From: Cytophagales bacterium
GTDB taxonomy: Bacteria > Bacteroidota > Bacteroidia > Cytophagales > Cyclobacteriaceae
DNA length: 64,000 nucleotides
Reading direction: 5' to 3'
NCBI GenBank assembly: GCA_022360055.1
Contig: JAKSDO010000099.1
Span: forward strand, 1 to 64,000
The translations under genes and the position numbers were made by a program. How positions within the stretch are numbered: position 1 is the stretch's first letter; each line of letters begins with the position of its first letter. Under the pieces are notes generated by a model, which saw nothing but the letters and a program-made list of their open reading frames with translations, was not told where the DNA came from and made no database searches. This document shows positions 1 to 64,000 of the stretch, piece by piece.

Positions 1-44
1 CTAATAAGCCAGATCTCTCCTGACGTCGAGATGACAAGGTAGGA
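1..44. repeat. Dispersed-type intergenic repeat fragment
   Basis: The stretch contains a segment reading cgagatgacaaggtaggagc (27-46) which recurs in slightly changed form (cgagatgacaagatagaagc) at 235-254, on the other side of the tandem repeat. The two copies therefore frame the repeat block. Short palindromic or near-palindromic intergenic sequences of this kind are scattered in many Bacteroidetes genomes; that this one is dispersed elsewhere is inference, because only two copies are visible here. Confidence 0.5.
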
Positions 45-231
45 GCCTACCGATGACGTGTTTTTATAATAATCTGTAAATCAAATAAATACACAAGACT
101 ACGTCATTCAAATTTGTGCGTTTTCCTAAAATGTTAAGCCTACCGATGACGTGTTTTTGTAAAAATCTGAAAATCAAATAAATACACAACACTACGTCAT
201 TCAAATTTGTGCGTTTTGTATAAAAAGTTAA
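45..231. repeat. Two tandem copies of a ~93-bp intergenic unit
   Basis: Unit 1 runs 45-137 and unit 2 runs 138-231. Both begin gcctaccgatgacgtg and share the blocks aatcaaataaatacacaa and ctacgtcattcaaatttgtg. They differ by a few substitutions in the middle and at the end (ttcctaaaatg versus tgtataaaaag). Each unit holds a short inverted repeat, atgacgt near its start against acgtcat about 45 nt later, so each could fold into a hairpin with an AT-rich loop. A 60-codon ORF on the minus strand reads through both copies only because the period is a multiple of three; it is not a gene. Confidence 0.85.
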
Positions 232-424
232 GCCTCGAGATGACAAGATAGAAGCTACTAATGAACAATATTTGCAAAGGTTGGATGATCAAAAACATTT
301 CTGTGGACCGGCTGGTTTTCCTTTGTCAGATACTTTTATGACCTATGGTAGAAATCCTTACTTTTCAGACGATCTTGCAAATAACCGTTTTATTATCCTT
401 TCCCACAGGTTTTCGAATGGATCC

Positions 425-763
425 CTACTTCCTTCGAATAAGAAAAATCAACATTCCGATGGCCGTGGTCAGCAGGACAATAGTTGCCCAAAGTTGTCTG
501 TTGAGAATGGTTTGATTTTGAGTAATGGTAAAGATTGCTTTATCCCGGTATTCGTTAAAATCCAATGTATCTTTAAACACCTTGGATCCGTCACTCATTA
601 AATCATATACAACATACCGGTCAAGGTCATTTTCAAGAAATGCCTTCACGTTTTCTCTTACAACCTGAATGTTTTTATCGGACGGCTCTGAACTTGTGTT
701 TTCCTGCTGTGCTGTACTGCTGGCCGCAATGGCAAGCAATATCAAAATAGCAAGCCTTTTCAT
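425..763 (-). CDS. Small secreted/membrane-anchored protein, unknown function
   Basis: A 112-residue product if started at the ATG at 763; an in-frame TTG lies one codon upstream. Residues 1-19 look like a signal peptide (KRLAILILLAIAASSTAQ), followed by a Ser/Glu-rich linker, a hydrophilic helical part with many charged residues, and a C-terminal membrane segment (about residues 92-109) ending in RRK. The topology predicts a domain outside the cytoplasmic membrane held by one C-terminal helix. I do not recognise the family. It stands alone, transcribed away from the DUF2214 gene, with no visible terminator. Confidence 0.6.
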   Translation of the reverse strand: MKRLAILILLAIAASSTAQQENTSSEPSDKNIQVVRENVKAFLENDLDRYVVYDLMSDGSKVFKDTLDFNEYRDKAIFTITQNQTILNRQLWATIVLLTTAIGMLIFLIRRK

Positions 764-1135
764 CAATGTTCGTCAATACTTGATATGCGAATATATGTAT
801 TTTTCATGAATACAATGACCGATCGACCCGATTATTTTACAAGTGCTCCTCACTTAAATGCAAAATCTCATATTTCCATGGATAAACAAGCTTCTCAAAC
901 ACAGGGGAGAATATCATAATTTGGACAAATAGATTACAAAAAACGGTTTTCGGAGCATTTTACATATCTGTAGGATCATCATCTTTGACGGTGCAACTAA
1001 AATGCGGGGATACCCTTATGCTCTTCATGCTCGAAATTGATGAAACAAACAACATTTTGAATTCATGGTTATATATGTCATATTTAGATTCAATAAATAA
1101 TCGAACATGGTTCTTAACATTTTATTTAACGATCA
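764..1135. other. Intergenic region, no gene seen
   Basis: 372 bp between the divergent small-protein gene and the DUF2214 gene. It is AT-rich, has short interrupted ORFs only, and should hold the promoters of both neighbours. No clear RNA gene, palindrome or repeat was recognised. Confidence 0.5.
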
Positions 1136-1579
1136 ATGACTGAACTGGTTATTACTAGATATCTTCATTTTATAGCCGTTTTTGCAATTGTCGGAGCTAT
1201 TCTTGCCGAACAGTTTGTGATTTCGAAACGTATGACCCGAAAGGAAATCAAGCGGATTTCAAAGATTGATGCAATCTACGGATTCGGCGCATTACTTGTA
1301 CTCATCGCGGGATTTCTATTGTGGTTTGCCGTTGGAAAACCTGCTTCCTTTTACAGTAGAAATTGGATTTTTCATACCAAACTGACCCTATTTATTGTGC
1401 TCGGATTGCTTTCAGTCTATCCGACCGTATTCTTCATGAAACATCGAAAAGGATCTGATCTCGATACGGAAGTGAACGTACCGGACATTATCATTACTCT
1501 ACTGCGTATTGAGCTCGTTTTGATTCTAATAATGCCAATCCTTGCCACATTGATGTCGTTGGGTATTGGCACATTTTAA
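1136..1579 (+). CDS. DUF2214 family inner-membrane protein
   Basis: 147 residues with four predicted membrane helices (roughly residues 8-26, 48-68, 80-100 and 122-143), matching the size and pattern of the DUF2214 family. The N-terminal helix carries the family-like RYLHFIAVFAIVGAILAEQ segment. The biochemical role of the family is not established. The stop codon TAA at 1577-1579 shares bases with the stop of the convergent BCCT gene. The ATG start is preceded by an AT-rich leader. Confidence 0.8.
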   Translation: MTELVITRYLHFIAVFAIVGAILAEQFVISKRMTRKEIKRISKIDAIYGFGALLVLIAGFLLWFAVGKPASFYSRNWIFHTKLTLFIVLGLLSVYPTVFFMKHRKGSDLDTEVNVPDIIITLLRIELVLILIMPILATLMSLGIGTF

Positions 1580-3141
1580 TCAGATTTTGATAACAGCAGC
1601 TTAATTGTAAGCAAACAAAGTACAACCATTAAAAACAGTGAAGGCAAACCTCCGAGGTTGCTTAAGATCCGCACTCCGTCCACACCTGAATAGCTCACCA
1701 TGACCCAGGCCACCAATCCAATAAGAATTCCCCAGGAAAATTTAATGGACTTCGGAGCGTTTGTAGTTGTCGGGTTTATTCCCCTGGTCGATATGGATGA
1801 CATGGCTTCCGTATTGGAATCTGCAGCCGTGACATAAGATAAAAATACCGTAAAGAGGAATAATCCCGAGAGCAATCCGGCAAAAGGCAAATGCTCAAAG
1901 ATTTGGTAAATAATGACATCCGGACCTTTTTCATAAAGGATCGGCAAAAGCCCGGCCTGCTTATGTACTTCCAGAAAAATGGAAAATCCGCTAAAGATCG
2001 ACATCCATAAAATCCCGAAAAAAGCCGGTATGAGCCAATTGAAGAGGATGAATTGACGTACCGTGTACCCATAGGATATTCTTCCTAAAAACAATGCAGT
2101 GATCGGAGCCCAGGCCATCCAGTTTGCCCAATAAAATGTGGTCCATGAATGCATCCATTTTTTATCTCCGTAGGCGCCGGTTGATAAGCTGTGAGGTACG
2201 AAGTTCACTGCAAAATGTTTAATGCCTCCCCATGCATTATCTATAATGAAAGAAGTGGGGCCGGCCGCAAAAACAAACAGGCTGATAATTATAAATATAC
2301 TCACATTGATTCCGGACAGTATGCGGATCCCTTTTAATAAGCCGGAGGCTGCGGAAACCGTAAAAGTAGCGACAATGGCTATACATATGATCCCCAATAA
2401 AACGGATTTGTCCACAGTGTCCAAAAAACTAGTTGTTCCCCCAGCCAGGGTCAGCATTCCTACGCCGAGTACGGCAGACATACCCGCTGCCAGCGCAAAA
2501 AGACAAATTACATCAAGAGCAACTATGATCCACCTGTTGAGATGAAATCCCATTATTGGAAAGAGCATCGCTCCGAGGGAGTAATCTCTGTCGTAGTTGT
2601 AAAACCCCAGCGCAAATAATAAGGCCGGAATGGTGTAAATGGCATAGGGCGTAATGCTCCAGTGCATAAAGATGGCCGACATGGCAAATCCGGGGTCTCC
2701 CGAGCGCCCTTTTGGCGGAGAGCTCAGGTGATACAAAGGCTCGGAAGCTCCCCAAAATAATATCCCGACGGCTATGGTCGTACAAAGTATAATCGAAAAC
2801 CACCGCCATTTGCTTAGCAAGGGTTCAGCCGATTTACCTCCTATTTTTATCTTGCCGATTCTCGAAAAATAAATGATAGCACACAATATAACCATCGTGA
2901 ACGAAGTGTAATTGAACAACCAATCAAAATGGTTCAGGATCCAGGAATTGAAGTGGTTAATCTTTTCTATGAAGGTCTGTTTTGCTGCCTGGCTAATAAT
3001 TAAGGATATAATGAGCAACACAAAAGGAGGCCAAAAAACAGGATGGTTTATTTTTTTGTATATATTGTGTCTTGTAGCCAGAATGAAACTATTTGTTCGT
3101 ATATGTTCATAAATGTAAATATTTTGTTTTTTGCTGTCCAA
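1576..3141 (-). CDS. BCCT family transporter (betaine/carnitine/choline type)
   Basis: 521 residues with about 12 membrane helices. The family signature is visible around residues 330-360: HSWTTFYWANWMAWAP followed by FLGRISYGYTVRQF. BCCT carriers import compatible solutes such as glycine betaine or choline by Na+ or H+ symport, or by exchange; the substrate cannot be read from sequence here. The only start upstream of the first helix (NHPVFWPP) is a TTG at 3141, just 17 bp from the divergent DUF2461 start, so the promoter must lie within the neighbouring reading frame or the real start is an unusual codon. No betaine-processing genes are adjacent. Confidence 0.88.
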   Translation of the reverse strand: MDSKKQNIYIYEHIRTNSFILATRHNIYKKINHPVFWPPFVLLIISLIISQAAKQTFIEKINHFNSWILNHFDWLFNYTSFTMVILCAIIYFSRIGKIKIGGKSAEPLLSKWRWFSIILCTTIAVGILFWGASEPLYHLSSPPKGRSGDPGFAMSAIFMHWSITPYAIYTIPALLFALGFYNYDRDYSLGAMLFPIMGFHLNRWIIVALDVICLFALAAGMSAVLGVGMLTLAGGTTSFLDTVDKSVLLGIICIAIVATFTVSAASGLLKGIRILSGINVSIFIIISLFVFAAGPTSFIIDNAWGGIKHFAVNFVPHSLSTGAYGDKKWMHSWTTFYWANWMAWAPITALFLGRISYGYTVRQFILFNWLIPAFFGILWMSIFSGFSIFLEVHKQAGLLPILYEKGPDVIIYQIFEHLPFAGLLSGLFLFTVFLSYVTAADSNTEAMSSISTRGINPTTTNAPKSIKFSWGILIGLVAWVMVSYSGVDGVRILSNLGGLPSLFLMVVLCLLTIKLLLSKSD

Positions 3142-3158
3142 TAATTTGAAGAAAATCC

Positions 3159-3848
3159 ATGTCGATATCCAGTTCCCTCCAACCGGTTTTTCAGTTTCTC
3201 GATGAGTTGAAGTTAAACAATAATCGAAATTGGTTTAACGATCGAAAAAAACAATACGAGGCTGCCCATAGGCTCATGATCGCTTTTTCCGATGATCTGT
3301 TGGATGAAATGAAAAAACACGATGCCATAGAAACTTTATCCGGGAAAAGCAGCTTGTTCAGAATTTATAGGGACGTGCGCTTTTCGAAAAACAAATTGCC
3401 GTATAAAACAAGCTGGAGCGGATCTTTTAAACGAGCGACAAATGCCTTGCGCGGCGGGTATTATTTTCATATCGAGCCGGGGAATACCTTTATCGCAGGC
3501 GGCTTTTTTGGCCCGGATTCCGAAGACCTGAAACATATTCGAAAACATATCGAGCAGGACGACGGCCCGTTGCGTGAAGTTTTGAATTCGGACAGGATCC
3601 GATCTTATTTCGGTCATTTGGAGGGCGAGAAGGTGAAATCGGCGCCAAAGGGATTTGCAAAGGATCATCACGCCATAGATTTGCTCAGGTATAAACAATT
3701 CATACTCAAGCGTTCTTTTAAGGATCACGAGGTATTGAAAAAAGATTTCCACATGCAGGCATCCTATGGATTTGAGCAGCTAAGGCCGTTTTTTGATGTA
3801 ATGAGTGAAATGCTGACAACGGATCTCAACGGAATTTCAATAATTTGA
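3159..3848 (+). CDS. DUF2461 family protein
   Basis: 229 residues matching the DUF2461/TIGR02453 family in length and motifs: NRNWFNDRKKQYEAA near residues 21-36, FRIYRDVRFSKNKLPYKT at about 68-85, and an RGGYYFHIEPGNTFIAGG block near 99-116. The family is widespread and its function is unknown; no signal peptide or membrane helix is present, so it should be cytoplasmic. It is divergent from the BCCT gene by only 17 bp and is followed 24 bp later by the aminotransferase gene, probably in the same transcript. Confidence 0.85.
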   Translation: MSISSSLQPVFQFLDELKLNNNRNWFNDRKKQYEAAHRLMIAFSDDLLDEMKKHDAIETLSGKSSLFRIYRDVRFSKNKLPYKTSWSGSFKRATNALRGGYYFHIEPGNTFIAGGFFGPDSEDLKHIRKHIEQDDGPLREVLNSDRIRSYFGHLEGEKVKSAPKGFAKDHHAIDLLRYKQFILKRSFKDHEVLKKDFHMQASYGFEQLRPFFDVMSEMLTTDLNGISII

Positions 3849-3872
3849 AAGAAACATGACAAGCACGCTGGT

Positions 3873-5012
3873 ATGCATGATCTTGAATTGATAAAGAGAA
3901 ATTATCCTCAACCGGATAAATCCGCCTATTTCAACACGTCTTCCACCGGTCTGATTTCTAAAACAGGGGTAAGAAAAGTTGCCCGGTTCAATAAGGATTT
4001 ACTGCGATTCGGGAGTAAATATGCGGAAGCGTTTTACCTGGAAGGAATTCCAAAGATCCGGAAAACCATCTCAAGGTTTATAGATGCATCCGTTGATGAG
4101 ATTGCACTGGTCCCGAACTTCTCGTATGGGCTGAACGCCGTATTGCCATCCATAGCTCGCCTCAGGAGCGTGCTGCTTTATCGCGAAGACTACCCGTCGC
4201 TGACCATACCGTTTGAGCTGAACGATTTTGAGATTTACTGGATTGAAAACAAAGACGGTTTTTTCATTGATCTGAACGAATTAAAGCAAACCGTGTCGCA
4301 ACATAAAATCGATATTATTGCAATCAGCCATATTCAATACCTGACCGGGTTCACCATCGATATCGAAGAGCTTGCCTCATTTTGTAATTTGAATGATGTC
4401 CTGTTGATCGTCGATGGCACTCAAAGTCTTGGTGCCATGGATTATTCATTTAACAAATCGGGTGTACATATATTTATTGCGAGCAACTATAAATGGATGA
4501 ATTCCGGATTCGGCACCGGCATCATGTGTATCGATAAGAGCACATTGAACAAATTCACTCCGAAAATTGGTGGATACAACAGCCTGAAATACCTGGACCA
4601 GAGCTGGAAATATATTTCATCAATCCACAGCTACGAACCCGGTCATCACAACATGGCCGGTCTTGTAATGCTTGAGGATGCGATCGAGTTTAAGCTGAGA
4701 TTAGGTCTTGGAAATATTGCTGATTACAACAGGCATCTATTGAATATAGTTACGGATAAACTAAATGAAATAAACGTCGGGACCTCAGGCTCCTCCGCAG
4801 ACAATGATCACCGAAGCAATATTATTGGAATTCCCGGTGATAAAAGTTTGGCAACCTATCTGCAAGACAATAATGTGGTTGTGAAATGGCGCAATGGCAT
4901 CATCCGCGTTGGTATACATTTTTACAATACGGAATCTGATATTATGCGGCTTGTCCGGCACCTCGAATCCTACCGAAGAACAAATCCGGAGTACGGAAAA
5001 TCAAGTTATTAA
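3873..5012 (+). CDS. Class V aminotransferase-fold PLP enzyme
   Basis: 379 residues. The pyridoxal-phosphate lysine lies in SNYKWMNSGFGTG (about residue 210), and the Asp that contacts the pyridine nitrogen lies in VDGTQSLGAMD (about residue 185), with SHIQYLTGF before it. These fit the class V fold that includes cysteine desulfurases, kynureninases and isopenicillin-N-epimerase-like enzymes. The absence of the flexible active-site Cys loop typical of IscS/SufS argues against a desulfurase. The substrate is unknown. It follows the DUF2461 gene by 24 bp. Confidence 0.82.
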   Translation: MHDLELIKRNYPQPDKSAYFNTSSTGLISKTGVRKVARFNKDLLRFGSKYAEAFYLEGIPKIRKTISRFIDASVDEIALVPNFSYGLNAVLPSIARLRSVLLYREDYPSLTIPFELNDFEIYWIENKDGFFIDLNELKQTVSQHKIDIIAISHIQYLTGFTIDIEELASFCNLNDVLLIVDGTQSLGAMDYSFNKSGVHIFIASNYKWMNSGFGTGIMCIDKSTLNKFTPKIGGYNSLKYLDQSWKYISSIHSYEPGHHNMAGLVMLEDAIEFKLRLGLGNIADYNRHLLNIVTDKLNEINVGTSGSSADNDHRSNIIGIPGDKSLATYLQDNNVVVKWRNGIIRVGIHFYNTESDIMRLVRHLESYRRTNPEYGKSSY

Positions 5013-5243
5013 TTTGTCTTTATCTCAATGACATCGTTGGCGCTGCCTGTGCCCTAAGGCCGGGGTTGTGGATCCATCCGATTGATCCGGAGTTGTTTGA
5101 TGCTGATAATATTGGTCGGACGGATACGGAACAATTCATATCATTAACATCAAAGGATACGACGAATCACTGTTTGAACTCCGGTAAAATAAAATCGTTT
5201 CCAGGGTGCTGAAAAACGGATTTTGGAAAAACCTGAGCCGCAA

Positions 5244-5525
5244 CTATTCTACAATTTTAATCCCTTTTATAAAAGCTATGCGACCTTCTGCGGATGCCAC
5301 CAGTTGCGAGTTGTTCAGATAATACCAGGCTGCATCTTCGATCACCTCTCCCGCTATATTTATATCCAGGAAATGTGCAATTCCCCTCCACACACAAAAG
5401 GTATTTGTGTCTGATTCCTGAAAAAATTCTCTATTTATCGATGCCAAGGGAAAATAGTGGCTGCCTTCGATCATTATGGTATCATCACTTTCGGCCAAAA
5501 GCTGATCCTTCCAAAATGCTTTCAT
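5244..5525 (-). CDS. DUF427 domain protein
   Basis: 93 residues covering nearly the whole DUF427 fold: MKAFWKDQLLAESDDT at the start, then EGSHYFPLASI, the family-typical CVWRGIAHFLDI at about residues 44-55, and DAAWYYLNNS near 64-73. It is a short cytoplasmic protein of unknown biochemical function. It lies 31 bp downstream of egtD on the same strand, so co-transcription with the ergothioneine genes is possible. That is positional inference only. Confidence 0.85.
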   Translation of the reverse strand: MKAFWKDQLLAESDDTIMIEGSHYFPLASINREFFQESDTNTFCVWRGIAHFLDINIAGEVIEDAAWYYLNNSQLVASAEGRIAFIKGIKIVE

Positions 5526-5556
5526 GGTAATAACCGGTTCTTATTAGAGTACGAAG

Positions 5557-6492
5557 TTACTCCTTCTCAAATAAAACGTCAACAAAATACCTCCGGCTGT
5601 CATAAAACTTTTTTACAATGCGAAGCCTTGTATCTTTGGCGATTTTATTTATTATTCTCAGATCATACTTTCTTGAAATTTCCGTATGGATCCGTTCCCC
5701 TCTATAAAATTCGAAAGATTTCCCGATAGCTTTTATTTCAACGACTTGCTCCTCCAGGCTTTCAAGATAGCTGAGGGCAATTCCCTTATTCGGATCATAC
5801 TCCGGCACATGGGCAAATTTCTCAACTTCAAAATCTCCCTCAAGCTCTCTGTTTATTCTCCTCAGCAAGTTTAAATTAAATTCTCGTGTAAATCCATGAG
5901 GATCATCGTAAGCGAGCTCTATTATGTCAGGGTCCTTTTTCAAGTCAAAACCAATGAGCAGCTTGTCGTGCACATTCATCGATTGTGAGATTTTAAGCAT
6001 AAAATTGTGAGCCCGGGAATCGGTCAGATTGCCAATATTTGACCCCAGGAAAAGAATGACTTTTTTTTCCACTTCGCCCAGAGCGTCCAGAACATCAAAA
6101 TATTCGCCTTGTTTTCCGTCAAAGTCCAGGCTTGGGATTTCGCTGAGCAGGCGATTTTTTAAATGTGTAAGTGCATTCTGCGAAATATCTATTGGTGCAT
6201 AGGTAAAATTGCAGCCGTTTAATGATCTGAGCAGATGAATCACCTTTAAGCCATCTCCGGCTCCCAATTCCACGACCCGAAAATGTTCTCCGTTCATTCC
6301 AAAAGAATCAATCAGCGATTTAGTCTGGTAATTAAATATTTCGAGTTCGCAATCGGTCAGGTAGTATTCCGGCATTTTCATGATTTCCACAAATAGTCTA
6401 TCGCCTGCTTCATCATAAAAATACCTGGAAGGCAGGGACTTATTTTTTGCGCTCAGCCCTTCTTCTACATCTTTTGCAAATGTCCTTATCAT
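5557..6492 (-). CDS. egtD: L-histidine N-alpha-methyltransferase EgtD
   Basis: 311 residues. EgtD transfers three methyl groups from SAM to histidine to make hercynine, the first committed step of ergothioneine synthesis. Diagnostic segments are SRYFYDEAGDRLFVEI near the N terminus, the SAM-binding VVELGAGDGLKVIHLL, FLGSNIGNL and the C-terminal ERIHTEISRKY with the Glu that binds histidine in the family. I chose the ATG at 6492 over an ORF extension to 6534, because its ATG overlaps the egtB stop by 4 nt (ATGA), the classic coupling, and the family starts at this point. Confidence 0.92.
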   Translation of the reverse strand: MIRTFAKDVEEGLSAKNKSLPSRYFYDEAGDRLFVEIMKMPEYYLTDCELEIFNYQTKSLIDSFGMNGEHFRVVELGAGDGLKVIHLLRSLNGCNFTYAPIDISQNALTHLKNRLLSEIPSLDFDGKQGEYFDVLDALGEVEKKVILFLGSNIGNLTDSRAHNFMLKISQSMNVHDKLLIGFDLKKDPDIIELAYDDPHGFTREFNLNLLRRINRELEGDFEVEKFAHVPEYDPNKGIALSYLESLEEQVVEIKAIGKSFEFYRGERIHTEISRKYDLRIINKIAKDTRLRIVKKFYDSRRYFVDVLFEKE

Positions 6493-7679
6493 AATTTTTG
6501 TTTCTTGGCCAACCTTATTCCGGAGAACTGCCACTGGTAATGAGGATGAAAAAAATTTCTGTAGGTTTTTCGACTGTGACCGGCAGATGTCGCCGAAGAC
6601 GCTCCGCGCAATACCATTTGATTGATCATAAATTTCCCGTTATATTCTCCGACGGCTCCGGGAGGTTTTTCAAACCCCGGATATGGAAGATAAGCGCTTG
6701 CCGTCCATTCCCATCGATCTCCCCAGTTTAGAAAATCCGAAGCAGCCTCCCACTCAAATTCCGTTGGCAGCCTCATGTTTTTCCATGCGGCGAAAGCCGC
6801 AGCTTCGTGATAGCTTATGTGACACAATATATCGTCTTTTGCAACGGGAATAAAACCTGCAAGCGTATAACAGTGCCAAATACCATCGTGCATGTGCCAA
6901 TATTTAGGAGCGGTGATTTTGTGTTCATTTACCCATGACCACCCCTCATCAAGCCACAATTCAAATCGACGATATCCGCCATCTCTGATAAACTCCATAA
7001 ACGCTCCATTTGTAACCATAGATTTACTTATCTCAAAATCATGAAGAAAAACCGTGTGCCGGGACAACTCATTATCGTAACAGAACCCGTCTCCCTGAAA
7101 CCCGATCTCATACTTTCCTTCTTCAATCTCCAGAAATCCATGTTCGGAATTCTGGTGCCCGCTTAAGTTGCAACCTTTTTTGTAGACAGGAAATAGAGGG
7201 TTATGGCCAAGAATATATTTTAAGTCCGTAAGAAACAATTCCTGATGTTGCTGTTCATGGTTCAATCCCAACTCAACCAAATCAAAAATATCAGCGCTTG
7301 ATTTGTTCAGCAATCGAATCATATGCTGATCTACGTAAGCGCGGTATTTATATACTTTTTCGACACTCGGCCTGGTGAGATTACCTCTGTTGGGGCGCAA
7401 TATCCGATTGCCTACCGTATTGTAATAGCTATTGAAAAGGTAGCTGAACTCAGCGTCAAACACCTTGTATCCCTCATAATATGTCTTGAGGATAAATTCT
7501 TCGAAAAACCATGTAGTATGTCCCAGATGCCATTTGGGAGGGCTTATATAGAATACGGGTTGCGGGATGTAATCTTCCGTAATCAAGGATTCGCATTGTG
7601 TTTCCGAATAGGTTCTTACCGAGTCGTACTTCTCTGCGATATCAACGCTCGAGGAAGTCAATGTTTGGCTGGAAGTCAT
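6489..7679 (-). CDS. egtB: Hercynine oxygenase EgtB (sulfoxide synthase)
   Basis: 396 residues. An N-terminal DinB-like helical domain supplies the iron ligands: His in HLGHTTWFF near residue 52 and the HEQQHQE motif near 140. The C-terminal half is a formylglycine-generating-enzyme (FGE) fold (LPTEFEWEAASD, WEWTASAYLPYPGF, MVLRGASSAT). EgtB is a non-haem Fe(II) enzyme that joins hercynine to a thiol donor using O2. The pair egtB-egtD is all of the pathway seen here: no egtA, egtC or egtE is adjacent, so the sulfur donor (cysteine or gamma-glutamylcysteine) cannot be decided from context. Confidence 0.92.
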   Translation of the reverse strand: MTSSQTLTSSSVDIAEKYDSVRTYSETQCESLITEDYIPQPVFYISPPKWHLGHTTWFFEEFILKTYYEGYKVFDAEFSYLFNSYYNTVGNRILRPNRGNLTRPSVEKVYKYRAYVDQHMIRLLNKSSADIFDLVELGLNHEQQHQELFLTDLKYILGHNPLFPVYKKGCNLSGHQNSEHGFLEIEEGKYEIGFQGDGFCYDNELSRHTVFLHDFEISKSMVTNGAFMEFIRDGGYRRFELWLDEGWSWVNEHKITAPKYWHMHDGIWHCYTLAGFIPVAKDDILCHISYHEAAAFAAWKNMRLPTEFEWEAASDFLNWGDRWEWTASAYLPYPGFEKPPGAVGEYNGKFMINQMVLRGASSATSAGHSRKTYRNFFHPHYQWQFSGIRLAKKQKL

Positions 7680-7830
7680 GTCTGTTTAGAATTAGTCAAT
7701 GGATATTAAATGTATGGAGTTTTTTTGGTGAATGCAGCGAACAATTGAATATTTTACGAAGTATAATAATCTTGATCGATATTAAAAACTTTACGGTTTA
7801 AAATCTAAGATGATTGAATAAAAGTTGAAT

Positions 7831-8652
7831 ATGTCTTCCGGGCTACAATTAACCGGCATTCATAGTCTTTATGGGTTTATTAAACTTTTGCATGTCAAAA
7901 GTGTTACTTTTGGAGAATGCAATAAGCTTTCTATGGAATTATTTACGCGCGACAGTAAAATGACAGATTTGGTGCATAGCAATTATTTGTTGCTTACGGT
8001 GCTTAATCGATTTGATATAAAACTGGGATTTCAGGATAAAACTGTCCGGGAGACGTGTGCCGAAAGAAGTATTAATATGGATTTCTTTTTAGCCATCATC
8101 AATACGTTTCACAATCATGCCTATTTCCCGGAGGATGAATTACAATCATTTTCTTCTAATCTGATCATCAACTACCTCCGAAAATCTCATCAGGACTTTA
8201 TCAAAGTAAATTTACCGAATATCGAAATGCTATTAATGAAATTGGTTGATAGCAGTAATTCGGCCGACTTGAAGGTTATCCAATCCTTCTACAATACATA
8301 CAAAGACGAATTGCTGGATCACATTAAAGATGAAGAGGAAAATACATTTCCGTATGTGCTTGAGCTTCAAAAATATTATGATCTGAAAATCAATTATTTA
8401 CCTGAAAATTTAGTCAATTATTCTATAAAAAGTTTTGAAAAAGAGCATACGAACGTAGATGAAAAGTTATTTGACCTTAAGAACATTATTATCAAGTTTT
8501 TAGAACCGACCTATAACGACAGATACTGCAATGAATTTCTTTTTAAACTGTTTCAGTTTGAAAACGACCTTACGGACCACGCCCGGATCGAAGATAAAAT
8601 CCTTGTGCCAAAAGTATTGAAAATCGAAAAGGAGCTGAAGAATGCATCGTAG
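7831..8652 (+). CDS. Hemerythrin-like RIC/ScdA-type protein
   Basis: 273 residues from the ATG at 7831 (a TTG two codons upstream is less likely). An N-terminal DUF542-like region carries the short Cys motif TCAERSIN near residue 73, followed by a hemerythrin-type four-helix bundle with metal ligands expected in NTFHNHAYFPED, DHIKDEEENTFP, EKEHTNVDEKL and DHARIEDKILVP. Proteins of this architecture (YtfE/ScdA) repair iron-sulfur clusters damaged by nitric oxide or oxidants. The spacing and the extra N-terminal 70 residues differ from YtfE, so the exact role is inferred. It overlaps the following regulator gene by 11 nt. Confidence 0.8.
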   Translation: MSSGLQLTGIHSLYGFIKLLHVKSVTFGECNKLSMELFTRDSKMTDLVHSNYLLLTVLNRFDIKLGFQDKTVRETCAERSINMDFFLAIINTFHNHAYFPEDELQSFSSNLIINYLRKSHQDFIKVNLPNIEMLLMKLVDSSNSADLKVIQSFYNTYKDELLDHIKDEEENTFPYVLELQKYYDLKINYLPENLVNYSIKSFEKEHTNVDEKLFDLKNIIIKFLEPTYNDRYCNEFLFKLFQFENDLTDHARIEDKILVPKVLKIEKELKNAS

Positions 8653-9238
8653 GGTTATTATCATCCACGGATCCGATGTAATCAGGCTGGGACTTAACAC
8701 GCTGATCCAAAGCTATTTTGATATTGAACCGGTTTTGCTAGGAAATATTAATGAGTTAAAAGACTATTACTCCATTCTGAATTCGAGGATTATATTCTTA
8801 ATCGATTCTCAACTCGACCAAATTCCTCTTATGAGCCGGATCGACACCATGGATAAAAGTAATAGTATAAAAATTGTATTAATTAGAGAAAGAGCCGACG
8901 AGTCGATGTGCTCAGATGAGTGCAAATGTTGTTTTTCAATAATGGATCCTAAATCCAGAATTTTTGATATAATCGGATCATATCTCAAGTTAACAAGCAA
9001 AAATTCAGGTAATAAGGGTTCATCCTGGCTAACTGAACGCGAAATAGAAGTTGTAAAACTGGTTGCATTTGGCAAAACCAACAAGGAGATCGCCAAGGAG
9101 CTTTGCATAAGCATTCATACGGTGATCTCTCATCGAAAGAACATCACGGAGAAATTAGGCATCAAGTCGATTTCCGGACTTACCGTTTATGCAATTTTGA
9201 ATAACCTGATCGACGCTTCATCCATAGATTTGGAGTAA
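8642..9238 (+). CDS. LuxR/NarL-type response regulator-like protein
   Basis: 198 residues. The C-terminal 65 residues are a clear LuxR helix-turn-helix (LTEREIEVVKLVAFGKTNKE, then HTVISHRKNITEKLGI). The N-terminal 120 residues resemble a receiver fold (RVIIIHGSDVIRLGL, with FLIDSQLDQ holding a possible phospho-Asp), but the acidic pocket at the first strand (normally DD) reads HG and is degenerate. It may therefore work without phosphorylation. A Cys cluster (MCSDECKCC, about residues 90-98) is unusual. The start overlaps the hemerythrin gene, so the two are co-expressed and the regulator may respond to the same stress. Confidence 0.82.
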   Translation: MHRRVIIIHGSDVIRLGLNTLIQSYFDIEPVLLGNINELKDYYSILNSRIIFLIDSQLDQIPLMSRIDTMDKSNSIKIVLIRERADESMCSDECKCCFSIMDPKSRIFDIIGSYLKLTSKNSGNKGSSWLTEREIEVVKLVAFGKTNKEIAKELCISIHTVISHRKNITEKLGIKSISGLTVYAILNNLIDASSIDLE

Positions 9239-9330
9239 AAATCTCACGGATCAATTCCGGATTATTTCTGAAAAGAACGAATAAAGCTCTTGTCTCAGGC
9301 AGATCGGCTCTTATTTCAATCCGTTGGCGC

Positions 9331-10227
9331 TCACGCAAAATCCTGAGCTATCATATAATCATAGTCCGCTCTTACGTTGGCAAAAGGATCATCGGTGCGC
9401 TCGTCTTCGACAAAATAATACCGAAGTCCGGATGCTTTTCCTGCGTCAAAAATTGATTTGAAATCGATAACTCCCTGGCCGACAGTTGCTTCTCTTTTCT
9501 CAGGTGTGGCGTCTTTTACGTGAAACAGATGAACTTTCCCAGGAAATTTTTCGATTAGCTTAACTGCGTCATAACCGCCCACGTAGCACCAGAACAAGTC
9601 CGCTTCAAACGCGACCAGGTCAGTCTGAGTTTCAGCCATCAGTACCTCCTGGGGTAATTGACCGTCGATTACCTCAAACTCAAAGGCATGATTATGATAG
9701 CCAAATTTGAGACCGGCCGCCTTGCATTGCTCTCCGATCCTATTGAAGTTGTCGGCAATAGCCTTGTAATCATCTATGGTTTTTCTGATATCTCCGGGGA
9801 TTCCCGGGATAATCAAATATTCCAAACCAGCCCGTTTTGCCGCATCAATCATTCCGGAAGCGTCTTCATGTTTGAAATACCCACAATGACTCGCTACCAG
9901 CTTCATCCCGAGATCACTTACAGTCTTTTTATAATCCCCGGGAGAAATTGTCCCTAAAAACTTTCCATCCAATCCAAGACCATATCCTTCAATAAGCTTG
10001 TAACCTATATCCGCAATTTTTTTCATTGATCCTGCGAAATCCTCTTTCAATTGATTTCTAACGGAGTAAACTTGTAATCCGGGTTCCATTCTTTTTGCCA
10101 CTTCCGGGGGTGCGGTATTTAATTCTTTCGATTTTTTATCTTTTTGAGAACATGCAACAGCCGGAAAAATCAAACTGCCTGATGCTGCAATGGAGGTTGT
10201 CTTAACAAAATTCCTTCGTTTTACCAC
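9331..10227 (-). CDS. Tat-exported sugar-phosphate isomerase/epimerase-like protein
   Basis: 298 residues from a GTG start at 10227. The N terminus has a twin-arginine motif (KRRNFVKTT) followed by a hydrophobic stretch and a possible lipobox (FPAVAC), so export to the periplasm, perhaps as a lipoprotein, is likely. The rest is a xylose-isomerase-like TIM barrel: GLQVYSVRNQL, YHNHAFEFEV, FEADLFWCYVGG and KVHLFHVKDA match the usual metal-binding strands. The family acts on sugars or inositols; the substrate is unknown. It is convergent with the LuxR gene, with no clear hairpin between them. Confidence 0.85.
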   Translation of the reverse strand: MVKRRNFVKTTSIAASGSLIFPAVACSQKDKKSKELNTAPPEVAKRMEPGLQVYSVRNQLKEDFAGSMKKIADIGYKLIEGYGLGLDGKFLGTISPGDYKKTVSDLGMKLVASHCGYFKHEDASGMIDAAKRAGLEYLIIPGIPGDIRKTIDDYKAIADNFNRIGEQCKAAGLKFGYHNHAFEFEVIDGQLPQEVLMAETQTDLVAFEADLFWCYVGGYDAVKLIEKFPGKVHLFHVKDATPEKREATVGQGVIDFKSIFDAGKASGLRYYFVEDERTDDPFANVRADYDYMIAQDFA

Positions 10228-10432
10228 AGTTTAAAAAATTTACTTTTAAAATATTAAATTTAATCTGGTATAAAGATATTATCATCGCAGGATAAAACCA
10301 ATGAAAGTAAGATTTTGATCATTTTCACAAGATAAGTCAACCGGTCCTTCTAAAGGAAATACCGCCTTAATTCAACATGCGATTGGTCTCTCGGACCTCC
10401 GGAACGGAGATCACTGAAATTCCGGTGGTTAG

Positions 10433-13400
10433 TTAATTTACGGAGTCAACGGAAGGCAGGCAAATGCTAAAAGTCGTGCCCTGGCCTACTTCGGATTTCA
10501 CTTCAATTTTCCCTCTCAACTTATCCACGGTCTCTTTTACAATGTACAATCCCAGACCGGATCCCTTGCTGGCTTCATCCGCCCGGTAAAACATTTTGAA
10601 GATACTGTCCAGGTGCTCTTCGTCGATTCCGATGCCATTATCTTCAACATTAATCAGGGCTGATTGACCATTATTTCGAATTTCCACTTTAATAAACTGG
10701 TTATCCTTTTTAAAATCATGATACCTTATTGAGTTGGATATCAGGTTCTTGAGAATAATGTTTATTCTTCTTCCATCCGTCGTGAAGTACGCATCGCCAT
10801 GGCATTTAAAGATCTTGTCAATGGAATTATCTTTATCCAGGAACTTGAGCTCTTCAAATACTTCATTTACTTCATAATCAAGATCAACTTTTTCGGCCTG
10901 AACCTCAATCCTTTGATTCCTGGAATAATCAATGATGTCATTAATGAAACCATCCAGTTTGTGAATGCTGTCATTAATCATGGACAAACATTTGTCTTTT
11001 CCCTTTACGGAAGTTTCGAGCTTTGCGACTTCGACCAGTCCAATCACCGAAGATAAAGGCGCTCTTAAATCGTGTGATGCGCTGTAAACAAACCTGTCGA
11101 GTTCTTCATTTAATTTTCTAAGCTCGGAATTGACTCTGGAAATATTGTGTACTCTCCATACAATAAAGCCCCAAATGATCAGTCCGATAAGTATGATTAC
11201 GGCGATATAAAAGAAGATCGTTTCGTAAAAATAGGGCTGAATACTAAATTTTAAGCTCGCGCCTTTCTCATTCCAAATCCCGTCATTATTTGTAGCAATA
11301 ACGTTAAACTCGTAATTCCCCTTTGGCAAATTCGTGTAAATCGCTTCACGCTCTGTACCGGCATCGATCCAATCGCTGTCAATTCCTTCAAGCTTATACT
11401 TAAACCTGATTTTCGGAGGAGCGATATAGCTCAGCGAAGTAAAGTAGAATTCGTATCTAAGCATGCCCGGTTCAATACTTATCTTATCGGATGTAACATC
11501 TATGGTTTGAAAATCCGCAATCAAATCGGTGACATATACATTTGGGATTTTTGCATTCTCATCGATGTCGGAAGGATCCAGCACCGCCACCCCTCCCAGA
11601 GTTGGGACCCATAACTTTCCATCCCCGCTCAATGTCATTCGTGTGGCCCCGGTACATTCCTGGGATGCCATACCATCGTAACGGTCAAACAGCCTTCCCG
11701 GGACCACGCCCAGTTCTCCTCTCAGGAAATCATCCAGATCGGTTTTCAAAACCTTAATCAGGCCAATATTGGATGAAAGCCACACGTTTTTGTTTTCCAA
11801 AACAACATCGAATATTGTTTCCGCCTTCAGATTTTCATCCAAATTAATCTTTGTAAAGAACTCGTTTTCAAATTTATATATCCCAATATTCGTAGCGATC
11901 CAAATGCTGTTGTCCTCAAGAATTTCCATATTAAAGATCAATATTCCGGACTTACCACCTTCGATCGGATAGTTTTTTATTGTGCCATTGGGTTGAATTA
12001 TGCTCAGCCCGCCGCTGTGAGTCCCGACAAAAATATCTCCATTTTTACCCTCTTCAAGTGCCAGGATGTAATCTGCTTTTAGCCCATTGGCCGAATCATA
12101 GACCTCGATGCGGTTGGAATCCATATATTTTATGACGCCGCTAGACCTTGTCGCCAGCCAGATGGCTCCGTCCGAAGAACGAAGAATTCTTCTTATATCA
12201 TTGCTGGCACCGTATGTTGCGAAATCCATTAAATGTTCTTCCCCATTATCAATTTTGAGCAATCCCCGGTAGCTGGCCACCAGTATTTCGCCATTCTTTC
12301 CAAAATCAATATCCCGGATACCTACATTGTAATAAGACGACTTCAGATCCAGCCGCTGGATCATATTTTCTTCAAAAACATTAATCAATCCATCATCACA
12401 TCCAATGTAGTACGCATTGTCGTACTCGACAATGATATTCACATTATTAGAACTCAGATCATCTTTAGTGGTAATATTTTTAAAAAATCCGTCCCGAAAC
12501 CTGATCAAGCCAGCTTTTTTTGTTGAAAGCCATAAACTATTTTCATGGTCAAAACACAAACTGGATATCTGGCTGGCTGGCAGCCCATGTTCCTCTGTAA
12601 AGCAATCAAATGTATTGGTAGGCAAATGCAATCTATACAGCCCCTGCTCGGAACCAACCCAAAGATTTTCAAAATCGTCAATAAACATATCGTTGATTTC
12701 CAACCCGTCCAAAAGGTCCAGCCTTTTACTTTCGCTCTCGGAATAGCAGTATATCCCATCAGGTGTCCCAACATACATCCTGCCGTCGGAGGCCCTTAAA
12801 AGCTTGTTTACCGTATTATGGTTTAAACCGTCACTTACCGAAATTTTCTCAATTGATTCTCCGTCCAGGATTACAATACCGTTACTGTTTGTAGCGAACC
12901 ATTTTCTCCCTTTATCATCGACCTCAATGTCCATGATGATTGTTCGTCCAAGTTCTTCGTGATCGACTTTTACCAAAACGGTATCCTGAAGATAATAGAC
13001 ACCCTCGTTGTTTGTGCCAACCCAGATATTGCCGGAATCATCCTCCTCTATACATCTTACCGACAGGGATGATTTGATCCCCGAAAGAATTTGCTGAAAC
13101 CGGTTGTTTGACCACTTAATGATCCCCGAGCTTTGTGAAGAAAACCAAAGATTGCCTTTGCTGTCTTCAAAGGATTGATGAAAAGCGTTCGAATTCAGAA
13201 ACGGAAGATTTTTCTTATCATAAAGCTTGAAATTAACCCCATCAAACCGTAAAAAACCATTGAAGGACGTAATCCAGATAAAATTGCACGAAGCCTGGTT
13301 TACGGAGGTAAGATTATTGGAAATCAAACCGTCCTTTCCGGTCCAGCGATCCATGGATAAGGAATTGAGCGGTTTCTCAGGATCGATCCCAACTTTAATT

Positions 13401-13471
13401 TCCTGTGAATGAACACAAAATGAAATGATGAAAAGAAAAGTTGAGATGAATAATTTTAATCTACCCCCCAT
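10433..13471 (-). CDS. Propeller-sensor histidine kinase
   Basis: 1012 residues from the ATG at 13471, which gives a clean signal peptide (KLFISTFLFIISFCVHSQ); an upstream in-frame ATG at 13558 would bury it. The order is signal peptide, two-component regulator propeller repeats (recurring DDSGNIWVGTNNEGVY-like units, about residues 50-640), a Y_Y_Y domain (RFKYKLEGIDSDWI, about 690-750), one membrane helix, HisKA with the phospho-acceptor His800 in SASHDLRAPLSS, and an HATPase domain (NLISNSIRYHD, DNGIGI, GSGLGLYIVKE). There is no receiver or AraC output domain, unlike Bacteroides hybrid sensors, so the partner regulator is elsewhere. The ligand is unknown. Confidence 0.9.
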   Translation of the reverse strand: MGGRLKLFISTFLFIISFCVHSQEIKVGIDPEKPLNSLSMDRWTGKDGLISNNLTSVNQASCNFIWITSFNGFLRFDGVNFKLYDKKNLPFLNSNAFHQSFEDSKGNLWFSSQSSGIIKWSNNRFQQILSGIKSSLSVRCIEEDDSGNIWVGTNNEGVYYLQDTVLVKVDHEELGRTIIMDIEVDDKGRKWFATNSNGIVILDGESIEKISVSDGLNHNTVNKLLRASDGRMYVGTPDGIYCYSESESKRLDLLDGLEINDMFIDDFENLWVGSEQGLYRLHLPTNTFDCFTEEHGLPASQISSLCFDHENSLWLSTKKAGLIRFRDGFFKNITTKDDLSSNNVNIIVEYDNAYYIGCDDGLINVFEENMIQRLDLKSSYYNVGIRDIDFGKNGEILVASYRGLLKIDNGEEHLMDFATYGASNDIRRILRSSDGAIWLATRSSGVIKYMDSNRIEVYDSANGLKADYILALEEGKNGDIFVGTHSGGLSIIQPNGTIKNYPIEGGKSGILIFNMEILEDNSIWIATNIGIYKFENEFFTKINLDENLKAETIFDVVLENKNVWLSSNIGLIKVLKTDLDDFLRGELGVVPGRLFDRYDGMASQECTGATRMTLSGDGKLWVPTLGGVAVLDPSDIDENAKIPNVYVTDLIADFQTIDVTSDKISIEPGMLRYEFYFTSLSYIAPPKIRFKYKLEGIDSDWIDAGTEREAIYTNLPKGNYEFNVIATNNDGIWNEKGASLKFSIQPYFYETIFFYIAVIILIGLIIWGFIVWRVHNISRVNSELRKLNEELDRFVYSASHDLRAPLSSVIGLVEVAKLETSVKGKDKCLSMINDSIHKLDGFINDIIDYSRNQRIEVQAEKVDLDYEVNEVFEELKFLDKDNSIDKIFKCHGDAYFTTDGRRINIILKNLISNSIRYHDFKKDNQFIKVEIRNNGQSALINVEDNGIGIDEEHLDSIFKMFYRADEASKGSGLGLYIVKETVDKLRGKIEVKSEVGQGTTFSICLPSVDSVN

Positions 13472-13620
13472 TTCGGATAATTTAGGATGCCCAATCAAAA
13501 TTGCATTTGTTACTGATTTCCCAAAACTAAAAGTTTTATTAAAAATAATTGTAATCATTTAACAATTTAACTTTCAATACAGGCATAATTGGAAAGTGGC
13601 GGAAAATAAGCCGGATGGAT

Positions 13621-14019
13621 TCAGTCAACCGGTTTGAGCAGATCTTTCGCCCCGGTGAAAAAATTTTCCGGATCTCCTGAGGTAATCAATTCGTCCCAAA
13701 ACTTTTTTCCGACGTCCGAATAAAGCGTTTGCTTACCGTTATATTTTATGATCAAATAACCCGTTGAATGATCGCATGAATAAAACTGCCCCATCTGCAA
13801 CCCCTGTTTCCGGGTTAGTTTAAATTCCTGTTTGAAGCGGAATTTGGCGGACCTGACTTGATCGATGGGCTTTTCCGTACTCGATCCGTCCAGTTTCAAG
13901 CTGTCGCAGGTGACAACTCCCGGTCCTACGGAATAGTTGTGCTCAACGTCCTGGGCTCGGACCGGATCAAATGACAAACAACTGAAAATTGCCAGGATAA
14001 GCAATAATTTCAAATTCAC
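13621..14019 (-). CDS. Secreted protein with KTSC-like domain
   Basis: 132 residues from a GTG at 14019, chosen because it starts directly before the hydrophobic signal peptide (NLKLLLILAIFSCLSF, cut after RAQ); a TTG at 14040 gives seven more residues. The C-terminal half (YLIIKYNGKQTLYSDVGKKF and then DPENFF) resembles the KTSC domain, a small fold of unknown function often found near nucleic-acid-related proteins in cytoplasmic form. Two Cys (in VTCDSLK and YSCDHS) could form a disulfide. Same-strand neighbours are close: the methyltransferase stops 26 bp upstream. Function unknown. Confidence 0.6.
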   Translation of the reverse strand: MNLKLLLILAIFSCLSFDPVRAQDVEHNYSVGPGVVTCDSLKLDGSSTEKPIDQVRSAKFRFKQEFKLTRKQGLQMGQFYSCDHSTGYLIIKYNGKQTLYSDVGKKFWDELITSGDPENFFTGAKDLLKPVD

Positions 14020-14045
14020 GATTTTAACAACAGGGTGCAATAAAC

Positions 14046-14732
14046 TCAGTGCGTATATTTTTTTGTAGTAATAATGTATTGATATTCCAATAAATCCGTG
14101 TTCACATCAATATCCTTATAACCGGCTTCATCCAACTCTTTAATCACTTCTTCTTTGGATATCTTATGATTTTTTGGCGGCCCCACGGGTAAACTCCTTT
14201 TGTAAAAATCGACAATTACAATCTTCCCATTGCTTTTCAGCACCGAGTTGGCTTTCCTGAAATAATCGACCCGATCGGATATGTGGTGATAAACATTCAC
14301 AAGTAAGATGATATCTGCCGTATTATGTTCGATATTCAATTCATTTTCATGAATTTGAACGGTCTTTATGTTTTCGTGGCTGAGGTTATAGTTCAACATT
14401 TTTTCATTGATCATTTCAATGAACTTCCGGTCGATATCTGCGGCAATTACCTTGGCGCCGGCCAGCGCCAGCCTAAACGTAAAATATCCGGAACCGCTGC
14501 CTAAGTCGATCACGGTTTTATCTTCAATTTCTCCGAGAAACCGGATAACTTCATCGGGCTTCTGCCACTTATCCCTCTCTGACGAATCAAAAATTCGGGC
14601 TAATTCCTCGTGGGACGTTTGATGCATGTATTCGTTGGCGTCCTGGCGCCCCGTATGGTTTTCCTTATGCTGACAGTGGCCTACTTGCCAGAAAAGCAAA
14701 ATGATAATATTTAATGATACGGTCCTGTTCAT
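14046..14732 (-). CDS. SAM-dependent class I methyltransferase with signal-like N terminus
   Basis: 228 residues from the ATG at 14732, placed one base after the DUF456 stop. The SAM-binding glycine loop VIDLGSGSGYFTF and acidic VIAADIDRKF are clear, followed by ADIILLVNVYHHISD and IVIVDFYKRS. The first 20 residues (NRTVSLNIIILLFWQVGHCQ) look like a signal peptide or lipoprotein signal, which is odd for an enzyme that needs cytoplasmic SAM; it could instead be a membrane anchor. The substrate is unknown. It is part of a minus-strand run starting with the symporter at 16074. Confidence 0.82.
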   Translation of the reverse strand: MNRTVSLNIIILLFWQVGHCQHKENHTGRQDANEYMHQTSHEELARIFDSSERDKWQKPDEVIRFLGEIEDKTVIDLGSGSGYFTFRLALAGAKVIAADIDRKFIEMINEKMLNYNLSHENIKTVQIHENELNIEHNTADIILLVNVYHHISDRVDYFRKANSVLKSNGKIVIVDFYKRSLPVGPPKNHKISKEEVIKELDEAGYKDIDVNTDLLEYQYIITTKKYTH

Positions 14733-14733
14733 A

Positions 14734-15207
14734 TCATAAATTACTAAAAAAATAGTAAGCAATAACGACTGTGGTCGAAAACTTCAGCATTGTGCCCAGT
14801 ATCCATCCAATGAATGTGCCAAAGGCAGCTTTAAAAGCTTTATCCGTATTTGATCCCCCGAGCATCTCCCCTGCCAGCGCACCTAAAAACGGGAACAGGA
14901 TAAATCCGAATGGCGGAAATATAAATAAACCTACAACGACACCCGCCAAAGCTCCGATTATTCCATACCGGCTTCCCCCCCACCTTTTAGCGCCGATCGC
15001 CGGAATTAAATAATCGACGAATGTAACGCCGGCGACAGCCAGTGCCATGACGATCATGAACCTCAGGCTATACGGAGTATCCGGACCTATCTGCAGCAAT
15101 AACAGGGAAATGTAGGCCAGAGGCGGGCCCGGTAAGACGGGGACAAAACAGCCTACAAATCCGATCAATAAAATGATTATACCTGCAACAGCCAAGAATA
15201 CTTCCAT
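14734..15207 (-). CDS. DUF456 family membrane protein
   Basis: 157 residues with about four or five membrane helices and the duplicated glycine-rich pattern of DUF456: LIGFVGCFVPVLPGPPLAY at the N terminus and GALAGVVVGLFIFPPFGF, then FLGALAGEMLGG near residues 85-120. The function of the family is not known. The gap to the upstream symporter gene is 3 bp and the downstream methyltransferase starts one base after its stop, so the three form one transcription unit. Confidence 0.85.
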   Translation of the reverse strand: MEVFLAVAGIIILLIGFVGCFVPVLPGPPLAYISLLLLQIGPDTPYSLRFMIVMALAVAGVTFVDYLIPAIGAKRWGGSRYGIIGALAGVVVGLFIFPPFGFILFPFLGALAGEMLGGSNTDKAFKAAFGTFIGWILGTMLKFSTTVVIAYYFFSNL

Positions 15208-15210
15208 TGC

Positions 15211-16074
15211 TCAAAGATATCTTTTCATAATATACGCCCAAAAAGCCGTAGTAAACAAGGTAAACGAACTATAGATGATTGCAACAACTGCAATTTCGGC
15301 CTGTCCGAGAAGTTTGCTGGCAACAAAAATCGCCAGGACGCTATTTTGAAGCCCAACTTGAATAGCGATGGTGTATCTGCCACGGTTTTCTATGCCGGCG
15401 CTCAAAGCGAGCACATATCCGGCAGACATTGAGATCAGGTTTAGTAAAAAAGCCGGCAGAAACAAAAAAGCATAATCGGTTAATTTTGCAGATCCGGTAT
15501 TTTCGAAAACAAATAGCCCGATGAACACAAACAACAAAAACAATGTCATCGAAATATTGATGATTCGTTCGGTTTTGTGAACGATTCCAGGGAAAAATCG
15601 AAGATACAGCATTCCGATAAAAGTGGGAAGAAGTACGGTTAGTAGCATATTGCCAATAGTTTCCCCAATAGGCAGGGCGATGTGCGTTTCCAATCCTTCA
15701 TATAGATTTAAGGCAATGTTGGTAATTATTGGTATGGTGAATAAAATCAAAAAGCTATTAAATGCGGTGAGCGATACCGATAGCGCAAGCCTCCCCTTTA
15801 ACAAAAGCGTTACAAGATTGGATGTGGTCCCTCCGGGACAAGAAGCTATAAGCACAAAGCCAACCTTGTAGATTGGATTAATATCAAAGAAAAAATTAAT
15901 AATAAAAGCGATGAAGGGCAGTAATATCATTTGCGCGACAAGTCCGGTAAATACCGCCTTAGGCCGTTTAAATGTACGTTTGAAATCTTCTACTTTGAGA
16001 TTAACCCCGATGCCAAACATTATAAATGCGATGGCCAGAGGCATTAAATAATGAGAAAAAAGATTGTCAGACAT
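15211..16074 (-). CDS. Bile acid:sodium symporter (BASS/SBF) family transporter
   Basis: 287 residues, about nine or ten membrane helices. Family features include MFGIGVNLKVEDFKR near the N terminus, the SCPGGTTSNLVTLLLKG motif with the polar sodium-site residues (about residues 77-93), and IAIQVGLQNSVLAIF near 230. BASS proteins carry organic anions with sodium; bacterial members transport bile acids, pyruvate, pantoate or other acids, and nothing here fixes the substrate. It is the promoter-proximal gene of the run down to the kinase. Confidence 0.88.
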   Translation of the reverse strand: MSDNLFSHYLMPLAIAFIMFGIGVNLKVEDFKRTFKRPKAVFTGLVAQMILLPFIAFIINFFFDINPIYKVGFVLIASCPGGTTSNLVTLLLKGRLALSVSLTAFNSFLILFTIPIITNIALNLYEGLETHIALPIGETIGNMLLTVLLPTFIGMLYLRFFPGIVHKTERIINISMTLFLLFVFIGLFVFENTGSAKLTDYAFLFLPAFLLNLISMSAGYVLALSAGIENRGRYTIAIQVGLQNSVLAIFVASKLLGQAEIAVVAIIYSSFTLFTTAFWAYIMKRYL

Positions 16075-16272
16075 TCATCTATGGTATGATTTTGCAAAAA
16101 CATTACGATCTAACGACCAATCCTTAACCCTTCCTGCCTTTCTTAAGGTATAAAAAAAACCATCACCTAACCTTACAGCCTTGGATACAGGTTTGAAAAC
16201 ATAAAAATCAACATAAACCAAAACATAGCAAAGCAGGATCAATTGAAAATATCAAATGAGGACCCTTAAAAA

Positions 16273-18450
16273 CTAAATATTATACCAATAGGTAAGTTTT
16301 AGTACCAGGGCCCGGTTTTTAACATCCAATTGCTCGGGCAGATAATTTTCCGTATACACGATAAAAAAATCGGATGCCGGCTGAAACCGCCACTGAAATC
16401 TGGAATTGATGTTGATATTATCTGCTTGATTGTTGTATTGCATAAAGGTTGTCAGGAACAAGGTATTTGTGAATGTAACATCAAGCCGGGGGCTGACCAA
16501 CCAGAGATCGGTGCTTGTATAAGGTTCCGGAAGTACAATACTATTAAAAGCGACGTCTGCCCCAAGGCTTACGTAGGGCTGAAACCTGTAACCGACAGAT
16601 CCGCTTAAAAACAATCTTGTGCCGTTGTAATATCCTCCGTACCTCGAACTGAACTCATATGTGAGCAATTTTTTTGGAGTTGATTCGTATATCAGTCCAA
16701 ATGCATTCCATCCATATGCGCTTCCGGCCTCAAGTTTTTCTCCCCCGGTATTGGTCGGATCAAAATCGTCGATAAGGAGAACGTAGTCATCGCTGACCCA
16801 CCCGGTGAAGGAACTCCGGTTTAAGAAATCGATATTATAGCTCAAAAACGTTTCCGTATCTGTCCTTTTAAAATTTCCGTCAAAATAGATATTTGACCCT
16901 AAACGCGGACCATGGCTCACTACGCTACCGGATCTTTTCGGGAAAAAATTATAACGGATTCTAGGGTTAAGACTGTAATAATTGCCTCTCGGTACGTATC
17001 CTACTTCGGCAGTATAGTATTTCCCGACATATTCATGATGCCATTCGACCTCAAGCTTTCGGGTGCTGTAGACGATTTCCGAAGCGTGTGTATATTCGTC
17101 GCCAGATGCCCCGGGAGAAAACGATCTGTGATACATCAGTTTTCCCGTCCAGATATTATCCGATGAAGCAAGGTTGTACTCCAGTCCAAGATTTCTGTTG
17201 TATAGTGAAAAGGCATTTGAGTCCTCCGGGCTCGGATTATAATTCAACGATTCTTTATTGATAAACATCGCAGCTATGTTTGATCTTGCAAAGACCTGTC
17301 TCTGCAAAGCAACTACCGCATAATTCTGAACCGGTAATCCGACGCTGTCTACTTTATTTGTCTGTATATCCATCAACCCGATTCTCCAGTTTTTATTTAA
17401 TTTCCCACTCAATCGCGCACCGAACATGATCGGAGCTTCCAGTCCGATTCTTCTCGAGAAAAAAGGCCGGATGTCGTCCATCCCAAAACTGGCAAAGAGG
17501 TCGGAATTCTCGAGAAAAAACTGACGACGTTCCGGAAAAAACAATTCAAAACGGCTTAAGTTGGTGACCTGCCGGTCGACTTCCACTTGTGAAAAATCCG
17601 GATTTACGGTGAGGTCCAGGTTCAAAGAAGGCGTTACTGAGATTTTTGCGTCAACGCCAATGTCCCAGTTTACAACATCATCACCACGCTCTTCATGGTC
17701 CCTGATATATCTTGTAAGTCCGTATGGGATTAGAGAGACGTTGGTTCCCGGCTTAGGCGGAGGGTTATCCCATTTCAGTATTCCGGTATAGGCAAGTGCT
17801 GCGGTCGGGAACTGTCTGGGAACCGGCGCCCAGGCAGATTTTTCATTCAATTTCAGGTCGAGCCTGCTGAAATTGATGCCCCATTCGGTGATTCCTTCTT
17901 TGTATCTCATGGTTTTGAACGGCACCCGGCATTCAAAGATCCACTTATCCTCGTAATTCTTTACTTTTGACGTCCATTTATTGTCCCAGTTGAGATTTAC
18001 CGAGCTGCCGTTGAACATCATACCGTCCCATTGGGCCCCGGCAGCATTTGCTCCAAATGTAAATCCGTTCGTTTGATCATCAAAAGGGTCGATGAAAACC
18101 AGGAAATTATCATTGCCCCCAAAGCTAAAATCGCGCTTTAATGATTCTACCACATATCCGCCCGGCAAATCATCGTAACATATGGCGGCCAGATAAAAAG
18201 CATTCTTGTCATAAGTCATCTTTACCTCGGTCCTCGCCACTGCCTTACTCGTATCCATTGGGAGCACCATGTGAAAATTTCCAGCGGCGTCCGCACTTTC
18301 CCAGGTAAGCTCGTCAAGCGTTCCGTCCACCTTTACAGGGTCCACTGCTTCCCTGATCCGGATCACATAACCCGAATTGATCTTTTGTGCGCCGGCATAA
18401 TAAAAATTCAGCAATAAAAACAGACAAATTAGAAAGCATTCTCGACGCAT
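16273..18450 (-). CDS. CBM9-like / DUF5916 outer-membrane protein
   Basis: 725 residues from the ATG at 18450 (a TTG three codons upstream opens the same frame). A signal peptide (residues 1-22, ending YAGAQ) is followed by a CBM9-like domain beginning VKVDGTLDELTWESAD and including VFIDPFDDQTNGF, and then the long DUF5916 beta-strand region with VNPDFSQVEVDRQ and ELFFPERRQFFLE. The remaining part has the alternating aromatic pattern of a membrane barrel. The family is common in Bacteroidetes; its function is unknown and carbohydrate binding is only suggested by the N-terminal fold. Confidence 0.88.
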   Translation of the reverse strand: MRRECFLICLFLLLNFYYAGAQKINSGYVIRIREAVDPVKVDGTLDELTWESADAAGNFHMVLPMDTSKAVARTEVKMTYDKNAFYLAAICYDDLPGGYVVESLKRDFSFGGNDNFLVFIDPFDDQTNGFTFGANAAGAQWDGMMFNGSSVNLNWDNKWTSKVKNYEDKWIFECRVPFKTMRYKEGITEWGINFSRLDLKLNEKSAWAPVPRQFPTAALAYTGILKWDNPPPKPGTNVSLIPYGLTRYIRDHEERGDDVVNWDIGVDAKISVTPSLNLDLTVNPDFSQVEVDRQVTNLSRFELFFPERRQFFLENSDLFASFGMDDIRPFFSRRIGLEAPIMFGARLSGKLNKNWRIGLMDIQTNKVDSVGLPVQNYAVVALQRQVFARSNIAAMFINKESLNYNPSPEDSNAFSLYNRNLGLEYNLASSDNIWTGKLMYHRSFSPGASGDEYTHASEIVYSTRKLEVEWHHEYVGKYYTAEVGYVPRGNYYSLNPRIRYNFFPKRSGSVVSHGPRLGSNIYFDGNFKRTDTETFLSYNIDFLNRSSFTGWVSDDYVLLIDDFDPTNTGGEKLEAGSAYGWNAFGLIYESTPKKLLTYEFSSRYGGYYNGTRLFLSGSVGYRFQPYVSLGADVAFNSIVLPEPYTSTDLWLVSPRLDVTFTNTLFLTTFMQYNNQADNININSRFQWRFQPASDFFIVYTENYLPEQLDVKNRALVLKLTYWYNI

Positions 18451-18641
18451 AGACTTCAATTTTCAGCAACCTATCAAAAGTATGGGATAAATAAAGATTA
18501 TCATGTGACAATTATCAGATTTGATCTGTTTTATTTCACTTTTTCCAAAAGAAAGAATTTTAGGAAAACGCGATAAAACCGAAACTAATCGATGAATATT
18601 TTTTATAATTGTCAAAACTTTAATATTAACCGATCCTGTAT

Positions 18642-19265
18642 ATGACAATTTTGATAAGAGTATGTTACGTGCTGTCCGCTGTGCTGTTCATGGCGGGTTG
18701 CTCGACCGTCTCCGTATATAAAACCAAACCAAATCCTTCTTCGGCCAAGCTTGAGCGCATTTTAATAATTGCAATGACAAATGATTATGATACGCGGTCG
18801 ACCTGGGAGCAGGAATTGTCTTTTCGATTGAGGAAAATGGGATACCGAATGTTCAGCAGTGTAAATGTCGACAAAGAAAAGAAGGACCTGTTTACCCGGG
18901 AAGAAATAATTGAACTGATTGACGAAAAGAACATCCATGGAGTTATAACCATGAGGTTGAAGGATTTGAAAACGGAAGAAAAATATGCCACCTCAGACAG
19001 GTATATTTCAGATTTATACAATCAGCACAACTATTTTTTCAACTATGTGGATACCTATTACAATGTATTTACATGGTCGTATCAGCCCCAGCAAACCGTT
19101 GTTATTGAAGCCAATCTTTTTGACGGAAACGAAAAATCCTTAATCTACCAAATTGACGCCACCATGAAAAATGCTGATTCGGAAGAAGAACGCGTTGGAG
19201 AAATGACAAAAAGCATTGCAAAGGCCATGGCGAGCAGCGGATTCCTAAAGAAAAAAGATATATGA
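18642..19265 (+). CDS. Lipoprotein of unknown function
   Basis: 207 residues with a lipoprotein signal: hydrophobic segment then lipobox LFMAGCS, giving a mature N-terminal Cys19 or 20. The mature part has an alternating beta/alpha look (ERILIIAMTNDYDTR, then GVITMRLKDLK) similar to proteins that read like DUF4136-type or GNA1162-type lipoproteins, but I cannot assign a family. It is divergent from the DUF5916 gene and is followed by the M61 peptidase 42 bp later, probably in one transcript. Confidence 0.72.
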   Translation: MTILIRVCYVLSAVLFMAGCSTVSVYKTKPNPSSAKLERILIIAMTNDYDTRSTWEQELSFRLRKMGYRMFSSVNVDKEKKDLFTREEIIELIDEKNIHGVITMRLKDLKTEEKYATSDRYISDLYNQHNYFFNYVDTYYNVFTWSYQPQQTVVIEANLFDGNEKSLIYQIDATMKNADSEEERVGEMTKSIAKAMASSGFLKKKDI

Positions 19266-19307
19266 TCGCACCAGTCCTGCAGAACAGGGATTAACCATCA
19301 ATTTCCA

Positions 19308-21143
19308 ATGAAAGCATGTCTCTGCATAGTACTCTTCACCTTGATCCATATAAAATCAGGTTATTCCCAGGACACACTCACATACAACATATCCTTTCCT
19401 AACGCCGTGCACCATGAGGCGGAGATTACTTTTCAGATTGGCGATGTCCAAAACCGTGAACTTACGGCAATCATGAGCAAATCTTCGCCCGGTAGATATG
19501 CAATTCACAATTTTGCGATGAATGTGTACAACCTCAAAGCCTATGATCGTACAGCGTCGGAAATACCAATTGAAAAGATTAAGCCGGACGCCTGGAGGTT
19601 CAGGGACTTTGGAGACTCTTTAACGATCAAATATACCCTATATGCAAACTATGCCAACGGCACCTATTCCGGTATTGATGCCAAATTTGCCATCCTCAAT
19701 ATGCCGGCGACGCTTCTGTGGATGGATGGCATGCATCAAAATCCGGTAAAGTTAATATTTCATCTTCCGGATACGAGCACATGGAAAGTCGCCACACAGT
19801 TGATTGAAATTGATAGCGCCGAACGCGTTTACGGGGCCCCTGATCTTCCATACCTTATGGATAGCCCATGCATGCTTTCGGATTTTGAAGTAATGGAATT
19901 TAATGTCGGAGATCCCGGTGAAATCAATATTCGGATGGCCGTTTATTCCGATGCTGAAGAAACCGAACTACATGAATTTGTCAAAATGACAAAAGCCGTA
20001 ATTCTGGAACAAAAAGAGGTATTCGGAGAATTTCCGGATTTCACAGACAACACGTATACCTTTCTTTGCGGTTATGGCCCCGGATTCTACGGAGATGGTA
20101 TGGAACACAGAAATTCATCCGTATTATCGGCTCCGATCGCATTACAAGGGAACAAAGAAAAGCTGATTGGAACCGTCTCTCACGAGTTTTTTCATGTTTG
20201 GAACATAGAGCGTCTCCGCCCTGCTTCACTGGAACCCTTCGATTTTGCAGGCCCCAACGTCTGCGGAGAATTATGGTTTGGAGAAGGCTTCACCAATTAT
20301 TACGGAGACCTCGTTCTCTGCAGAGCCGGTTTGTTGAATAAAGACAGATACATCAACAGCCTGAGCAGATCGATCAATTATTTCCTGAATGCTCCGGGGC
20401 GGAAGTATGGCTCCCCGGTATATATGAGTGAGATGGCCACGTACAGAGATGGCGGATCGAGAAACGATAATAATAATTTTGCCAATACCTATCTCTCGTA
20501 TTATAGCTATGGTGAAATTATTGCATTAGCGCTTGATCTGTCATTGCGCACCGGTTTCAACGGAGTTTCCCTGGACGACCTGATGCAGGCCATGTGGACA
20601 AAATACGGGAAGACCGAAATACCGTATTCAAATCCCGATATTCAAACTACGTTGTCGGAGGTATGTGGTGACGAAGAATTTGCAAAAGATTTTTTCGAAA
20701 GGTATATCTACGGGAATGAAGCCCCGGATTTTGCGGCTCTCTTTGACAAAACCGGATATAAATTGATCAAAAAAAATCCCGGAAAGTCCAGCATTGGATT
20801 TTTAAGACTGGAATTTGAAGGGGATACCGCCAGGCTTCTTTCACCTCCTCTGGTGAACAGCGCTTTTTATGAAGCCGGGATAAATCAGGGCGATCTTATC
20901 TTAGCCATCGATGATCAGCCGGTCACAAGCTATCCGGAGCTCAACTTCATTATCGGCACAAGAAAGGTAGGAGATGAAATCAATGTTTCCTATTCGCATC
21001 ACGGCCGGCTTCAAACGGGAAGTTTCAAATTGAAAGAAGACAACCAATATGTGCTTATCCCAAAAGAGAAGTTTTCGATACGAATAAAAGAAGAAGAAAT
21101 GACCTTGCGCGACGCCTGGTTAAGTCCGGGGACCGGGGATTAG
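19308..21143 (+). CDS. M61 family peptidase with PDZ domain
   Basis: 611 residues. A signal peptide (residues 1-20) precedes an N-terminal beta domain, then the M61 catalytic domain with the zinc motif HEFFH at residues 292-296 (SHEFFHVWNIERLRP) and the downstream GEGFTNYYGDL supplying the third ligand Glu. The C-terminal PDZ domain is at about residues 505-575 (AGINQGDLILAIDDQPV). M61 members are glycyl-type aminopeptidases or related metallopeptidases; export to the periplasm is expected. The last codons and stop lie inside a strong inverted repeat. Confidence 0.92.
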   Translation: MKACLCIVLFTLIHIKSGYSQDTLTYNISFPNAVHHEAEITFQIGDVQNRELTAIMSKSSPGRYAIHNFAMNVYNLKAYDRTASEIPIEKIKPDAWRFRDFGDSLTIKYTLYANYANGTYSGIDAKFAILNMPATLLWMDGMHQNPVKLIFHLPDTSTWKVATQLIEIDSAERVYGAPDLPYLMDSPCMLSDFEVMEFNVGDPGEINIRMAVYSDAEETELHEFVKMTKAVILEQKEVFGEFPDFTDNTYTFLCGYGPGFYGDGMEHRNSSVLSAPIALQGNKEKLIGTVSHEFFHVWNIERLRPASLEPFDFAGPNVCGELWFGEGFTNYYGDLVLCRAGLLNKDRYINSLSRSINYFLNAPGRKYGSPVYMSEMATYRDGGSRNDNNNFANTYLSYYSYGEIIALALDLSLRTGFNGVSLDDLMQAMWTKYGKTEIPYSNPDIQTTLSEVCGDEEFAKDFFERYIYGNEAPDFAALFDKTGYKLIKKNPGKSSIGFLRLEFEGDTARLLSPPLVNSAFYEAGINQGDLILAIDDQPVTSYPELNFIIGTRKVGDEINVSYSHHGRLQTGSFKLKEDNQYVLIPKEKFSIRIKEEEMTLRDAWLSPGTGD

Positions 21144-21181
21144 ACGTCGGACGGGATGCTGAGAGGCGTCTAATCCCCGGT
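21132..21181. terminator. 15-bp perfect inverted repeat between convergent genes
   Basis: accggggattagacg (21132-21146) is mirrored exactly by cgtctaatccccggt (21167-21181), with a 20-nt loop. The hairpin includes the last codons and the stop TAG of the M61 gene and ends five bases before the stop of korB. It sits where a two-way terminator would be expected, but no run of T follows on either strand, so it may instead be a repeat element or an mRNA 3'-end stabiliser. Confidence 0.6.
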
Positions 21182-21186
21182 GTGAG

Positions 21187-22254
21187 CTACTCTTTTATGG
21201 TCCAGGTTTCGTTCCCTGCTATTAACGCATCCAGATCCCCGGTGCCCTGCCCGGCAATTGCACCGACAATTTGCTCCTCGAGCAATTCTTCATACCTGGG
21301 ACGTCGTTCCGCATAGAATACACCAAAAGGGCGCGGGAAATTTCCACCCGGATAAACAGACTCCATGCGGATCAGAATATTGGCCTTTATCGGATCATTT
21401 TCATCGTGAATCCAGAGATCCTCCGGTGAAACTTCTTCGGTTATTTCCACAACTTCAGGTCTGGTTCCGTCGAGTCTGATACCACAATCGTCCTCAGCAC
21501 CAAATATCATTGGTTTGCCATGCTCGACAAACAAGGTATTCTGTTTCTTTACATCCTTCTCAGTAAAACTGAAAAAGGCCCCGTCGTTGAATATATTGCA
21601 ATTCTGATAAATCTCCAGGAAGGAAGTCCCCTTATGATCATAGGATCTTTTCAGCATTTCCTGAAGGTGTTTGGGATCCCTGTCCATCGCTCTGGCGACA
21701 AATGTCCCATCCGATCCCAACGCAAAAGCGGAAGGATTAAATGGATGATCCAGGGAACCTAAGGGGGTGGATTTTGTAATGCTATCCTGCTTTGAAGTCG
21801 GTGAATATTGCCCCTTGGTCAGACCGTAAATCTCATTATTAAACAGGAGCACATTAATATCGAAATTTCTTCTCAGCAAATGCGCCATATGATTTCCTCC
21901 GATGGACAAGCCGTCACCGTCTCCCGTAACTACCCAGACACTCAGCTCTTGTCTGGTGGCTTTAAGTCCGCTGGCTATTGCAGTTGCTCTTCCATGGATG
22001 CTGTGCATACCAAAAGTATCCAGGTAATAAGGAAATCTTGAAGAACAACCGATACCCGAAACAAAGACAATATCCTTTTTATCTACCCCTATTTGCGGAA
22101 GAACGGTTTGCATTTGCTTCAAAATTGAATAATCTCCACACCCCGGGCACCATCTGATCTCCTGCCCGGACACAAAGTCCTTCGACGTCAAACCGGCATT
22201 GTTACGATCGGTAGTTGCTTTTACAGACCGTTTTACGGGAGCCTTTATTTTCAT
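21187..22254 (-). CDS. korB: 2-oxoacid:ferredoxin oxidoreductase, beta subunit
   Basis: 355 residues. It is the thiamine-diphosphate-binding subunit: the cluster/TPP motif IRWCPGCGDYSI near residue 34, the metal-TPP motif GDGDGLSIGGNH near 112 and NEIYGLTKGQYSPTS. With KorA it converts a 2-oxoacid (2-oxoglutarate most likely) plus CoA to the acyl-CoA, reducing ferredoxin. An extension of about 30 residues at the N terminus precedes the conserved core. It lies 54 bp behind korA in the same operon. Which 2-oxoacid is used cannot be fixed from sequence. Confidence 0.92.
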   Translation of the reverse strand: MKIKAPVKRSVKATTDRNNAGLTSKDFVSGQEIRWCPGCGDYSILKQMQTVLPQIGVDKKDIVFVSGIGCSSRFPYYLDTFGMHSIHGRATAIASGLKATRQELSVWVVTGDGDGLSIGGNHMAHLLRRNFDINVLLFNNEIYGLTKGQYSPTSKQDSITKSTPLGSLDHPFNPSAFALGSDGTFVARAMDRDPKHLQEMLKRSYDHKGTSFLEIYQNCNIFNDGAFFSFTEKDVKKQNTLFVEHGKPMIFGAEDDCGIRLDGTRPEVVEITEEVSPEDLWIHDENDPIKANILIRMESVYPGGNFPRPFGVFYAERRPRYEELLEEQIVGAIAGQGTGDLDALIAGNETWTIKE

Positions 22255-22308
22255 AGTATTTAGTATTTTAGCTATACGAATTACAACTCGGGAAGTCCGA
22301 CAATAAAT

Positions 22309-24153
22309 TTATTCTTTCGGATATATTTTTAAGACCTCTTCTTTTAATTCATTTTTGGTGATCGGAGTCCCTTTTATTTTATGATATCCAACGGCATCCA
22401 TGAGGTATTTATCCCTTATCAGCCTGATCAACTGGCCATTGTTGATTTCCGGAATTAATATGACCTCAAATCGCTTCAACAGGTTCCCCAGGTTTTTGGG
22501 AAATGGTTTGATGTACGTAATATGAGCATGGGATACCTCATACTTTTCATCAATCAGCTCTTTAACGGCGCTCTTAATAGATCCGAACGTTGATCCCCAG
22601 CCCAAGACCAGGACCTTTCCGTGATCCTTTCCCGAATCTACGGTTTGCTCCGGGATATCCTCGGATATAAGCTCGACCTTCTCTTCGCGAGTCTTTACCA
22701 TTTTCTGGTGATTATCAGGGTCATACGAGACGTTTCCCGTAATTTCTTCTTTCTCCAACCCTCCGATGCGATGTTCCAATCCTTCCGTACCCGGCAATGC
22801 CCATTTTCTTACAAGATTTTCATCCCTTAAGTAGGGCATAAACTTTTCTTCGCTTTCCTTACTTTTTACAATGCTCACATTTATATCGTGCAGATCGGCA
22901 GCTTTAGGAAATTTCCACGGTTCGGCACCGTTGGCAATGTAGCCGTCACTCAGCACCATTATTGGAGTCATATGCTCAATAGCTATTTTCACCGCCTGGT
23001 ACGCAACTTCAAAACATGATGAAGGAGTACTTGCGGCAATAACGGGCATCGGGCATTCACCGTTTCTTCCGTAAACAGCTTGCAACAGGTCCGATTGCTC
23101 TGTTTTCGTCGGCAAGCCCGTGCTTGGTCCGGCACGCTGAATGTTCAGAATAATCAGGGGCAACTCCAGCATTACCGCCAGTCCCATGGCTTCGGATTTC
23201 AACGCAACGCCGGGGCCGCTTGTTCCTGTCACACCCAGATTTCCTCCGAAAGCGACTCCTATTGTCGAACAGATTGCGGCAATTTCATCTTCCGCCTGAA
23301 AGGTCTTGACGCTAAAGTTCTTATGCTTTGCCAATTCATGCAGCACATCGCTCGCCGGAGTGATGGGATAGGTGCCGTAGAACAATTGAAGCCCGGTTTT
23401 TTGTGCGGCTGCAATGAGCCCCAACGCCAAGGCGGGATTCCCGGTAATACTCCGATACGTGCCCGACACCATTCTGGCGGGCTTTACCTTGAACCTGCTC
23501 GAAAACGCCTCCGTGATATCACCATAATTATAACCGGCCTTCAGGGCCTTGATATTCGCATCCCGGACGTTCTGTTTGTTTTTGAATTTCCGTTCAATAA
23601 ATCCGATGGTATTTTCCGGGTTCCTGTTGTAAAGCCAGTAGATAAACCCAAGCACAAACATGTTCTTCGACCGGTCTTTATCGCGCACACCCATTTCGAT
23701 ATCGATCAAGGCTTCTCTTGTGAGCTTTGTGATATCGATCTTGTAAACAAGGTAAGTCGATAATTCACTATCATCCAGAGGGTTAGTTTCGTACCCCGAG
23801 AGTTTTATGTTACGTGCGTCGAAACCGGCCGTATTCAATATAAGAATCCCTCCTTTGCGTACGTTTGAAAGGTTGCTCTTTAGTGCCGCAGCATTCATGG
23901 CGACCAAAACATCACAGAGATCTCCCGGCGTATAAACTTCGGTACTCCCAAAATGAATTTGAAATCCGGATACACCGGGCAAGGTACCTTGCGGCGCCCT
24001 GATCTCGGCAGGAAAATCCGGAAACGTACCGAGATCATGACCTACGGAGGCGGTGTTATTTGTGAATTGTGTCCCCACCAATTGCATTCCGTCACCGGAA
24101 TCCCCGGCAAACTTGATGACGACGTTTTGTTTCTCTTCTAATACTTGGTTCAT
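22309..24153 (-). CDS. korA: 2-oxoacid:acceptor oxidoreductase, fused gamma-alpha subunit
   Basis: 614 residues. The N-terminal 190 residues are the gamma domain (VIKFAGDSGDGMQLVGTQF) and the rest the alpha (pyrimidine-binding) domain: YGTYPITPASDVLHELAKHK, QAEDEIAAICSTIGVAFGG and TSGPGVALKSEAMGLAVMLE. This fused form is typical of the KorAB enzyme in aerobic Bacteroidetes and actinobacteria that use it as a CoA-dependent step of the TCA cycle. It is the first gene of the korAB pair, 117 bp after nadB. Confidence 0.92.
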   Translation of the reverse strand: MNQVLEEKQNVVIKFAGDSGDGMQLVGTQFTNNTASVGHDLGTFPDFPAEIRAPQGTLPGVSGFQIHFGSTEVYTPGDLCDVLVAMNAAALKSNLSNVRKGGILILNTAGFDARNIKLSGYETNPLDDSELSTYLVYKIDITKLTREALIDIEMGVRDKDRSKNMFVLGFIYWLYNRNPENTIGFIERKFKNKQNVRDANIKALKAGYNYGDITEAFSSRFKVKPARMVSGTYRSITGNPALALGLIAAAQKTGLQLFYGTYPITPASDVLHELAKHKNFSVKTFQAEDEIAAICSTIGVAFGGNLGVTGTSGPGVALKSEAMGLAVMLELPLIILNIQRAGPSTGLPTKTEQSDLLQAVYGRNGECPMPVIAASTPSSCFEVAYQAVKIAIEHMTPIMVLSDGYIANGAEPWKFPKAADLHDINVSIVKSKESEEKFMPYLRDENLVRKWALPGTEGLEHRIGGLEKEEITGNVSYDPDNHQKMVKTREEKVELISEDIPEQTVDSGKDHGKVLVLGWGSTFGSIKSAVKELIDEKYEVSHAHITYIKPFPKNLGNLLKRFEVILIPEINNGQLIRLIRDKYLMDAVGYHKIKGTPITKNELKEEVLKIYPKE

Positions 24154-24206
24154 TTGATTCGATTAGATTAATGTAACATACTCCTGTAGCTAACCGAACA
24201 AATAAT

Positions 24207-24225
24207 CAACTAAAATCCCTAGTTG
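24207..24225. promoter_or_regulatory. Short inverted repeat between nadB and korA
   Basis: caacta (24207-24212) and tagttg (24220-24225) form a 6-bp inverted repeat with a 7-nt spacer, extended imperfectly on both sides. It lies in the 117-bp gap between the nadA-nadB and korA-korB units, upstream of korA. It could be an operator or a weak terminator for nadB; no T run follows the stem on the minus strand. Confidence 0.25.
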
Positions 24226-24270
24226 TTGTTTGGCAATAACGGCAAAGCTAATAAGTTTTTGGAATGATTT

Positions 24271-25863
24271 TTAAATTATTGTGTCTTTTAAATATTTATC
24301 GCTCTTTTCGGGATAGTCGGTCATATAATGAAGTCCTCTGCTTTCATTACGTCTCAAAGCCGAAGTAATTATGAGAAAAGCGATAGCCGCAAGATTTCTC
24401 AGCTCTACCAGCTCCCCGGAAATCTTTGACTTTTTATAATAATCCTCTATTTCCTGATAGATGACGTGGATTCTTCGCCTGGCTCTTTCGAGCTGCTTTT
24501 TGGACCGCACAATCCCTACATAGTCCCACATAATGCTTTGAATTTCCTTTAGGTTGTGTCTCGTCAATACCCATTCCTTCTCATCGACAATCCCCGATTC
24601 GTCCCATTCCGGTATGATCACCGAGCCGAAATTCCTCGCGCGTTTCCGGATCACTTTCTGAGCGGCGTTATTGCCAAAAACCAATCCCTCGATCAAACTG
24701 TTGCTCGCCAACCTGTTGGCCCCGTGCAAGCCCGTGTGAGCAGCTTCGCCGACAGCAAATAAATTTTGCATGGAAGTCTGACCGGTAAGGCTGGTCATAA
24801 TTCCGCCACAGAAATAGTGCGCTGCAGGTACCACTGGAATCGGGTCCAGAGAAATATCAATGTTTATACTTTCTTTGCAGAATTTGAATATATTCGGGAA
24901 TCTTCTTTTTACCTCTTTTGAATCGAGATGCCGCATATCCAAATACACACAGTCCTCCCTCCTTTTTTTCATTTCGGCATCAATGCCTCTGGCTACGATA
25001 TCTCTCGGGGCCAATTCCGCCCGTTCATCGTACCGCAACATGAATCGTTCTTCAGCTCCATTGATCAGTTTTCCTCCAAATCCTCGCAATGCCTCCGAAA
25101 TCAAAAATGATCGCTTCCCGGGATTATAAAGTGATGTCGGATGAAATTGTACAAATTCCATGTTCGCTATCCGAACACCGGCCCGATATGCCATGGCCAC
25201 ACCATCGCCTGTTGCAATGTCCGGGTTTGTCGAATGCAAAAATACCTTCGAGGCGCCTCCGGTCGCAAGGATGGTATAGCTGGACTGAAAAGGGATCACA
25301 CACTGATCTTTTTCACACAGGACATATGCGCCAAAACAAATATTGAAAGCAGATTGAAGGTTCCCCAATACATGATGTTCGGTGATCAGGTCAATCGCCA
25401 GATGATGCTCATAGATCTCAATATTCGGATGTTTTTGAGCATTTTTGAGCAAAGCGCGTTGGATCTCGGCGCCGGTCATGTCCTTGGCGTGAAGAATTCG
25501 GTGCATGGAGTGTCCGCCCTCCCTTGCCAGGTCGAAGGACCCGTCATCATTCTTGGTGAAATTTACCCCCCAATCGATGAGATCCCGGATTCGATTGGGC
25601 GCATCTTTGACCGCAAGCTCCAGCGCATCCTGATGGCATAGACCCGCTCCCGCAACTAAAGTATCCTGGATATGCGCATCAAATTTATCTGAATTTTCGG
25701 TAACCGAGGCTATTCCTCCCTGAGCATATGAAGTATTGGTCTCGGAGGCAACCTGTTTTGATATCACGTTTACCTTACCGTGATCGGCAACTTTCAACGC
25801 AAAACTGAGGCCGGCTATTCCGCTTCCAATCACCAGGAAATCGGATGTAATAATGGATGACAA
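24271..25863 (-). CDS. nadB: L-aspartate oxidase NadB
   Basis: 530 residues. FAD-binding motif FLVIGSGIAGLSFAL at the N terminus, HRILHAKDMTGAEIQ, FVQFHPTSLYNPG and the active-site region APRDIVARGIDAEM, then AAHYFCGGIMTSLTGQTSM and GANRLASNSLIEGLVFG, all standard for NadB. It oxidises L-aspartate to iminoaspartate, which NadA condenses to quinolinate for NAD synthesis. The start is a TTG 14 nt after the nadA stop; no ATG is available before the conserved first strand. NadC is not in the window. Confidence 0.94.
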   Translation of the reverse strand: MSSIITSDFLVIGSGIAGLSFALKVADHGKVNVISKQVASETNTSYAQGGIASVTENSDKFDAHIQDTLVAGAGLCHQDALELAVKDAPNRIRDLIDWGVNFTKNDDGSFDLAREGGHSMHRILHAKDMTGAEIQRALLKNAQKHPNIEIYEHHLAIDLITEHHVLGNLQSAFNICFGAYVLCEKDQCVIPFQSSYTILATGGASKVFLHSTNPDIATGDGVAMAYRAGVRIANMEFVQFHPTSLYNPGKRSFLISEALRGFGGKLINGAEERFMLRYDERAELAPRDIVARGIDAEMKKRREDCVYLDMRHLDSKEVKRRFPNIFKFCKESINIDISLDPIPVVPAAHYFCGGIMTSLTGQTSMQNLFAVGEAAHTGLHGANRLASNSLIEGLVFGNNAAQKVIRKRARNFGSVIIPEWDESGIVDEKEWVLTRHNLKEIQSIMWDYVGIVRSKKQLERARRRIHVIYQEIEDYYKKSKISGELVELRNLAAIAFLIITSALRRNESRGLHYMTDYPEKSDKYLKDTII

Positions 25864-25877
25864 TTCTTTATAACAAT

Positions 25878-26873
25878 TTAGAGTTTAAGCTTCTTTGAAA
25901 TTTCGAGCATCTTGAGTATAGGCTGCTTGGCTTTATCAATCTGTTCGGGCGATAAAAGCACCTCAGGCTGCTCATGTTCCAAACACAGGTATAGTTTTTC
26001 CAGGGTATTGAGTTTCATAAAGGAGCAGTCATTGCAGCCGCAGGTAGAATCGACGGAAGGGGCGGGAATGAATACTTTGTCCGGACAATCTTTCCGCATT
26101 TGATGTAAAATACCGCTCTCCGTGGCAACAATAAATTTTTGAGAACGGCTTTCCCCGGAGTATTTCAGCAGGCCGGTTGTCGATCCGATGTAATCCGCAA
26201 TCATCAAAACCGGTTTTTCACATTCGGGATGCGCTATAAATTCGGCATCGGCATGTGCCGCTTTTAAATCGAGTATTTTTTCCAGGGAATACTTCTCATG
26301 CACCATGCAGGCACCATCCCATAACACCATGTTCCTGCCGGTGATGCTGTTTATATAATTCCCCAGATTTTTGTCCGGAGCAAATATCAGCTTTTCATCT
26401 TTATCGAAACTTTTTACAATGGATTCGGCGTTGGACGAGGTGCAAATCACATCCGACAATGCCTTTATATCTGCCGTACAATTAATATATGAAATGACTT
26501 TATGATCAGGATGTGCGGCTTTAAAATCCGCAAATTTATCGGCCGGAGCGGACTCGGCCAGGGAACACCCGGCTTTCAGATCCGGTATCAATACTTTTTT
26601 ATCCGGATTGAGAATTTTTGCCGTTTCCGCCATAAAGTGAACCCCAAGGAATGCGATGATATCGGCATCTGTTTTTTCAACTTTTTGACTTAATCCCAGG
26701 CTATCGCCGATGTAGTCCGAAATGTCCTGAAGATCGGAGGTAATATAATAATGTCCGAGGATAATGGCATTCTTTTCCTTTTTTAATCTCAAAATCTCTT
26801 CTTCCAGATTTAGCGCCGGATTTACCGGTAAATTCAAATAACCATCTTTCTTCAGAGAAACTGCCGGTTCCAT
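25878..26873 (-). CDS. nadA: Quinolinate synthase NadA
   Basis: 331 residues. It condenses iminoaspartate with dihydroxyacetone phosphate on a [4Fe-4S] cluster. Cysteines expected to bind the cluster or lie near it are in [26 protein letters not shown] and [12 protein letters not shown]; other motifs are [21 protein letters not shown] and [10 protein letters not shown]. This is the A-type NadA of normal length. First gene of the nadA-nadB pair, with the ATG at 26873. Confidence 0.94.
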
Positions 26874-26986
26874 TGTTTTTCATTCTATGATTAGCGCGCA
26901 AACTTAATAAATTAACGCATAAATACCTCGAATAATGATTTAAAGGCTGTTAATGAAACAAATATTGAATTTGATTTGTTCGAATT

Positions 26987-28051
26987 TCAGGGCTTATCCA
27001 TCATCAACAACTCGATATTCTTCTGCTCGGTTTCGGTTGTTTCCGATTCGGTTTCCTCCTTGATTTTCCATTTTTGAACTTTTACTTGCTCCTTAATGAT
27101 TTCCAAAGCATCGATCGAAATTTCTTTAAATACATCTTTCAAAGCCGATTCTTCATCCTCATACTCGATGGAGTTCAGTATCACATTGGTCGCATCATTG
27201 ACCAGCTCCCTGTTTTTATACGAAGCGAGATCGGTGATGATTTTATCAAGAACATTGTTTATTACATTTGTGATCGCATTTTCGATCGTTTCCATAATTA
27301 TTCTGCCCATGACGGGCACTTGTTCGATGGTTTTTAACTCTGCGTTCTTCGACAGGCTTTCAGATATCAGATCCTTCACATACAGATCAAGTTCCTGTTT
27401 CTTGATGAGTACATCTCTTTCCAACGCATATTCCAGCCTTCTGGAAACCCATTCGACCAGGATGTCCTGCTTTGGCCGAATTACCTTATTGATGATCGCG
27501 TCAACGACAGGCCCGCCTTCATCGATCTCTTCCTGGACACCTTCAATTATATTTACCACCACCCGGTCTGAAATCTCTTCGACAATAATGCCGTAGTACT
27601 TCGTCAATTTTGCAAACAGATACGTTTTTGAGAGGTCAATGATCTTGAGATTCTGAAGCCGGATCAAAATAGAAAACACCCTCAATATTCGAAGGAATCT
27701 TAACGATCCCACAGGAATACACCCCAGGATATCATACCAGTGAATGAACGGGTAGAAAAACCATTTATGATACACGTTCCGGACAATAGCCAGCACCCAG
27801 CTTAAAAGAAATTCGCTTAAAAATGCCGCGACAAAAAGGAGATCTATTGCAGTAAAATTCAGATGGATCTGATGGTAGTAATAATCGTAAAAATCCGGAG
27901 TGTATTTTTCCAAAAAACCATTTACAAACGCAACGGCAAAAATCCAGTCAAAGACAATTAGAGAAAGGTTGACCGTAAGCAGTATCATCATGATAATGTC
28001 TATGACAATAGCCACATAAAAATTGATTTCAAGTTTTGTTTTCTTTTTCAC
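26987..28051 (-). CDS. Membrane protein with voltage-sensor-like N-terminal domain
   Basis: 354 residues from a GTG start. The first 150 residues have four hydrophobic helices; the fourth (GSLRFLRILRVFSILIRLQN) has Arg every third residue, like the S4 helix of voltage-sensor domains. After it there is no pore helix or selectivity filter. The remaining 200 residues are hydrophilic and helical (EEISDRVVVNIIEGVQEEID and similar), probably a cytoplasmic assembly domain. The role is unknown; an ion-channel regulator or voltage-sensing scaffold are guesses. Same-strand neighbours are not functionally related. Confidence 0.65.
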   Translation of the reverse strand: MKKKTKLEINFYVAIVIDIIMMILLTVNLSLIVFDWIFAVAFVNGFLEKYTPDFYDYYYHQIHLNFTAIDLLFVAAFLSEFLLSWVLAIVRNVYHKWFFYPFIHWYDILGCIPVGSLRFLRILRVFSILIRLQNLKIIDLSKTYLFAKLTKYYGIIVEEISDRVVVNIIEGVQEEIDEGGPVVDAIINKVIRPKQDILVEWVSRRLEYALERDVLIKKQELDLYVKDLISESLSKNAELKTIEQVPVMGRIIMETIENAITNVINNVLDKIITDLASYKNRELVNDATNVILNSIEYEDEESALKDVFKEISIDALEIIKEQVKVQKWKIKEETESETTETEQKNIELLMMDKP

Positions 28052-28080
28052 GTAACCAATATGAAGTTTCAGGAGCTAAA

Positions 28081-28962
28081 TTAAAGGCGCTTTCTTATTT
28101 CAGCGATCATTTTGGGTAAATTCTTTTCAGGATCTGCATTTAGGGTTTCAAGCGGTAAATAGCCAGCGTAACCCGAAGCCAGTATGATACCCATAAGTTT
28201 ATCATAATTGACCGCAACCTTCTTGCCGTTTACCCATACGTGTTCTTTAATCTGCCATGTAATTGCATACTTAATCAAGGTTTCGGTTTCCTTGTACGGA
28301 TCGCCAAATGCAAGACTGCCAATATCCAAATGCAGTCCGAGCCATTTCGAATTTACATCGGCGATTACCCTGATGATTTCTTCGGATGACTTTAAAAGCT
28401 CATTATGGTTCTGAAGTGCAAGCATCACACCGTATTTCTCGCCAGTGCCGCAGGCTTTTCTCAGCTCATCAATCACCTGTCTCATGACATCTTCCTTCTT
28501 TCGGCCGTCTTGTATTTCCTTCCCCGGGAAGACCCGCAACAACGGGGCCCCGATCTTACCGGCTACAATACACCAGGATTCGATAAGGTCCAGATCGTCT
28601 TTTCTTTTCTGTTCCGAAGCATGGGCAAAATCGTTCCTGATCCCTGTCCCGCTGATTTCAATTCCGGACAAAAACGCTTTTCTTTTAAATTCAAAGAGAT
28701 ATTCATCAATGGGAACAGATGGATATCCGGGAAAATAATAACCTGTCGGATCAATTGCATCGAACCCATGATGCTTGCAGAAATCAATCAATTCGAATAG
28801 ATCTGTCTCATTGGCGTTTAGCTTTTTGTTAAACGAATAGGCATTAAGGCTGAGTTTAATTGATCCTTGTTCATGGCTTTTCCCTGCGCCCGGAGTTTGA
28901 ACAGTATCGAGCATGACCGAACCTGATAGCAGTGATGACTTTATAAAATTTCGACGTTTCAT
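28081..28962 (-). CDS. Tat-exported sugar-phosphate isomerase/epimerase-like protein
   Basis: 293 residues. The N terminus has the twin-arginine motif KRRNFIKSSLLSGSV, and the rest a xylose-isomerase-like TIM barrel: FELIDFCKHHGFDAIDPTGY, LALQNHNELLKS, WLGLHLDIGSLAFG, and YLPLETLNAD as the metal-ligand strands. It is a second member of the same family as the 9331-10227 protein but clearly divergent from it. The substrate is unknown. It is upstream of the voltage-sensor-like gene on the same strand, 29 bp apart. Confidence 0.84.
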   Translation of the reverse strand: MKRRNFIKSSLLSGSVMLDTVQTPGAGKSHEQGSIKLSLNAYSFNKKLNANETDLFELIDFCKHHGFDAIDPTGYYFPGYPSVPIDEYLFEFKRKAFLSGIEISGTGIRNDFAHASEQKRKDDLDLIESWCIVAGKIGAPLLRVFPGKEIQDGRKKEDVMRQVIDELRKACGTGEKYGVMLALQNHNELLKSSEEIIRVIADVNSKWLGLHLDIGSLAFGDPYKETETLIKYAITWQIKEHVWVNGKKVAVNYDKLMGIILASGYAGYLPLETLNADPEKNLPKMIAEIRKRL

Positions 28963-29077
28963 AGTGAAATATTATGCCGGGATCAAGCGTTAGTTACAAC
29001 AAAATAATGATTATATTACTGTCGGATCAATTTAGTTTAAAGTGCTAGTCTAATCAAACAAAACAAATAAATAAACC

Positions 29078-29638
29078 ATGAAAACTACATTAATCACCGC
29101 ATTACTTGTCTTTTCCATTTTATCTTTTTCAATAGCGCAGCTTAAAGTCGGCGACATGGCTCCTCGGTTTTCGACTAAGGACGACGCCGATAAAACCTGG
29201 AATTCGACAGACTATATCGGAAACAAAATATTGGTGATCTATTTCTACCCGGCGGCGATGACCGGCGGATGCACAAAGCAGGCATGTGCGTTTAGAGACG
29301 ATAAAGCAAAGTTTGACGGTCTCGATGCCGTCGTTGTCGGCATCAGTGGTGATGAAGTCGAAAATCTTAAATATTTTAAAGAAGCGCATAATCTGAATTT
29401 TCCGCTCCTGGCAGATCCGGACGGGGCGATTGCCAAAAAGTTTGGCGTACAAATGAAGGACGGGGGATCGATAGTGAGGAATATCGGAGGTCAGGATGTT
29501 ACGCTGGAGCGAGGCGTGACTACATCCCGATGGACATTCATCATTGATAAGTCGGGCAGGATTGCATTTAAAAATACGGAAGTAGATGCGGCGGAAGACA
29601 GCAGACAGACGATTGAAGCCATTAAAAGCCTGAAATAA
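29078..29638 (+). CDS. Exported BCP-type peroxiredoxin
   Basis: 186 residues with a signal peptide (residues 1-20, FSILSFSIAQ). The peroxidatic Cys is in YPAAMTGGCTKQACAFRDD, and the Cys five residues later is the resolving Cys of the atypical 2-Cys BCP type. FPLLADPDGAIAKKFGV and RWTFIIDKSGRI follow as usual. It reduces peroxides with a thiol donor, here probably outside the cytoplasm. A possible strong leader (gtctaatcaaacaaaacaaataaataaacc) precedes the ATG. Confidence 0.9.
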   Translation: MKTTLITALLVFSILSFSIAQLKVGDMAPRFSTKDDADKTWNSTDYIGNKILVIYFYPAAMTGGCTKQACAFRDDKAKFDGLDAVVVGISGDEVENLKYFKEAHNLNFPLLADPDGAIAKKFGVQMKDGGSIVRNIGGQDVTLERGVTTSRWTFIIDKSGRIAFKNTEVDAAEDSRQTIEAIKSLK

Positions 29639-29798
29639 ACCGGTACCCTTTGCCGGATCGTTTGGCGTCCATCCCGATTAAAAGTTCAAGTGAATGCTTG
29701 AAAATGGGGCTACGAGATAGCGCCCAAAGTTGAAGTTGCAGAAAAATCAATGCTCTAAAAAACCGGCAAATTCTTAATTTGAGTGTATTTTTATTACA

Positions 29799-29816
29799 TT
29801 GATATAACTATATCAA
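29799..29816. promoter_or_regulatory. Palindrome upstream of the TerB-like gene
   Basis: ttgatata-ac-tatatcaa is a perfect 8-bp inverted repeat with a 2-nt centre, about 90 bp upstream of the TerB-like start and followed by more AT-rich sequence. Its position and symmetry suit an operator for a dimeric regulator; no regulator is adjacent to support this. Confidence 0.4.
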
Positions 29817-29904
29817 TATTAATTTGTACTTATCGGTTACATTTGATGCAAGATATGTATTCACTTACACAAACAGGTATGAATTACACCAAAAACTTTG
29901 CGAT

Positions 29905-30303
29905 ATGACACTTACTAAAAACAAAACCCATTTCGTCGGAGGTCTGGTCGCACTTTACCATTTGCTGATCACCGCAGACGGACAGGTAGATGAACGAGAA
30001 TTGAAGATGGGCGAGGCGATGAAAAAGCACGAAGATATTGATGACTGGGAATTCGATAGTCATCTCAACAGAATTTCAGAATTGGGCAAAGAGCGGGTTA
30101 TTGAGGACTGTGTTTATTCACTCAAACAATGCGACTACGACATGAAAGTAAGATGCATTGCCTGGATGTCTCTAATTGCCAACGCCGACGGATTTATGGC
30201 TCCGGAGGAATGGAAATTAATATATAATATCTACCACACCGAACTCGAACTAAATCTGGCGGATATTCTGGAAATACAAAAAAAACTTCCCTGGCCCGAG
30301 TAA
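29905..30303 (+). CDS. TerB-like protein
   Basis: 132 residues from the ATG at 29905; an upstream in-frame start would add 27 residues that do not look like the family. The helical TerB/TIM44-like fold is indicated by two acidic motifs: LITADGQVDERELKMGEAM near residue 25 and LIANADGFMAPEEWKLI near residue 98. TerB proteins are metal-binding helical bundles associated with membranes or stress. No ter operon is nearby. A terminator follows. Confidence 0.75.
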   Translation: MTLTKNKTHFVGGLVALYHLLITADGQVDERELKMGEAMKKHEDIDDWEFDSHLNRISELGKERVIEDCVYSLKQCDYDMKVRCIAWMSLIANADGFMAPEEWKLIYNIYHTELELNLADILEIQKKLPWPE

Positions 30304-30360
30304 ACATTAAACCATGATCATAGCTAAGTGTTCATATACCTTTGGGTGTATAGCAGCATA

Positions 30361-30392
30361 AAAGCCATTGAATATTCAATGGCTTTTTTATT
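30361..30392 (+). terminator. Rho-independent terminator
   Basis: aaagccattgaat and attcaatggcttt form a perfect 13-bp stem with no loop beyond the turn, followed by a T run (tttttattt). It follows the TerB-like gene by about 60 bp. Confidence 0.85.
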
Positions 30393-30482
30393 TCCCTTCT
30401 GTTTCATTTTATGTAAATTATCAAAAGAGTTTTATATTGGGGATTGACATTAGGATATGACCAACCGACAGGATCAATAGAT

Positions 30483-31844
30483 ATGAAAAGCACAGTAAAG
30501 ATCTTTGCAGTAGAAGACGATCCGACTTATAAGAAATTCCTCGAATATGTTCTGAGCCTCAATCCGGACTTCGAAGTAAATTTTTTTTCTTCCGGTAACG
30601 AATGCATCAAGCATTTGCATCTGAAGCCACAGATCATTGCCCTTGATTATACGCTGCCGGACCTCTCCGGTGAAGAAGTTTTGAAAAAAGTAAAAATCTT
30701 TGATCCGGAAATTCAGGTAATCATTGTTTCCGCTCAGGAGAAAATCGGAACGGCTGTTCAATTGCTCAAACTTGGCGCTTATGATTATATTATTAAAAAT
30801 GAGGATACTAAAGACTTATTGCTCAATGCGGTCAACAACGCCAGGAAGAATATTTCACTTACGGAAGAGATCCATAGTTTAAGGCACGAACTTTCGGAAA
30901 AATATGAATTTGAAAAAAGTATAATCGGAAGCAGCAAGGCCATAAAAAAGGTGTTTGAGATGCTTGAAAAAGCCGTCCGCACCAATATTATCGTTTCGAT
31001 CACCGGGGAAACGGGCACTGGCAAAGAATTGATCGCCAAGACAATTCATTATAATTCCAACCGGAAAAATGAACCGTTTGTACCGGTAAATATTGCTGCA
31101 ATACCCAGCGAGCTTATCGAAAGTGAATTGTTCGGCCATGAAAAGGGTTCGTTTACAGGGGCGATAACAAGGCGAATAGGGAAGTTTGAAGAGGCACAGA
31201 AAGGAACTATTTTTCTTGATGAAATCGGTGAAATGGATCTTAATCTGCAAGCCAAACTTTTAAGAGTAATCCAGGAAAAGGAAGTGACGAGAATCGGAGG
31301 CAGTAATACCATAAAACTCGATGTGAGGGTGCTGGTCGCCACACATCGAAACCTCGCCGATGAAGTTAAAAACGGGAATTTCAGAGAAGATTTATACTAT
31401 CGGTTGTTAGGGTTGCCCGTCTGGTTGCCGCCACTCCGCGAAAGGGACAACGATGTAATAATCATTGCAAAGTATTTCCTTAAGGAATTCTGCCTTGAGA
31501 ATGGCATCGACGAACTGCGATTTTCAAAAAAAGCACAGGATAAATTATTAAAATATCAATATCCGGGAAATGTGAGGGAACTTAAGTCCGTAGTCGACCT
31601 GGCGGCAGTGTTGACGGATACAAATGAGATCGATGCAGACGATATTAAGTTCAACAGCGTTCTAGATGAGGACAAGCTGGCGATGGAAGAACTGACCCTG
31701 AAAGAATATAATTTCAAGATCGTCGACCATCTCCTGGACAAATATGACAATAACGTTTTAAAAGTGGCAAAAAAGCTCGATATCGGAAAATCTACCATCT
31801 ACCGATACCTCAAAGAAATGGAGGAGCTCAAAGACAGGAAGTAA
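30483..31844 (+). CDS. Sigma-54-dependent response regulator (NtrC/AtoC type)
   Basis: 453 residues from the ATG at 30483. An N-terminal receiver has the acidic pair in VEDDPTYKK and phospho-acceptor Asp55 (IIALDYTLPDLSG). The AAA+ domain holds Walker A GETGTGKE and the sigma-54 contact loop GSFTGAITRR, with Walker B FLDEIGEMD. The C terminus has a Fis-type helix-turn-helix (NNVLKVAKKLDIGKSTIYRY). It activates sigma-54 promoters when phosphorylated. The hybrid kinase starts 12 bp after its stop, so the two are very likely a cognate pair. Confidence 0.93.
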   Translation: MKSTVKIFAVEDDPTYKKFLEYVLSLNPDFEVNFFSSGNECIKHLHLKPQIIALDYTLPDLSGEEVLKKVKIFDPEIQVIIVSAQEKIGTAVQLLKLGAYDYIIKNEDTKDLLLNAVNNARKNISLTEEIHSLRHELSEKYEFEKSIIGSSKAIKKVFEMLEKAVRTNIIVSITGETGTGKELIAKTIHYNSNRKNEPFVPVNIAAIPSELIESELFGHEKGSFTGAITRRIGKFEEAQKGTIFLDEIGEMDLNLQAKLLRVIQEKEVTRIGGSNTIKLDVRVLVATHRNLADEVKNGNFREDLYYRLLGLPVWLPPLRERDNDVIIIAKYFLKEFCLENGIDELRFSKKAQDKLLKYQYPGNVRELKSVVDLAAVLTDTNEIDADDIKFNSVLDEDKLAMEELTLKEYNFKIVDHLLDKYDNNVLKVAKKLDIGKSTIYRYLKEMEELKDRK

Positions 31845-31856
31845 ATTGAAATTGAG

Positions 31857-34691
31857 ATGGAGGAGAAATTCAGCGCCTTTAAAATCATTAATGATTTTTC
31901 CAGACAACTTTTTTTAATCAAGACCCCATCGGATTTTAATAATGGATTAAAGACCGCTTTTGAAAGCGTGCTCCCCGAAATAGAATTATACGTGTATTTC
32001 CGGTATGACTGGGAAGATGACAGTTTTACGGTTGCCTCCAGCAATTACCTGAGCAGCATTGATGATATTCCATTGGACAAATCCAAATTTGAAGACCTGT
32101 TGAGGGTTTTTCTTGGACAAAACCAATTTGTCTACAACAGGAACATACAAGACCAGCGGAAGGGCGATTTTGCCTCTCTGGTGAACACCTATGAGTCGGG
32201 CTCTGAAATAATTTTTCCGCTGATTCCGGTCAACGATGCGGTAGGTATCCTGTACGCCTATTCCAGAGAGGTTGGATTTTTTACAAATGAGCTTCAGGAA
32301 ACATGTAGGTTGACAGGTAATATGATCGCCAGGACCTGGAATTTGATAAATTATCAGGCACATCAAATCAAGAGTCACAAAAAAGCGGAATTGGAGGTGA
32401 TCAATCAAAAAAATCTTATGAATGAGATCTTTGATTATCTGCCGATAGACATTTTTACCAAAGACAAAGAGGGCAAATACATTTACATTAACAAAAGCGC
32501 AGAGGAATCAATCGGTGTCAAACCGAAAGATGCCATAGGAAAAACCGCTTACGGTATTTATCCTGAAGAGACGGCCGACAAATTCAGTCAGGACGATATC
32601 GAAGTAAGAAAAACCGGTAAGCCTAAAATATCCCAGCATCGAATATTTGTTAACGGACAGGAAAAATACGTTTTCACCGGAAAGAAATTAATCAAAACGA
32701 GCCAGAACCAGGAGCTGCTCATTGGTTTTTCCATTGATATCACAAAGAATATACAGGTTTCAAGAGCCATCGAGGATCAGAAAAAATTCTACCAGCAAAT
32801 ATTCAATATGGTTCCGAACTTTATTTATCTAAAGAATAGAGCGGGAAAGTTTGTTCTTGCAAACGAAGCATTTGCAAAACTTTTTGATCTGGACCAGGAG
32901 CAAATGCTGCTCAAAGGTGTATTCAAATCGTCCGGAATTATCATCGACGATGAACTGAATAAGCGGACGGATAAAAAGGTTTTGGAATCCGAAGCGACCA
33001 TTGAATTTGAGGAATCAATAACTTTTGAAGACGGTGAGGAGCGATGGTATCACACGACAAAAAAGCCGCTGGTCGATAAGGAGGGCAATGTAAATGTCCT
33101 CGGCATTTCGGTAGACATCACTGACCGCAAAAAACATTCGGACGAATTGATCAAAGCGAAGCAAACAAAAGAGCAGTTTCTGGCAAATATGAGCCATGAA
33201 ATAAGAACTCCCATCAATGGAATTGTGGGGATGGTAAATCTGCTCGAAGAGATACCGGCTACGGAAGAACAAAAAAAATATCTCCACGCGATAAAAACCT
33301 CATCAAAAAACCTTCAGGTGATCATAAATGACATTTTGGATCTTTCGGCGATTGAATCCGGCAATATAAAATTTGAGAAAATTGGATTTAATCTCAAATC
33401 CTTCTTCAGCACCCTTATCAGTTCATTCAGCTACGCCGCAAAAAAGAAGGGCATTTCGATTACTTTAAATTTTGATCCGTATATTGATAAAGTGGTCGTT
33501 GGTGATCCGGTCCGATTAAATCAGGTAATGTCAAACCTGATTGGGAATGCTGTAAAGTTTACCAACCGGGGCCACGTTAAGGTTTACGCCTTGAAAATTT
33601 CACAGGAAAATGATGCGGGATCTTTCCAGTTTATTGTCGACGATTCGGGCATTGGAATTCCCGTGGACAAAATTCAAAAAGTATTTGAGAATTTTGAACA
33701 GGGCGACACGACCATCAACCGGAAATACGGAGGTACCGGCCTGGGACTTGCTATTGTCAAACAACTTGTTGAGGCACAAAACGGAAGTATTGAAGTAGAA
33801 AGCAAACCGGGAAGAGGCACCAAATTTACGGTCAAATTAAAATACGAAATCGGGAAAGATGAGGAAGGGGAGCATGTCCGGGAAGCGGAACCTAAGGTCA
33901 GCTCAAACGACAGACCGGACCTTTCCAAATACAAATTGCTGCTAGTGGAGGACAATGAGGTGAATCTGTTGTACACAAGAAAGATTCTCAATGACTGGAA
34001 TTGTACACCGGACGAAGCGAAAAACGGATTGATTGCATTGGAAAAATTGAAAGAGCACGATTATGATCTGATATTAATGGATGTGAGGATGCCGATCATG
34101 GACGGATTTGAATCCACCAAATTTATTCGCTCAAACTTTCAACCTCCGAAATCCGAAATACCGATCATTGCGCTCACCGCAAATGCGATAAAAGGAGACG
34201 AGGACAAATGTATAGAGGCAGGCATGAATGATTATATTTCGAAACCATTCCAGCCGGAGACGCTTAAAAACAAAATTATGAGCAACATGGAACTGGAAGG
34301 TTTTACCCATCATGTGTCGGATCAAACCAAATCAGGTACGGATATGAACAAGTCGGTCGACCTGACCTATCTCAGGGAAATGAGCGATAATGATTTGGAT
34401 TTCATCCGGGATATGATACAATCATTTATTAATCAATCCCCGAAAGACGTACAAAACATCTGGTTTCACTTTGAAAACGACGAACTTGATGAAGTTGCCA
34501 ATCTGGTTCACAAAATAAAGCCGTCAATTACCTTCATGGGGATTCACGAATTGAAAGACCTGGTTGTGGATATTGAAGATCAGGCAAAACACAAAAAGAT
34601 TGATCTTCTGAATAAGAACCTTCGGATATTGGATGATATTTGCGCAAAAGCCGTAACCGAATTGAAAGAGGAACTTTTGGGTCTGGAATAA
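31857..34691 (+). CDS. Hybrid sensor histidine kinase with PAS, REC and HPt domains
   Basis: 944 residues without membrane helices. The order is: N-terminal GAF-like region (about 1-165), two PAS domains (about 180-300 and 305-425, the first with DIFTKDKEGKYIYINKSAEE), HisKA with His447 (NMSHEIRTPINGIVG), HATPase (NLIGNAVKFTN, DDSGIGI, GGTGLGLAIVKQL), receiver with phospho-acceptor Asp742 (LILMDVRMPIMDGFE), and HPt with His885 (LVHKIKPSITFMG). This supports a His-Asp-His phosphorelay in one protein that could pass phosphate to the adjacent NtrC-type regulator. The signal is unknown; the PAS and GAF domains suggest a cytoplasmic ligand or redox cue. Confidence 0.93.
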   Translation: MEEKFSAFKIINDFSRQLFLIKTPSDFNNGLKTAFESVLPEIELYVYFRYDWEDDSFTVASSNYLSSIDDIPLDKSKFEDLLRVFLGQNQFVYNRNIQDQRKGDFASLVNTYESGSEIIFPLIPVNDAVGILYAYSREVGFFTNELQETCRLTGNMIARTWNLINYQAHQIKSHKKAELEVINQKNLMNEIFDYLPIDIFTKDKEGKYIYINKSAEESIGVKPKDAIGKTAYGIYPEETADKFSQDDIEVRKTGKPKISQHRIFVNGQEKYVFTGKKLIKTSQNQELLIGFSIDITKNIQVSRAIEDQKKFYQQIFNMVPNFIYLKNRAGKFVLANEAFAKLFDLDQEQMLLKGVFKSSGIIIDDELNKRTDKKVLESEATIEFEESITFEDGEERWYHTTKKPLVDKEGNVNVLGISVDITDRKKHSDELIKAKQTKEQFLANMSHEIRTPINGIVGMVNLLEEIPATEEQKKYLHAIKTSSKNLQVIINDILDLSAIESGNIKFEKIGFNLKSFFSTLISSFSYAAKKKGISITLNFDPYIDKVVVGDPVRLNQVMSNLIGNAVKFTNRGHVKVYALKISQENDAGSFQFIVDDSGIGIPVDKIQKVFENFEQGDTTINRKYGGTGLGLAIVKQLVEAQNGSIEVESKPGRGTKFTVKLKYEIGKDEEGEHVREAEPKVSSNDRPDLSKYKLLLVEDNEVNLLYTRKILNDWNCTPDEAKNGLIALEKLKEHDYDLILMDVRMPIMDGFESTKFIRSNFQPPKSEIPIIALTANAIKGDEDKCIEAGMNDYISKPFQPETLKNKIMSNMELEGFTHHVSDQTKSGTDMNKSVDLTYLREMSDNDLDFIRDMIQSFINQSPKDVQNIWFHFENDELDEVANLVHKIKPSITFMGIHELKDLVVDIEDQAKHKKIDLLNKNLRILDDICAKAVTELKEELLGLE

Positions 34692-34722
34692 ACTTACTTT
34701 TAAACTGAAAAATTCACGGAAC

Positions 34723-34758
34723 CAGCCTGAACCGGTATGGCCGGGCTGTTTTGTTTTA
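34723..34758 (+). terminator. Probable weak terminator
   Basis: cagcctg (34723-34729) pairs with cgggctg (34742-34748), including one G-T wobble, and ttttgtttta follows. It lies about 30 bp after the hybrid kinase stop. Confidence 0.5.
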
Positions 34759-34856
34759 TGCTTTGTCGGGCCTGCCCCCGGTGCATCTCATTCGAAATCA
34801 AATTCGTGCAAGGTCGGTCATCAGATTTTTGCAGGCTGATAAATGAATAATCCGGA

Positions 34857-35744
34857 TTAATCTTCAAGCAATTCAAGGCACGACTTCAGACTATCCCTCC
34901 AGTTTGGTATTCTAAAATTGAAGGTGCGCTTAAATTTTGTTTTATCCAACACGCTGTAAAATGGTCTTTGCGCCGGCATTGGAAATTGTTCGGACAGCAA
35001 CGGATTCAACCGGACATTCAAGTTCTTATATTCAAATATTGCTTTGGCAAAATCGTACCATGATGCAACACCCTCATTGCTAAAATGATAAATGCCGCAT
35101 TTTTCTCTCAGATCGTCGGTCTCCGCATATTTGATAATTTCCACGATCGCTTTTGCCAGATCTCCGGCATAGGTGGGCGTCCCAATTTGGTCGACCACCA
35201 CACCGAGTTCGTCCTTCTCCTTTCCCAAGCGAATCATGGTCTTCACAAAGTTTTTTCCGTATGCGCTATACAGCCAGGAGGTCCTGACAATTATGGATCT
35301 ATCGTTGCTCTTTAATGCGATGTTCTCTCCTTCGAGCTTGGTAAATCCGTACACGCTGATCGGATCGGGTTTATAGCTTTCGGTAAGCGGCTGATATGAA
35401 TTCCCCCTGAAAACAAAATCTGTCGATATATGAATTAAGAAAGTGTTGTTGATCGTACAGGCTTCGGCGAGGTTTTGAACAGCATCCACATTTACAACCC
35501 GGGCTGCTTCTACATTCTTCTCTGCTTCATCCACCGCCGTGTAGGCAGCGCAGTTTATACAAAAATCGATTTTACGTGTATTGAAGAAAGCATTTACCCT
35601 GGCGCCATCCGTAAGATCCAAATCATCGACATCTGAAAAGATAAATGTATAAGGCTTATAGGCAGAAATTATGTTGAGTTCCGTGCCCAATTGCCCATTT
35701 GCACCTGTAACCAATATGGTAGGTTTGAACGAACTATTACCCAT
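34857..35744 (-). CDS. rfbD: dTDP-4-dehydrorhamnose reductase
   Basis: 295 residues of the extended SDR family. It has the NAD(P)-binding motif ILVTGANGQLGTELN, CAAYTAVDEAEKN, STDFVFRG and the catalytic YGFTKLEGE, with RTSWLYSAYGKNF and FSNEGVASWYDFAKAIFE. It catalyses the last step of dTDP-L-rhamnose synthesis. The other rfb genes are not nearby, so it is either a lone copy or a related epimerase/reductase such as one for a modified deoxysugar. Convergent with the hybrid kinase. Confidence 0.9.
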   Translation of the reverse strand: MGNSSFKPTILVTGANGQLGTELNIISAYKPYTFIFSDVDDLDLTDGARVNAFFNTRKIDFCINCAAYTAVDEAEKNVEAARVVNVDAVQNLAEACTINNTFLIHISTDFVFRGNSYQPLTESYKPDPISVYGFTKLEGENIALKSNDRSIIVRTSWLYSAYGKNFVKTMIRLGKEKDELGVVVDQIGTPTYAGDLAKAIVEIIKYAETDDLREKCGIYHFSNEGVASWYDFAKAIFEYKNLNVRLNPLLSEQFPMPAQRPFYSVLDKTKFKRTFNFRIPNWRDSLKSCLELLED

Positions 35745-35925
35745 AAATCATAAAAAAACTATTTGCGTTACCGCAATTTTCACTCGGCTGTCAATGCGAA
35801 TGCTATAAACTAAATTTGAAACAAAACTAAGCAAAAATAGAGGATGGCAATCGGATTGCAGGGAAATCTTTTTCGGGGCGGGACAGGATGGTAATAACCG
35901 CCCTGCTCGAACAACCGCTTCAAAC

Positions 35926-35950
35926 TAAAAAGGCGGGATAAACCCGCCTC
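35926..35950 (-). terminator. Rho-independent terminator of hsp20
   Basis: Read on the minus strand, aggcggg-tttat-cccgcct forms a 7-bp stem followed by a T run (tttttag). It is placed about 30 bp behind the hsp20 stop at 35982. Confidence 0.8.
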
Positions 35951-35981
35951 TTGCAAAACCCATATTTCTCAACCGCTTCCC

Positions 35982-36419
35982 CTATCCGATCTTAACTGTC
36001 CTCACCGGTTTTGGCTTTGCCTCTTCCTTTTTAGGCAATGTAACATGCAAAACCCCATCGAGGTAGTTTGCCTTTACTTTGTCTCCATTCACCTTGTTTT
36101 CCGGCAATGCGAACGTGCGTTTAAACGAGGCATATCTAAATTCCCTCCTTTGATAGTTGTCCTCATTTACCTCGGATTTCTCATCGTGCGCAGACGATAC
36201 CGACAATACATCATTTTCGATTTCCACCTTGAAATCCTCTTTTTTCAGACCTGGCACAGCTACCTCAATCTCATAATTATTATCATCTTCCTTTATGTTT
36301 ACCGCCGGTAAAGATGAACCCTTGGCTGGTGACCAATCAAACAAGTCCCTGGTAAAGAAATCATCAAAGAATGATGGTACACTTGGGAATAAACCGTTGC
36401 TTCTTCTAATTAGTGTCAT
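35982..36419 (-). CDS. Small heat-shock protein, Hsp20/alpha-crystallin family
   Basis: 145 residues. The alpha-crystallin domain covers about residues 38-140, with the family features IKEDDNNYEIEVAVPGLKKE, the RREFRYASFKRTFALPEN segment and ANYLDGVLHVTLPKKE. The C-terminal tail PKPVRTVKIG is in place of the usual IXI motif. It is a holdase chaperone expected to form oligomers and to bind unfolding proteins under heat or oxidative stress. It is alone with its own terminator; heat-shock control is inferred from the family. Confidence 0.95.
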   Translation of the reverse strand: MTLIRRSNGLFPSVPSFFDDFFTRDLFDWSPAKGSSLPAVNIKEDDNNYEIEVAVPGLKKEDFKVEIENDVLSVSSAHDEKSEVNEDNYQRREFRYASFKRTFALPENKVNGDKVKANYLDGVLHVTLPKKEEAKPKPVRTVKIG

Positions 36420-36724
36420 TTTTTTAATTATTTTAAGTTAAACATTTGTTTCAGCAATCTGATCATTCCATAATCAAATCGCGTACCAAGCCGGAATTTT
36501 ACTTTTTTATGGATATATTATGCCAATTTGTCTTATAAATTTGTATCCATATTATTTTTTACGCCATTATGTCGCAATTTATATGTCGCAGTTAAGGCAT
36601 CAATTTTATAATTATTTCAACATTCCATACTCATTCGGGAGACATGCAAATAATAATAATTTGAAGATCGGATTGAATTCGACGCCGGATACCGTTACTT
36701 TTAGGACAAAACTAAAATCGAAAG
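36420..36724. other. Divergent promoter region of hsp20 and the YfiT-like gene
   Basis: 305 bp, very AT-rich, between the two divergent genes. ORFs in it are short or overlap the downstream gene out of frame. The two promoters should lie here; no CIRCE-type inverted repeat (the HrcA operator) was seen. Confidence 0.5.
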
Positions 36725-37270
36725 TTGGATATAGAATCTTTAAAATACCCTATTGGCAAATTTCAAAGGCCGCAACGTATTACGCCCGAGACCATTGGAA
36801 GGTGGATTGATGAAATTGAGCATTTGCCACATCAGATTCGTCAGGCCGTAAAAGGTCTGAATGACAATCAATTGAATACTTCGTATCGACCCGGAGGATG
36901 GACCATAAGACAGGTAGTTCACCATCTACCGGATAGCCATATGAACAGTTATATTCGTTTTCGCTGGGCTTTGACGGAAGAAAACCCTGTGATAAAGACA
37001 TACCATGAAGACAGATGGGCGGAACTTCCTGATGCTAAGCACGGCAATATAGATATTTCCCTGATCTTGCTCGAAGCTGTTCACATTAGATGGGTCTTAT
37101 TGTTGAGATCTCTGAGTTTAGCTGACTTGCATAAAACCTTCGTCCATCCGAAAACGAAGAAAGAAGTCAGGTTGGATGAAAATATCGGAATATATGCCTG
37201 GCACGGAAAGCATCACCTGGGGCATATCAGGAATTGTGTTCAAAGGATCTCAATCAGGGAGCAGCGATAA
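36725..37270 (+). CDS. YfiT-like DinB family protein (possible bacillithiol transferase)
   Basis: 181 residues from a TTG start, because an in-frame stop lies four codons upstream and the family consistently begins with the segment LKYPIGKFQRP. The DinB helical bundle has the three metal-ligand histidines expected in VRQVVHHLPDSHMN and IYAWHGKHHLGHI. Members of this group act as metal-dependent thiol-transferases or hydrolases. Whether this organism makes bacillithiol is unknown from this window; the annotation is family-level. Confidence 0.83.
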   Translation: MDIESLKYPIGKFQRPQRITPETIGRWIDEIEHLPHQIRQAVKGLNDNQLNTSYRPGGWTIRQVVHHLPDSHMNSYIRFRWALTEENPVIKTYHEDRWAELPDAKHGNIDISLILLEAVHIRWVLLLRSLSLADLHKTFVHPKTKKEVRLDENIGIYAWHGKHHLGHIRNCVQRISIREQR

Positions 37271-37313
37271 ACCGGAGAAGGAAACCGAGCCTGTGAGGAT
37301 ACGGAAAGCGCTA

Positions 37314-39797
37314 CTACTTTTCCTGTTTTAGCGATATCATATTCACAAACAACCTGTATGCGCCGGGTATACCTGCCGGCAATTCCCTAAACCAGGAGTA
37401 ACTCGAATAAACAAAATATCCTTTTCCGTATTCTGTGATTAGCAGACCTCCGTCAAGTGGTCCCTCCCCGGGATCATTGCTCGACAAAATGGCATCATAT
37501 TCATCCGACCAGGATCCGGGAAAATACAATCCTCTTTCCTGGATCCAATCCTGAAAATCACTTTCATCAATTTTATTTGGGTAATTCAAAACCTTATGGC
37601 CTGCATCTAAAATTCTTACTTCCGCCTCTTCGACAGCAACTCTATTTCTGGAGAGCGTAATCGAATGGGGGGAAAATTCCTTGGTGACCAAGCGGTGGCT
37701 CGTATTGTACTGAACAATTAAGGTTCCGCCCCTTTCTACAAAATCCAAAAGTTTTTGCATATCGAATTTCAATCGTTCTTCGGTATTCAAAGCCCTGACA
37801 CCCAAAATGATCACATCAAACTCATCCAAGGACTCCGGATCGAATTCCATATTGTTGATCACAGTCACATCATATCCAATCTGTCTGAGGTTTTCCGGAA
37901 TATTATCTCCCGCTCCCATCAAATATCCAATGTTTTCATCCCCTCTGTCCAGGTCCACTTTCACAAATTTCACTTTTGCTTTACTGAATAAAAGCTGCGT
38001 CGGTATGTGATCGTACTCTATTTTTGTCAGACTGCGATCATATATTTGACCGTCCATATGTACCTCTCCCCGAACCAGGGCGGTTTCCTGTTTGTCCGGC
38101 GGTTTGATCTTAAAGCTAAAATTTTTGCGCTCCCCTTTCATCGACAATGAAAAATCATAAGCTTTGGGAGATACCTCCCAGGTATCCGGCAGATTCAAAG
38201 CCAGCTTTCCGTTTACGGTATTTTTCCCGGCGACAATTTCAACATCAATGTCCTGAGAAGCATGATTGGCAAATACGACCAAACCACCCGCAATATTTAT
38301 AAATACCGGAGGGCTGATCACAAAAGGTTGGTACACCTCGCCTCTGACCGGGTCATTTCGTTTATAAATAACAGGTTTTTCAAAAATCAATTCTTGTCCT
38401 TCGATATCCAGCACAAATTCGGCGGAAATAGCCGCCTCATTTTGAGCCCGACCGATCTGTCGTTGGTCGTCGACCTCAAACATGCCTTTGCTGTGGTCGG
38501 CAGCAAGCCAGTAAGGTTGCGAATACGCCGCTTTTTGGGGGATCGTTACCACTGCTTTTAATTCCTGTTTATTGTTGTTCTTCAGTTCAACGTCAAATCT
38601 TGACCCGACACCTACCGATTTAAAGACCACCTTTTTTAAAGTTATATTTACATTTGATCGATTTATCGCCTCAATTTCCAGGTTGACTTTTTGCCCCGGG
38701 TGAGCGGAAAAATCATTGGCTTTTACTTCCAGAAACAGTCCGGTTATCGCATATATCAATTCGTTGACTTCTTCCTGTTTTTTATTCTTCCAGAAGTCGT
38801 CATCGATCCCTTCAATTTTTTGATACAGCACCAGGAGCCGGTCAACAATTTTCTCCGGGTTCACAGGATCGAAATCCTTTAAAATTTCATCAATGTAATC
38901 CTCGATCTGTTTGCCCCCATCTACTCTATTCCAGCTTATATCAATATGCTCAAAAATATCTTCCCCGGCTTTTTCCCCTTTTTCAAATTGTAAATAATCC
39001 ATTTGAATGCCCCTGTTTCCCGTTGCGCCGAAGCCCTGGCTTCTGTGGCTGCTGCGACTTTGGGCAGCAATTTCGGAATAGGATTCACCTAACAGATGAT
39101 TATACATCCCGATATCATATCCGATCAGTTCCGATACATCTTTTTGATAATCGCTCTTCCGCCAAAAATAAGCATTCCAATACAAGGATGCGGGCTGCCA
39201 TGGCTTCAGATACAGGAGCTGCTCCGGATATTTTGTTTCATCCCCGGCCAGGTCAAATGCTTCACCTGCAAGAATGGCCGAAGCGGTATGATGCCCGTGC
39301 GTGGTCCCCGGCACCGTATTAAACCTGGTAATGATTACATCCGGTCGAAATTTTCGAATTACCCAAACGAGGTCCCCGAGAACCTCTTCCTTATCCCATA
39401 TCTTAAAAGTTTCATCCGGATGCTTGGAATATCCAAAGTCGACCGCACGGCTGAAGAACTGTTGTCCACGATCAATTTTTCTGGCTTCCAATAATTCCTG
39501 GGTCCGGATCACTCCCAATTCCTCGCGTATTTCGGAGCCTATCAAATTTTGTCCTCCATCTCCCCGGGTAAATGAAAAATATGCAGTATTTACTTTTTTT
39601 TCATTTGCCATATATGTGATCAGTCTCGTATTTTCGTCATCCGGGTGAGCAGCGACGTAAAGCACATTGCCCAGGACTTTTAATTTTTGCAATTTGATTT
39701 GAATATCAGCGCTGTTGAACCTCCTCGGCTTCTGTGCATTCGAATCGATGCCAACTGATAAAATCACAGGAATGCATAGGATCAGAAATCTTTTCAC
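37314..39797 (-). CDS. PIG-L family deacetylase with long C-terminal part
   Basis: 827 residues from a GTG at 39797, chosen because it places the signal peptide (KRFLILCIPVILSVGIDSNAQ) at the start; the ORF itself extends to 39899. The N-terminal PIG-L/LmbE domain has the zinc motif AAHPDDE near residue 52 and GTTHGHHTASAIL near residue 145. The rest, about 550 residues, is beta-rich and extracellular-like, with a ThuA/glutamine-amidotransferase-like region near the C terminus (IGYDVTVINNMEFDP, VIILGVRALN). The family removes N-acetyl groups from sugars; here it is exported. Confidence 0.85.
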   Translation of the reverse strand: MKRFLILCIPVILSVGIDSNAQKPRRFNSADIQIKLQKLKVLGNVLYVAAHPDDENTRLITYMANEKKVNTAYFSFTRGDGGQNLIGSEIREELGVIRTQELLEARKIDRGQQFFSRAVDFGYSKHPDETFKIWDKEEVLGDLVWVIRKFRPDVIITRFNTVPGTTHGHHTASAILAGEAFDLAGDETKYPEQLLYLKPWQPASLYWNAYFWRKSDYQKDVSELIGYDIGMYNHLLGESYSEIAAQSRSSHRSQGFGATGNRGIQMDYLQFEKGEKAGEDIFEHIDISWNRVDGGKQIEDYIDEILKDFDPVNPEKIVDRLLVLYQKIEGIDDDFWKNKKQEEVNELIYAITGLFLEVKANDFSAHPGQKVNLEIEAINRSNVNITLKKVVFKSVGVGSRFDVELKNNNKQELKAVVTIPQKAAYSQPYWLAADHSKGMFEVDDQRQIGRAQNEAAISAEFVLDIEGQELIFEKPVIYKRNDPVRGEVYQPFVISPPVFINIAGGLVVFANHASQDIDVEIVAGKNTVNGKLALNLPDTWEVSPKAYDFSLSMKGERKNFSFKIKPPDKQETALVRGEVHMDGQIYDRSLTKIEYDHIPTQLLFSKAKVKFVKVDLDRGDENIGYLMGAGDNIPENLRQIGYDVTVINNMEFDPESLDEFDVIILGVRALNTEERLKFDMQKLLDFVERGGTLIVQYNTSHRLVTKEFSPHSITLSRNRVAVEEAEVRILDAGHKVLNYPNKIDESDFQDWIQERGLYFPGSWSDEYDAILSSNDPGEGPLDGGLLITEYGKGYFVYSSYSWFRELPAGIPGAYRLFVNMISLKQEK

Positions 39798-40075
39798 ATC
39801 AAGATACTTTAATATTCGTGCGCTAATTAAGCTAAATGAAATAGCAAGACAAAATATAAACGTATCTGAATTGCGAACTATTTCTAAAAAAAATAACATT
39901 TATCCATAAAGTTTAACAACAAATTATAGGAGTTAATCAAAAAGGCATTTTAGAATGAATCTAATTTTTATTTGTAATTTCAAATAAAAATATTTTGTAT
40001 ATACGGAGAAATGATCATTATTGTACTTTAATTACATATTTTTTAAATTATTAAATTTTTGTAGGCTGTGGGAAG

Positions 40076-41674
40076 ATGAAAAGGTTGATCAACTTTTTTC
40101 TATATAGATATCCGCAAAAAGATTATATTGAATTTTCCCAGGCAAGGTTAACACTCAATTTTTGCCTGATCACTTCATTTTTTTCCTTACTTTATGTAGC
40201 CATAGCCTACCTGATCGATTTCCGGGCATCCGTTTTGATTATGTCCGTACTATGGGTGTTGTTTCTTTTATTGGCGTTTCTTATAAGGCTGGGCATCTCG
40301 CTGAAAATCATCTCATCTATCTATTTACTTCTCAGCTATATTTCGGCAATAATTCTGATTTATTTCTCCGGCATGATCTATTCGAGCATTTTGCCCTGGT
40401 TATCCTTCATTCCATTGGCAGCGCTTGTATTGCAAAGCAAAAGGACGTCGTTTATATGGCTTGGCGTTTGTTTCTTTTCCATATTCGGTTTTGCGCTGAT
40501 GCAGGAAAACGTTTCAAATACTGAGGTGAGATATAGCAAGGAATACGAAGTGTGGTTTTTTGCGGGCGTATATAGTGGCCTTGCGGGAATTATTCTGGTT
40601 CTTTCCATGATATTTCAAAAGGCCAAAGATCATGTCCTTAAAACCGTGGTGCAGAGAAATCAACTGATTTCCTCCATTAATTTCGAATTGAAGCACAAGA
40701 ATGATGAGATACTTGCTCAAAACGAAGAATTACAGCAGCAAAAAGAGGAGATCATGGCTCAAAGAGAGTTTATAGAAACCAAGAACCGCGAGTTGCTGGT
40801 AGTTCAGGATGAGTTGAATACGCTCATTGAGAAACTTACAATTACACAAAATACACTGGCAAGCAGGGAGGCCGAATATAAAAGCGTACTGGATTCGATT
40901 TACAATACCCAACTGCTTGTAGGCGAGTTTGACCTGGAGGGCAACACAATAAAGATCAGCCCGAAAGCGCTTAAATTTTTCCAAATCGAAGAAGAAGGAA
41001 TCATTGGTAAGCCCATTGACAATATTGGGAAAAAAGTGCGGTTGGAAATTAAAAACGGACCCGATTTCCACGGTGTCATTCAGGAAATCATAAAAGGGAA
41101 CAGTTCAAATCACGAAGCCGTGATGTACATCAATGGTAAAGAGCACTGGCTCAAAGAGAATTATTTTGCCGTTTTAGACAATAGGGGAAAACCGCTCAAA
41201 GGCATGATCATTTCCCAGGACATCACTCAGATAAAAAACCAGCAAAGAGAAATTGAGGCCCTGAACAAAGACCTTAAGAGTAAACTTTCGAAAATTGAAA
41301 GGCAAAATATTCAGCTCGCCAGTCAACAGAAAGAAATCGAATTGATCAATCAGGAACTAAAACTGAGTAACGATGAGATTAAAAATATAAATCAATCCCT
41401 TGAGCAGCGGGTAGAAGAAAGGACAAAAAATCTGGAGCAAAAGAATAAACAACTCACGGAATATGCTTACATCAATGCGCATCTTTTGAGAGGACCTCTC
41501 TGCAGCATTTTAGGGCTTGTCCGGTTGATGGAAGCCAATAAGCCCGAAGATTCCTCATCGATCGTGATGCACATGAAGAAATCGTCTCAGGAGCTGCAAC
41601 AGGTTGTGGATAAAATTACCTCAGCTATTGAAAAAGGAGCACATTTCGACAGGAATTTGATTTATAAAAAATAG
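40076..41674 (+). CDS. Membrane sensor with PAS and lone HisKA helix pair
   Basis: 532 residues: about six membrane helices in residues 20-190, a coiled coil (about 195-270, with many Glu and Gln), a PAS domain (about 275-385), a second coiled coil, and an HisKA-like segment at 460-525 with His469 in YAYINAHLLRGPLCSILGLV. The protein ends there; no HATPase domain follows in this or another frame, since purU starts 11 bp after its stop. It could pass signals by phosphotransfer from another kinase, or only dimerise. A purine-rich ggaag precedes the ATG. Confidence 0.82.
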   Translation: MKRLINFFLYRYPQKDYIEFSQARLTLNFCLITSFFSLLYVAIAYLIDFRASVLIMSVLWVLFLLLAFLIRLGISLKIISSIYLLLSYISAIILIYFSGMIYSSILPWLSFIPLAALVLQSKRTSFIWLGVCFFSIFGFALMQENVSNTEVRYSKEYEVWFFAGVYSGLAGIILVLSMIFQKAKDHVLKTVVQRNQLISSINFELKHKNDEILAQNEELQQQKEEIMAQREFIETKNRELLVVQDELNTLIEKLTITQNTLASREAEYKSVLDSIYNTQLLVGEFDLEGNTIKISPKALKFFQIEEEGIIGKPIDNIGKKVRLEIKNGPDFHGVIQEIIKGNSSNHEAVMYINGKEHWLKENYFAVLDNRGKPLKGMIISQDITQIKNQQREIEALNKDLKSKLSKIERQNIQLASQQKEIELINQELKLSNDEIKNINQSLEQRVEERTKNLEQKNKQLTEYAYINAHLLRGPLCSILGLVRLMEANKPEDSSSIVMHMKKSSQELQQVVDKITSAIEKGAHFDRNLIYKK

Positions 41675-41684
41675 AACGGACCAA

Positions 41685-42515
41685 ATGCATTACATCCTTA
41701 AAATCGATTGCCCTGATCAGAAGGGTCTTGTTCACAAAGTCTCCGGGATATTGTATGACTTCGGATTGAACATCGTAGAAAACGAAGAATTTGTAGATCA
41801 TGTAAACAATCATTTTTTCATGCGGTCGGAAGTCGTCGGGGAGCTTGACAGAGCGGAGGCATTTAATAAGCTAAGCACTTCTCTGCCCGACAATGCAAAC
41901 ATTCAGCTTCATGAGAAAAGAAAGAAGGACATCGTCGTATTTGCAACCAAAGAATACCACTGCATCGGCGATCTTCTTGTAAGACATCATTTTGGGGAAT
42001 TAAAGGCAAACATTCTGGCCATTGTAAGTAATCACGATCATCTTAGAGGTTTCTGCGATAAATTTGAGTTGCCTTTTTATCGTATATCCGCGGAAGGCAT
42101 GGAACGCGAAGAGCATGAGTCCAAGGTGCTTGGCGTATTGGATCAATACAATCCCGAATTTTTGGTTTTGGCCAAATACATGCGTATTCTTACCCCGAAA
42201 TTCACCAGTCATTTCAGAAATCGGATCATCAACATTCACCACTCTTTTTTACCGGCATTTATCGGGGCAAAACCGTATCTGCAGGCATATAGTCGCGGAG
42301 TCAAATTGATTGGCGCAACTGCTCACTTTGTAAACGACAATCTCGACGAAGGGCCCATCATTACCCAGGACGTGATTCACACAAATCACAAAAGCGATGC
42401 AAAAATGATGGCAAAAGCCGGCAGAGACGTAGAAAAAATTGTGCTTTCTAATGCTTTAAAATTGGTTTTCGATGATCGCGTATTTGTTTTTAACAATAAA
42501 ACGATCGTTCTTTAA
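41685..42515 (+). CDS. purU: Formyltetrahydrofolate deformylase
   Basis: 276 residues. The N-terminal ACT domain (LKIDCPDQKGLVHKVSGIL) is followed by the formyl-transferase fold with the catalytic Asn-His-Asp set: INIHHSFLPAFIGAKPYLQA and GATAHFVNDNLDEGPII. PurU hydrolyses 10-formyl-THF to THF and formate and balances one-carbon pools. It is 11 bp downstream of the membrane sensor gene. Confidence 0.93.
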   Translation: MHYILKIDCPDQKGLVHKVSGILYDFGLNIVENEEFVDHVNNHFFMRSEVVGELDRAEAFNKLSTSLPDNANIQLHEKRKKDIVVFATKEYHCIGDLLVRHHFGELKANILAIVSNHDHLRGFCDKFELPFYRISAEGMEREEHESKVLGVLDQYNPEFLVLAKYMRILTPKFTSHFRNRIINIHHSFLPAFIGAKPYLQAYSRGVKLIGATAHFVNDNLDEGPIITQDVIHTNHKSDAKMMAKAGRDVEKIVLSNALKLVFDDRVFVFNNKTIVL

Positions 42516-42753
42516 TAAAGCTCACTTGAAAGATTTACGGAATTTTTCCGGCGTGCAGACAGACACCTTCCGGGCCGATAAAGCCTACATACTGAGCGCT
42601 ATTACGTGAGCGTAAGGTTGTTGTGAAAATTTAAATCCGGGAACTCCCGACTTGGGTCACAGTGCTTAACGCCTTATCGGGGTATCGCAGATAAAATCAA
42701 TGCCTTACAAAGATCGCTCTGGAATTTTGACGGATTGATATGAATCATCCGGG

Positions 42754-43545
42754 TTAATCTTCATTTGCCGGCTTCCCGATCGTTGCGAGAATACCTCCAT
42801 CGACATACAATATGTGCCCGTTTACAAAATCACTGGCTCCGGAGGATAAAAATACGGCCGACCCGATCAATTCTTCAGGCGTCCCCCATCTTCCCGCAGG
42901 TGTTCTGTTGACTATAAAATCATTAAATGCGCTGCCTTGTTTTCTCAGTGGAGCCGTAAGTTTTGTCGCAAAATAACCCGGACCGATACCGTTGACCTGG
43001 ATGTTGTGCTTCGCCCATTCCACGGCCATATTTTGAGTGAGCATTTTAAGTCCTCCTTTGGAAGCCGCATAGGCACTGACCGAATCCCGTCCCAGCTCGC
43101 TCATCAAAGAGCAAATATTAATAATTTTACCGGATTTCCTTTCCATCATTCTTTTGGCGACTGCCCTCGAAACTATAAAAGGCCCGAGAAGATTTATGTC
43201 GACGTTTTGCTTAAACTTCTCAACGGGCATATCTGCCGCCTTCCATCGAATGTTTACTCCTGCGTTGTTAACAAGTATATCGATTGGTCCCAGATCCCTT
43301 TCAATTTCTTTGATTTTTGTTTCTACCTCAGATGCATTTGTGACGTCAAACAAAGCGCCGTTGCACGAGATTCCCTGAATTGAAAATTCGCGCACCACCG
43401 CATCCAATTTATCTTGTGATGATCTTCCGTTTATAATTACCTTTGCATTTGCACGGCCCAAACCACGCGCAATAGCCTTTCCCAATCCGTCCGTACTGCC
43501 GGTGATCAACGCTATTCTTCCGGATAAATCAAACAGGTTTGCCAT
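42754..43545 (-). CDS. SDR family oxidoreductase
   Basis: 263 residues of the classical short-chain dehydrogenase family: coenzyme motif ALITGSTDGLGKAIARGLG, NNAGVNIRW and the catalytic YAASKGGLK, with NGIGPGYFATKL after it. It resembles gluconate 5-dehydrogenase or 2-deoxy-D-gluconate 3-dehydrogenase types. The C terminus DGGILATIGKP is normal. It starts 2 bp after the sugar-dehydrogenase gene stop, so both are co-transcribed and likely act on related sugars or sugar acids. NAD or NADP preference is not resolved. Confidence 0.88.
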   Translation of the reverse strand: MANLFDLSGRIALITGSTDGLGKAIARGLGRANAKVIINGRSSQDKLDAVVREFSIQGISCNGALFDVTNASEVETKIKEIERDLGPIDILVNNAGVNIRWKAADMPVEKFKQNVDINLLGPFIVSRAVAKRMMERKSGKIINICSLMSELGRDSVSAYAASKGGLKMLTQNMAVEWAKHNIQVNGIGPGYFATKLTAPLRKQGSAFNDFIVNRTPAGRWGTPEELIGSAVFLSSGASDFVNGHILYVDGGILATIGKPANED

Positions 43546-43547
43546 AA

Positions 43548-45242
43548 TTAATCCAGGGAGGCTCGTACATTGGCGACTTCGTCGGTATGTATCTCAGAGG
43601 CATCATTCCCAAAACTTTTGCGGACAAAGGTAAGCACATCCGCAATTTGCCGATCGGACAAAAATGCATGTGAGGCCATCACATTCTGGTATATTTCTCC
43701 CTGGATCTCAACCGGTTCGCTCAATCCTTGCAGGATCACCCTGATGAGTCGCTCTTTGTCCCCTAACACCCAATCCGTTCCCGTAAGCGGAGGATTCATA
43801 CCCGGAGCTCCTTTCCCGTTACTCATGTGACACGGGAGGCAATAACTGTCATACACGGCTTTTCCGGACAGCAATGATTCATCGGTCTCCGATGATAAAT
43901 CGGTGGTTTCACCTCGATCATATGTAGGAGCCGAACCTACGGTTTTCTTAATTCCATCCGGATAATACATGATTCGCCAAATCCTGCCCACCTGAGAATC
44001 AACCACATAAAGTGATCCGTCCGGCCCTTCTGCCAGGCCGCAAGGCCTGTACACCGCATCTCCGGCACTCTCCAGCGGTTTCGGACCTTTGAAGCCATCC
44101 GCAAAGATCTCCCAGTTTCCCGAGGGTCTTCCGTTTTTCATGGGAACGAAAACTACATTATACCCGGCCTGATCATGTCCCAGCCGATTCCAGGATCCGT
44201 GCCAGGCAATGAAAGCTCCATTCTTATACTTCTCCGGGAATTGATTCCCCTGGTAAAACAACAGGTCATTCGGCCCCCAGTGTCCGGGAAAAGCCAATAT
44301 CGGATCTTTTATGCCCTCGCATCGCCGAGTCGATCTGCCATCTCCGCCGTATTCGGGATTCAACAGCTTTTTACTTTGAAATGTATCCCAGTAACAATAC
44401 GGCCAGCCAAAATCGTCCCCTTCTTCCACTTCAAGAAATTCCTCGGCAGGCAGATCCAGGTTCTGTTCTTCGGTGTAGTATTCCGGCCAGAATCTGTGCA
44501 GGTCATCCCGGCCGTGCTGCAACGCAAACAACTTGTCGACCTCCGTATTCCACTCCAACGCCACTGCATTTCGAATTCCTGTGGCATACCTGTTGGAGAT
44601 GTCCTGCTTTTGGTGCAACTTATTTTCATCAAAAATCCAAATTCCCGCACGGGTCTCCAGTTCGACACACGGGTCCACCCCCGGCGAACCTTTGGTTCTT
44701 TTTTCTTCCTGGCAGGCATTTGATTCGGAACCGACATTTACAAGCATGTTCCCTTTTCCGTCAAACGCAAAAGGTTTTTCCATGTGTCCGCTTCCATCCA
44801 CCAGGTGTACCAGGGTATCGATGCGACCGGAAGGCAATAATCTGTCCGGATGCACAGGAGATCGATAAACTTCTGTCCTGGAAGAATAATACAAATACCC
44901 ATTATGTAATTCGATCCCGGTTCCGGCTACCTTGGAACATCCTTTAATGACATCTGCTCTTCCATCGCCGGATGTATCCCGCAGCGCGATGATTCCATAA
45001 CCTTCGGCCGTGAGCTTTCTCAAGTGAACATAAATATCTCCATGCTCGTTAACCGCCAAATGGCGACCTCTGCCCAAAGAATCGGCAACTACAATGGCGC
45101 CAAATTTGTCGGGAAGTAATATTCCTCCATTTCCGGTTTCCGGATCAATGACCATACGATCGGGCGTCCGACCGATTTGGCAGGTGTAAAACAAAGAAAC
45201 AAGTAGAAGCGCGTAAGCTGTAGTGCCGGGCAATCGTATCAT
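43548..45242 (-). CDS. PQQ-type sugar dehydrogenase fused to cytochrome c
   Basis: 564 residues. A signal or lipoprotein peptide (ALLLVSLFYTCQIG) comes first, then a beta-propeller sugar/sorbosone dehydrogenase domain (about 45-430; EWNTEVDKLFALQHGRDDLH, EEGDDFGWPYCYWD, GLAEGPDGSLYVVDS). The C-terminal cytochrome c domain (about 455-550) has the heme motif CLPCH and the axial Met in a GMNPPL-like segment. It would oxidise a sugar or related polyol outside the inner membrane and pass electrons to the respiratory chain. It pairs with the adjacent SDR. Whether PQQ is the cofactor is a family inference. Confidence 0.88.
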   Translation of the reverse strand: MIRLPGTTAYALLLVSLFYTCQIGRTPDRMVIDPETGNGGILLPDKFGAIVVADSLGRGRHLAVNEHGDIYVHLRKLTAEGYGIIALRDTSGDGRADVIKGCSKVAGTGIELHNGYLYYSSRTEVYRSPVHPDRLLPSGRIDTLVHLVDGSGHMEKPFAFDGKGNMLVNVGSESNACQEEKRTKGSPGVDPCVELETRAGIWIFDENKLHQKQDISNRYATGIRNAVALEWNTEVDKLFALQHGRDDLHRFWPEYYTEEQNLDLPAEEFLEVEEGDDFGWPYCYWDTFQSKKLLNPEYGGDGRSTRRCEGIKDPILAFPGHWGPNDLLFYQGNQFPEKYKNGAFIAWHGSWNRLGHDQAGYNVVFVPMKNGRPSGNWEIFADGFKGPKPLESAGDAVYRPCGLAEGPDGSLYVVDSQVGRIWRIMYYPDGIKKTVGSAPTYDRGETTDLSSETDESLLSGKAVYDSYCLPCHMSNGKGAPGMNPPLTGTDWVLGDKERLIRVILQGLSEPVEIQGEIYQNVMASHAFLSDRQIADVLTFVRKSFGNDASEIHTDEVANVRASLD

Positions 45243-45283
45243 AATGGTTCTAAAATAAACCGTAAAATACCCTATAAATGAAA

Positions 45284-45967
45284 TTATTCAAATTTGCGGT
45301 TGAATTTTTTGGCATATGAAAGAAATAATCTGGCATCATCTTCATTTACAGTGGCAATTCGCTCCATTATCCTGTGATATAATATCGAATCATCACTAAA
45401 ATCCAATTTATCCAGTATTTGCCTGGTGCCCGCTTTTAACTCCAGATACAACCGTTCACTTCCACCGGCTCCCTGAGCTTCGGATTTTGATCTTACCACA
45501 GAAAATACATAGGCATAGAGCATGACGCATTGCCCGAGATTTATGGACGGATAGGGATTGCTCAATGGAATCGACGAGGCGATATCGCACAGCGCAAGCT
45601 CTTCATTTTTCAGTCCGCTTTCCTCGCGGCCAAAAACGATACCCACCTTTGATATTGTATCTCCTTTCTTTTCAACAATTTTCAGAGCCTCTTCCGGGGT
45701 ATAATAATCGTATTTTGCGCTTCTTCTTTTTGCGGTGGTCCCGATGATAAAGTCGAGGTCAGCTATTGAGTCGCGGAAGGAATTAAACAGCGTTGCCTTA
45801 TCCAGCACATCTTTGGAGCCATGAGCCAACCATACGGCTTTGTCGGCCAAATGGTCCGAAGGATTCACCAGTCTCAATTCATGAAATCCCATAGTTTTAA
45901 TCGCGCGGGCGGCGGCACCGATGTTTTCCGGAACCGCCGGCTCTACCAAAATAAAACTGAGGCTCAT
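45284..45967 (-). CDS. SPOUT RNA 2'-O-methyltransferase, TrmJ-like
   Basis: 227 residues. The N-terminal strand FILVEPAVPENIGAAARAIKTMG and the trefoil-knot motifs VGIVFGREESGLKNEELALCD and NPYPSINLGQCVMLYAYVFS are typical of TrmJ, which methylates the 2'-hydroxyl at position 32 of tRNA. The C-terminal helical part is short, as in several TrmJ-type proteins. It is a normal housekeeping gene, 41 bp before the sugar-dehydrogenase gene on the same strand. Confidence 0.9.
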   Translation of the reverse strand: MSLSFILVEPAVPENIGAAARAIKTMGFHELRLVNPSDHLADKAVWLAHGSKDVLDKATLFNSFRDSIADLDFIIGTTAKRRSAKYDYYTPEEALKIVEKKGDTISKVGIVFGREESGLKNEELALCDIASSIPLSNPYPSINLGQCVMLYAYVFSVVRSKSEAQGAGGSERLYLELKAGTRQILDKLDFSDDSILYHRIMERIATVNEDDARLFLSYAKKFNRKFE

Positions 45968-46005
45968 TTAAGGGACGATTACATTGAAAGGTTTCAATCG
46001 AATTC

Positions 46006-47688
46006 TCAGGTAGACGCTTTCCCCTCTTCCTCCTCTTTGAGAATTCGCCTCAGTATTTTACCGACATTTGATTTTGGCAGTTCCTTCCTGAATTCCACCT
46101 GCTTTGGTACTTTATAGGAGGTCATGTTTTCCTTACAATAGCTAATGATTTCTTCTTCGGTCAGGGATTCATCCTTCTTTACGATAAACACCTTGACCTT
46201 TTCCGTAGATTTCGGATCGCTTATTCCGATGGCCCCCACTTCCAAAACTTTCTCATGTGTAGAGATTACATTCTCAATTTCGTTGGGGAACACGTTAAAT
46301 CCGGAAACATTGATCATTTCTTTCTTTCGGTCCACAATTTTTACAAATCCATCCTCATCGATAAATCCTATATCCCCGGTTTTGAAATATCCGCGTTGAA
46401 ACACATTTTCAGTCTCCTCGGGTTTTTCCCAGTACCCCTTCATCACCTGCGGCCCCTTGGCACAGATCTCTCCTGCTTCTCCGACAGGAACTTCTTTTCC
46501 CTGATCGTTCATTATTTTGATATCCGTGCTCGGCACTGGCAAACCGATCGTGCCGATGCGCTCGGTACCGTCGATCGGGTTGCAGCAAAGTACGGGAGAT
46601 GTCTCGGTAAGACCATAGCCCTCTGCCAACGAGGTTTTGGTAATTTCCTCCCACTTAATCGCGACGGCATCCTGCACGGCCATTCCCCCGCCGACAGCCA
46701 CTTTTAGTTGTGAAAAATCAACATTCTTAAACTCTTCCTGATTTAACAGCCCGTTGAACAAAGTATTCACACCGGTCAATACGGAAAACGGAAATTTCTT
46801 GAGTGTCTTGATAAACGAGGGCATGTCGCGCGGGTTGGTAACCAATATATTCGTAGCGCCAATTTTCAACATCGCCAGGCAATTGACGGTTAAAGCAAAA
46901 ATATGATACATGGGCAGGGCCGTAATTACTGTTTCTACTCCATCCTTCAATTTCGGCAACATCCAGGCGCTTATTTGCTCCATGTTTGCGATGATGTTCC
47001 TGTGCGTGAGCATTGCCCCTTTTGAGACTCCGGTGGTACCACCTGTATATTGCAGGAAGGAGATATCTTCGTTGTCAATTTCGTGTCTAACAAAATTTCC
47101 GGATGCTCCTTTCTTAAGGGCATCATTAAATTTTACGGCTCCTTCAATTTTGTAAGGAGGAACCATCTTTTTTACTTTCTTAACGACAAAGTTTACCAGG
47201 GCCTTTTTAAAACCGCCCAGCATATCCCCGATCTCGGTGATTACAATTGTCTCCAGATCTGTGTCCCCGACTATTTTTTCAAGATTTTGCGCAAAGTTGG
47301 CAAGAATCACCACAGCCTTGACCCGGGCATCTGTAAACTGATGCTTCATTTCCCTTGCAGTATAGAGCGGATTGGTATTTACCACCGTCAATCCCGCTCG
47401 GATAGAACCAAACGTGGCGACTACCCACTGCAACAAGTTGGGCATTTGAATTGCAATTCGATCTCCTTTTTTTAATCCGGTATGGTTCTGCAGATAATCG
47501 GCAAATTGAGCAGATAGCTTTTCCACTTCGGTAAATGTCAATGTCTTGCCCATGTTTTCGTAGGCAATTTTATCCCCGAACTTGGCGAAGGATGTTTCCA
47601 ATAATTCAATGACTGATCCGTAATTGTCCGGGTTGATCTCTGTTGGGATTCCTTTTGGGTAGTTTTTAAACCAGGGAAAGTCTTGCAT
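46006..47688 (-). CDS. Long-chain fatty acid-CoA ligase, FadD-like
   Basis: 560 residues of the adenylate-forming family: the AMP-binding motif QYTGGTTGVSKGAMLTH, YGLTETSPVLCC, the GDIGFIDEDGFVKIVDRKKE hinge region and the C-terminal lysine in PKSNVGKILRRIL. It activates fatty acids with ATP and CoA for beta-oxidation or lipid synthesis. Its N terminus (PWFKNYPKGIPTEI) is close to FadD. Located at the head of a minus-strand run with trmJ-like downstream, 38 bp apart. Confidence 0.91.
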   Translation of the reverse strand: MQDFPWFKNYPKGIPTEINPDNYGSVIELLETSFAKFGDKIAYENMGKTLTFTEVEKLSAQFADYLQNHTGLKKGDRIAIQMPNLLQWVVATFGSIRAGLTVVNTNPLYTAREMKHQFTDARVKAVVILANFAQNLEKIVGDTDLETIVITEIGDMLGGFKKALVNFVVKKVKKMVPPYKIEGAVKFNDALKKGASGNFVRHEIDNEDISFLQYTGGTTGVSKGAMLTHRNIIANMEQISAWMLPKLKDGVETVITALPMYHIFALTVNCLAMLKIGATNILVTNPRDMPSFIKTLKKFPFSVLTGVNTLFNGLLNQEEFKNVDFSQLKVAVGGGMAVQDAVAIKWEEITKTSLAEGYGLTETSPVLCCNPIDGTERIGTIGLPVPSTDIKIMNDQGKEVPVGEAGEICAKGPQVMKGYWEKPEETENVFQRGYFKTGDIGFIDEDGFVKIVDRKKEMINVSGFNVFPNEIENVISTHEKVLEVGAIGISDPKSTEKVKVFIVKKDESLTEEEIISYCKENMTSYKVPKQVEFRKELPKSNVGKILRRILKEEEEGKAST

Positions 47689-47832
47689 TGTCTTAATAAG
47701 ATTATGGTTCCAATAATTGAGTAATTCTAAATACTTTAAAAATTTAGAATTTCACAAACAAATTATTAAGGTATTTGCGATGATGTTAATTAGGAACCCG
47801 TCCTAAAACTTGGATGACACACCTAAATTTTG

Positions 47833-47848
47833 GGCACATGTGCCCATA
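47833..47848. promoter_or_regulatory. 16-bp perfect palindrome
   Basis: tgggcaca/tgtgccca is a perfect dyad. It is about 145 bp upstream of the acyl-CoA ligase start, which is on the minus strand, so it could be an operator for that gene; FadR-type operators in other phyla are not of this sequence. Confidence 0.4.
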
Positions 47849-47989
47849 TGGGATAAACACGGCCCCCCATAGGGAAGCACATCCGTTGAACTTTTGCGGG
47901 TGGGAAAAATCCAAATTCATGAATCAAGACGTCCTGTGCAATGGCCGGTCTCTAAAATGCTGGTTATAGCCTTGACTAAATCTCCCGTC

Positions 47990-48017
47990 TTCCGCATAAG
48001 GAACATTTTATGCGGAA
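47990..48017. other. 10-bp stem hairpin in an intergenic gap
   Basis: ttccgcataa (47990-47999) and ttatgcggaa (48008-48017) form a perfect 10-bp stem with an 8-nt loop. There is no T run directly after it on the plus strand, so it does not look like a terminator; it may be part of a repeat element. Confidence 0.5.
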
Positions 48018-48120
48018 TGGGCTCATGCGGCCAGCGGGCGTCCGCCATCCCGATTATTTAACTGCCTGGACCTGCAATGTAAATAAATTATTGGAAATAG
48101 TGATAGCCGATATTTACGGC

Positions 48121-48366
48121 CTAGTATTTCTGAGAGATCGAACTTATGAATCTCGGCTCCTCCGTCGAAAAGGGTATGCTGGTTGTGGAATCGATACCCA
48201 TTGAATTCCCGGCATAGCCATTGTTGTAAAATGCCGGAGACAATTCTTCCGGTACTTCAATGCGGTTAATATCATTAGGTTGCCTTAGATGATCTGACGA
48301 ATCATTCTTACAGTAATAATAGAACAGTGCTAATAGAGAAAAAAATATTGAAAACCGGAGGATCAT
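48121..48366 (-). CDS. Possible small exported protein, unknown
   Basis: 81 residues with a hydrophobic N terminus (ILRFSIFFSLLALFYYYC) resembling a signal anchor or weak lipoprotein signal, followed by a hydrophilic Asp/Ser/Glu-rich tail. The Cys is preceded by YYY rather than a lipobox, so lipidation is doubtful. The only neighbour is the LVIVD gene on the other strand, 272 bp away. It might be an orphan gene or chance; I do not recognise it. Confidence 0.38.
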   Translation of the reverse strand: MILRFSIFFSLLALFYYYCKNDSSDHLRQPNDINRIEVPEELSPAFYNNGYAGNSMGIDSTTSIPFSTEEPRFISSISQKY

Positions 48367-48638
48367 CTGTATTGCTAGGTAATGTTTTTAATGTGAACTA
48401 ACTAACCAATAATTATGCCGTTTTTCTATAGACACAATTAATTCGAAAAGGTTGAAACGAATGGAAAAAAACTTTTCCGCAACATGCATTCCGGAGCTGT
48501 AAGACAAAAATCGAAACGGAAAGCCTCTTCAAAAATTTATAAGCCACACGATTACGGTGTTATTTCCATTACCCGTTCCAACCTTTTTTTTCAAGTGTGT
48601 GTCAAATCAACAAATCACTTTCCTAAAACGTCAAAACT

Positions 48639-49976
48639 ATGAAAATGAGCGAACAAAACACCTTCAGGCGTCTGATCTTACTGATCGGCATTTGCATTGC
48701 CGTATTCAGCTTTATCATGACCGGTTGCGATGACAAAGTAGAAGTCACTCAAAAATATACCAGAATGGAACCGGTATATATATCCACGGAAGAGTTGAGA
48801 GCCTCCTTTGACATCATGCCTCCGGTCGAGGTCACCAATACCGGGAAAATCTACTTGTATCAGGATTACATTTTGCTCAATGAGCCGGGCAAAGGAGTCC
48901 ACATAATTGACAACAAGAATAAAGAACAACCGGATGCAATCAGTTTTGTAAAAATTCCCGGGAACTATGAGATGGCTGTACAGGGCGACCGGCTATTTGC
49001 AGACAGTTACGTCGACCTGGTGGTCATTGACATCTCCGATCCTTCGAATGTAAAACTCACCAAACGCATTGAGGATATCTTTCTTGATCTGGCGGTTCAG
49101 AATCAATACTACGATGTTGAAAAAGGGATCATCACCGATTGGGAACCGAAAGAAATCGTCGAAGTGCACGAATCGGAGTTTAACGGGAGCTTTCCCTCCT
49201 ATTACTACTATGAAACGGGAATTGCCCTGCGAGGAGGATTTGCCAACATGGATATGGCGCTCTCCAGCTTTGCCCCGGAAAGTGCTCCCGTAATGTCTAC
49301 GGGCATTGGAGGTTCCATGGCGAGATTTACAATTATGAAAAACCACTTGTATAGCATCAGCAACAGCAATATGCAGGTATTTGACATTACCAATTTGGAC
49401 GAGCCGGTTCCGGGAGCAAACCTCAACATCGGCTGGGGTATTGAAACAATATTTCCATATAAGGACAACCTGTTCATCGGGTCGCAATCCGGTATGATCA
49501 TATATGATAATACCGACCCGGATTTGCCGACGCATCTGTCTACGTTTTCTCACATTGTCAGTTGCGATCCGGTTGTCGTAGAGGACGATTTAGCGTATGT
49601 AACCTTGCGCGGCGGGACCGGCTGCCGAAACAACTTTACAAATCAGTTGGATGTGATCGATATCAGCGATTTAAAGAACCCGAAACTACTGGTTACACAT
49701 CCCATGACCAATCCTCACGGGCTCGGAATCGACAACGGCATACTTTTCCTTTGTGAAGGAAAAGCCGGACTAAAAGTATTTGACGCTTCGGATATTTATA
49801 AAATTCCAAAAAATTTACTTGCCTATTATGGCGATATGGACGCTTTTGATGTAATTCCATATAATAACAACCTCATCATGATCGGCAACGACGGTCTTTA
49901 CCAATTTGATTATTCGGATCCTGAAAACATAAAATTGCTCAGCTCCATTTCCATCAACCGTGAACAATCATTGTAG
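48639..49976 (+). CDS. LVIVD-repeat lipoprotein
   Basis: 445 residues. The lipoprotein signal has the lipobox IMTGCD. Repeats of the pattern seen in DLVVIDISDPSNVKLTKRIE, MQVFDITNLDEPVP, QLDVIDISDLKNPKLL and DGLYQFDYSDPENIKLLSS are LVIVD units, which fold as a beta propeller. The protein is expected on the cell surface or periplasm. The function of this family is unknown. The next gene starts 5 bp after its stop, so the two form an operon. Confidence 0.85.
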   Translation: MKMSEQNTFRRLILLIGICIAVFSFIMTGCDDKVEVTQKYTRMEPVYISTEELRASFDIMPPVEVTNTGKIYLYQDYILLNEPGKGVHIIDNKNKEQPDAISFVKIPGNYEMAVQGDRLFADSYVDLVVIDISDPSNVKLTKRIEDIFLDLAVQNQYYDVEKGIITDWEPKEIVEVHESEFNGSFPSYYYYETGIALRGGFANMDMALSSFAPESAPVMSTGIGGSMARFTIMKNHLYSISNSNMQVFDITNLDEPVPGANLNIGWGIETIFPYKDNLFIGSQSGMIIYDNTDPDLPTHLSTFSHIVSCDPVVVEDDLAYVTLRGGTGCRNNFTNQLDVIDISDLKNPKLLVTHPMTNPHGLGIDNGILFLCEGKAGLKVFDASDIYKIPKNLLAYYGDMDAFDVIPYNNNLIMIGNDGLYQFDYSDPENIKLLSSISINREQSL

Positions 49977-49981
49977 TAAAA

Positions 49982-50755
49982 ATGAATGGGGTTTTAAGAC
50001 ATACCTTAAAAGCGACTTTTTTTTTGATTTTCCTAAGCTTCACTTTAGATGCTCAAACGGGCAAGGAGGCAAAGATATGCCTCAAAAACGGAGTGAAAAT
50101 CAAAGGGGCGATCGTAAAAACGTTTGACGAAGACAAGCTTGTGGTCGATGTCTTTGGAACTGGAAATGTGCCGGTGCGATATGATCAAATAGCAAAGATA
50201 CGTTTCAAAAATTACGGCAGGATTCACGGAGACATTAAAAGGGGGCTCGAAAATCCTCCCGTGCTCAAAATTGGCTCCTACTTCCACGAGATACGAGGAA
50301 GTTTATTGTTCGGTGAAGAGAATATCGGCGCAGCGCTAAATGCGATCAATGGCTATCAATTCAATAAATATTTAGGCACCGGGTTGGGCATAGGAATTAA
50401 TAAATACGGCAATTATCTTACATTGCCTGTTTATGCACAGGTTAAGGGATATATCTTTGACAAGAAAGTATCTCCATATTATTTTGGAGATATTGGATAC
50501 GGATATGCCTGGAACAACAACAAGCATGATGATGTCTTTGAACTCGAAAACGTAAAAGGGGGCGTATACTGGCAGGTAGGGCTCGGGTACCAAATTAACT
50601 TCTACAACAGCGCACTGACACTCTCCCTGGGATATGTGAGTCAAGACTCCAGGGCGGACTACGTTTACTATCGGCCCTGGGATATTGACGATGTTGAAGT
50701 ATCCGAAAGGAGGGTGCTGAGAAGAGTTGCATGCTCTGTAGGTCTTTTGTTTTAA
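49982..50755 (+). CDS. Outer-membrane beta-barrel-like protein, unknown function
   Basis: 257 residues with a signal peptide (residues 1-24, FLSFTLDAQ). Residues 30-75 have a small beta domain (ICLKNGVKIKGAIVKTFDED) like Sm-fold-type repeats, and the rest alternates aromatic and polar residues with a C-terminal Phe (RVACSVGLLF), typical of a Bacteroidetes outer-membrane barrel of about eight strands. The function is unknown. It forms an operon with the LVIVD lipoprotein, with a 5-bp gap. Confidence 0.72.
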   Translation: MNGVLRHTLKATFFLIFLSFTLDAQTGKEAKICLKNGVKIKGAIVKTFDEDKLVVDVFGTGNVPVRYDQIAKIRFKNYGRIHGDIKRGLENPPVLKIGSYFHEIRGSLLFGEENIGAALNAINGYQFNKYLGTGLGIGINKYGNYLTLPVYAQVKGYIFDKKVSPYYFGDIGYGYAWNNNKHDDVFELENVKGGVYWQVGLGYQINFYNSALTLSLGYVSQDSRADYVYYRPWDIDDVEVSERRVLRRVACSVGLLF

Positions 50756-50760
50756 CTCAA

Positions 50761-50803
50761 ACTTGCCTTTGGTCATCGCTTTCAAAGGCAAGTTTACTTT
50801 TTT
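50761..50803 (+). terminator. Rho-independent terminator
   Basis: acttgcctttg (50761-50771) is mirrored by caaaggcaagt (50782-50792), an 11-bp perfect stem with a 10-nt loop, followed by tttactttttt. It lies directly behind the barrel protein stop. Confidence 0.9.
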
Positions 50804-51222
50804 CATCCTTTAAATTTGAGCAACAGAAAAATGCGCGCTCCCATGAAAAGGTTCCTTGTTTGAGCATAAAAATAAGGATCGGCTCTTCGGGCGAAAAACT
50901 CATGGAATTTTTCGGATTATCGATCTTAGGACAAAATTACACCGGAGTAAATCATTGAGGATATGATGTTCCGGTACATTTCTCGACGGCTCTCCATGAC
51001 CTTCCGAAGCTCGATCTTATACAGCCGTAATAAACGCGGATTTTACGCGAAGTTTGCTCGAAGTCGGAAAGCCTGAATTTCACAAAATCAACAGGCCGGA
51101 ATCCCGAAATATGAACAAGTCAATTTTTTTTAAGATCAGGGAAGGCTCCTGACATACCGTTGTCACCAACCCTCTCTTACCTTTGAATCAATCATTATTT
51201 GTACAACCATAAAACAAAAGAA
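50804..51222. other. Intergenic region, no gene supported
   Basis: 419 bp. An open stretch of roughly 40 codons on the plus strand (about 51010-51120) has gene-like composition, but it has no start, ends in a stop and matches nothing I recognise, so it could be a decayed fragment or chance. The promoter of the GyrI-like gene must be near the right end. Confidence 0.35.
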
Positions 51223-51675
51223 ATGGAAGAAAAAACCGTAAAATCCGCAAAAGTGTTTTACCACTCGGAAGTAACAACTTTAGAGGGCATTCATGACATC
51301 GCAGTCAGGGAGATCGATAACATGTACGCCGAAGCTGAAAAGATAGGGTTGAAAGAAACCGCTCCGATGCAATTCGTATATTACGGCTGCGACGACAAAC
51401 CGGATACCAAATTCACATTGGAGATCGCCATGCTCATTGATGGAGAAAAGCCCTATGAGGGCAAGTATAAATTCAAAGAGCTGGAAGACTTCAAGTGCGT
51501 GTCGACCATTCATAAAGGCAGTATAAGCGATCTTGGAAAAACTTATGAAAAATTCATGCCTGAATTGTTTAAAAGCGGTAAGGAAATGACCGGCCAAAGC
51601 AGGGAGGTCTACCACAAATACGTTCAGCAGGACTCCCCTGAAAATGTCACCGAAATCCAGATCGGAGTCAATTAA
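51223..51675 (+). CDS. GyrI-like / AraC-effector-binding-domain protein
   Basis: 150 residues from the ATG at 51223. It has the GyrI-like small-molecule-binding fold with the segments VFYHSEVTTLEGIHD, APMQFVYYGCDDKPD, FTLEIAMLIDGEKPYEG and CVSTIHKGSISDLGKTYEKF. Proteins of this fold bind drugs or metabolites as stand-alone sensors. A terminator follows. The downstream zinc-ribbon and WYL genes form a similarly small regulatory group. Confidence 0.75.
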   Translation: MEEKTVKSAKVFYHSEVTTLEGIHDIAVREIDNMYAEAEKIGLKETAPMQFVYYGCDDKPDTKFTLEIAMLIDGEKPYEGKYKFKELEDFKCVSTIHKGSISDLGKTYEKFMPELFKSGKEMTGQSREVYHKYVQQDSPENVTEIQIGVN

Positions 51676-51683
51676 ACAACCAC

Positions 51684-51713
51684 ATCCCGGATTAAGTTCC
51701 GGGATATTTTTTA
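51684..51713 (+). terminator. Rho-independent terminator
   Basis: atcccgg-attaagtt-ccgggat forms a 7-bp GC-rich stem with an 8-nt loop, followed by attttttaa, directly behind the GyrI-like gene stop. Confidence 0.92.
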
Positions 51714-51745
51714 ACTTATCAATTATTCAGTAAAAACTTTTCTTC

Positions 51746-52009
51746 ATGAAAAAATATAGAAATTGTCAAAGTTGCGGAATGCCATTGAGCAAAGATCCTG
51801 AAAAAGGAGGCACGAATGCCGACGGCTCCAAAAGCATTATGTATTGCAGCTATTGCTACAAGGAAGGGAATTTCACCCAACCCGATTTCACCGCAAAAAA
51901 AATGCAGCAATTTTGTAAGGAAAAAATGAAAGAAATGGGATTCCCGGGGTTTCTGGCCGGTTTCTTTACTATGGGAATCCCAAAACTTGAGCGCTGGAGG
52001 AATGGATAG
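51746..52009 (+). CDS. Putative zinc-ribbon protein
   Basis: 87 residues. Two Cys pairs, CQSCGMPL near the N terminus and CSYCYKEG near residue 37, form a zinc ribbon. The following helical part (FTAKKMQQFCKEKMKEMGF) is charged. This small family occurs next to regulators and GyrI-like genes in Bacteroidetes and Firmicutes; the function is unknown. Confidence 0.8.
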   Translation: MKKYRNCQSCGMPLSKDPEKGGTNADGSKSIMYCSYCYKEGNFTQPDFTAKKMQQFCKEKMKEMGFPGFLAGFFTMGIPKLERWRNG

Positions 52010-52027
52010 AAATCATAGTTCATACGG

Positions 52028-52054
52028 ATTGGTTTAATGCAATCATGAACCAAT
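52028..52054. promoter_or_regulatory. Inverted repeat upstream of the WYL regulator
   Basis: attggtt (52028-52034) and aaccaat (52048-52054) form a 7-bp inverted repeat with a 13-nt spacer, 15 bp before the regulator start. It could be an autoregulatory operator for the WYL protein; it lacks a T run. Confidence 0.4.
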
Positions 52055-52069
52055 TGCAATAAAACTTTT

Positions 52070-53020
52070 ATGAATAGAATTGACAGGCTTCAAGCCATTC
52101 TGATCCAGCTACAAAGCAAGAGGGTGATCACGGCGCAGGAGATGGCGGACCGGTTTGAAGTAAGTTTAAGAACCATTTACAGAGACATTCGTGCGCTGGA
52201 AGAAGGCGGCGTTCCGATAGGGGCGGAAGCTGGAATCGGATATTATTTGTCAGAAGGATACCACCTCCCACCGATCATGTTTACGCGAGAAGAAGCATGC
52301 GCCTTGCTGATGGCAGGGAAGATATTTGAAAAGCACACCGACAAAAACCTGCAAGCATATTTTAAAGATGCCTTGTTTAAAGTAAAGGCGGTGCTGGATA
52401 TGGGGAAAAAAGAGGAATTGGAAGATCTCGAAGAGAAAATTTCGATCGATCCTTTTGGCTGGCAATATCGCGATCATTCCGGCAATCTCATGGTATCCAG
52501 GATCCAATCCATTTTACCTTCAAAGAAATTGGCCAGGATCCGATACCATGCCAGCTACAGCGGAGAATCTACCGAGCGAATCGTAGAGCCAATCGGCCTT
52601 TGTTTTTACAGCAATCAGTGGCATCTAATAGCGTTTTGTCAATTGCGGAACGATTACAGGGATTTTAGAACGGATCGCATTGAGCAACTGGATGTAATCC
52701 CCGGAAAATTCAGCAAGACCGACCATATCTCCTTGCAATTGTACCTGGAAACACTGCAGCAAGGTTCCGAAGTACAAATAGCTCGCATTCGCTTCCCTAA
52801 GGAATTTGTGAGATTCATCGATGAAGTTAAGTATCAATTCGGTTGGGTGGATCAGATCGAAATCGGAAAGGAGATCGAAATGAAATTCGCGGTTATGAGT
52901 ATGGACCTGCTGGCCCGATGGCTGTTGATGTCGGGAAAAAACTTCACGGTAATGAGTCCGGATCGCCTTGAAAAAAGAATTAAGGAACTGATCCTGGAGC
53001 TTCAGCAAGAACATTTTTAG
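52070..53020 (+). CDS. WYL-domain transcriptional regulator (YafY-like)
   Basis: 316 residues. An N-terminal HTH_11 domain (RLQAILIQLQSKRVITAQEM, then VSLRTIYRDIRALEEGG) is followed by a WYL domain (YSGESTERIVEPIGLCFYSN, WHLIAFCQLRNDYRDFRTDRIE), where WYL residues read WHL. The C-terminal WCX-type region is at about residues 220-310. These proteins sense small ligands or nucleotides and repress nearby genes. It is directly downstream of the zinc-ribbon gene. Confidence 0.9.
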   Translation: MNRIDRLQAILIQLQSKRVITAQEMADRFEVSLRTIYRDIRALEEGGVPIGAEAGIGYYLSEGYHLPPIMFTREEACALLMAGKIFEKHTDKNLQAYFKDALFKVKAVLDMGKKEELEDLEEKISIDPFGWQYRDHSGNLMVSRIQSILPSKKLARIRYHASYSGESTERIVEPIGLCFYSNQWHLIAFCQLRNDYRDFRTDRIEQLDVIPGKFSKTDHISLQLYLETLQQGSEVQIARIRFPKEFVRFIDEVKYQFGWVDQIEIGKEIEMKFAVMSMDLLARWLLMSGKNFTVMSPDRLEKRIKELILELQQEHF

Positions 53021-53533
53021 ATGCCTGAGCCGCTAAGGTGTAGTCCGCATTTATGAATTGTCCGGATGGCCTCAGCTTTCGGCTTCAGGCGATACGCAGG
53101 GCGTTCGGGCCTTAAACGACAGGCGCCGAACCGATGCCTGGATTTCCGGGCCGCAAATCAGCAGCCGAAGCAGGCCGTCCCACAATCCGGGCTGGCAGCC
53201 GGTATCCGCCATCTTACAACCAATCCCTTCGAATCTGTCGACAAAGGAAGAAAACTGCATTTCAATCTTGCCGGGCCAGAAATTTAAACTCCATTTCCTC
53301 GCCGGTGCGCAGACACTGAACATTTTTTTCGAAATCGGTTACCTTTTGGTCTTTTGGTCACAAATAGTTGCAATCCTTTTTTAATATGGAGAGTTTCAGA
53401 GTCGTCGCGATTATACTTTACAGAATTGCAATACTATTTTACCTGGCTTTTTTATTATTGAGCTAGCCCTTAAGTATCATTTTGCACAGGAGAAGATAAA
53501 TCATTTCCCGTCCTTTTTTATTTGCCGTTCCTA
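53021..53533. other. Intergenic gap with a GC-richer block
   Basis: The 53040-53290 part is noticeably GC-richer than its surroundings and carries several overlapping short ORFs in all frames that look like composition artefacts rather than genes. The right part (53380-53530) is AT-rich leader DNA for the GntR gene. No gene, RNA or repeat could be supported. Confidence 0.5.
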
Positions 53534-53571
53534 TGCTATATTTACATATAGCACAGTATAGTACAGTATAG
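53534..53571. promoter_or_regulatory. Probable operator of the GntR-type regulator
   Basis: tgctatat-ttac-atatagca (53534-53553) is a perfect 8-bp inverted repeat with a 4-nt spacer. It runs straight into two copies of acagtatag (53553-53561 and 53563-53571) with a 10-bp period. The element ends 10 bp before the TTG start of the regulator. GntR-family regulators usually bind such dyads and control their own operon, so this is the likely switch for the corrinoid methyltransferase cluster. Confidence 0.7.
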
Positions 53572-53581
53572 ATATAAAAAT

Positions 53582-54592
53582 TTGAACATCCCCATTCAAA
53601 TAGAGCGATTATCAAAGACGCCCAAATATCTTCAGATAAGTGAGGCCATTATAGATTCCATCAAATCGGGAGATCTTGAAAAGGGCTCCAAGCTCCCGTC
53701 CATCAATCAAATATGCCACGACAACCAGCTCGCCCGAGAGACGGTAGTTAAGGCATTTAATCAGCTTAAACAAATTGGAATTATCGACTCGGTACACGGC
53801 AAAGGTTTTTATGTCTCATCGACAAATACCGAAACGATCAACAGAGTCTTTGTTTTATTCGATACGTTTACCGCATATAAGGAAACATTATTTTATGGCA
53901 TCAAAGAAGCCCTTGGGCCAAATGCGATCCTCGACATTTATTTTCATCATTTCAATTACGAAGTGTTTCAAAATACGATCAACAGCCGTATTGGGAACTA
54001 CACCTCGTACATCATTCTTCCCATAAACCATGAAATGATCAGCCGGGCATTAGCACCCGTTCCGAAGGAAAAGCTTTTCCTGCTCGACATCTATCCGAAG
54101 GACCTTAAGCAGGATTATGTGGGCATTTACCAGGATTTTGGAAATGATATAATCGATACGCTCGCCTCCATTCACGACAGAATTCTGAAATATAAATCGT
54201 TCAGTCTGATATTCAGAAATACGATCACGGATCTTCCGGAGGAGCTTAAAGACGGATTTATGGAATATTGCTCTGAAAATAGAATTTCTTATCGAATCAC
54301 AACGGAGAAAGCAACTTCAGAGATCCGGAGGGGCGAAGCCTATATTGTCATTGATGACGACGACCTGGTAACATTGGTAGAATCCGCATTGAATCGAGGA
54401 TTTGCAATAGGAAAGGATGTCGGAATCATTTCCTATAACGATGCCCCGCTGAAACGAGTTGTCGGCAACGGAATTTCCGTAATTTCAACCGATTTCAGAC
54501 AAATGGGATTCGATATCGCTAAAATGATAAAAGACAATCATCGTTTTGCGAAAAGAAACAAAACGACCTTTATAAACAGAGGATCTTTCTAA
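53582..54592 (+). CDS. GntR-type regulator with LacI-like ligand domain
   Basis: 336 residues from a TTG start; no ATG is available before the winged helix and an in-frame stop lies 33 bp upstream. The N-terminal GntR winged helix (about 1-75) has PKYLQISEAIIDSIKSGDLE and SKLPSINQICHDNQLARETV. The rest (about 90-330) is a periplasmic-binding-protein-like domain as in LacI-type regulators, with GIISYNDAPLKRVVGNG. This architecture is common for regulators of sugar or glycan catabolism in Bacteroidetes. It is the first gene of the methyltransferase operon, 17 bp before the next gene. Confidence 0.88.
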   Translation: MNIPIQIERLSKTPKYLQISEAIIDSIKSGDLEKGSKLPSINQICHDNQLARETVVKAFNQLKQIGIIDSVHGKGFYVSSTNTETINRVFVLFDTFTAYKETLFYGIKEALGPNAILDIYFHHFNYEVFQNTINSRIGNYTSYIILPINHEMISRALAPVPKEKLFLLDIYPKDLKQDYVGIYQDFGNDIIDTLASIHDRILKYKSFSLIFRNTITDLPEELKDGFMEYCSENRISYRITTEKATSEIRRGEAYIVIDDDDLVTLVESALNRGFAIGKDVGIISYNDAPLKRVVGNGISVISTDFRQMGFDIAKMIKDNHRFAKRNKTTFINRGSF

Positions 54593-54609
54593 ATAAAACT
54601 TTTTTGACT

Positions 54610-55878
54610 ATGAATTCGAGAGAAAGAGTACTTGCAGCCTTAAATCATCAGCAGCCGGATCGCATTCCCGTAGATTTTGGCGCTACCCCGGTAACCGGTA
54701 TACATGTGTTGGCAATTGAAAACCTTCGCAAATACTTTGGCCTGGAGGAAAGACCTGTCAGAGTCGTCGAGCCCTACCAAATGCTTGGCGAAATCGACGA
54801 TGAGTTGATGGATGTATTGGGCGTAGATGTGATTGGACTATGCCCGAGTAACAATATGTTTGGGATAAAAAATCACGGTGAATGGAAAGAATTCAAAACC
54901 TTCTGGGGACAGACGGTTTTGGTGCCAAAGGATTTCAATACGACCACGGATGATCATGGAAACCTGCTCATTCATCCGGAAGGAGATACCTCCGCTGCTG
55001 CAAGCGCCAAGATGCCCAAAGCGAGTTTCTTTTTCGACGCCCTGATCCGGCAGGAACCTATCGACGATAGCAAATTAAACGTCGAGGACAATCTCGAGGA
55101 ATTTACACCGATTTCCGATGAGGATCTGGATTATTGGAAAAATGAAATTCACAGAGTAAAAAATACCGGAAAAGCGATCATCGCAAATATGGGAGGAACT
55201 GCGTTCGGCGACATCGCCCTGGTGCCGGGACTAAATCTCAAAGATCCAAAAGGCATTCGGGATATAGCCGAATGGTACATGTCGATAATAATGCGACCGG
55301 ACTATGTAAAGGAATTATTTGAAAAACAGAGTGAGGTCGCAATCGGGAACCTCACAAAGTTCTACGCTACCGTCGGCAACCAAATAGATGCCATTTTTAT
55401 ATGCGGAACAGATTTCGGGACACAGGATTCTCAGTTCTGCGGAATAGATACCCTGCGGGAGATGTACCTCCCCTACTACAAAAAGCTCAACGACTGGATT
55501 CACAAACATACCACCTGGAAGACCTTCAAACATAGCTGCGGCGCTATCGAACCGTTTCTGCAGTCCTTTATTGACGCCGGATTTGACATCATCAATCCTG
55601 TTCAGATCAACGCAAACGGAATGGACCCGCAACATCTGAAGGACACCTATGGGGACAGAATCGCATTTTGGGGAGGCGGTGTCGATACCCAGAAAGTACT
55701 GGCTTTCGGGACCCCGGACGACGTAAAAAAACAGGTGTTTAGCGAATGTGAAATTCTTTCAAAAAAAGGCGGATTTGTTTTTAATACCGTACACAATATT
55801 CAGGCAAATGTGCCCACCGAAAACATGATCGCCATGCTTGATACCCTCCGCAATTACAATCAACGCCAATTCACATGA
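54610..55878 (+). CDS. UroD-family (MtaA/MtbA-like) methyltransferase
   Basis: 422 residues from the ATG at 54610. It is of the uroporphyrinogen-decarboxylase fold used by corrinoid:substrate or corrinoid:CoM methyltransferases. It starts MNSRERVLAALNHQQPDRIP, and has the zinc-type segment KHSCGAIEPFLQ (His308, Cys310). The last zinc-ligand position, Cys in MtaA/MtbA, appears as VHNIQANVPTEN, with His instead. In this cluster it should move a methyl group between the substrate and the corrinoid protein. The substrate is unknown. Its stop overlaps the next ORF by 4 nt. Confidence 0.85.
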   Translation: MNSRERVLAALNHQQPDRIPVDFGATPVTGIHVLAIENLRKYFGLEERPVRVVEPYQMLGEIDDELMDVLGVDVIGLCPSNNMFGIKNHGEWKEFKTFWGQTVLVPKDFNTTTDDHGNLLIHPEGDTSAAASAKMPKASFFFDALIRQEPIDDSKLNVEDNLEEFTPISDEDLDYWKNEIHRVKNTGKAIIANMGGTAFGDIALVPGLNLKDPKGIRDIAEWYMSIIMRPDYVKELFEKQSEVAIGNLTKFYATVGNQIDAIFICGTDFGTQDSQFCGIDTLREMYLPYYKKLNDWIHKHTTWKTFKHSCGAIEPFLQSFIDAGFDIINPVQINANGMDPQHLKDTYGDRIAFWGGGVDTQKVLAFGTPDDVKKQVFSECEILSKKGGFVFNTVHNIQANVPTENMIAMLDTLRNYNQRQFT

Positions 55879-56237
55879 TTTCGGGAAGAACAATCACCGG
55901 CCATATGGAATTAGGCACCGAAAACAAAACATTTTGCAGGGGAGCGGGATGCTTGATTGCAATTGACCTTTTCAGTGATACCAAGGAAACTTCCAGGGGT
56001 CGCAGCAGGAAAATAAATGGGCTGATCGGCGTAAGGTATGGGGGCTCAGATTTTGACGTTTCGAAAAATCAGGCGGCCATGCACATTCCGCATAAAATCT
56101 TGAAGAAGAAAGAAGGTGTGAGGGGCATCATGAGGATCGCTGGGAACAAATTCATAAGCGCACAAGCAGGTCAAGAACCTCATATGGCCTTTTTTACGTC
56201 CGGAGATTGTAACAACCACCAAAGAATAATATCATGA
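55875..56237 (+). CDS. Unidentified 120-residue ORF in the methyltransferase operon
   Basis: 120 residues. The ATG overlaps the upstream gene's TGA (ATGA at 55875-55878) and its own TGA overlaps the next ATG (56234-56237), the same coupling used elsewhere in this operon. The sequence is rich in Gly, Lys and Arg and matches no family I know; it has three Cys (FCRGAGCLI and GDCNN) and no signal peptide or membrane helix. Both other plus-strand frames contain stops. It may be a genuine small gene, or a decayed gene that kept its frame. I cannot choose from sequence alone. Confidence 0.4.
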   Translation: MISGRTITGHMELGTENKTFCRGAGCLIAIDLFSDTKETSRGRSRKINGLIGVRYGGSDFDVSKNQAAMHIPHKILKKKEGVRGIMRIAGNKFISAQAGQEPHMAFFTSGDCNNHQRIIS

Positions 56238-57064
56238 ATCTCAAGTTTTTCTGCCCGATCTGGGGATCCGACTATCTGCCTTTTGACACGTTCTGTGATA
56301 AAGTAAAGCGAGATGGTTTTGATGGTGTGGAAATGGGCCTGCCCCACGATAAAATGAAGAAACAAGAGCTGATAAAAACGTTAGAGCACTTTGAACTGGA
56401 ACTTATCGGTCAACACTATGAAACACTGGAGCCGGATTTTGACAAACACAAAAAAATATTCCTCCACCACCTCGAAAACCTGATCGACTCCCCTGCCCTG
56501 TTTATAAATTCCCAGACAGGCAAGGACTACTATAGCTTTGATCAGAACAAAGCCCTGATCGAAATTGCCGATCAGGTCTCGAAAAATTCCAAAACGCCCA
56601 TCCTTCATGAAACTCATCGCGGCAAATTCAGTTTTGCTGCGCATATCATGAAAGGATACCTGGAGAAGCTCCCCGGTCTCAGGATCACATTGGACATTTC
56701 GCATTGGTGTAATGTAGCCGAGACTTTTCTTGAAGATCAGGAGGAAGCCGTAAATATGGCCATCGAGCATACGGACCACATTCATTCCAGGGTAGGCTAC
56801 CAGGAAGGCCCTCAAATACCCGACCCGCGGGCACCGGAATGGCAGGATACGATTGAAATCCATGCCAAATGGTGGGACAGAGTACTTGAATTAAAGGAAA
56901 AATCCGGAATTGAAAACTTCACGATCACGACCGAATTCGGAGCGCCTCCATATTTGCTGTTGATGCCTTTTACCAGACAGCCAATTACCAGCCAATGGGA
57001 AATAAACGTGTACATGATGCATTTGCTGAAATCAAGATATGAACCAATTAATCGTCAAACATGA
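56234..57064 (+). CDS. Sugar-phosphate isomerase/epimerase-like TIM-barrel protein
   Basis: 276 residues, with no signal peptide, so cytoplasmic, unlike the two Tat-exported relatives in this window. The xylose-isomerase-like barrel is seen in RDGFDGVEMGLPHD, PILHETHRGKFSF, RITLDISHWCNVAET, HIHSRVGYQEGPQIPD and FTITTEFGAPPY, each giving likely metal ligands (His, Glu, Asp). It should act on a sugar, inositol or similar polyol. Four-nt overlaps at both ends tie it to the neighbours, suggesting it processes the demethylated or methylated substrate of the same pathway. Confidence 0.83.
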   Translation: MNLKFFCPIWGSDYLPFDTFCDKVKRDGFDGVEMGLPHDKMKKQELIKTLEHFELELIGQHYETLEPDFDKHKKIFLHHLENLIDSPALFINSQTGKDYYSFDQNKALIEIADQVSKNSKTPILHETHRGKFSFAAHIMKGYLEKLPGLRITLDISHWCNVAETFLEDQEEAVNMAIEHTDHIHSRVGYQEGPQIPDPRAPEWQDTIEIHAKWWDRVLELKEKSGIENFTITTEFGAPPYLLLMPFTRQPITSQWEINVYMMHLLKSRYEPINRQT

Positions 57065-57900
57065 ACTACAAAAAATTCACGAAAGAAGATCTGAAAGCCT
57101 ATCGGGAAGATGGTTATGTGATCATCAGGGAATTCTTTAATTCCGATGAAGTCCGTTTACTTCTAAAGACGTACAAAAACGATAAGCTAATCAGAGAATC
57201 CGCGATAAATGTCGATGACAATACAGGTCTCAATACCAAGCTCACCTTGTGGTACAACTCCGGAGACGACATTTACAGTGCCTTTACTCGTTCCGAAAGA
57301 GTGGTGGACGGTCTCGAAATGATCTTTGGGGACAAGCCTGCACTTTACCATACCAAGTTCATGCAAAAAGAACCTAAGGTCGGCGGCGCATGGGAATGGC
57401 ACCAGGATTACGGGTACTGGTACGACAACGGCTTTTTACTGCCCGAGATGTTGAGTGTGATGGTGGCTGTGACCCGGGCAAGTAAAGCAAACGGCTGCCT
57501 GCAGGTCCTGAAAGGTTCCCATAAAATCGGCCGGGTAAATCACGGCTCAACCGGCGAGCAGGTTGGCGCCGATATGAAAAGGGTACATGCGGCCATGGAA
57601 ATCATGGAGCTTGTCTACGTAGAGCTGGCACCGGGCGATACATTGTTTTTCCACGGAAACCTGCTGCATAAATCCGACGCAAATGCGAGCGATTCCGCCA
57701 GGTTCTCATTAATCTCCGCCTATAATCTCGCCGGCAATAAATCCTTTATGAACGAACCTGAAACCAGCCATACCCCGATCGAAAAAGTGTCAAACGACAT
57801 GATCCTGAAAATCGGGTCGAGGGGTTTGCGCGAAACCGCTGACCTTCTGAGCAAGAAAAGAGATGAGGAATGGAAAGAATCGATTGAAACGCCAAAATAA
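57061..57900 (+). CDS. Phytanoyl-CoA dioxygenase family (2-oxoglutarate Fe(II)) oxygenase
   Basis: 279 residues. The iron facial triad is His114 and Asp116 (EWHQDYGYWY) and His203 (GNLLHKSDANASD), with the 2-oxoglutarate-binding Arg214 in the same segment (DSARFSLI). PhyH-type enzymes hydroxylate diverse small molecules using O2 and 2-oxoglutarate. Within this operon it may hydroxylate the substrate or a methyl group. The ATGA overlap with the previous gene and a 39-bp gap to the next support one transcript. Confidence 0.87.
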   Translation: MNYKKFTKEDLKAYREDGYVIIREFFNSDEVRLLLKTYKNDKLIRESAINVDDNTGLNTKLTLWYNSGDDIYSAFTRSERVVDGLEMIFGDKPALYHTKFMQKEPKVGGAWEWHQDYGYWYDNGFLLPEMLSVMVAVTRASKANGCLQVLKGSHKIGRVNHGSTGEQVGADMKRVHAAMEIMELVYVELAPGDTLFFHGNLLHKSDANASDSARFSLISAYNLAGNKSFMNEPETSHTPIEKVSNDMILKIGSRGLRETADLLSKKRDEEWKESIETPK

Positions 57901-57939
57901 GAAGTACATTTGGGAAGGGATCGGATATAGCGATTTTTC

Positions 57940-58152
57940 ATGATGACAAAGACGAAACTTTTTGAACTTTTGGTTCGCGGAAAGACTCCCGTTGACAGAG
58001 CCATTTTTCGCCCTATCTTAATGCATTTTACAGCCAGACAGCTTGTCGAACGGGAAAAAGGACGTAAATTTATTTTATCTGCCGGATGCGAGATTACGGT
58101 AAATACAAAACAGGAAAATTTGATGGCGATGCGCGAAGCGTCGATTTTTTAA
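57940..58152 (+). pseudogene. Internally deleted remnant of a second UroD-family methyltransferase
   Basis: 70 codons. The first about 32 residues (KLFELLVRGKTPVDRAIFRP, then ILMHFTAR) match the start of a UroD-family protein; residues 33-70 (EREKGRKFILSAGCEITVNT, then ENLMAMREAS) match its extreme C terminus, including the usual zinc-ligand Cys. The middle, roughly 250 or more residues with the catalytic His and Cys, is missing, and the junction is in frame. The product cannot be a working enzyme. The gene sat between the oxygenase and the corrinoid protein, where a second methyltransferase would be expected. Confidence 0.85.
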
Positions 58153-58163
58153 TTTAAAGATCA

Positions 58164-58844
58164 ATGATTTTGAATATGGAAGCACTATTAAAAAGGATTG
58201 CACACTGTGTGGAATTCGGCAAAATCAATGAAGCAAGCCCTTATCCTCCGGATATGAAAGGTCAGCCGGGCGCCGATGAACTCACCAGGCAAGCTATTGA
58301 CAAAGGAGCTGACCCCGACGATGTACTTAAAAAAGGACTGGTTGTGGGCATGGAAAAAATAGGGATAAAATTCAGGGAAAACAAGGTATTTGTGCCGCAG
58401 GTATTGATGTCTGCCAAAGCAATGAGCATTGCCATGGAACACCTGAAACCTTTTTTTCAGTCCGGGGATGTGCAACGGAAAGGCGTTTTCGTAATCGGCA
58501 CCGTAGCCGGTGACCTGCATGACATCGGCAAAAACCTGGTTTCGATGATGGTCGAGGGCAGCGGTTACGAAGTGGTAGATCTGGGCACGGATGTAAGCTC
58601 TCAAAAATTCATTGATGCCGTAAAGGGGCATCCCGGCTGCTTTGTCGGACTTTCAGCGCTGTTGACGACGACCATGGTAAATATGGAAAAAATTGTCAAC
58701 GACATTAAAACGGCGTTGCCCGACACGAAAATCCTGATCGGCGGAGCACCTGTTTCGGAAGAGTTTAAAGAAAAAATATCGGCCGATTTCTATTCTCCCG
58801 ACCCCCAGGGGGCTGTGGATTATTTAAATTCGGTCGTGGCATAA
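58164..58844 (+). CDS. Corrinoid (B12-binding) methyl-carrier protein
   Basis: 226 residues from 58164 (or 222 from the ATG at 58176). An N-terminal helical methionine-synthase-type cap domain (VFVPQVLMSAKAMSIAMEHL) is followed by the Rossmann-like cobalamin domain with the signature DLHDIGKN, giving the lower-axial His119 in DxHxxG, and GLSALLTTTMVNM and ILIGGAPVSEEF. It is the MtaC/MtbC type of carrier, shuttling the methyl group between the UroD-type methyltransferase and an acceptor. It is the centre of the operon, 11 bp after the UroD wreck. Confidence 0.93.
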   Translation: MILNMEALLKRIAHCVEFGKINEASPYPPDMKGQPGADELTRQAIDKGADPDDVLKKGLVVGMEKIGIKFRENKVFVPQVLMSAKAMSIAMEHLKPFFQSGDVQRKGVFVIGTVAGDLHDIGKNLVSMMVEGSGYEVVDLGTDVSSQKFIDAVKGHPGCFVGLSALLTTTMVNMEKIVNDIKTALPDTKILIGGAPVSEEFKEKISADFYSPDPQGAVDYLNSVVA

Positions 58845-59127
58845 AAATGTTTTGGAGGGATGGTTCGGGACACAAAATCCCTGATACGGAATACATAAAT
58901 ACGTGAATAAGTGAGTCCACTTGTCAAGCCAAACTTATGACGGAAGCAGGACCGGATCGAAAAGCTTTCCGGCTGGGAGAAATTGAACACATCCTGCTTT
59001 TTCGTCGGTATACACAGATGCATATTGCGATTGGGGTTGCGACTTGCAACGATCTCCGGTCCGAAAATTCATACTTAAAAGATAAGCGTTTAAAGATCTA
59101 TAATTTAAGGCAAAAGCATAACAGAAC

Positions 59128-60009
59128 ATGGGAAAGATTATCGACAAAATCAAAGCCGGCGAAACGCTGATTTCCGACGGAGCCTGGGGCACTTTTTTAC
59201 AGGAAAAAGGCTTACAACCTGGAGAATGCCCGGAGCTGTGGAACATCACGCGCCCGGATGATGTATTTGATATTGCCAAAGGATACATCGAAGCGGGTTC
59301 GGATATGATTGAGACCAACAGCTTTGGCGGCAGCAAATTCAAACTGGCCAATTACGGATTGGAAAATCAGGTTTACGGATTGAACAAAGCCGCAGCCGAA
59401 ATCTCTCGAAAGGCGGCCGGACCGGAGAAATTTGTACTGGGTTCCATTGGTCCTACCGGCAAGATACTCATGACGGGTGAAACAACCGAAGAAGCGCTGT
59501 ACAATGCCTTCAAGGAACAGGCGATAGCTTTGGAGGCCGGAGGCGCCGATGCGATCATAATCGAGACCATGACCGACCTTGAGGAAGCAATTCAGGCGAT
59601 AAAGGCCGCAAGGGCTCATACCGGATGTGAAATTTTTTGCACCATGACCTTCGATAAAACCGTAAACAGCGACTTCAGATCCATGATGGGGGTCTCTCCT
59701 ACCGATATGGTCGACCGGATCGTTGAGGCCGGCGCCGAGCTGATCGGTGCAAATTGCGGGAACGGCATCCGGGACATGGTCAGTATTGTGAAAGAAATTC
59801 GTTTGTCCAATACGGAAATCCCGGTCTTAATCCATGCCAATGCAGGCATGCCGGTATACCGGGACGGTAAAACGGTATTTCCCGAATCACCTGGAGAAAT
59901 GGCCGGTGTTGCAGGAGAATTAATAGCCGCAGGCGCCAATATAATAGGCGGATGCTGTGGAACTACTCCGGCCCATATTTCCAAAATTGCCGAAGTCGTT
60001 AAAAAATGA
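59128..60009 (+). CDS. Homocysteine S-methyltransferase (BHMT/MetH-N type)
   Basis: 293 residues. Zinc-binding cysteines are Cys210 (IGANCGNGIRDM) and the pair Cys276-Cys277 (GGCCGTTPAHI). The N terminus (GETLISDGAWGTFLQEKG) and IETNSFGGSKFKLANYGL match the Hcy-binding domain of MetH and betaine-homocysteine methyltransferase. In this operon it should take the methyl group from the corrinoid protein to make methionine, or transfer from another donor. It starts 283 bp after the corrinoid gene. No separate MetH is seen here. Confidence 0.93.
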   Translation: MGKIIDKIKAGETLISDGAWGTFLQEKGLQPGECPELWNITRPDDVFDIAKGYIEAGSDMIETNSFGGSKFKLANYGLENQVYGLNKAAAEISRKAAGPEKFVLGSIGPTGKILMTGETTEEALYNAFKEQAIALEAGGADAIIIETMTDLEEAIQAIKAARAHTGCEIFCTMTFDKTVNSDFRSMMGVSPTDMVDRIVEAGAELIGANCGNGIRDMVSIVKEIRLSNTEIPVLIHANAGMPVYRDGKTVFPESPGEMAGVAGELIAAGANIIGGCCGTTPAHISKIAEVVKK

Positions 60010-60625
60010 GTCCGTTCCATTTTTATGGGTATGGCGGGAAGCGGAAAGATCATGCCGAACCGCACGTGAGCAATTCACGATGCTCCAAAAAGTTGTTTTC
60101 GCCCAAAATGAATGGACACCTGCCGGTTCGGGGGCGTAATGCTAAAGGCTTCGGTCCGGCCGTTGCCGGGAATCAACAGATCGGAATTCCAAACCCGAAA
60201 GTGGCGAATGGTTCGAAAAGCAGTCGACACATTGATATCAGGCATAGCGAAAAATAACCGGAGCAATCAATGGATATTTACTCAGGGCAAACGCATTTAG
60301 AAAATAAATCGGTCTTTAATCCTCCAAAGTTTCGGTTAATTAATTCCAATGCGATTAAAAGCCATCTTTGGAGATAATCTATTTCAAACCTTGGAGGATT
60401 GTGATAAAAACACTTTAAATGCGTTTGCCCTGGATATTTACTCAAAAAAGCGATTTGAATCGATGGATTTGCTAACTTGCCCTACGGAGACTGCATTGCT
60501 GTGCGGACATCTTGTGAGCACAAAGCATTGGAGCATGTTAAGAACGGTCAAAGACCGGTCGAACATACGGCCATGAGCGGATTTAACCTGTCGGAGTTTA
60601 GCAATACATACGGAGAGTAAGCGAT
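60010..60625. other. 616-bp gap with inverted repeat and possible gene ruins
   Basis: This gap lies between two functional members of the operon. It holds an imperfect inverted repeat (60283-60432, see the repeat entry). A stretch of about 50 codons on the plus strand just before the next gene (60456-60620, ending TAA five bases before the next ATG) has good composition but no start. Together this suggests deletion or decay inside the operon; no intact gene is supported. Confidence 0.55.
60283..60432. repeat. Imperfect inverted repeat with 17-bp perfect outer arms
   Basis: cagggcaaacgcattta (60283-60299) is mirrored exactly by taaatgcgtttgccctg (60416-60432). Inside, aatcctccaa (about 60317-60326) is mirrored by ttggaggatt (about 60391-60400) at nearly the same offset, so the arms are related over about 50 bp. 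Flanking the outer arms, tggatatttactca occurs as a direct repeat (60271-60284 and 60431-60444). This is the look of a small palindromic element or a decayed MITE-like insertion. Confidence 0.75.
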
Positions 60626-61342
60626 ATGATGGAATTACAGGAATATTCATACCGGTTTGACGAGCTGGAAGTCAGCACGGCTATTATTGAGAAATTTATG
60701 GGTTACGAACCGGGACATGCGCCGGAGCCTATCCCGCAGTTGATTGAGGAAGTATTCGCTGTGGCGCATGATTACTGCGACATAAAAGGAGGTTATGTGA
60801 TGCAGGACGATATACGGATCGATCGAAGTGAACGTACCTTGCGGATCAATAACACTTACTTTGAGATAAAAAAGATCATATCCAACCAGTTGAGGAAAAT
60901 GGATAATATTGCCTTGTTTGCGTGTACGGCAGGCCCCCGTATTGGCGCTTATTCCAAAGAATTGATGCACGAAGGCGACCTGGTAAAAGGATACATTGCC
61001 GATGTGGTCGGCTCTGAAATCGTAGAATCCGCAATGGATAAAATTCAGGATGACCTGGAACAAAAAATGGAAGCGCGGGGGCTGCACATCACGGATCGCT
61101 ACAGTCCGGGCTATTGCGGATGGAGCGTTGGTGAGCAGCACAAATTATTTTCCTTTTTCCCAAATGATTTCTGTGGGATCACCCTTACCGATTCGTCGTT
61201 GATGGAACCCATAAAATCAGTAAGCGGCGTGATCGGCATTGGCCCCAATGTGCGGAGAAAGGGCTATGTCTGCAACATGTGCGATATGGTCAACTGCATC
61301 TATCGGGAAAAGCGCCATACCAAAAGAGCCGATCGGTGTTGA
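60626..61342 (+). CDS. MetH-activation-domain protein (corrinoid reactivation)
   Basis: 238 residues. The body is the vitamin-B12-dependent methionine synthase activation domain as a free protein: VVGSEIVESAMDKIQDD and DRYSPGYCGWSVGEQHKLFS are characteristic. The C terminus has Cys216, Cys219 and Cys224 (CNMCDMVNC), which may bind a metal or cluster. In MetH this domain holds SAM for reductive remethylation of inactive cob(II)alamin. Here it probably reactivates the corrinoid protein of the operon. It replaces the RACo-type ATPases of many anaerobic systems. Confidence 0.9.
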   Translation: MMELQEYSYRFDELEVSTAIIEKFMGYEPGHAPEPIPQLIEEVFAVAHDYCDIKGGYVMQDDIRIDRSERTLRINNTYFEIKKIISNQLRKMDNIALFACTAGPRIGAYSKELMHEGDLVKGYIADVVGSEIVESAMDKIQDDLEQKMEARGLHITDRYSPGYCGWSVGEQHKLFSFFPNDFCGITLTDSSLMEPIKSVSGVIGIGPNVRRKGYVCNMCDMVNCIYREKRHTKRADRC

Positions 61343-61445
61343 GTATTTGCCTGTTTGAATGCCTTGCAAAATAATATTTGGTATAATCTTTCGAAGTTGC
61401 CCGGCGCAGGAGGCACAACGACGGTTCAGATCACTATCTTCAAGA

Positions 61446-63224
61446 TCACCTCACAAGGAATTTCTTCAACTCCCGGCCCATCGAATCGTATCCTTTTTCA
61501 TTTGGGTGTAACCCATCGGAGAAACAGGACGCATCGATCTTTCCGCCTTTCGTCAACATCGATCTCCCTATATCGGCATAGCCGACATTCAGCTTTCCGA
61601 CAAGCGCTGCGATGGACAAATTGAGCTTTGCCACCCGTTCTTCCTGATCCGTTCGCGGCAATAAACCCAGGATCAAAATCTCAGCATCAGGCTGTCTGTG
61701 TTTCACGGCCTCGACCAATAACTCCAGACCATCGACGATCTCATCATCCGAATTCAAATGGAGATTGTTGGTGCCGATCTTCATTACAATCTGTTTTGCT
61801 TCGAAACCGTCGAGCTCTCCGTGATAGACCCGCCACAGCACATTTTCAATGCGATCCCAGCCATATCCGAAGTTTCGAACATTTAACGCTTCAAAGGTAC
61901 GATCCCAGGATTTTACTCCTTCCCTCCTTGGTCCTTCCGGCCGGCCGCCCCAAAAATGGGTAATGGAGTTGCCCAGAAAACAGATATCCGGCGGATTCTT
62001 TTCATTCATTGCGAGCAACTCGCGATGTCTGCCTTCCCAGTCGTAATGGTATGGCTCCCGCATCTGGGTAACGGGTTTCATGGTTACCAATGGACCGACA
62101 GGTTCATGAACGATCTCACGAATTTTAGTTTCATAGGCCCGGGCATACTCCATCATGCCCAGATCGGTCGGGTGAGTGCCATCGACAAACGCTTCAAAAT
62201 CAAGCCCCAGCTCATTCCCGGAGAGCAGATAAATGTCATGATGACCGTCCGCCTTCAATGCTGCAAAAGCCTCATGGTTGGTTTTATTTACGCGTTCTAC
62301 CCGATCTCTTCGGGTGAGATTTAATGAAGCATCCGAATAACCGCCGTGATCGACGAGCAGGATGGGAACGGCAGGCCGCTTTTGCCTTAATTGCGTTACA
62401 GCATCTAGAATCAGTTTCTTCACCTGCTCCGTAGAACGCTCCTCGTTCGGCCACAAGTTTGGAAGGCAATCCAGCACATAAATTTTCGCGTCGATTTCAG
62501 CAATCAACTCAATGACTTCTTTTTCCAGCCTGCCGTTTCCGGAGAAACCAAGGTTGATCAGCGGGCGGTCCATCCCGCGTTCGAGAATGGATGCCCACGC
62601 CATTCCTGGCCTGGAAGCGCAAGCGCCATGCGCGATGGATGTCCCGTACACAACAATTGGCCGTTCCGGTCGAACGGGTAAAGGGATAAAGTCTGCCTGC
62701 TCTTCATAGCCGATTTCAAGCCACTTCACAGAATTATAAAGTGGCAAATACAAATGATATTCCCTCCCGTTCTCGTGGTAGGCATCTTTGGGGTTAATCC
62801 CGGAAAATTCATACCGGACCGTATCTCCGAAGGAATATCTTCCTCTCAACCACAGCCATTCGCCATCACTGTTCTTTGCGTATAAGTCAACACCGCTCAC
62901 CCCGGTAGCCGGCATGTGTGGCATTTCGTACGCGCCGTTTACCTGGTATCGAACGGTGATTTTACCCGAATTACTTTTGAAACGAATTTTTAACCCTGCC
63001 GAATGCCTGGACAAATTCCAGACAGCCGCTCTCACCGACCCTTTCGACTTCTCCGGCAGCCGGTCATACGAAGACAGTTTATCCTCAGACCAACCCTGAT
63101 TGTCGATAACATTAAACTTGTAAACGGCGGGATTCCACCATTTGATACCGGAATTTTCCTGAGCAAATGATATCCGGACAAGGGTAAAAATGCAAAGTGC
63201 GCTGATTAAAAGTATTTGTTTCAT
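61446..63224 (-). CDS. Secreted protein with two SGNH-hydrolase domains
   Basis: 592 residues from the ATG at 63224, which begins a signal peptide (KQILLISALCIFTLVRISFA). An N-terminal beta-sandwich (about 25-180) precedes SGNH domain 1 (PIVVYGTSIAHGACASRPG, LINLGFSGNGRLE, with the Asp-His pair in DGTHPTDLGM) and SGNH domain 2 (ICFLGNSITHFWGG, NFGYGWDRIENVLW, MKIGTNNLHL, SDGLHPNEKGYDS). SGNH enzymes remove acetyl or other acyl groups from sugars; two domains could give two specificities. It is convergent with the corrinoid operon and is upstream of none of its genes. Confidence 0.88.
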   Translation of the reverse strand: MKQILLISALCIFTLVRISFAQENSGIKWWNPAVYKFNVIDNQGWSEDKLSSYDRLPEKSKGSVRAAVWNLSRHSAGLKIRFKSNSGKITVRYQVNGAYEMPHMPATGVSGVDLYAKNSDGEWLWLRGRYSFGDTVRYEFSGINPKDAYHENGREYHLYLPLYNSVKWLEIGYEEQADFIPLPVRPERPIVVYGTSIAHGACASRPGMAWASILERGMDRPLINLGFSGNGRLEKEVIELIAEIDAKIYVLDCLPNLWPNEERSTEQVKKLILDAVTQLRQKRPAVPILLVDHGGYSDASLNLTRRDRVERVNKTNHEAFAALKADGHHDIYLLSGNELGLDFEAFVDGTHPTDLGMMEYARAYETKIREIVHEPVGPLVTMKPVTQMREPYHYDWEGRHRELLAMNEKNPPDICFLGNSITHFWGGRPEGPRREGVKSWDRTFEALNVRNFGYGWDRIENVLWRVYHGELDGFEAKQIVMKIGTNNLHLNSDDEIVDGLELLVEAVKHRQPDAEILILGLLPRTDQEERVAKLNLSIAALVGKLNVGYADIGRSMLTKGGKIDASCFSDGLHPNEKGYDSMGRELKKFLVR

Positions 63225-63293
63225 ACTACTGGAATAAAGCATATGTCGTCCGGTCAAGTTACGACGATATGAGATTCCCCAAAAGTCATTTAT

Positions 63294-63449
63294 CTAAAAT
63301 TTGTACGCACAACCGGCGCCAAGTCTGCCGAAACGCAATCTCGCTTTGGGTTCATGATTTTCCGAAATGGAATGGGCGGAATAATTGTAAAAGATCCGTG
63401 CGCTCATGTCAAAAGAATAAGATAGATGGATATTCGGGTCAATTCCGTA
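63294..63449 (-). pseudogene. C-terminal remnant of an outer-membrane beta-barrel gene
   Basis: Read on the minus strand in the same frame as the sulfatase and directly behind its stop (TAA at 63450-63452), 51 codons remain open up to TAG at 63294-63296. They encode alternating aromatic/polar residues (LSYSFDMSARIFYNYSAHS, then LRFGRLGAGCAYKF) that end in a C-terminal Phe, as Bacteroidetes outer-membrane barrels do. There is no start codon or signal peptide. It looks like the 3' end of a lost outer-membrane gene brought next to the sulfatase by a deletion. Confidence 0.7.
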
Positions 63450-64000
63450 TTATTTTTCAGGCAATCCCTCCCATACCGGTCCTTCACTTATCACTTCTTT
63501 GTAATATTTAAGAAGTGCCGTTTTCAATTCTTCGGACGCTATGGAATCTCGACCGTATATGTCGTTCTTCTGCCCGGGATCTTCTTTGACATTGTAAATC
63601 TGAAACGCTTCCAGTTTTGCATTTTTAAAGAATACCTGATCAAGGGAATCAAACGGGTGCGATGGGGATCTATAGACATCTTCCGTATTTCCCATAATAA
63701 TATAGTCGCCTTGCCTCAGGGCTGAAATCGGGTAGCGCTTATAGAAAAACCAATACAAGGGTCTGTCTCTCTGAAAAGGTTTGCCAAGCAATACAGGCAA
63801 AATGCTATTTCCGTCCAGTGTACGGTCAGCGGGAGCATTTGATTCTGTGATCGTCGCAATTGTAGGTAACAGATCCACAAATCCTGCAGGGATGTCAGTT
63901 TCCCTTCCCGGATTCACCTTTCCGGGCCAGCGAATGATTCCGGGGACACGAATTCCTCCTTCGTATAAAAATGATTTCTTCCCCCGAAACGCTCCGGTAG
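63450..64000 (-). CDS. Sulfatase (alkaline phosphatase fold), C-terminal part
   Basis: The gene continues beyond the window edge, so only about 183 C-terminal residues are visible. The fragment starts with a segment including KKSFLYEGGIRVPGIIRWPG, the typical strand of arylsulfatases just after the catalytic core, then DLLPTIATI and LDGNSILPVLLGK and a C-terminal helical region. The catalytic Cys/Ser maturation motif lies outside the window. It should desulfate a sugar or polysaccharide after export. Located upstream of the barrel relic and the SGNH gene on the same strand. Confidence 0.9.
   Translation of the reverse strand, partial: TGAFRGKKSFLYEGGIRVPGIIRWPGKVNPGRETDIPAGFVDLLPTIATITESNAPADRTLDGNSILPVLLGKPFQRDRPLYWFFYKRYPISALRQGDYIIMGNTEDVYRSPSHPFDSLDQVFFKNAKLEAFQIYNVKEDPGQKNDIYGRDSIASEELKTALLKYYKEVISEGPVWEGLPEK

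Follow-up and report, generated by a model that had tools for sequence, protein, structure and literature searches.

The window, a stretch of 64,000 nucleotides from a Cytophagales bacterium (genome G000), contains an operon at 53534-61342 whose genes all lie on the + strand (Table 1). Every part of the corrinoid methyl-transfer operon described in the first-pass annotation is present and in the order given there; the parts were right, but the list was incomplete. The operon is a shortened copy which has lost four of eleven original genes. The order is intact in a sister species: GntR-UroD1-PhyH1-TIM-PhyH2-UroD2-B12-UroD3/thioredoxin-HMT-CobW-ACT, where B12 is the small corrinoid protein, HMT is homocysteine S-methyltransferase and ACT is a stand-alone MetH-type reactivation protein.

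Table 1. Features of the operon in the window.
Feature	Position	Strand	Remarks
Putative operator, two 10-bp direct repeats TAGYACAGTA	53549..53568	+	just 5' of regulator gene; sequence TAGCACAGTATAGTACAGTA
Regulator, GntR DNA-binding and LacI-type (Peripla_BP_3) sensor domain	53582..54592	+	TTG start
UroD1, UroD-superfamily predicted corrinoid methyltransferase	54610..55878	+	His-x-Cys ... His predicted metal site
PhyH1 remnant, still readable as 120-aa ORF	55872..56237	+	comparison with intact PhyH1
TIM, xylose-isomerase-type TIM barrel	56234..57064	+	Pfam, AlphaFold model, Foldseek
PhyH2, Fe(II)/2-oxoglutarate dioxygenase	57061..57900	+	H-x-D and distal H motifs intact
UroD2 remnant	57943..58152	+	comparison with intact UroD2
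Small corrinoid protein, B12 cap and B12-binding domain	58164..58844	+	D-x-H-x-x-G present (GDLHDIG)
UroD3/thioredoxin slot of relatives, empty here	58845..59127	+	coding trace absent
HMT, MetH N-terminal type	59128..60009	+	zinc Cys motifs GANCG, GGCCG present
MITE	60271..60444	.	17-bp inverted ends 60283-60299/60416-60432; 14-bp target duplication
CobW C-terminal remnant (aa 245-301)	60444..60611	+	comparison with intact CobW
ACT, stand-alone MetH-type (SAM) reactivation protein	60626..61342	+	invariant C-x2-C-x4-C tail

The regulator has GntR (1.5e-11) and Peripla_BP_3 (1.3e-8) domains. Its orthologs in two of the relatives' genomes compared, G003 and G006, show 63% identity and hold the equivalent position, and the operator repeats are conserved upstream of both. 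The operator repeat has a single match in the window at three or fewer mismatches; 0 are expected by chance. An Rfam scan of the 50-64 kb region found no riboswitch or other RNA, and scans for promoters and terminators gave matches at chance level. PhyH2 belongs to the PhyH family (PF05721, 6.7e-35) and retains HQD and LLHKSD, which supply the HxD...H facial triad. The small corrinoid protein contains B12-binding (PF02310, 1.2e-23) and B12-binding_2 (PF02607, 1.3e-16) domains, HMT an S-methyl_trans domain (PF02574, 7.1e-70) and ACT a Met_synt_B12 domain (PF02965, 1.8e-9). The homocysteine, corrinoid and activation domains of MetH are present as three separate proteins; the folate-binding domain is absent.

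UroD1 matches URO-D (1.1e-16) in its C-terminal half only. Its AlphaFold model (pLDDT 89) has a UroD/MtaA fold; in the Foldseek/VIA listings, which do not include the recent CdmB structure, UroD decarboxylases score Z 24 and MtaA Z 22, and the two classes are not separated. A UroD1 profile found no match among PDB sequences at E 0.01, so membership was judged by fold and profile comparison. The His-x-Cys of UroD1 aligns with the zinc motif of UroD2 and MtaA, and the third Cys is replaced by His (His-Cys-His). Methyl transfer by UroD1 is predicted from its fold, its metal-site residues and synteny. Scores against the MtaA/CmuA family (TIGR01463, cut-off 235.4 bits) are all below the cut-off: 54.7 for UroD1, 118 for the UroD2 of relatives and 161.8 for their UroD3/thioredoxin (UroD3/Trx), which contains thioredoxin domains. 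The latter two are the closest relatives of MtaA (the best PDB match is MtaA-type). The window species has neither, and its methyl route may therefore be broken.

TIM falls below the Pfam cut-off (AP_endonuc_2, 0.0048). The best Foldseek matches of its AlphaFold model (pLDDT 87) are sugar epimerases and isomerases, and the neighbourhoods of its homologs are sugar-catabolic; TIM is probably a (keto)sugar epimerase or isomerase. In other genera and phyla, UroD1 adjoins a sugar transporter, a GH2 glycosidase or a GFO/IDH/MocA oxidoreductase. The most plausible donor is a sugar- or polyol-like molecule with a methyl group linked through oxygen, an assignment that is the least secure part of the interpretation. 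Betaines and methylamines were also considered and were rejected: the best matches of the corrinoid protein to MtgC/MtbC are far under the curated cut-offs, and the operon has no MttB-type gene. The betaine-like osmolyte suggested at first is thus dropped, as nothing was found that points to betaines.

The full operon is found in one sister species and partial operons in others. Gene order is conserved in related species, which shows that the operon is not a chance assembly. The core B12-UroD3/Trx-HMT-CobW is widespread in Bacteroidota, with 366 relatives of UroD3/Trx. In the majority of Bacteroidota loci HMT is accompanied by UroD3/Trx and CobW, and in the majority it is also syntenic with the corrinoid protein; UroD1 is absent from most loci carrying the core. 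PhyH-type genes recur beside UroD-type methyltransferases, which bears out the inclusion of an oxygenase in the operon. No description of the core gene set was found in the literature, nor any of a CobW/thioredoxin/MtaA combination, of corrinoid methyltransferases in Prolixibacteraceae or of PhyH with MtaB. This widespread bacterial gene set is apparently undescribed so far.

The genome encodes two pterin-binding proteins, DHPS and full-length MetH; Pterin_bind is found only on contigs C108 and C174, and a stand-alone pterin-binding (folate) methyltransferase is absent from the genome. Homocysteine had been named as the acceptor, and this prediction is well supported by the family and zinc motif of HMT, by its synteny with the corrinoid protein, and by the lack of a stand-alone folate methyltransferase. 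The closest match of ACT is the MetH activation protein of T. maritima (1j6r), and the invariant R-x-S-P-G-Y is kept. Reactivation based on SAM rather than RACo, as first claimed, fits the operon, which has no RACo-type gene, but not the organism, which has RACo and MtaB-MtaC elsewhere.

The operon can be read as a reduced, probably working Bacteroidota corrinoid methyl-transfer system: a methionine synthase taken apart, in which UroD-type methyltransferases replace the folate module. This reading is given a probability of roughly 0.58. The operon would be controlled by the GntR regulator, sensing a sugar. TIM and PhyH2 would work on the substrate's carbon skeleton. UroD1 would demethylate the substrate and load the methyl group onto Co(I) of the small corrinoid protein, as its fold, metal-site residues and synteny suggest; HMT would transfer it from there to homocysteine, yielding methionine. 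Oxidised corrinoid would be restored by ACT with SAM, a role supported by its family and by R-x-S-P-G-Y. All of this would proceed without UroD2, UroD3/Trx, CobW and PhyH1, which have been lost in the window species.

The corrinoid protein, HMT and ACT could instead support MtaB-MtaC, taking up its methyl groups as methionine and repairing its corrinoid, with UroD1 as a side branch. This is the strongest of the alternatives, though clearly a minority one. The window's genome has an MtaB-MtaC-CobW methanol cluster (contig C5) and RACo on another contig (C295), and the MtaB-MtaC-RACo-CobW clusters of sister species have no acceptor enzyme. The operon corrinoid protein is 68-74% identical to MtaC, which is the only small corrinoid protein remaining in G003, and besides MetH and the operon HMT no corrinoid:acceptor enzyme was found in the genome. 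However, the methanol cluster and the operon are physically unlinked, and a further relative, G010, has the UroD operon, with no second small corrinoid protein found.

Somewhat less probable is a dying cluster: the methyltransferase core (UroD2, UroD3/Trx, CobW) is gone and the remaining genes would have no joint function. Four genes are lost or are remnants. The ORF at 55875-56237, which the first-pass annotation had left unassigned, is now identified as a PhyH1 remnant that preserves aa 13-100 and aa 278-305 of the full-length copy, in different frames; the gene is intact in G003 and G006. The UroD wreck it had recognised is UroD2, with aa 1-32 fused in frame to aa 298-333 by a deletion of about 265 codons. 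UroD3/thioredoxin is absent from the whole genome. The CobW slot, a 616-bp gap (60010-60625), holds the CobW tail and the MITE, which is 160 bp long and has 10 further genomic matches. G003 is a second reduced species and has lost UroD3/Trx, CobW, B12 and PhyH2; shared ancestry of the losses is rejected (AU p = 0.0175). Against decay, none of the seven retained genes is broken, their catalytic motifs and the operator are preserved, and both reduced species retain HMT and ACT. The retained genes do not show acceleration on the window branch. In the dN/dS comparison dS was saturated, which left few usable numbers and none for branch-specific selection. The PhyH1 and CobW remnants have decayed to about 33-50% identity, so the seven genes have probably been under selection since those losses. 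The UroD2 remnant has hardly diverged; its loss is recent and too young to reveal later selection. The repeated, independent loss of UroD3/Trx and CobW together is a genetic hint that the two work as a pair, and CobW is likely a metallochaperone for UroD3/thioredoxin.

Substrates with methyl-S or methyl-Se groups, as in type 1 mlp clusters (methyl-selenide use or methionine salvage), are improbable. The UroD2 of relatives has a His-Cys-Cys zinc site, which is associated with S/Se methyl chemistry (PMC10418091), the product would be methionine, and UroD3/Trx has thioredoxin domains. However, the surviving UroD1 has the His-Cys-His site, which by the same rule argues against such chemistry; the cluster has no Ram; the regulator, TIM and PhyH genes indicate carbohydrate; and type 1 clusters are known from anaerobes only. 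A further reading makes HMT, the corrinoid protein and ACT a split methionine synthase, auxiliary and folate-linked, that draws its methyl from methyl-THF. It has a precedent in Phaeobacter inhibens, where HMT and corrinoid protein occur with a separate pterin-binding protein (PMC5764234), but is very improbable in a genome that has a complete MetH and no stand-alone pterin-binding methyltransferase.

A working methyl-transfer operon might also serve beyond its own locus. There are 13 UroD-family matches in the genome; none of those examined in sugar loci adjoins a corrinoid gene, and most of them share the same HSCG...HN site. It is conceivable, if rather unlikely, that many substrate-specific UroD-type O-demethylases in the sugar-utilisation loci share a single corrinoid protein/HMT/ACT set, with methyls banked as methionine; methylated sugars of diverse polysaccharides would then be demethylated via B12 in an oxygen-using bacterium. 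In a set made up of the window's genome and 58 relatives, 5 genomes have both a UroD1-like gene and a small corrinoid protein, 2 have only one of them and 52 have neither; this co-occurrence fits such a hub, though it is partly explained by common descent. On the main reading, methyl groups of a carbon source would reach methionine directly in Bacteroidota, by a B12-dependent path that needs no folate, with repair by a MetH-type protein instead of an ATP-driven activase and with oxygenases adjoining. If this is true, corrinoid demethylation outside anaerobes is commoner than assumed, and many unassigned UroD-like proteins of polysaccharide loci gain a testable function.

Methyltransferase-corrinoid systems had been described at first as known from methanogens and acetogens. 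They are not confined there: CmuA of M. chloromethanicum is a UroD-type corrinoid system (PMC13222342), and a split MetH functions in aerobically grown Phaeobacter (PMC5764234). MtaA-type methylcobamide:CoM methyltransferases (4ay7, 4ay8) resemble UroD2 in fold and in the His-x-Cys zinc motif; however, no coenzyme M route was identified here, and UroD1 has His for the third Cys. In the UroD-superfamily O-demethylases and dehalogenases (MtvB, VdmB, OdmB, CdmB, CmuA; PMC13222342), a UroD-type methyltransferase likewise feeds a corrinoid protein, but the methyl goes to an MTII enzyme and not to an S-methyl_trans HMT; Cdm uses an ATP-dependent activase, and CdmB has no zinc. Core-MetE (PMC7005905) also moves corrinoid-bound methyl to homocysteine without folate, but is of the MetE-type family, not S-methyl_trans, and has no dedicated donor operon. 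The methanol clusters of the same genus share a close corrinoid protein, a CobW-type GTPase and a GntR-type regulator; they differ in having the MtaB donor enzyme and RACo activase, and in lacking HMT and ACT.

Among described systems, the type 1 mlp clusters (Kountz and Balskus, PMC10418091) and the split methionine synthase of Phaeobacter come closest. Type 1 mlp operons combine several MtaA-like UroD proteins with one small corrinoid protein, with no folate methyltransferase nearby; none lies within 20 kb here either. Their defining features are two or more MtaA-like proteins, with Mlp2 and Mlp3 types among them, and a Ram/RACE activase in the cluster. Here only UroD1 is intact, without the third Cys, and HMT and the MetH-type activation protein replace Ram; the operon adds a sugar-type regulator, TIM and PhyH genes, and its host belongs to the Bacteroidota. 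In Phaeobacter inhibens, separate HMT and MtbC-like corrinoid proteins cooperate as proposed here, but there a third component binds pterin and reactivation is RamA-like (PMC5764234); in the present operon UroD proteins and PF02965 reactivation stand in their place.

All nine features that the first-pass annotation had placed in the operon were found, in the same order and on the same strand. The open reading frame it had left as unknown consists of two fragments of a dioxygenase gene, PhyH1, in different frames. The window belongs to contig C146; the genome (G000) amounts to 7.5 Mb in 300 contigs, and its relatives in the same genus and family are Cyclobacteriaceae/Cytophagales MAGs. The complete gene order in sister species is GntR-UroD1-PhyH1-TIM-PhyH2-UroD2-B12-UroD3/thioredoxin-HMT-CobW-ACT. 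UroD1 and UroD2 are UroD-superfamily proteins, TIM is a xylose-isomerase-type barrel, B12 a small corrinoid protein, HMT a homocysteine S-methyltransferase and ACT a stand-alone MetH-type reactivation protein; UroD3/Trx (540 aa) is a UroD domain fused to thioredoxin-like domains. This order is seen in L021 of G006 (TIM and UroD2 are frameshifted in that assembly), and parts of it in L059 of G002 (TIM onward) and L060 of G005 (UroD3/Trx onward). In another genus (G010) the order is UroD1-UroD2-B12-UroD4-UroD3/Trx-HMT-CobW-ACT, with no regulator, TIM or PhyH gene.

Positions of the operon and of other genes and elements in the window and the genome
Feature	Sequence	Position	Strand
Operon	Window	53534-61342	+
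MITE	Window	60271-60444	
EgtD-like and EgtB-like pair	Window	5557-7679	-
SGNH hydrolase and sulfatase genes	Window (also L018)	61446-63998	-
MtaB, MtaC and CobW	C5 (L017)	6774-9821	
RACo-type activase	C295 (L195)	7612-9132	
TIM and PhyH-type genes	C180 (L174)	3143-8319	

Searched with the UroD3/Trx alignment, named genomes yielded 366 relatives. The best 80 of these fall in Prolixibacteraceae (Draconibacterium, Mariniphaga, Maribellus) and other Bacteroidales, and in KSB1, Sumerlaeota, Chitinivibrionales, Calditrichota, Planctomycetota and others. Among 88 loci, UroD3/Trx is present in at least 83, CobW in at least 71, the corrinoid protein in at least 55, HMT in at least 48, ACT in at least 25, and UroD1 and UroD2 in at least 12 each; these are minima, as many contigs are incomplete, and three genomes are counted twice. 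PhyH and TIM genes within the operon are restricted to the window's genus among the 88 loci. Judged from this restriction and the gene counts, the shared core is B12-UroD3/Trx-HMT-CobW(-ACT), to which the regulator, TIM and PhyH genes have been added locally.

The window operon has lost part of the set. In UroD2, aa 1-32 are fused in frame to aa 298-333; the remnant is little diverged (69-83% identity) and the loss is therefore recent. UroD3/Trx has left no coding trace in the operon. A C-terminal tail of CobW remains, adjoining a 160-bp MITE with 17-bp inverted ends, a 14-bp target duplication and 10 further matches in the genome. Elsewhere in the genome there is no ortholog of UroD2 (best match 26%), UroD3/Trx or CobW (best match about 31%). 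A second species, G003, has lost a different set: PhyH2, B12, UroD3/Trx and CobW. The HMT+ACT tree places G003 beside G005, in which UroD3/Trx and CobW are retained, and the AU test rejects a clade of G000 and G003 (p = 0.0175); UroD3/Trx and CobW were thus probably lost together on two occasions. Branch supports in this tree are modest (58 and 65), and the reading presumes a gene tree that equals the species tree.

The seven retained genes have open reading frames and keep their catalytic motifs. Their nonsynonymous distances to the window lineage are not elevated (synonymous sites are saturated). The PhyH1 and CobW remnants, by contrast, are down to about 33-50% identity over matched stretches, a difference that speaks for selection on the retained genes once PhyH1 and CobW had been lost. 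An operator-like tandem 10-bp repeat 5' of the regulator gene is kept in three species and occurs once in the window.

The UroD1 model has a UroD/MtaA fold (pLDDT 89; Z 24 with UroD, 22 with MtaA). In a profile alignment (numbering from 54613), H307 and C309 match the His-x-Cys of UroD2 and H394 falls on its third Cys position. Since His-Cys-Cys goes with sulfur or selenium substrates (Kountz and Balskus, PMC10418091), UroD1 more likely acts on another type of methyl compound; the rule is soft, as the related methyltransferase CdmB is zinc-free (PMC13222342). UroD1 neighbours elsewhere include a sugar transporter, a GH2 protein and a GFO/IDH/MocA oxidoreductase, TIM resembles sugar epimerases and is found in sugar loci of other Bacteroidota, and the regulator carries a LacI-type sensor. 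An O-methylated sugar or polyol-like compound is thus the best guess for the methyl donor.

HMT, the likely acceptor enzyme, belongs to the S-methyl_trans family and has GANCG and GGCCG. The only pterin-binding proteins of the genome are DHPS and full-length MetH, so there is no stand-alone folate acceptor enzyme for the corrinoid methyl group. ACT, a PF02965 protein that stands alone, has R-x-S-P-G-Y and is closest to 1j6r of T. maritima. Its invariant C-x2-C-x4-C tail lies outside the region aligned to 1j6r; a redox or Fe-S role is a guess. The main functional rival is cross-talk of HMT and ACT with the corrinoid protein of the methanol system, which is plausible because the operon corrinoid protein and MtaC are 68-74% identical. 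That system, MtaB (2.2e-163), MtaC and CobW on C5, has its own GntR/LacI-type regulator and adjoins UxuA, RraA and two genes named by reading the sequence alone, one for a sugar transporter and one alpha-mannosidase-like. The RACo (corrinoid activase) gene lies apart, directly 3' of an arabinose-isomerase-like gene; in sister species MtaB-MtaC-RACo-CobW is a single cluster, with a PhyH2-like gene (49%) upstream in G006.

Five UroD-like paralogs lie in polysaccharide or sugar loci with no adjoining corrinoid gene (C191, C107, C141, C1 and C269; L019, L027, L064, L065 and L063). Three carry HSCG...HN, one HSCG...N and one HICG...C. The TIM gene on C180 (41% to the window TIM) and its PhyH-type partner adjoin a PFL-like glycyl-radical enzyme and the radical-SAM protein that activates it, which puts an oxygenase next to an enzyme sensitive to oxygen. 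Within the window, a histidine-specific methyltransferase (PF10017, EgtD-like) is paired with an FGE-sulfatase/DinB_2 (EgtB-like) protein, probably for ergothioneine-type thiohistidine synthesis. SGNH hydrolase and sulfatase genes separate the operon from a moaA-like gene. The operons of G003 and G010 have sulfatases at their flanks as well; what follows the operon in G006 and G002 is different (membrane protein and molybdopterin genes).

No description of the B12-UroD3/Trx-HMT-CobW-ACT set was found in the literature searched, subscription papers being outside its scope. The window operon, having no Ram and one intact UroD protein, is no type 1 mlp (MtaA-like) cluster, and having no pterin part it is no split MetH of the Phaeobacter kind (PMC5764234). 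Nor is it of the core-MetE kind (PMC7005905); it resembles both a corrinoid methyltransferase system and a dissected MetH.
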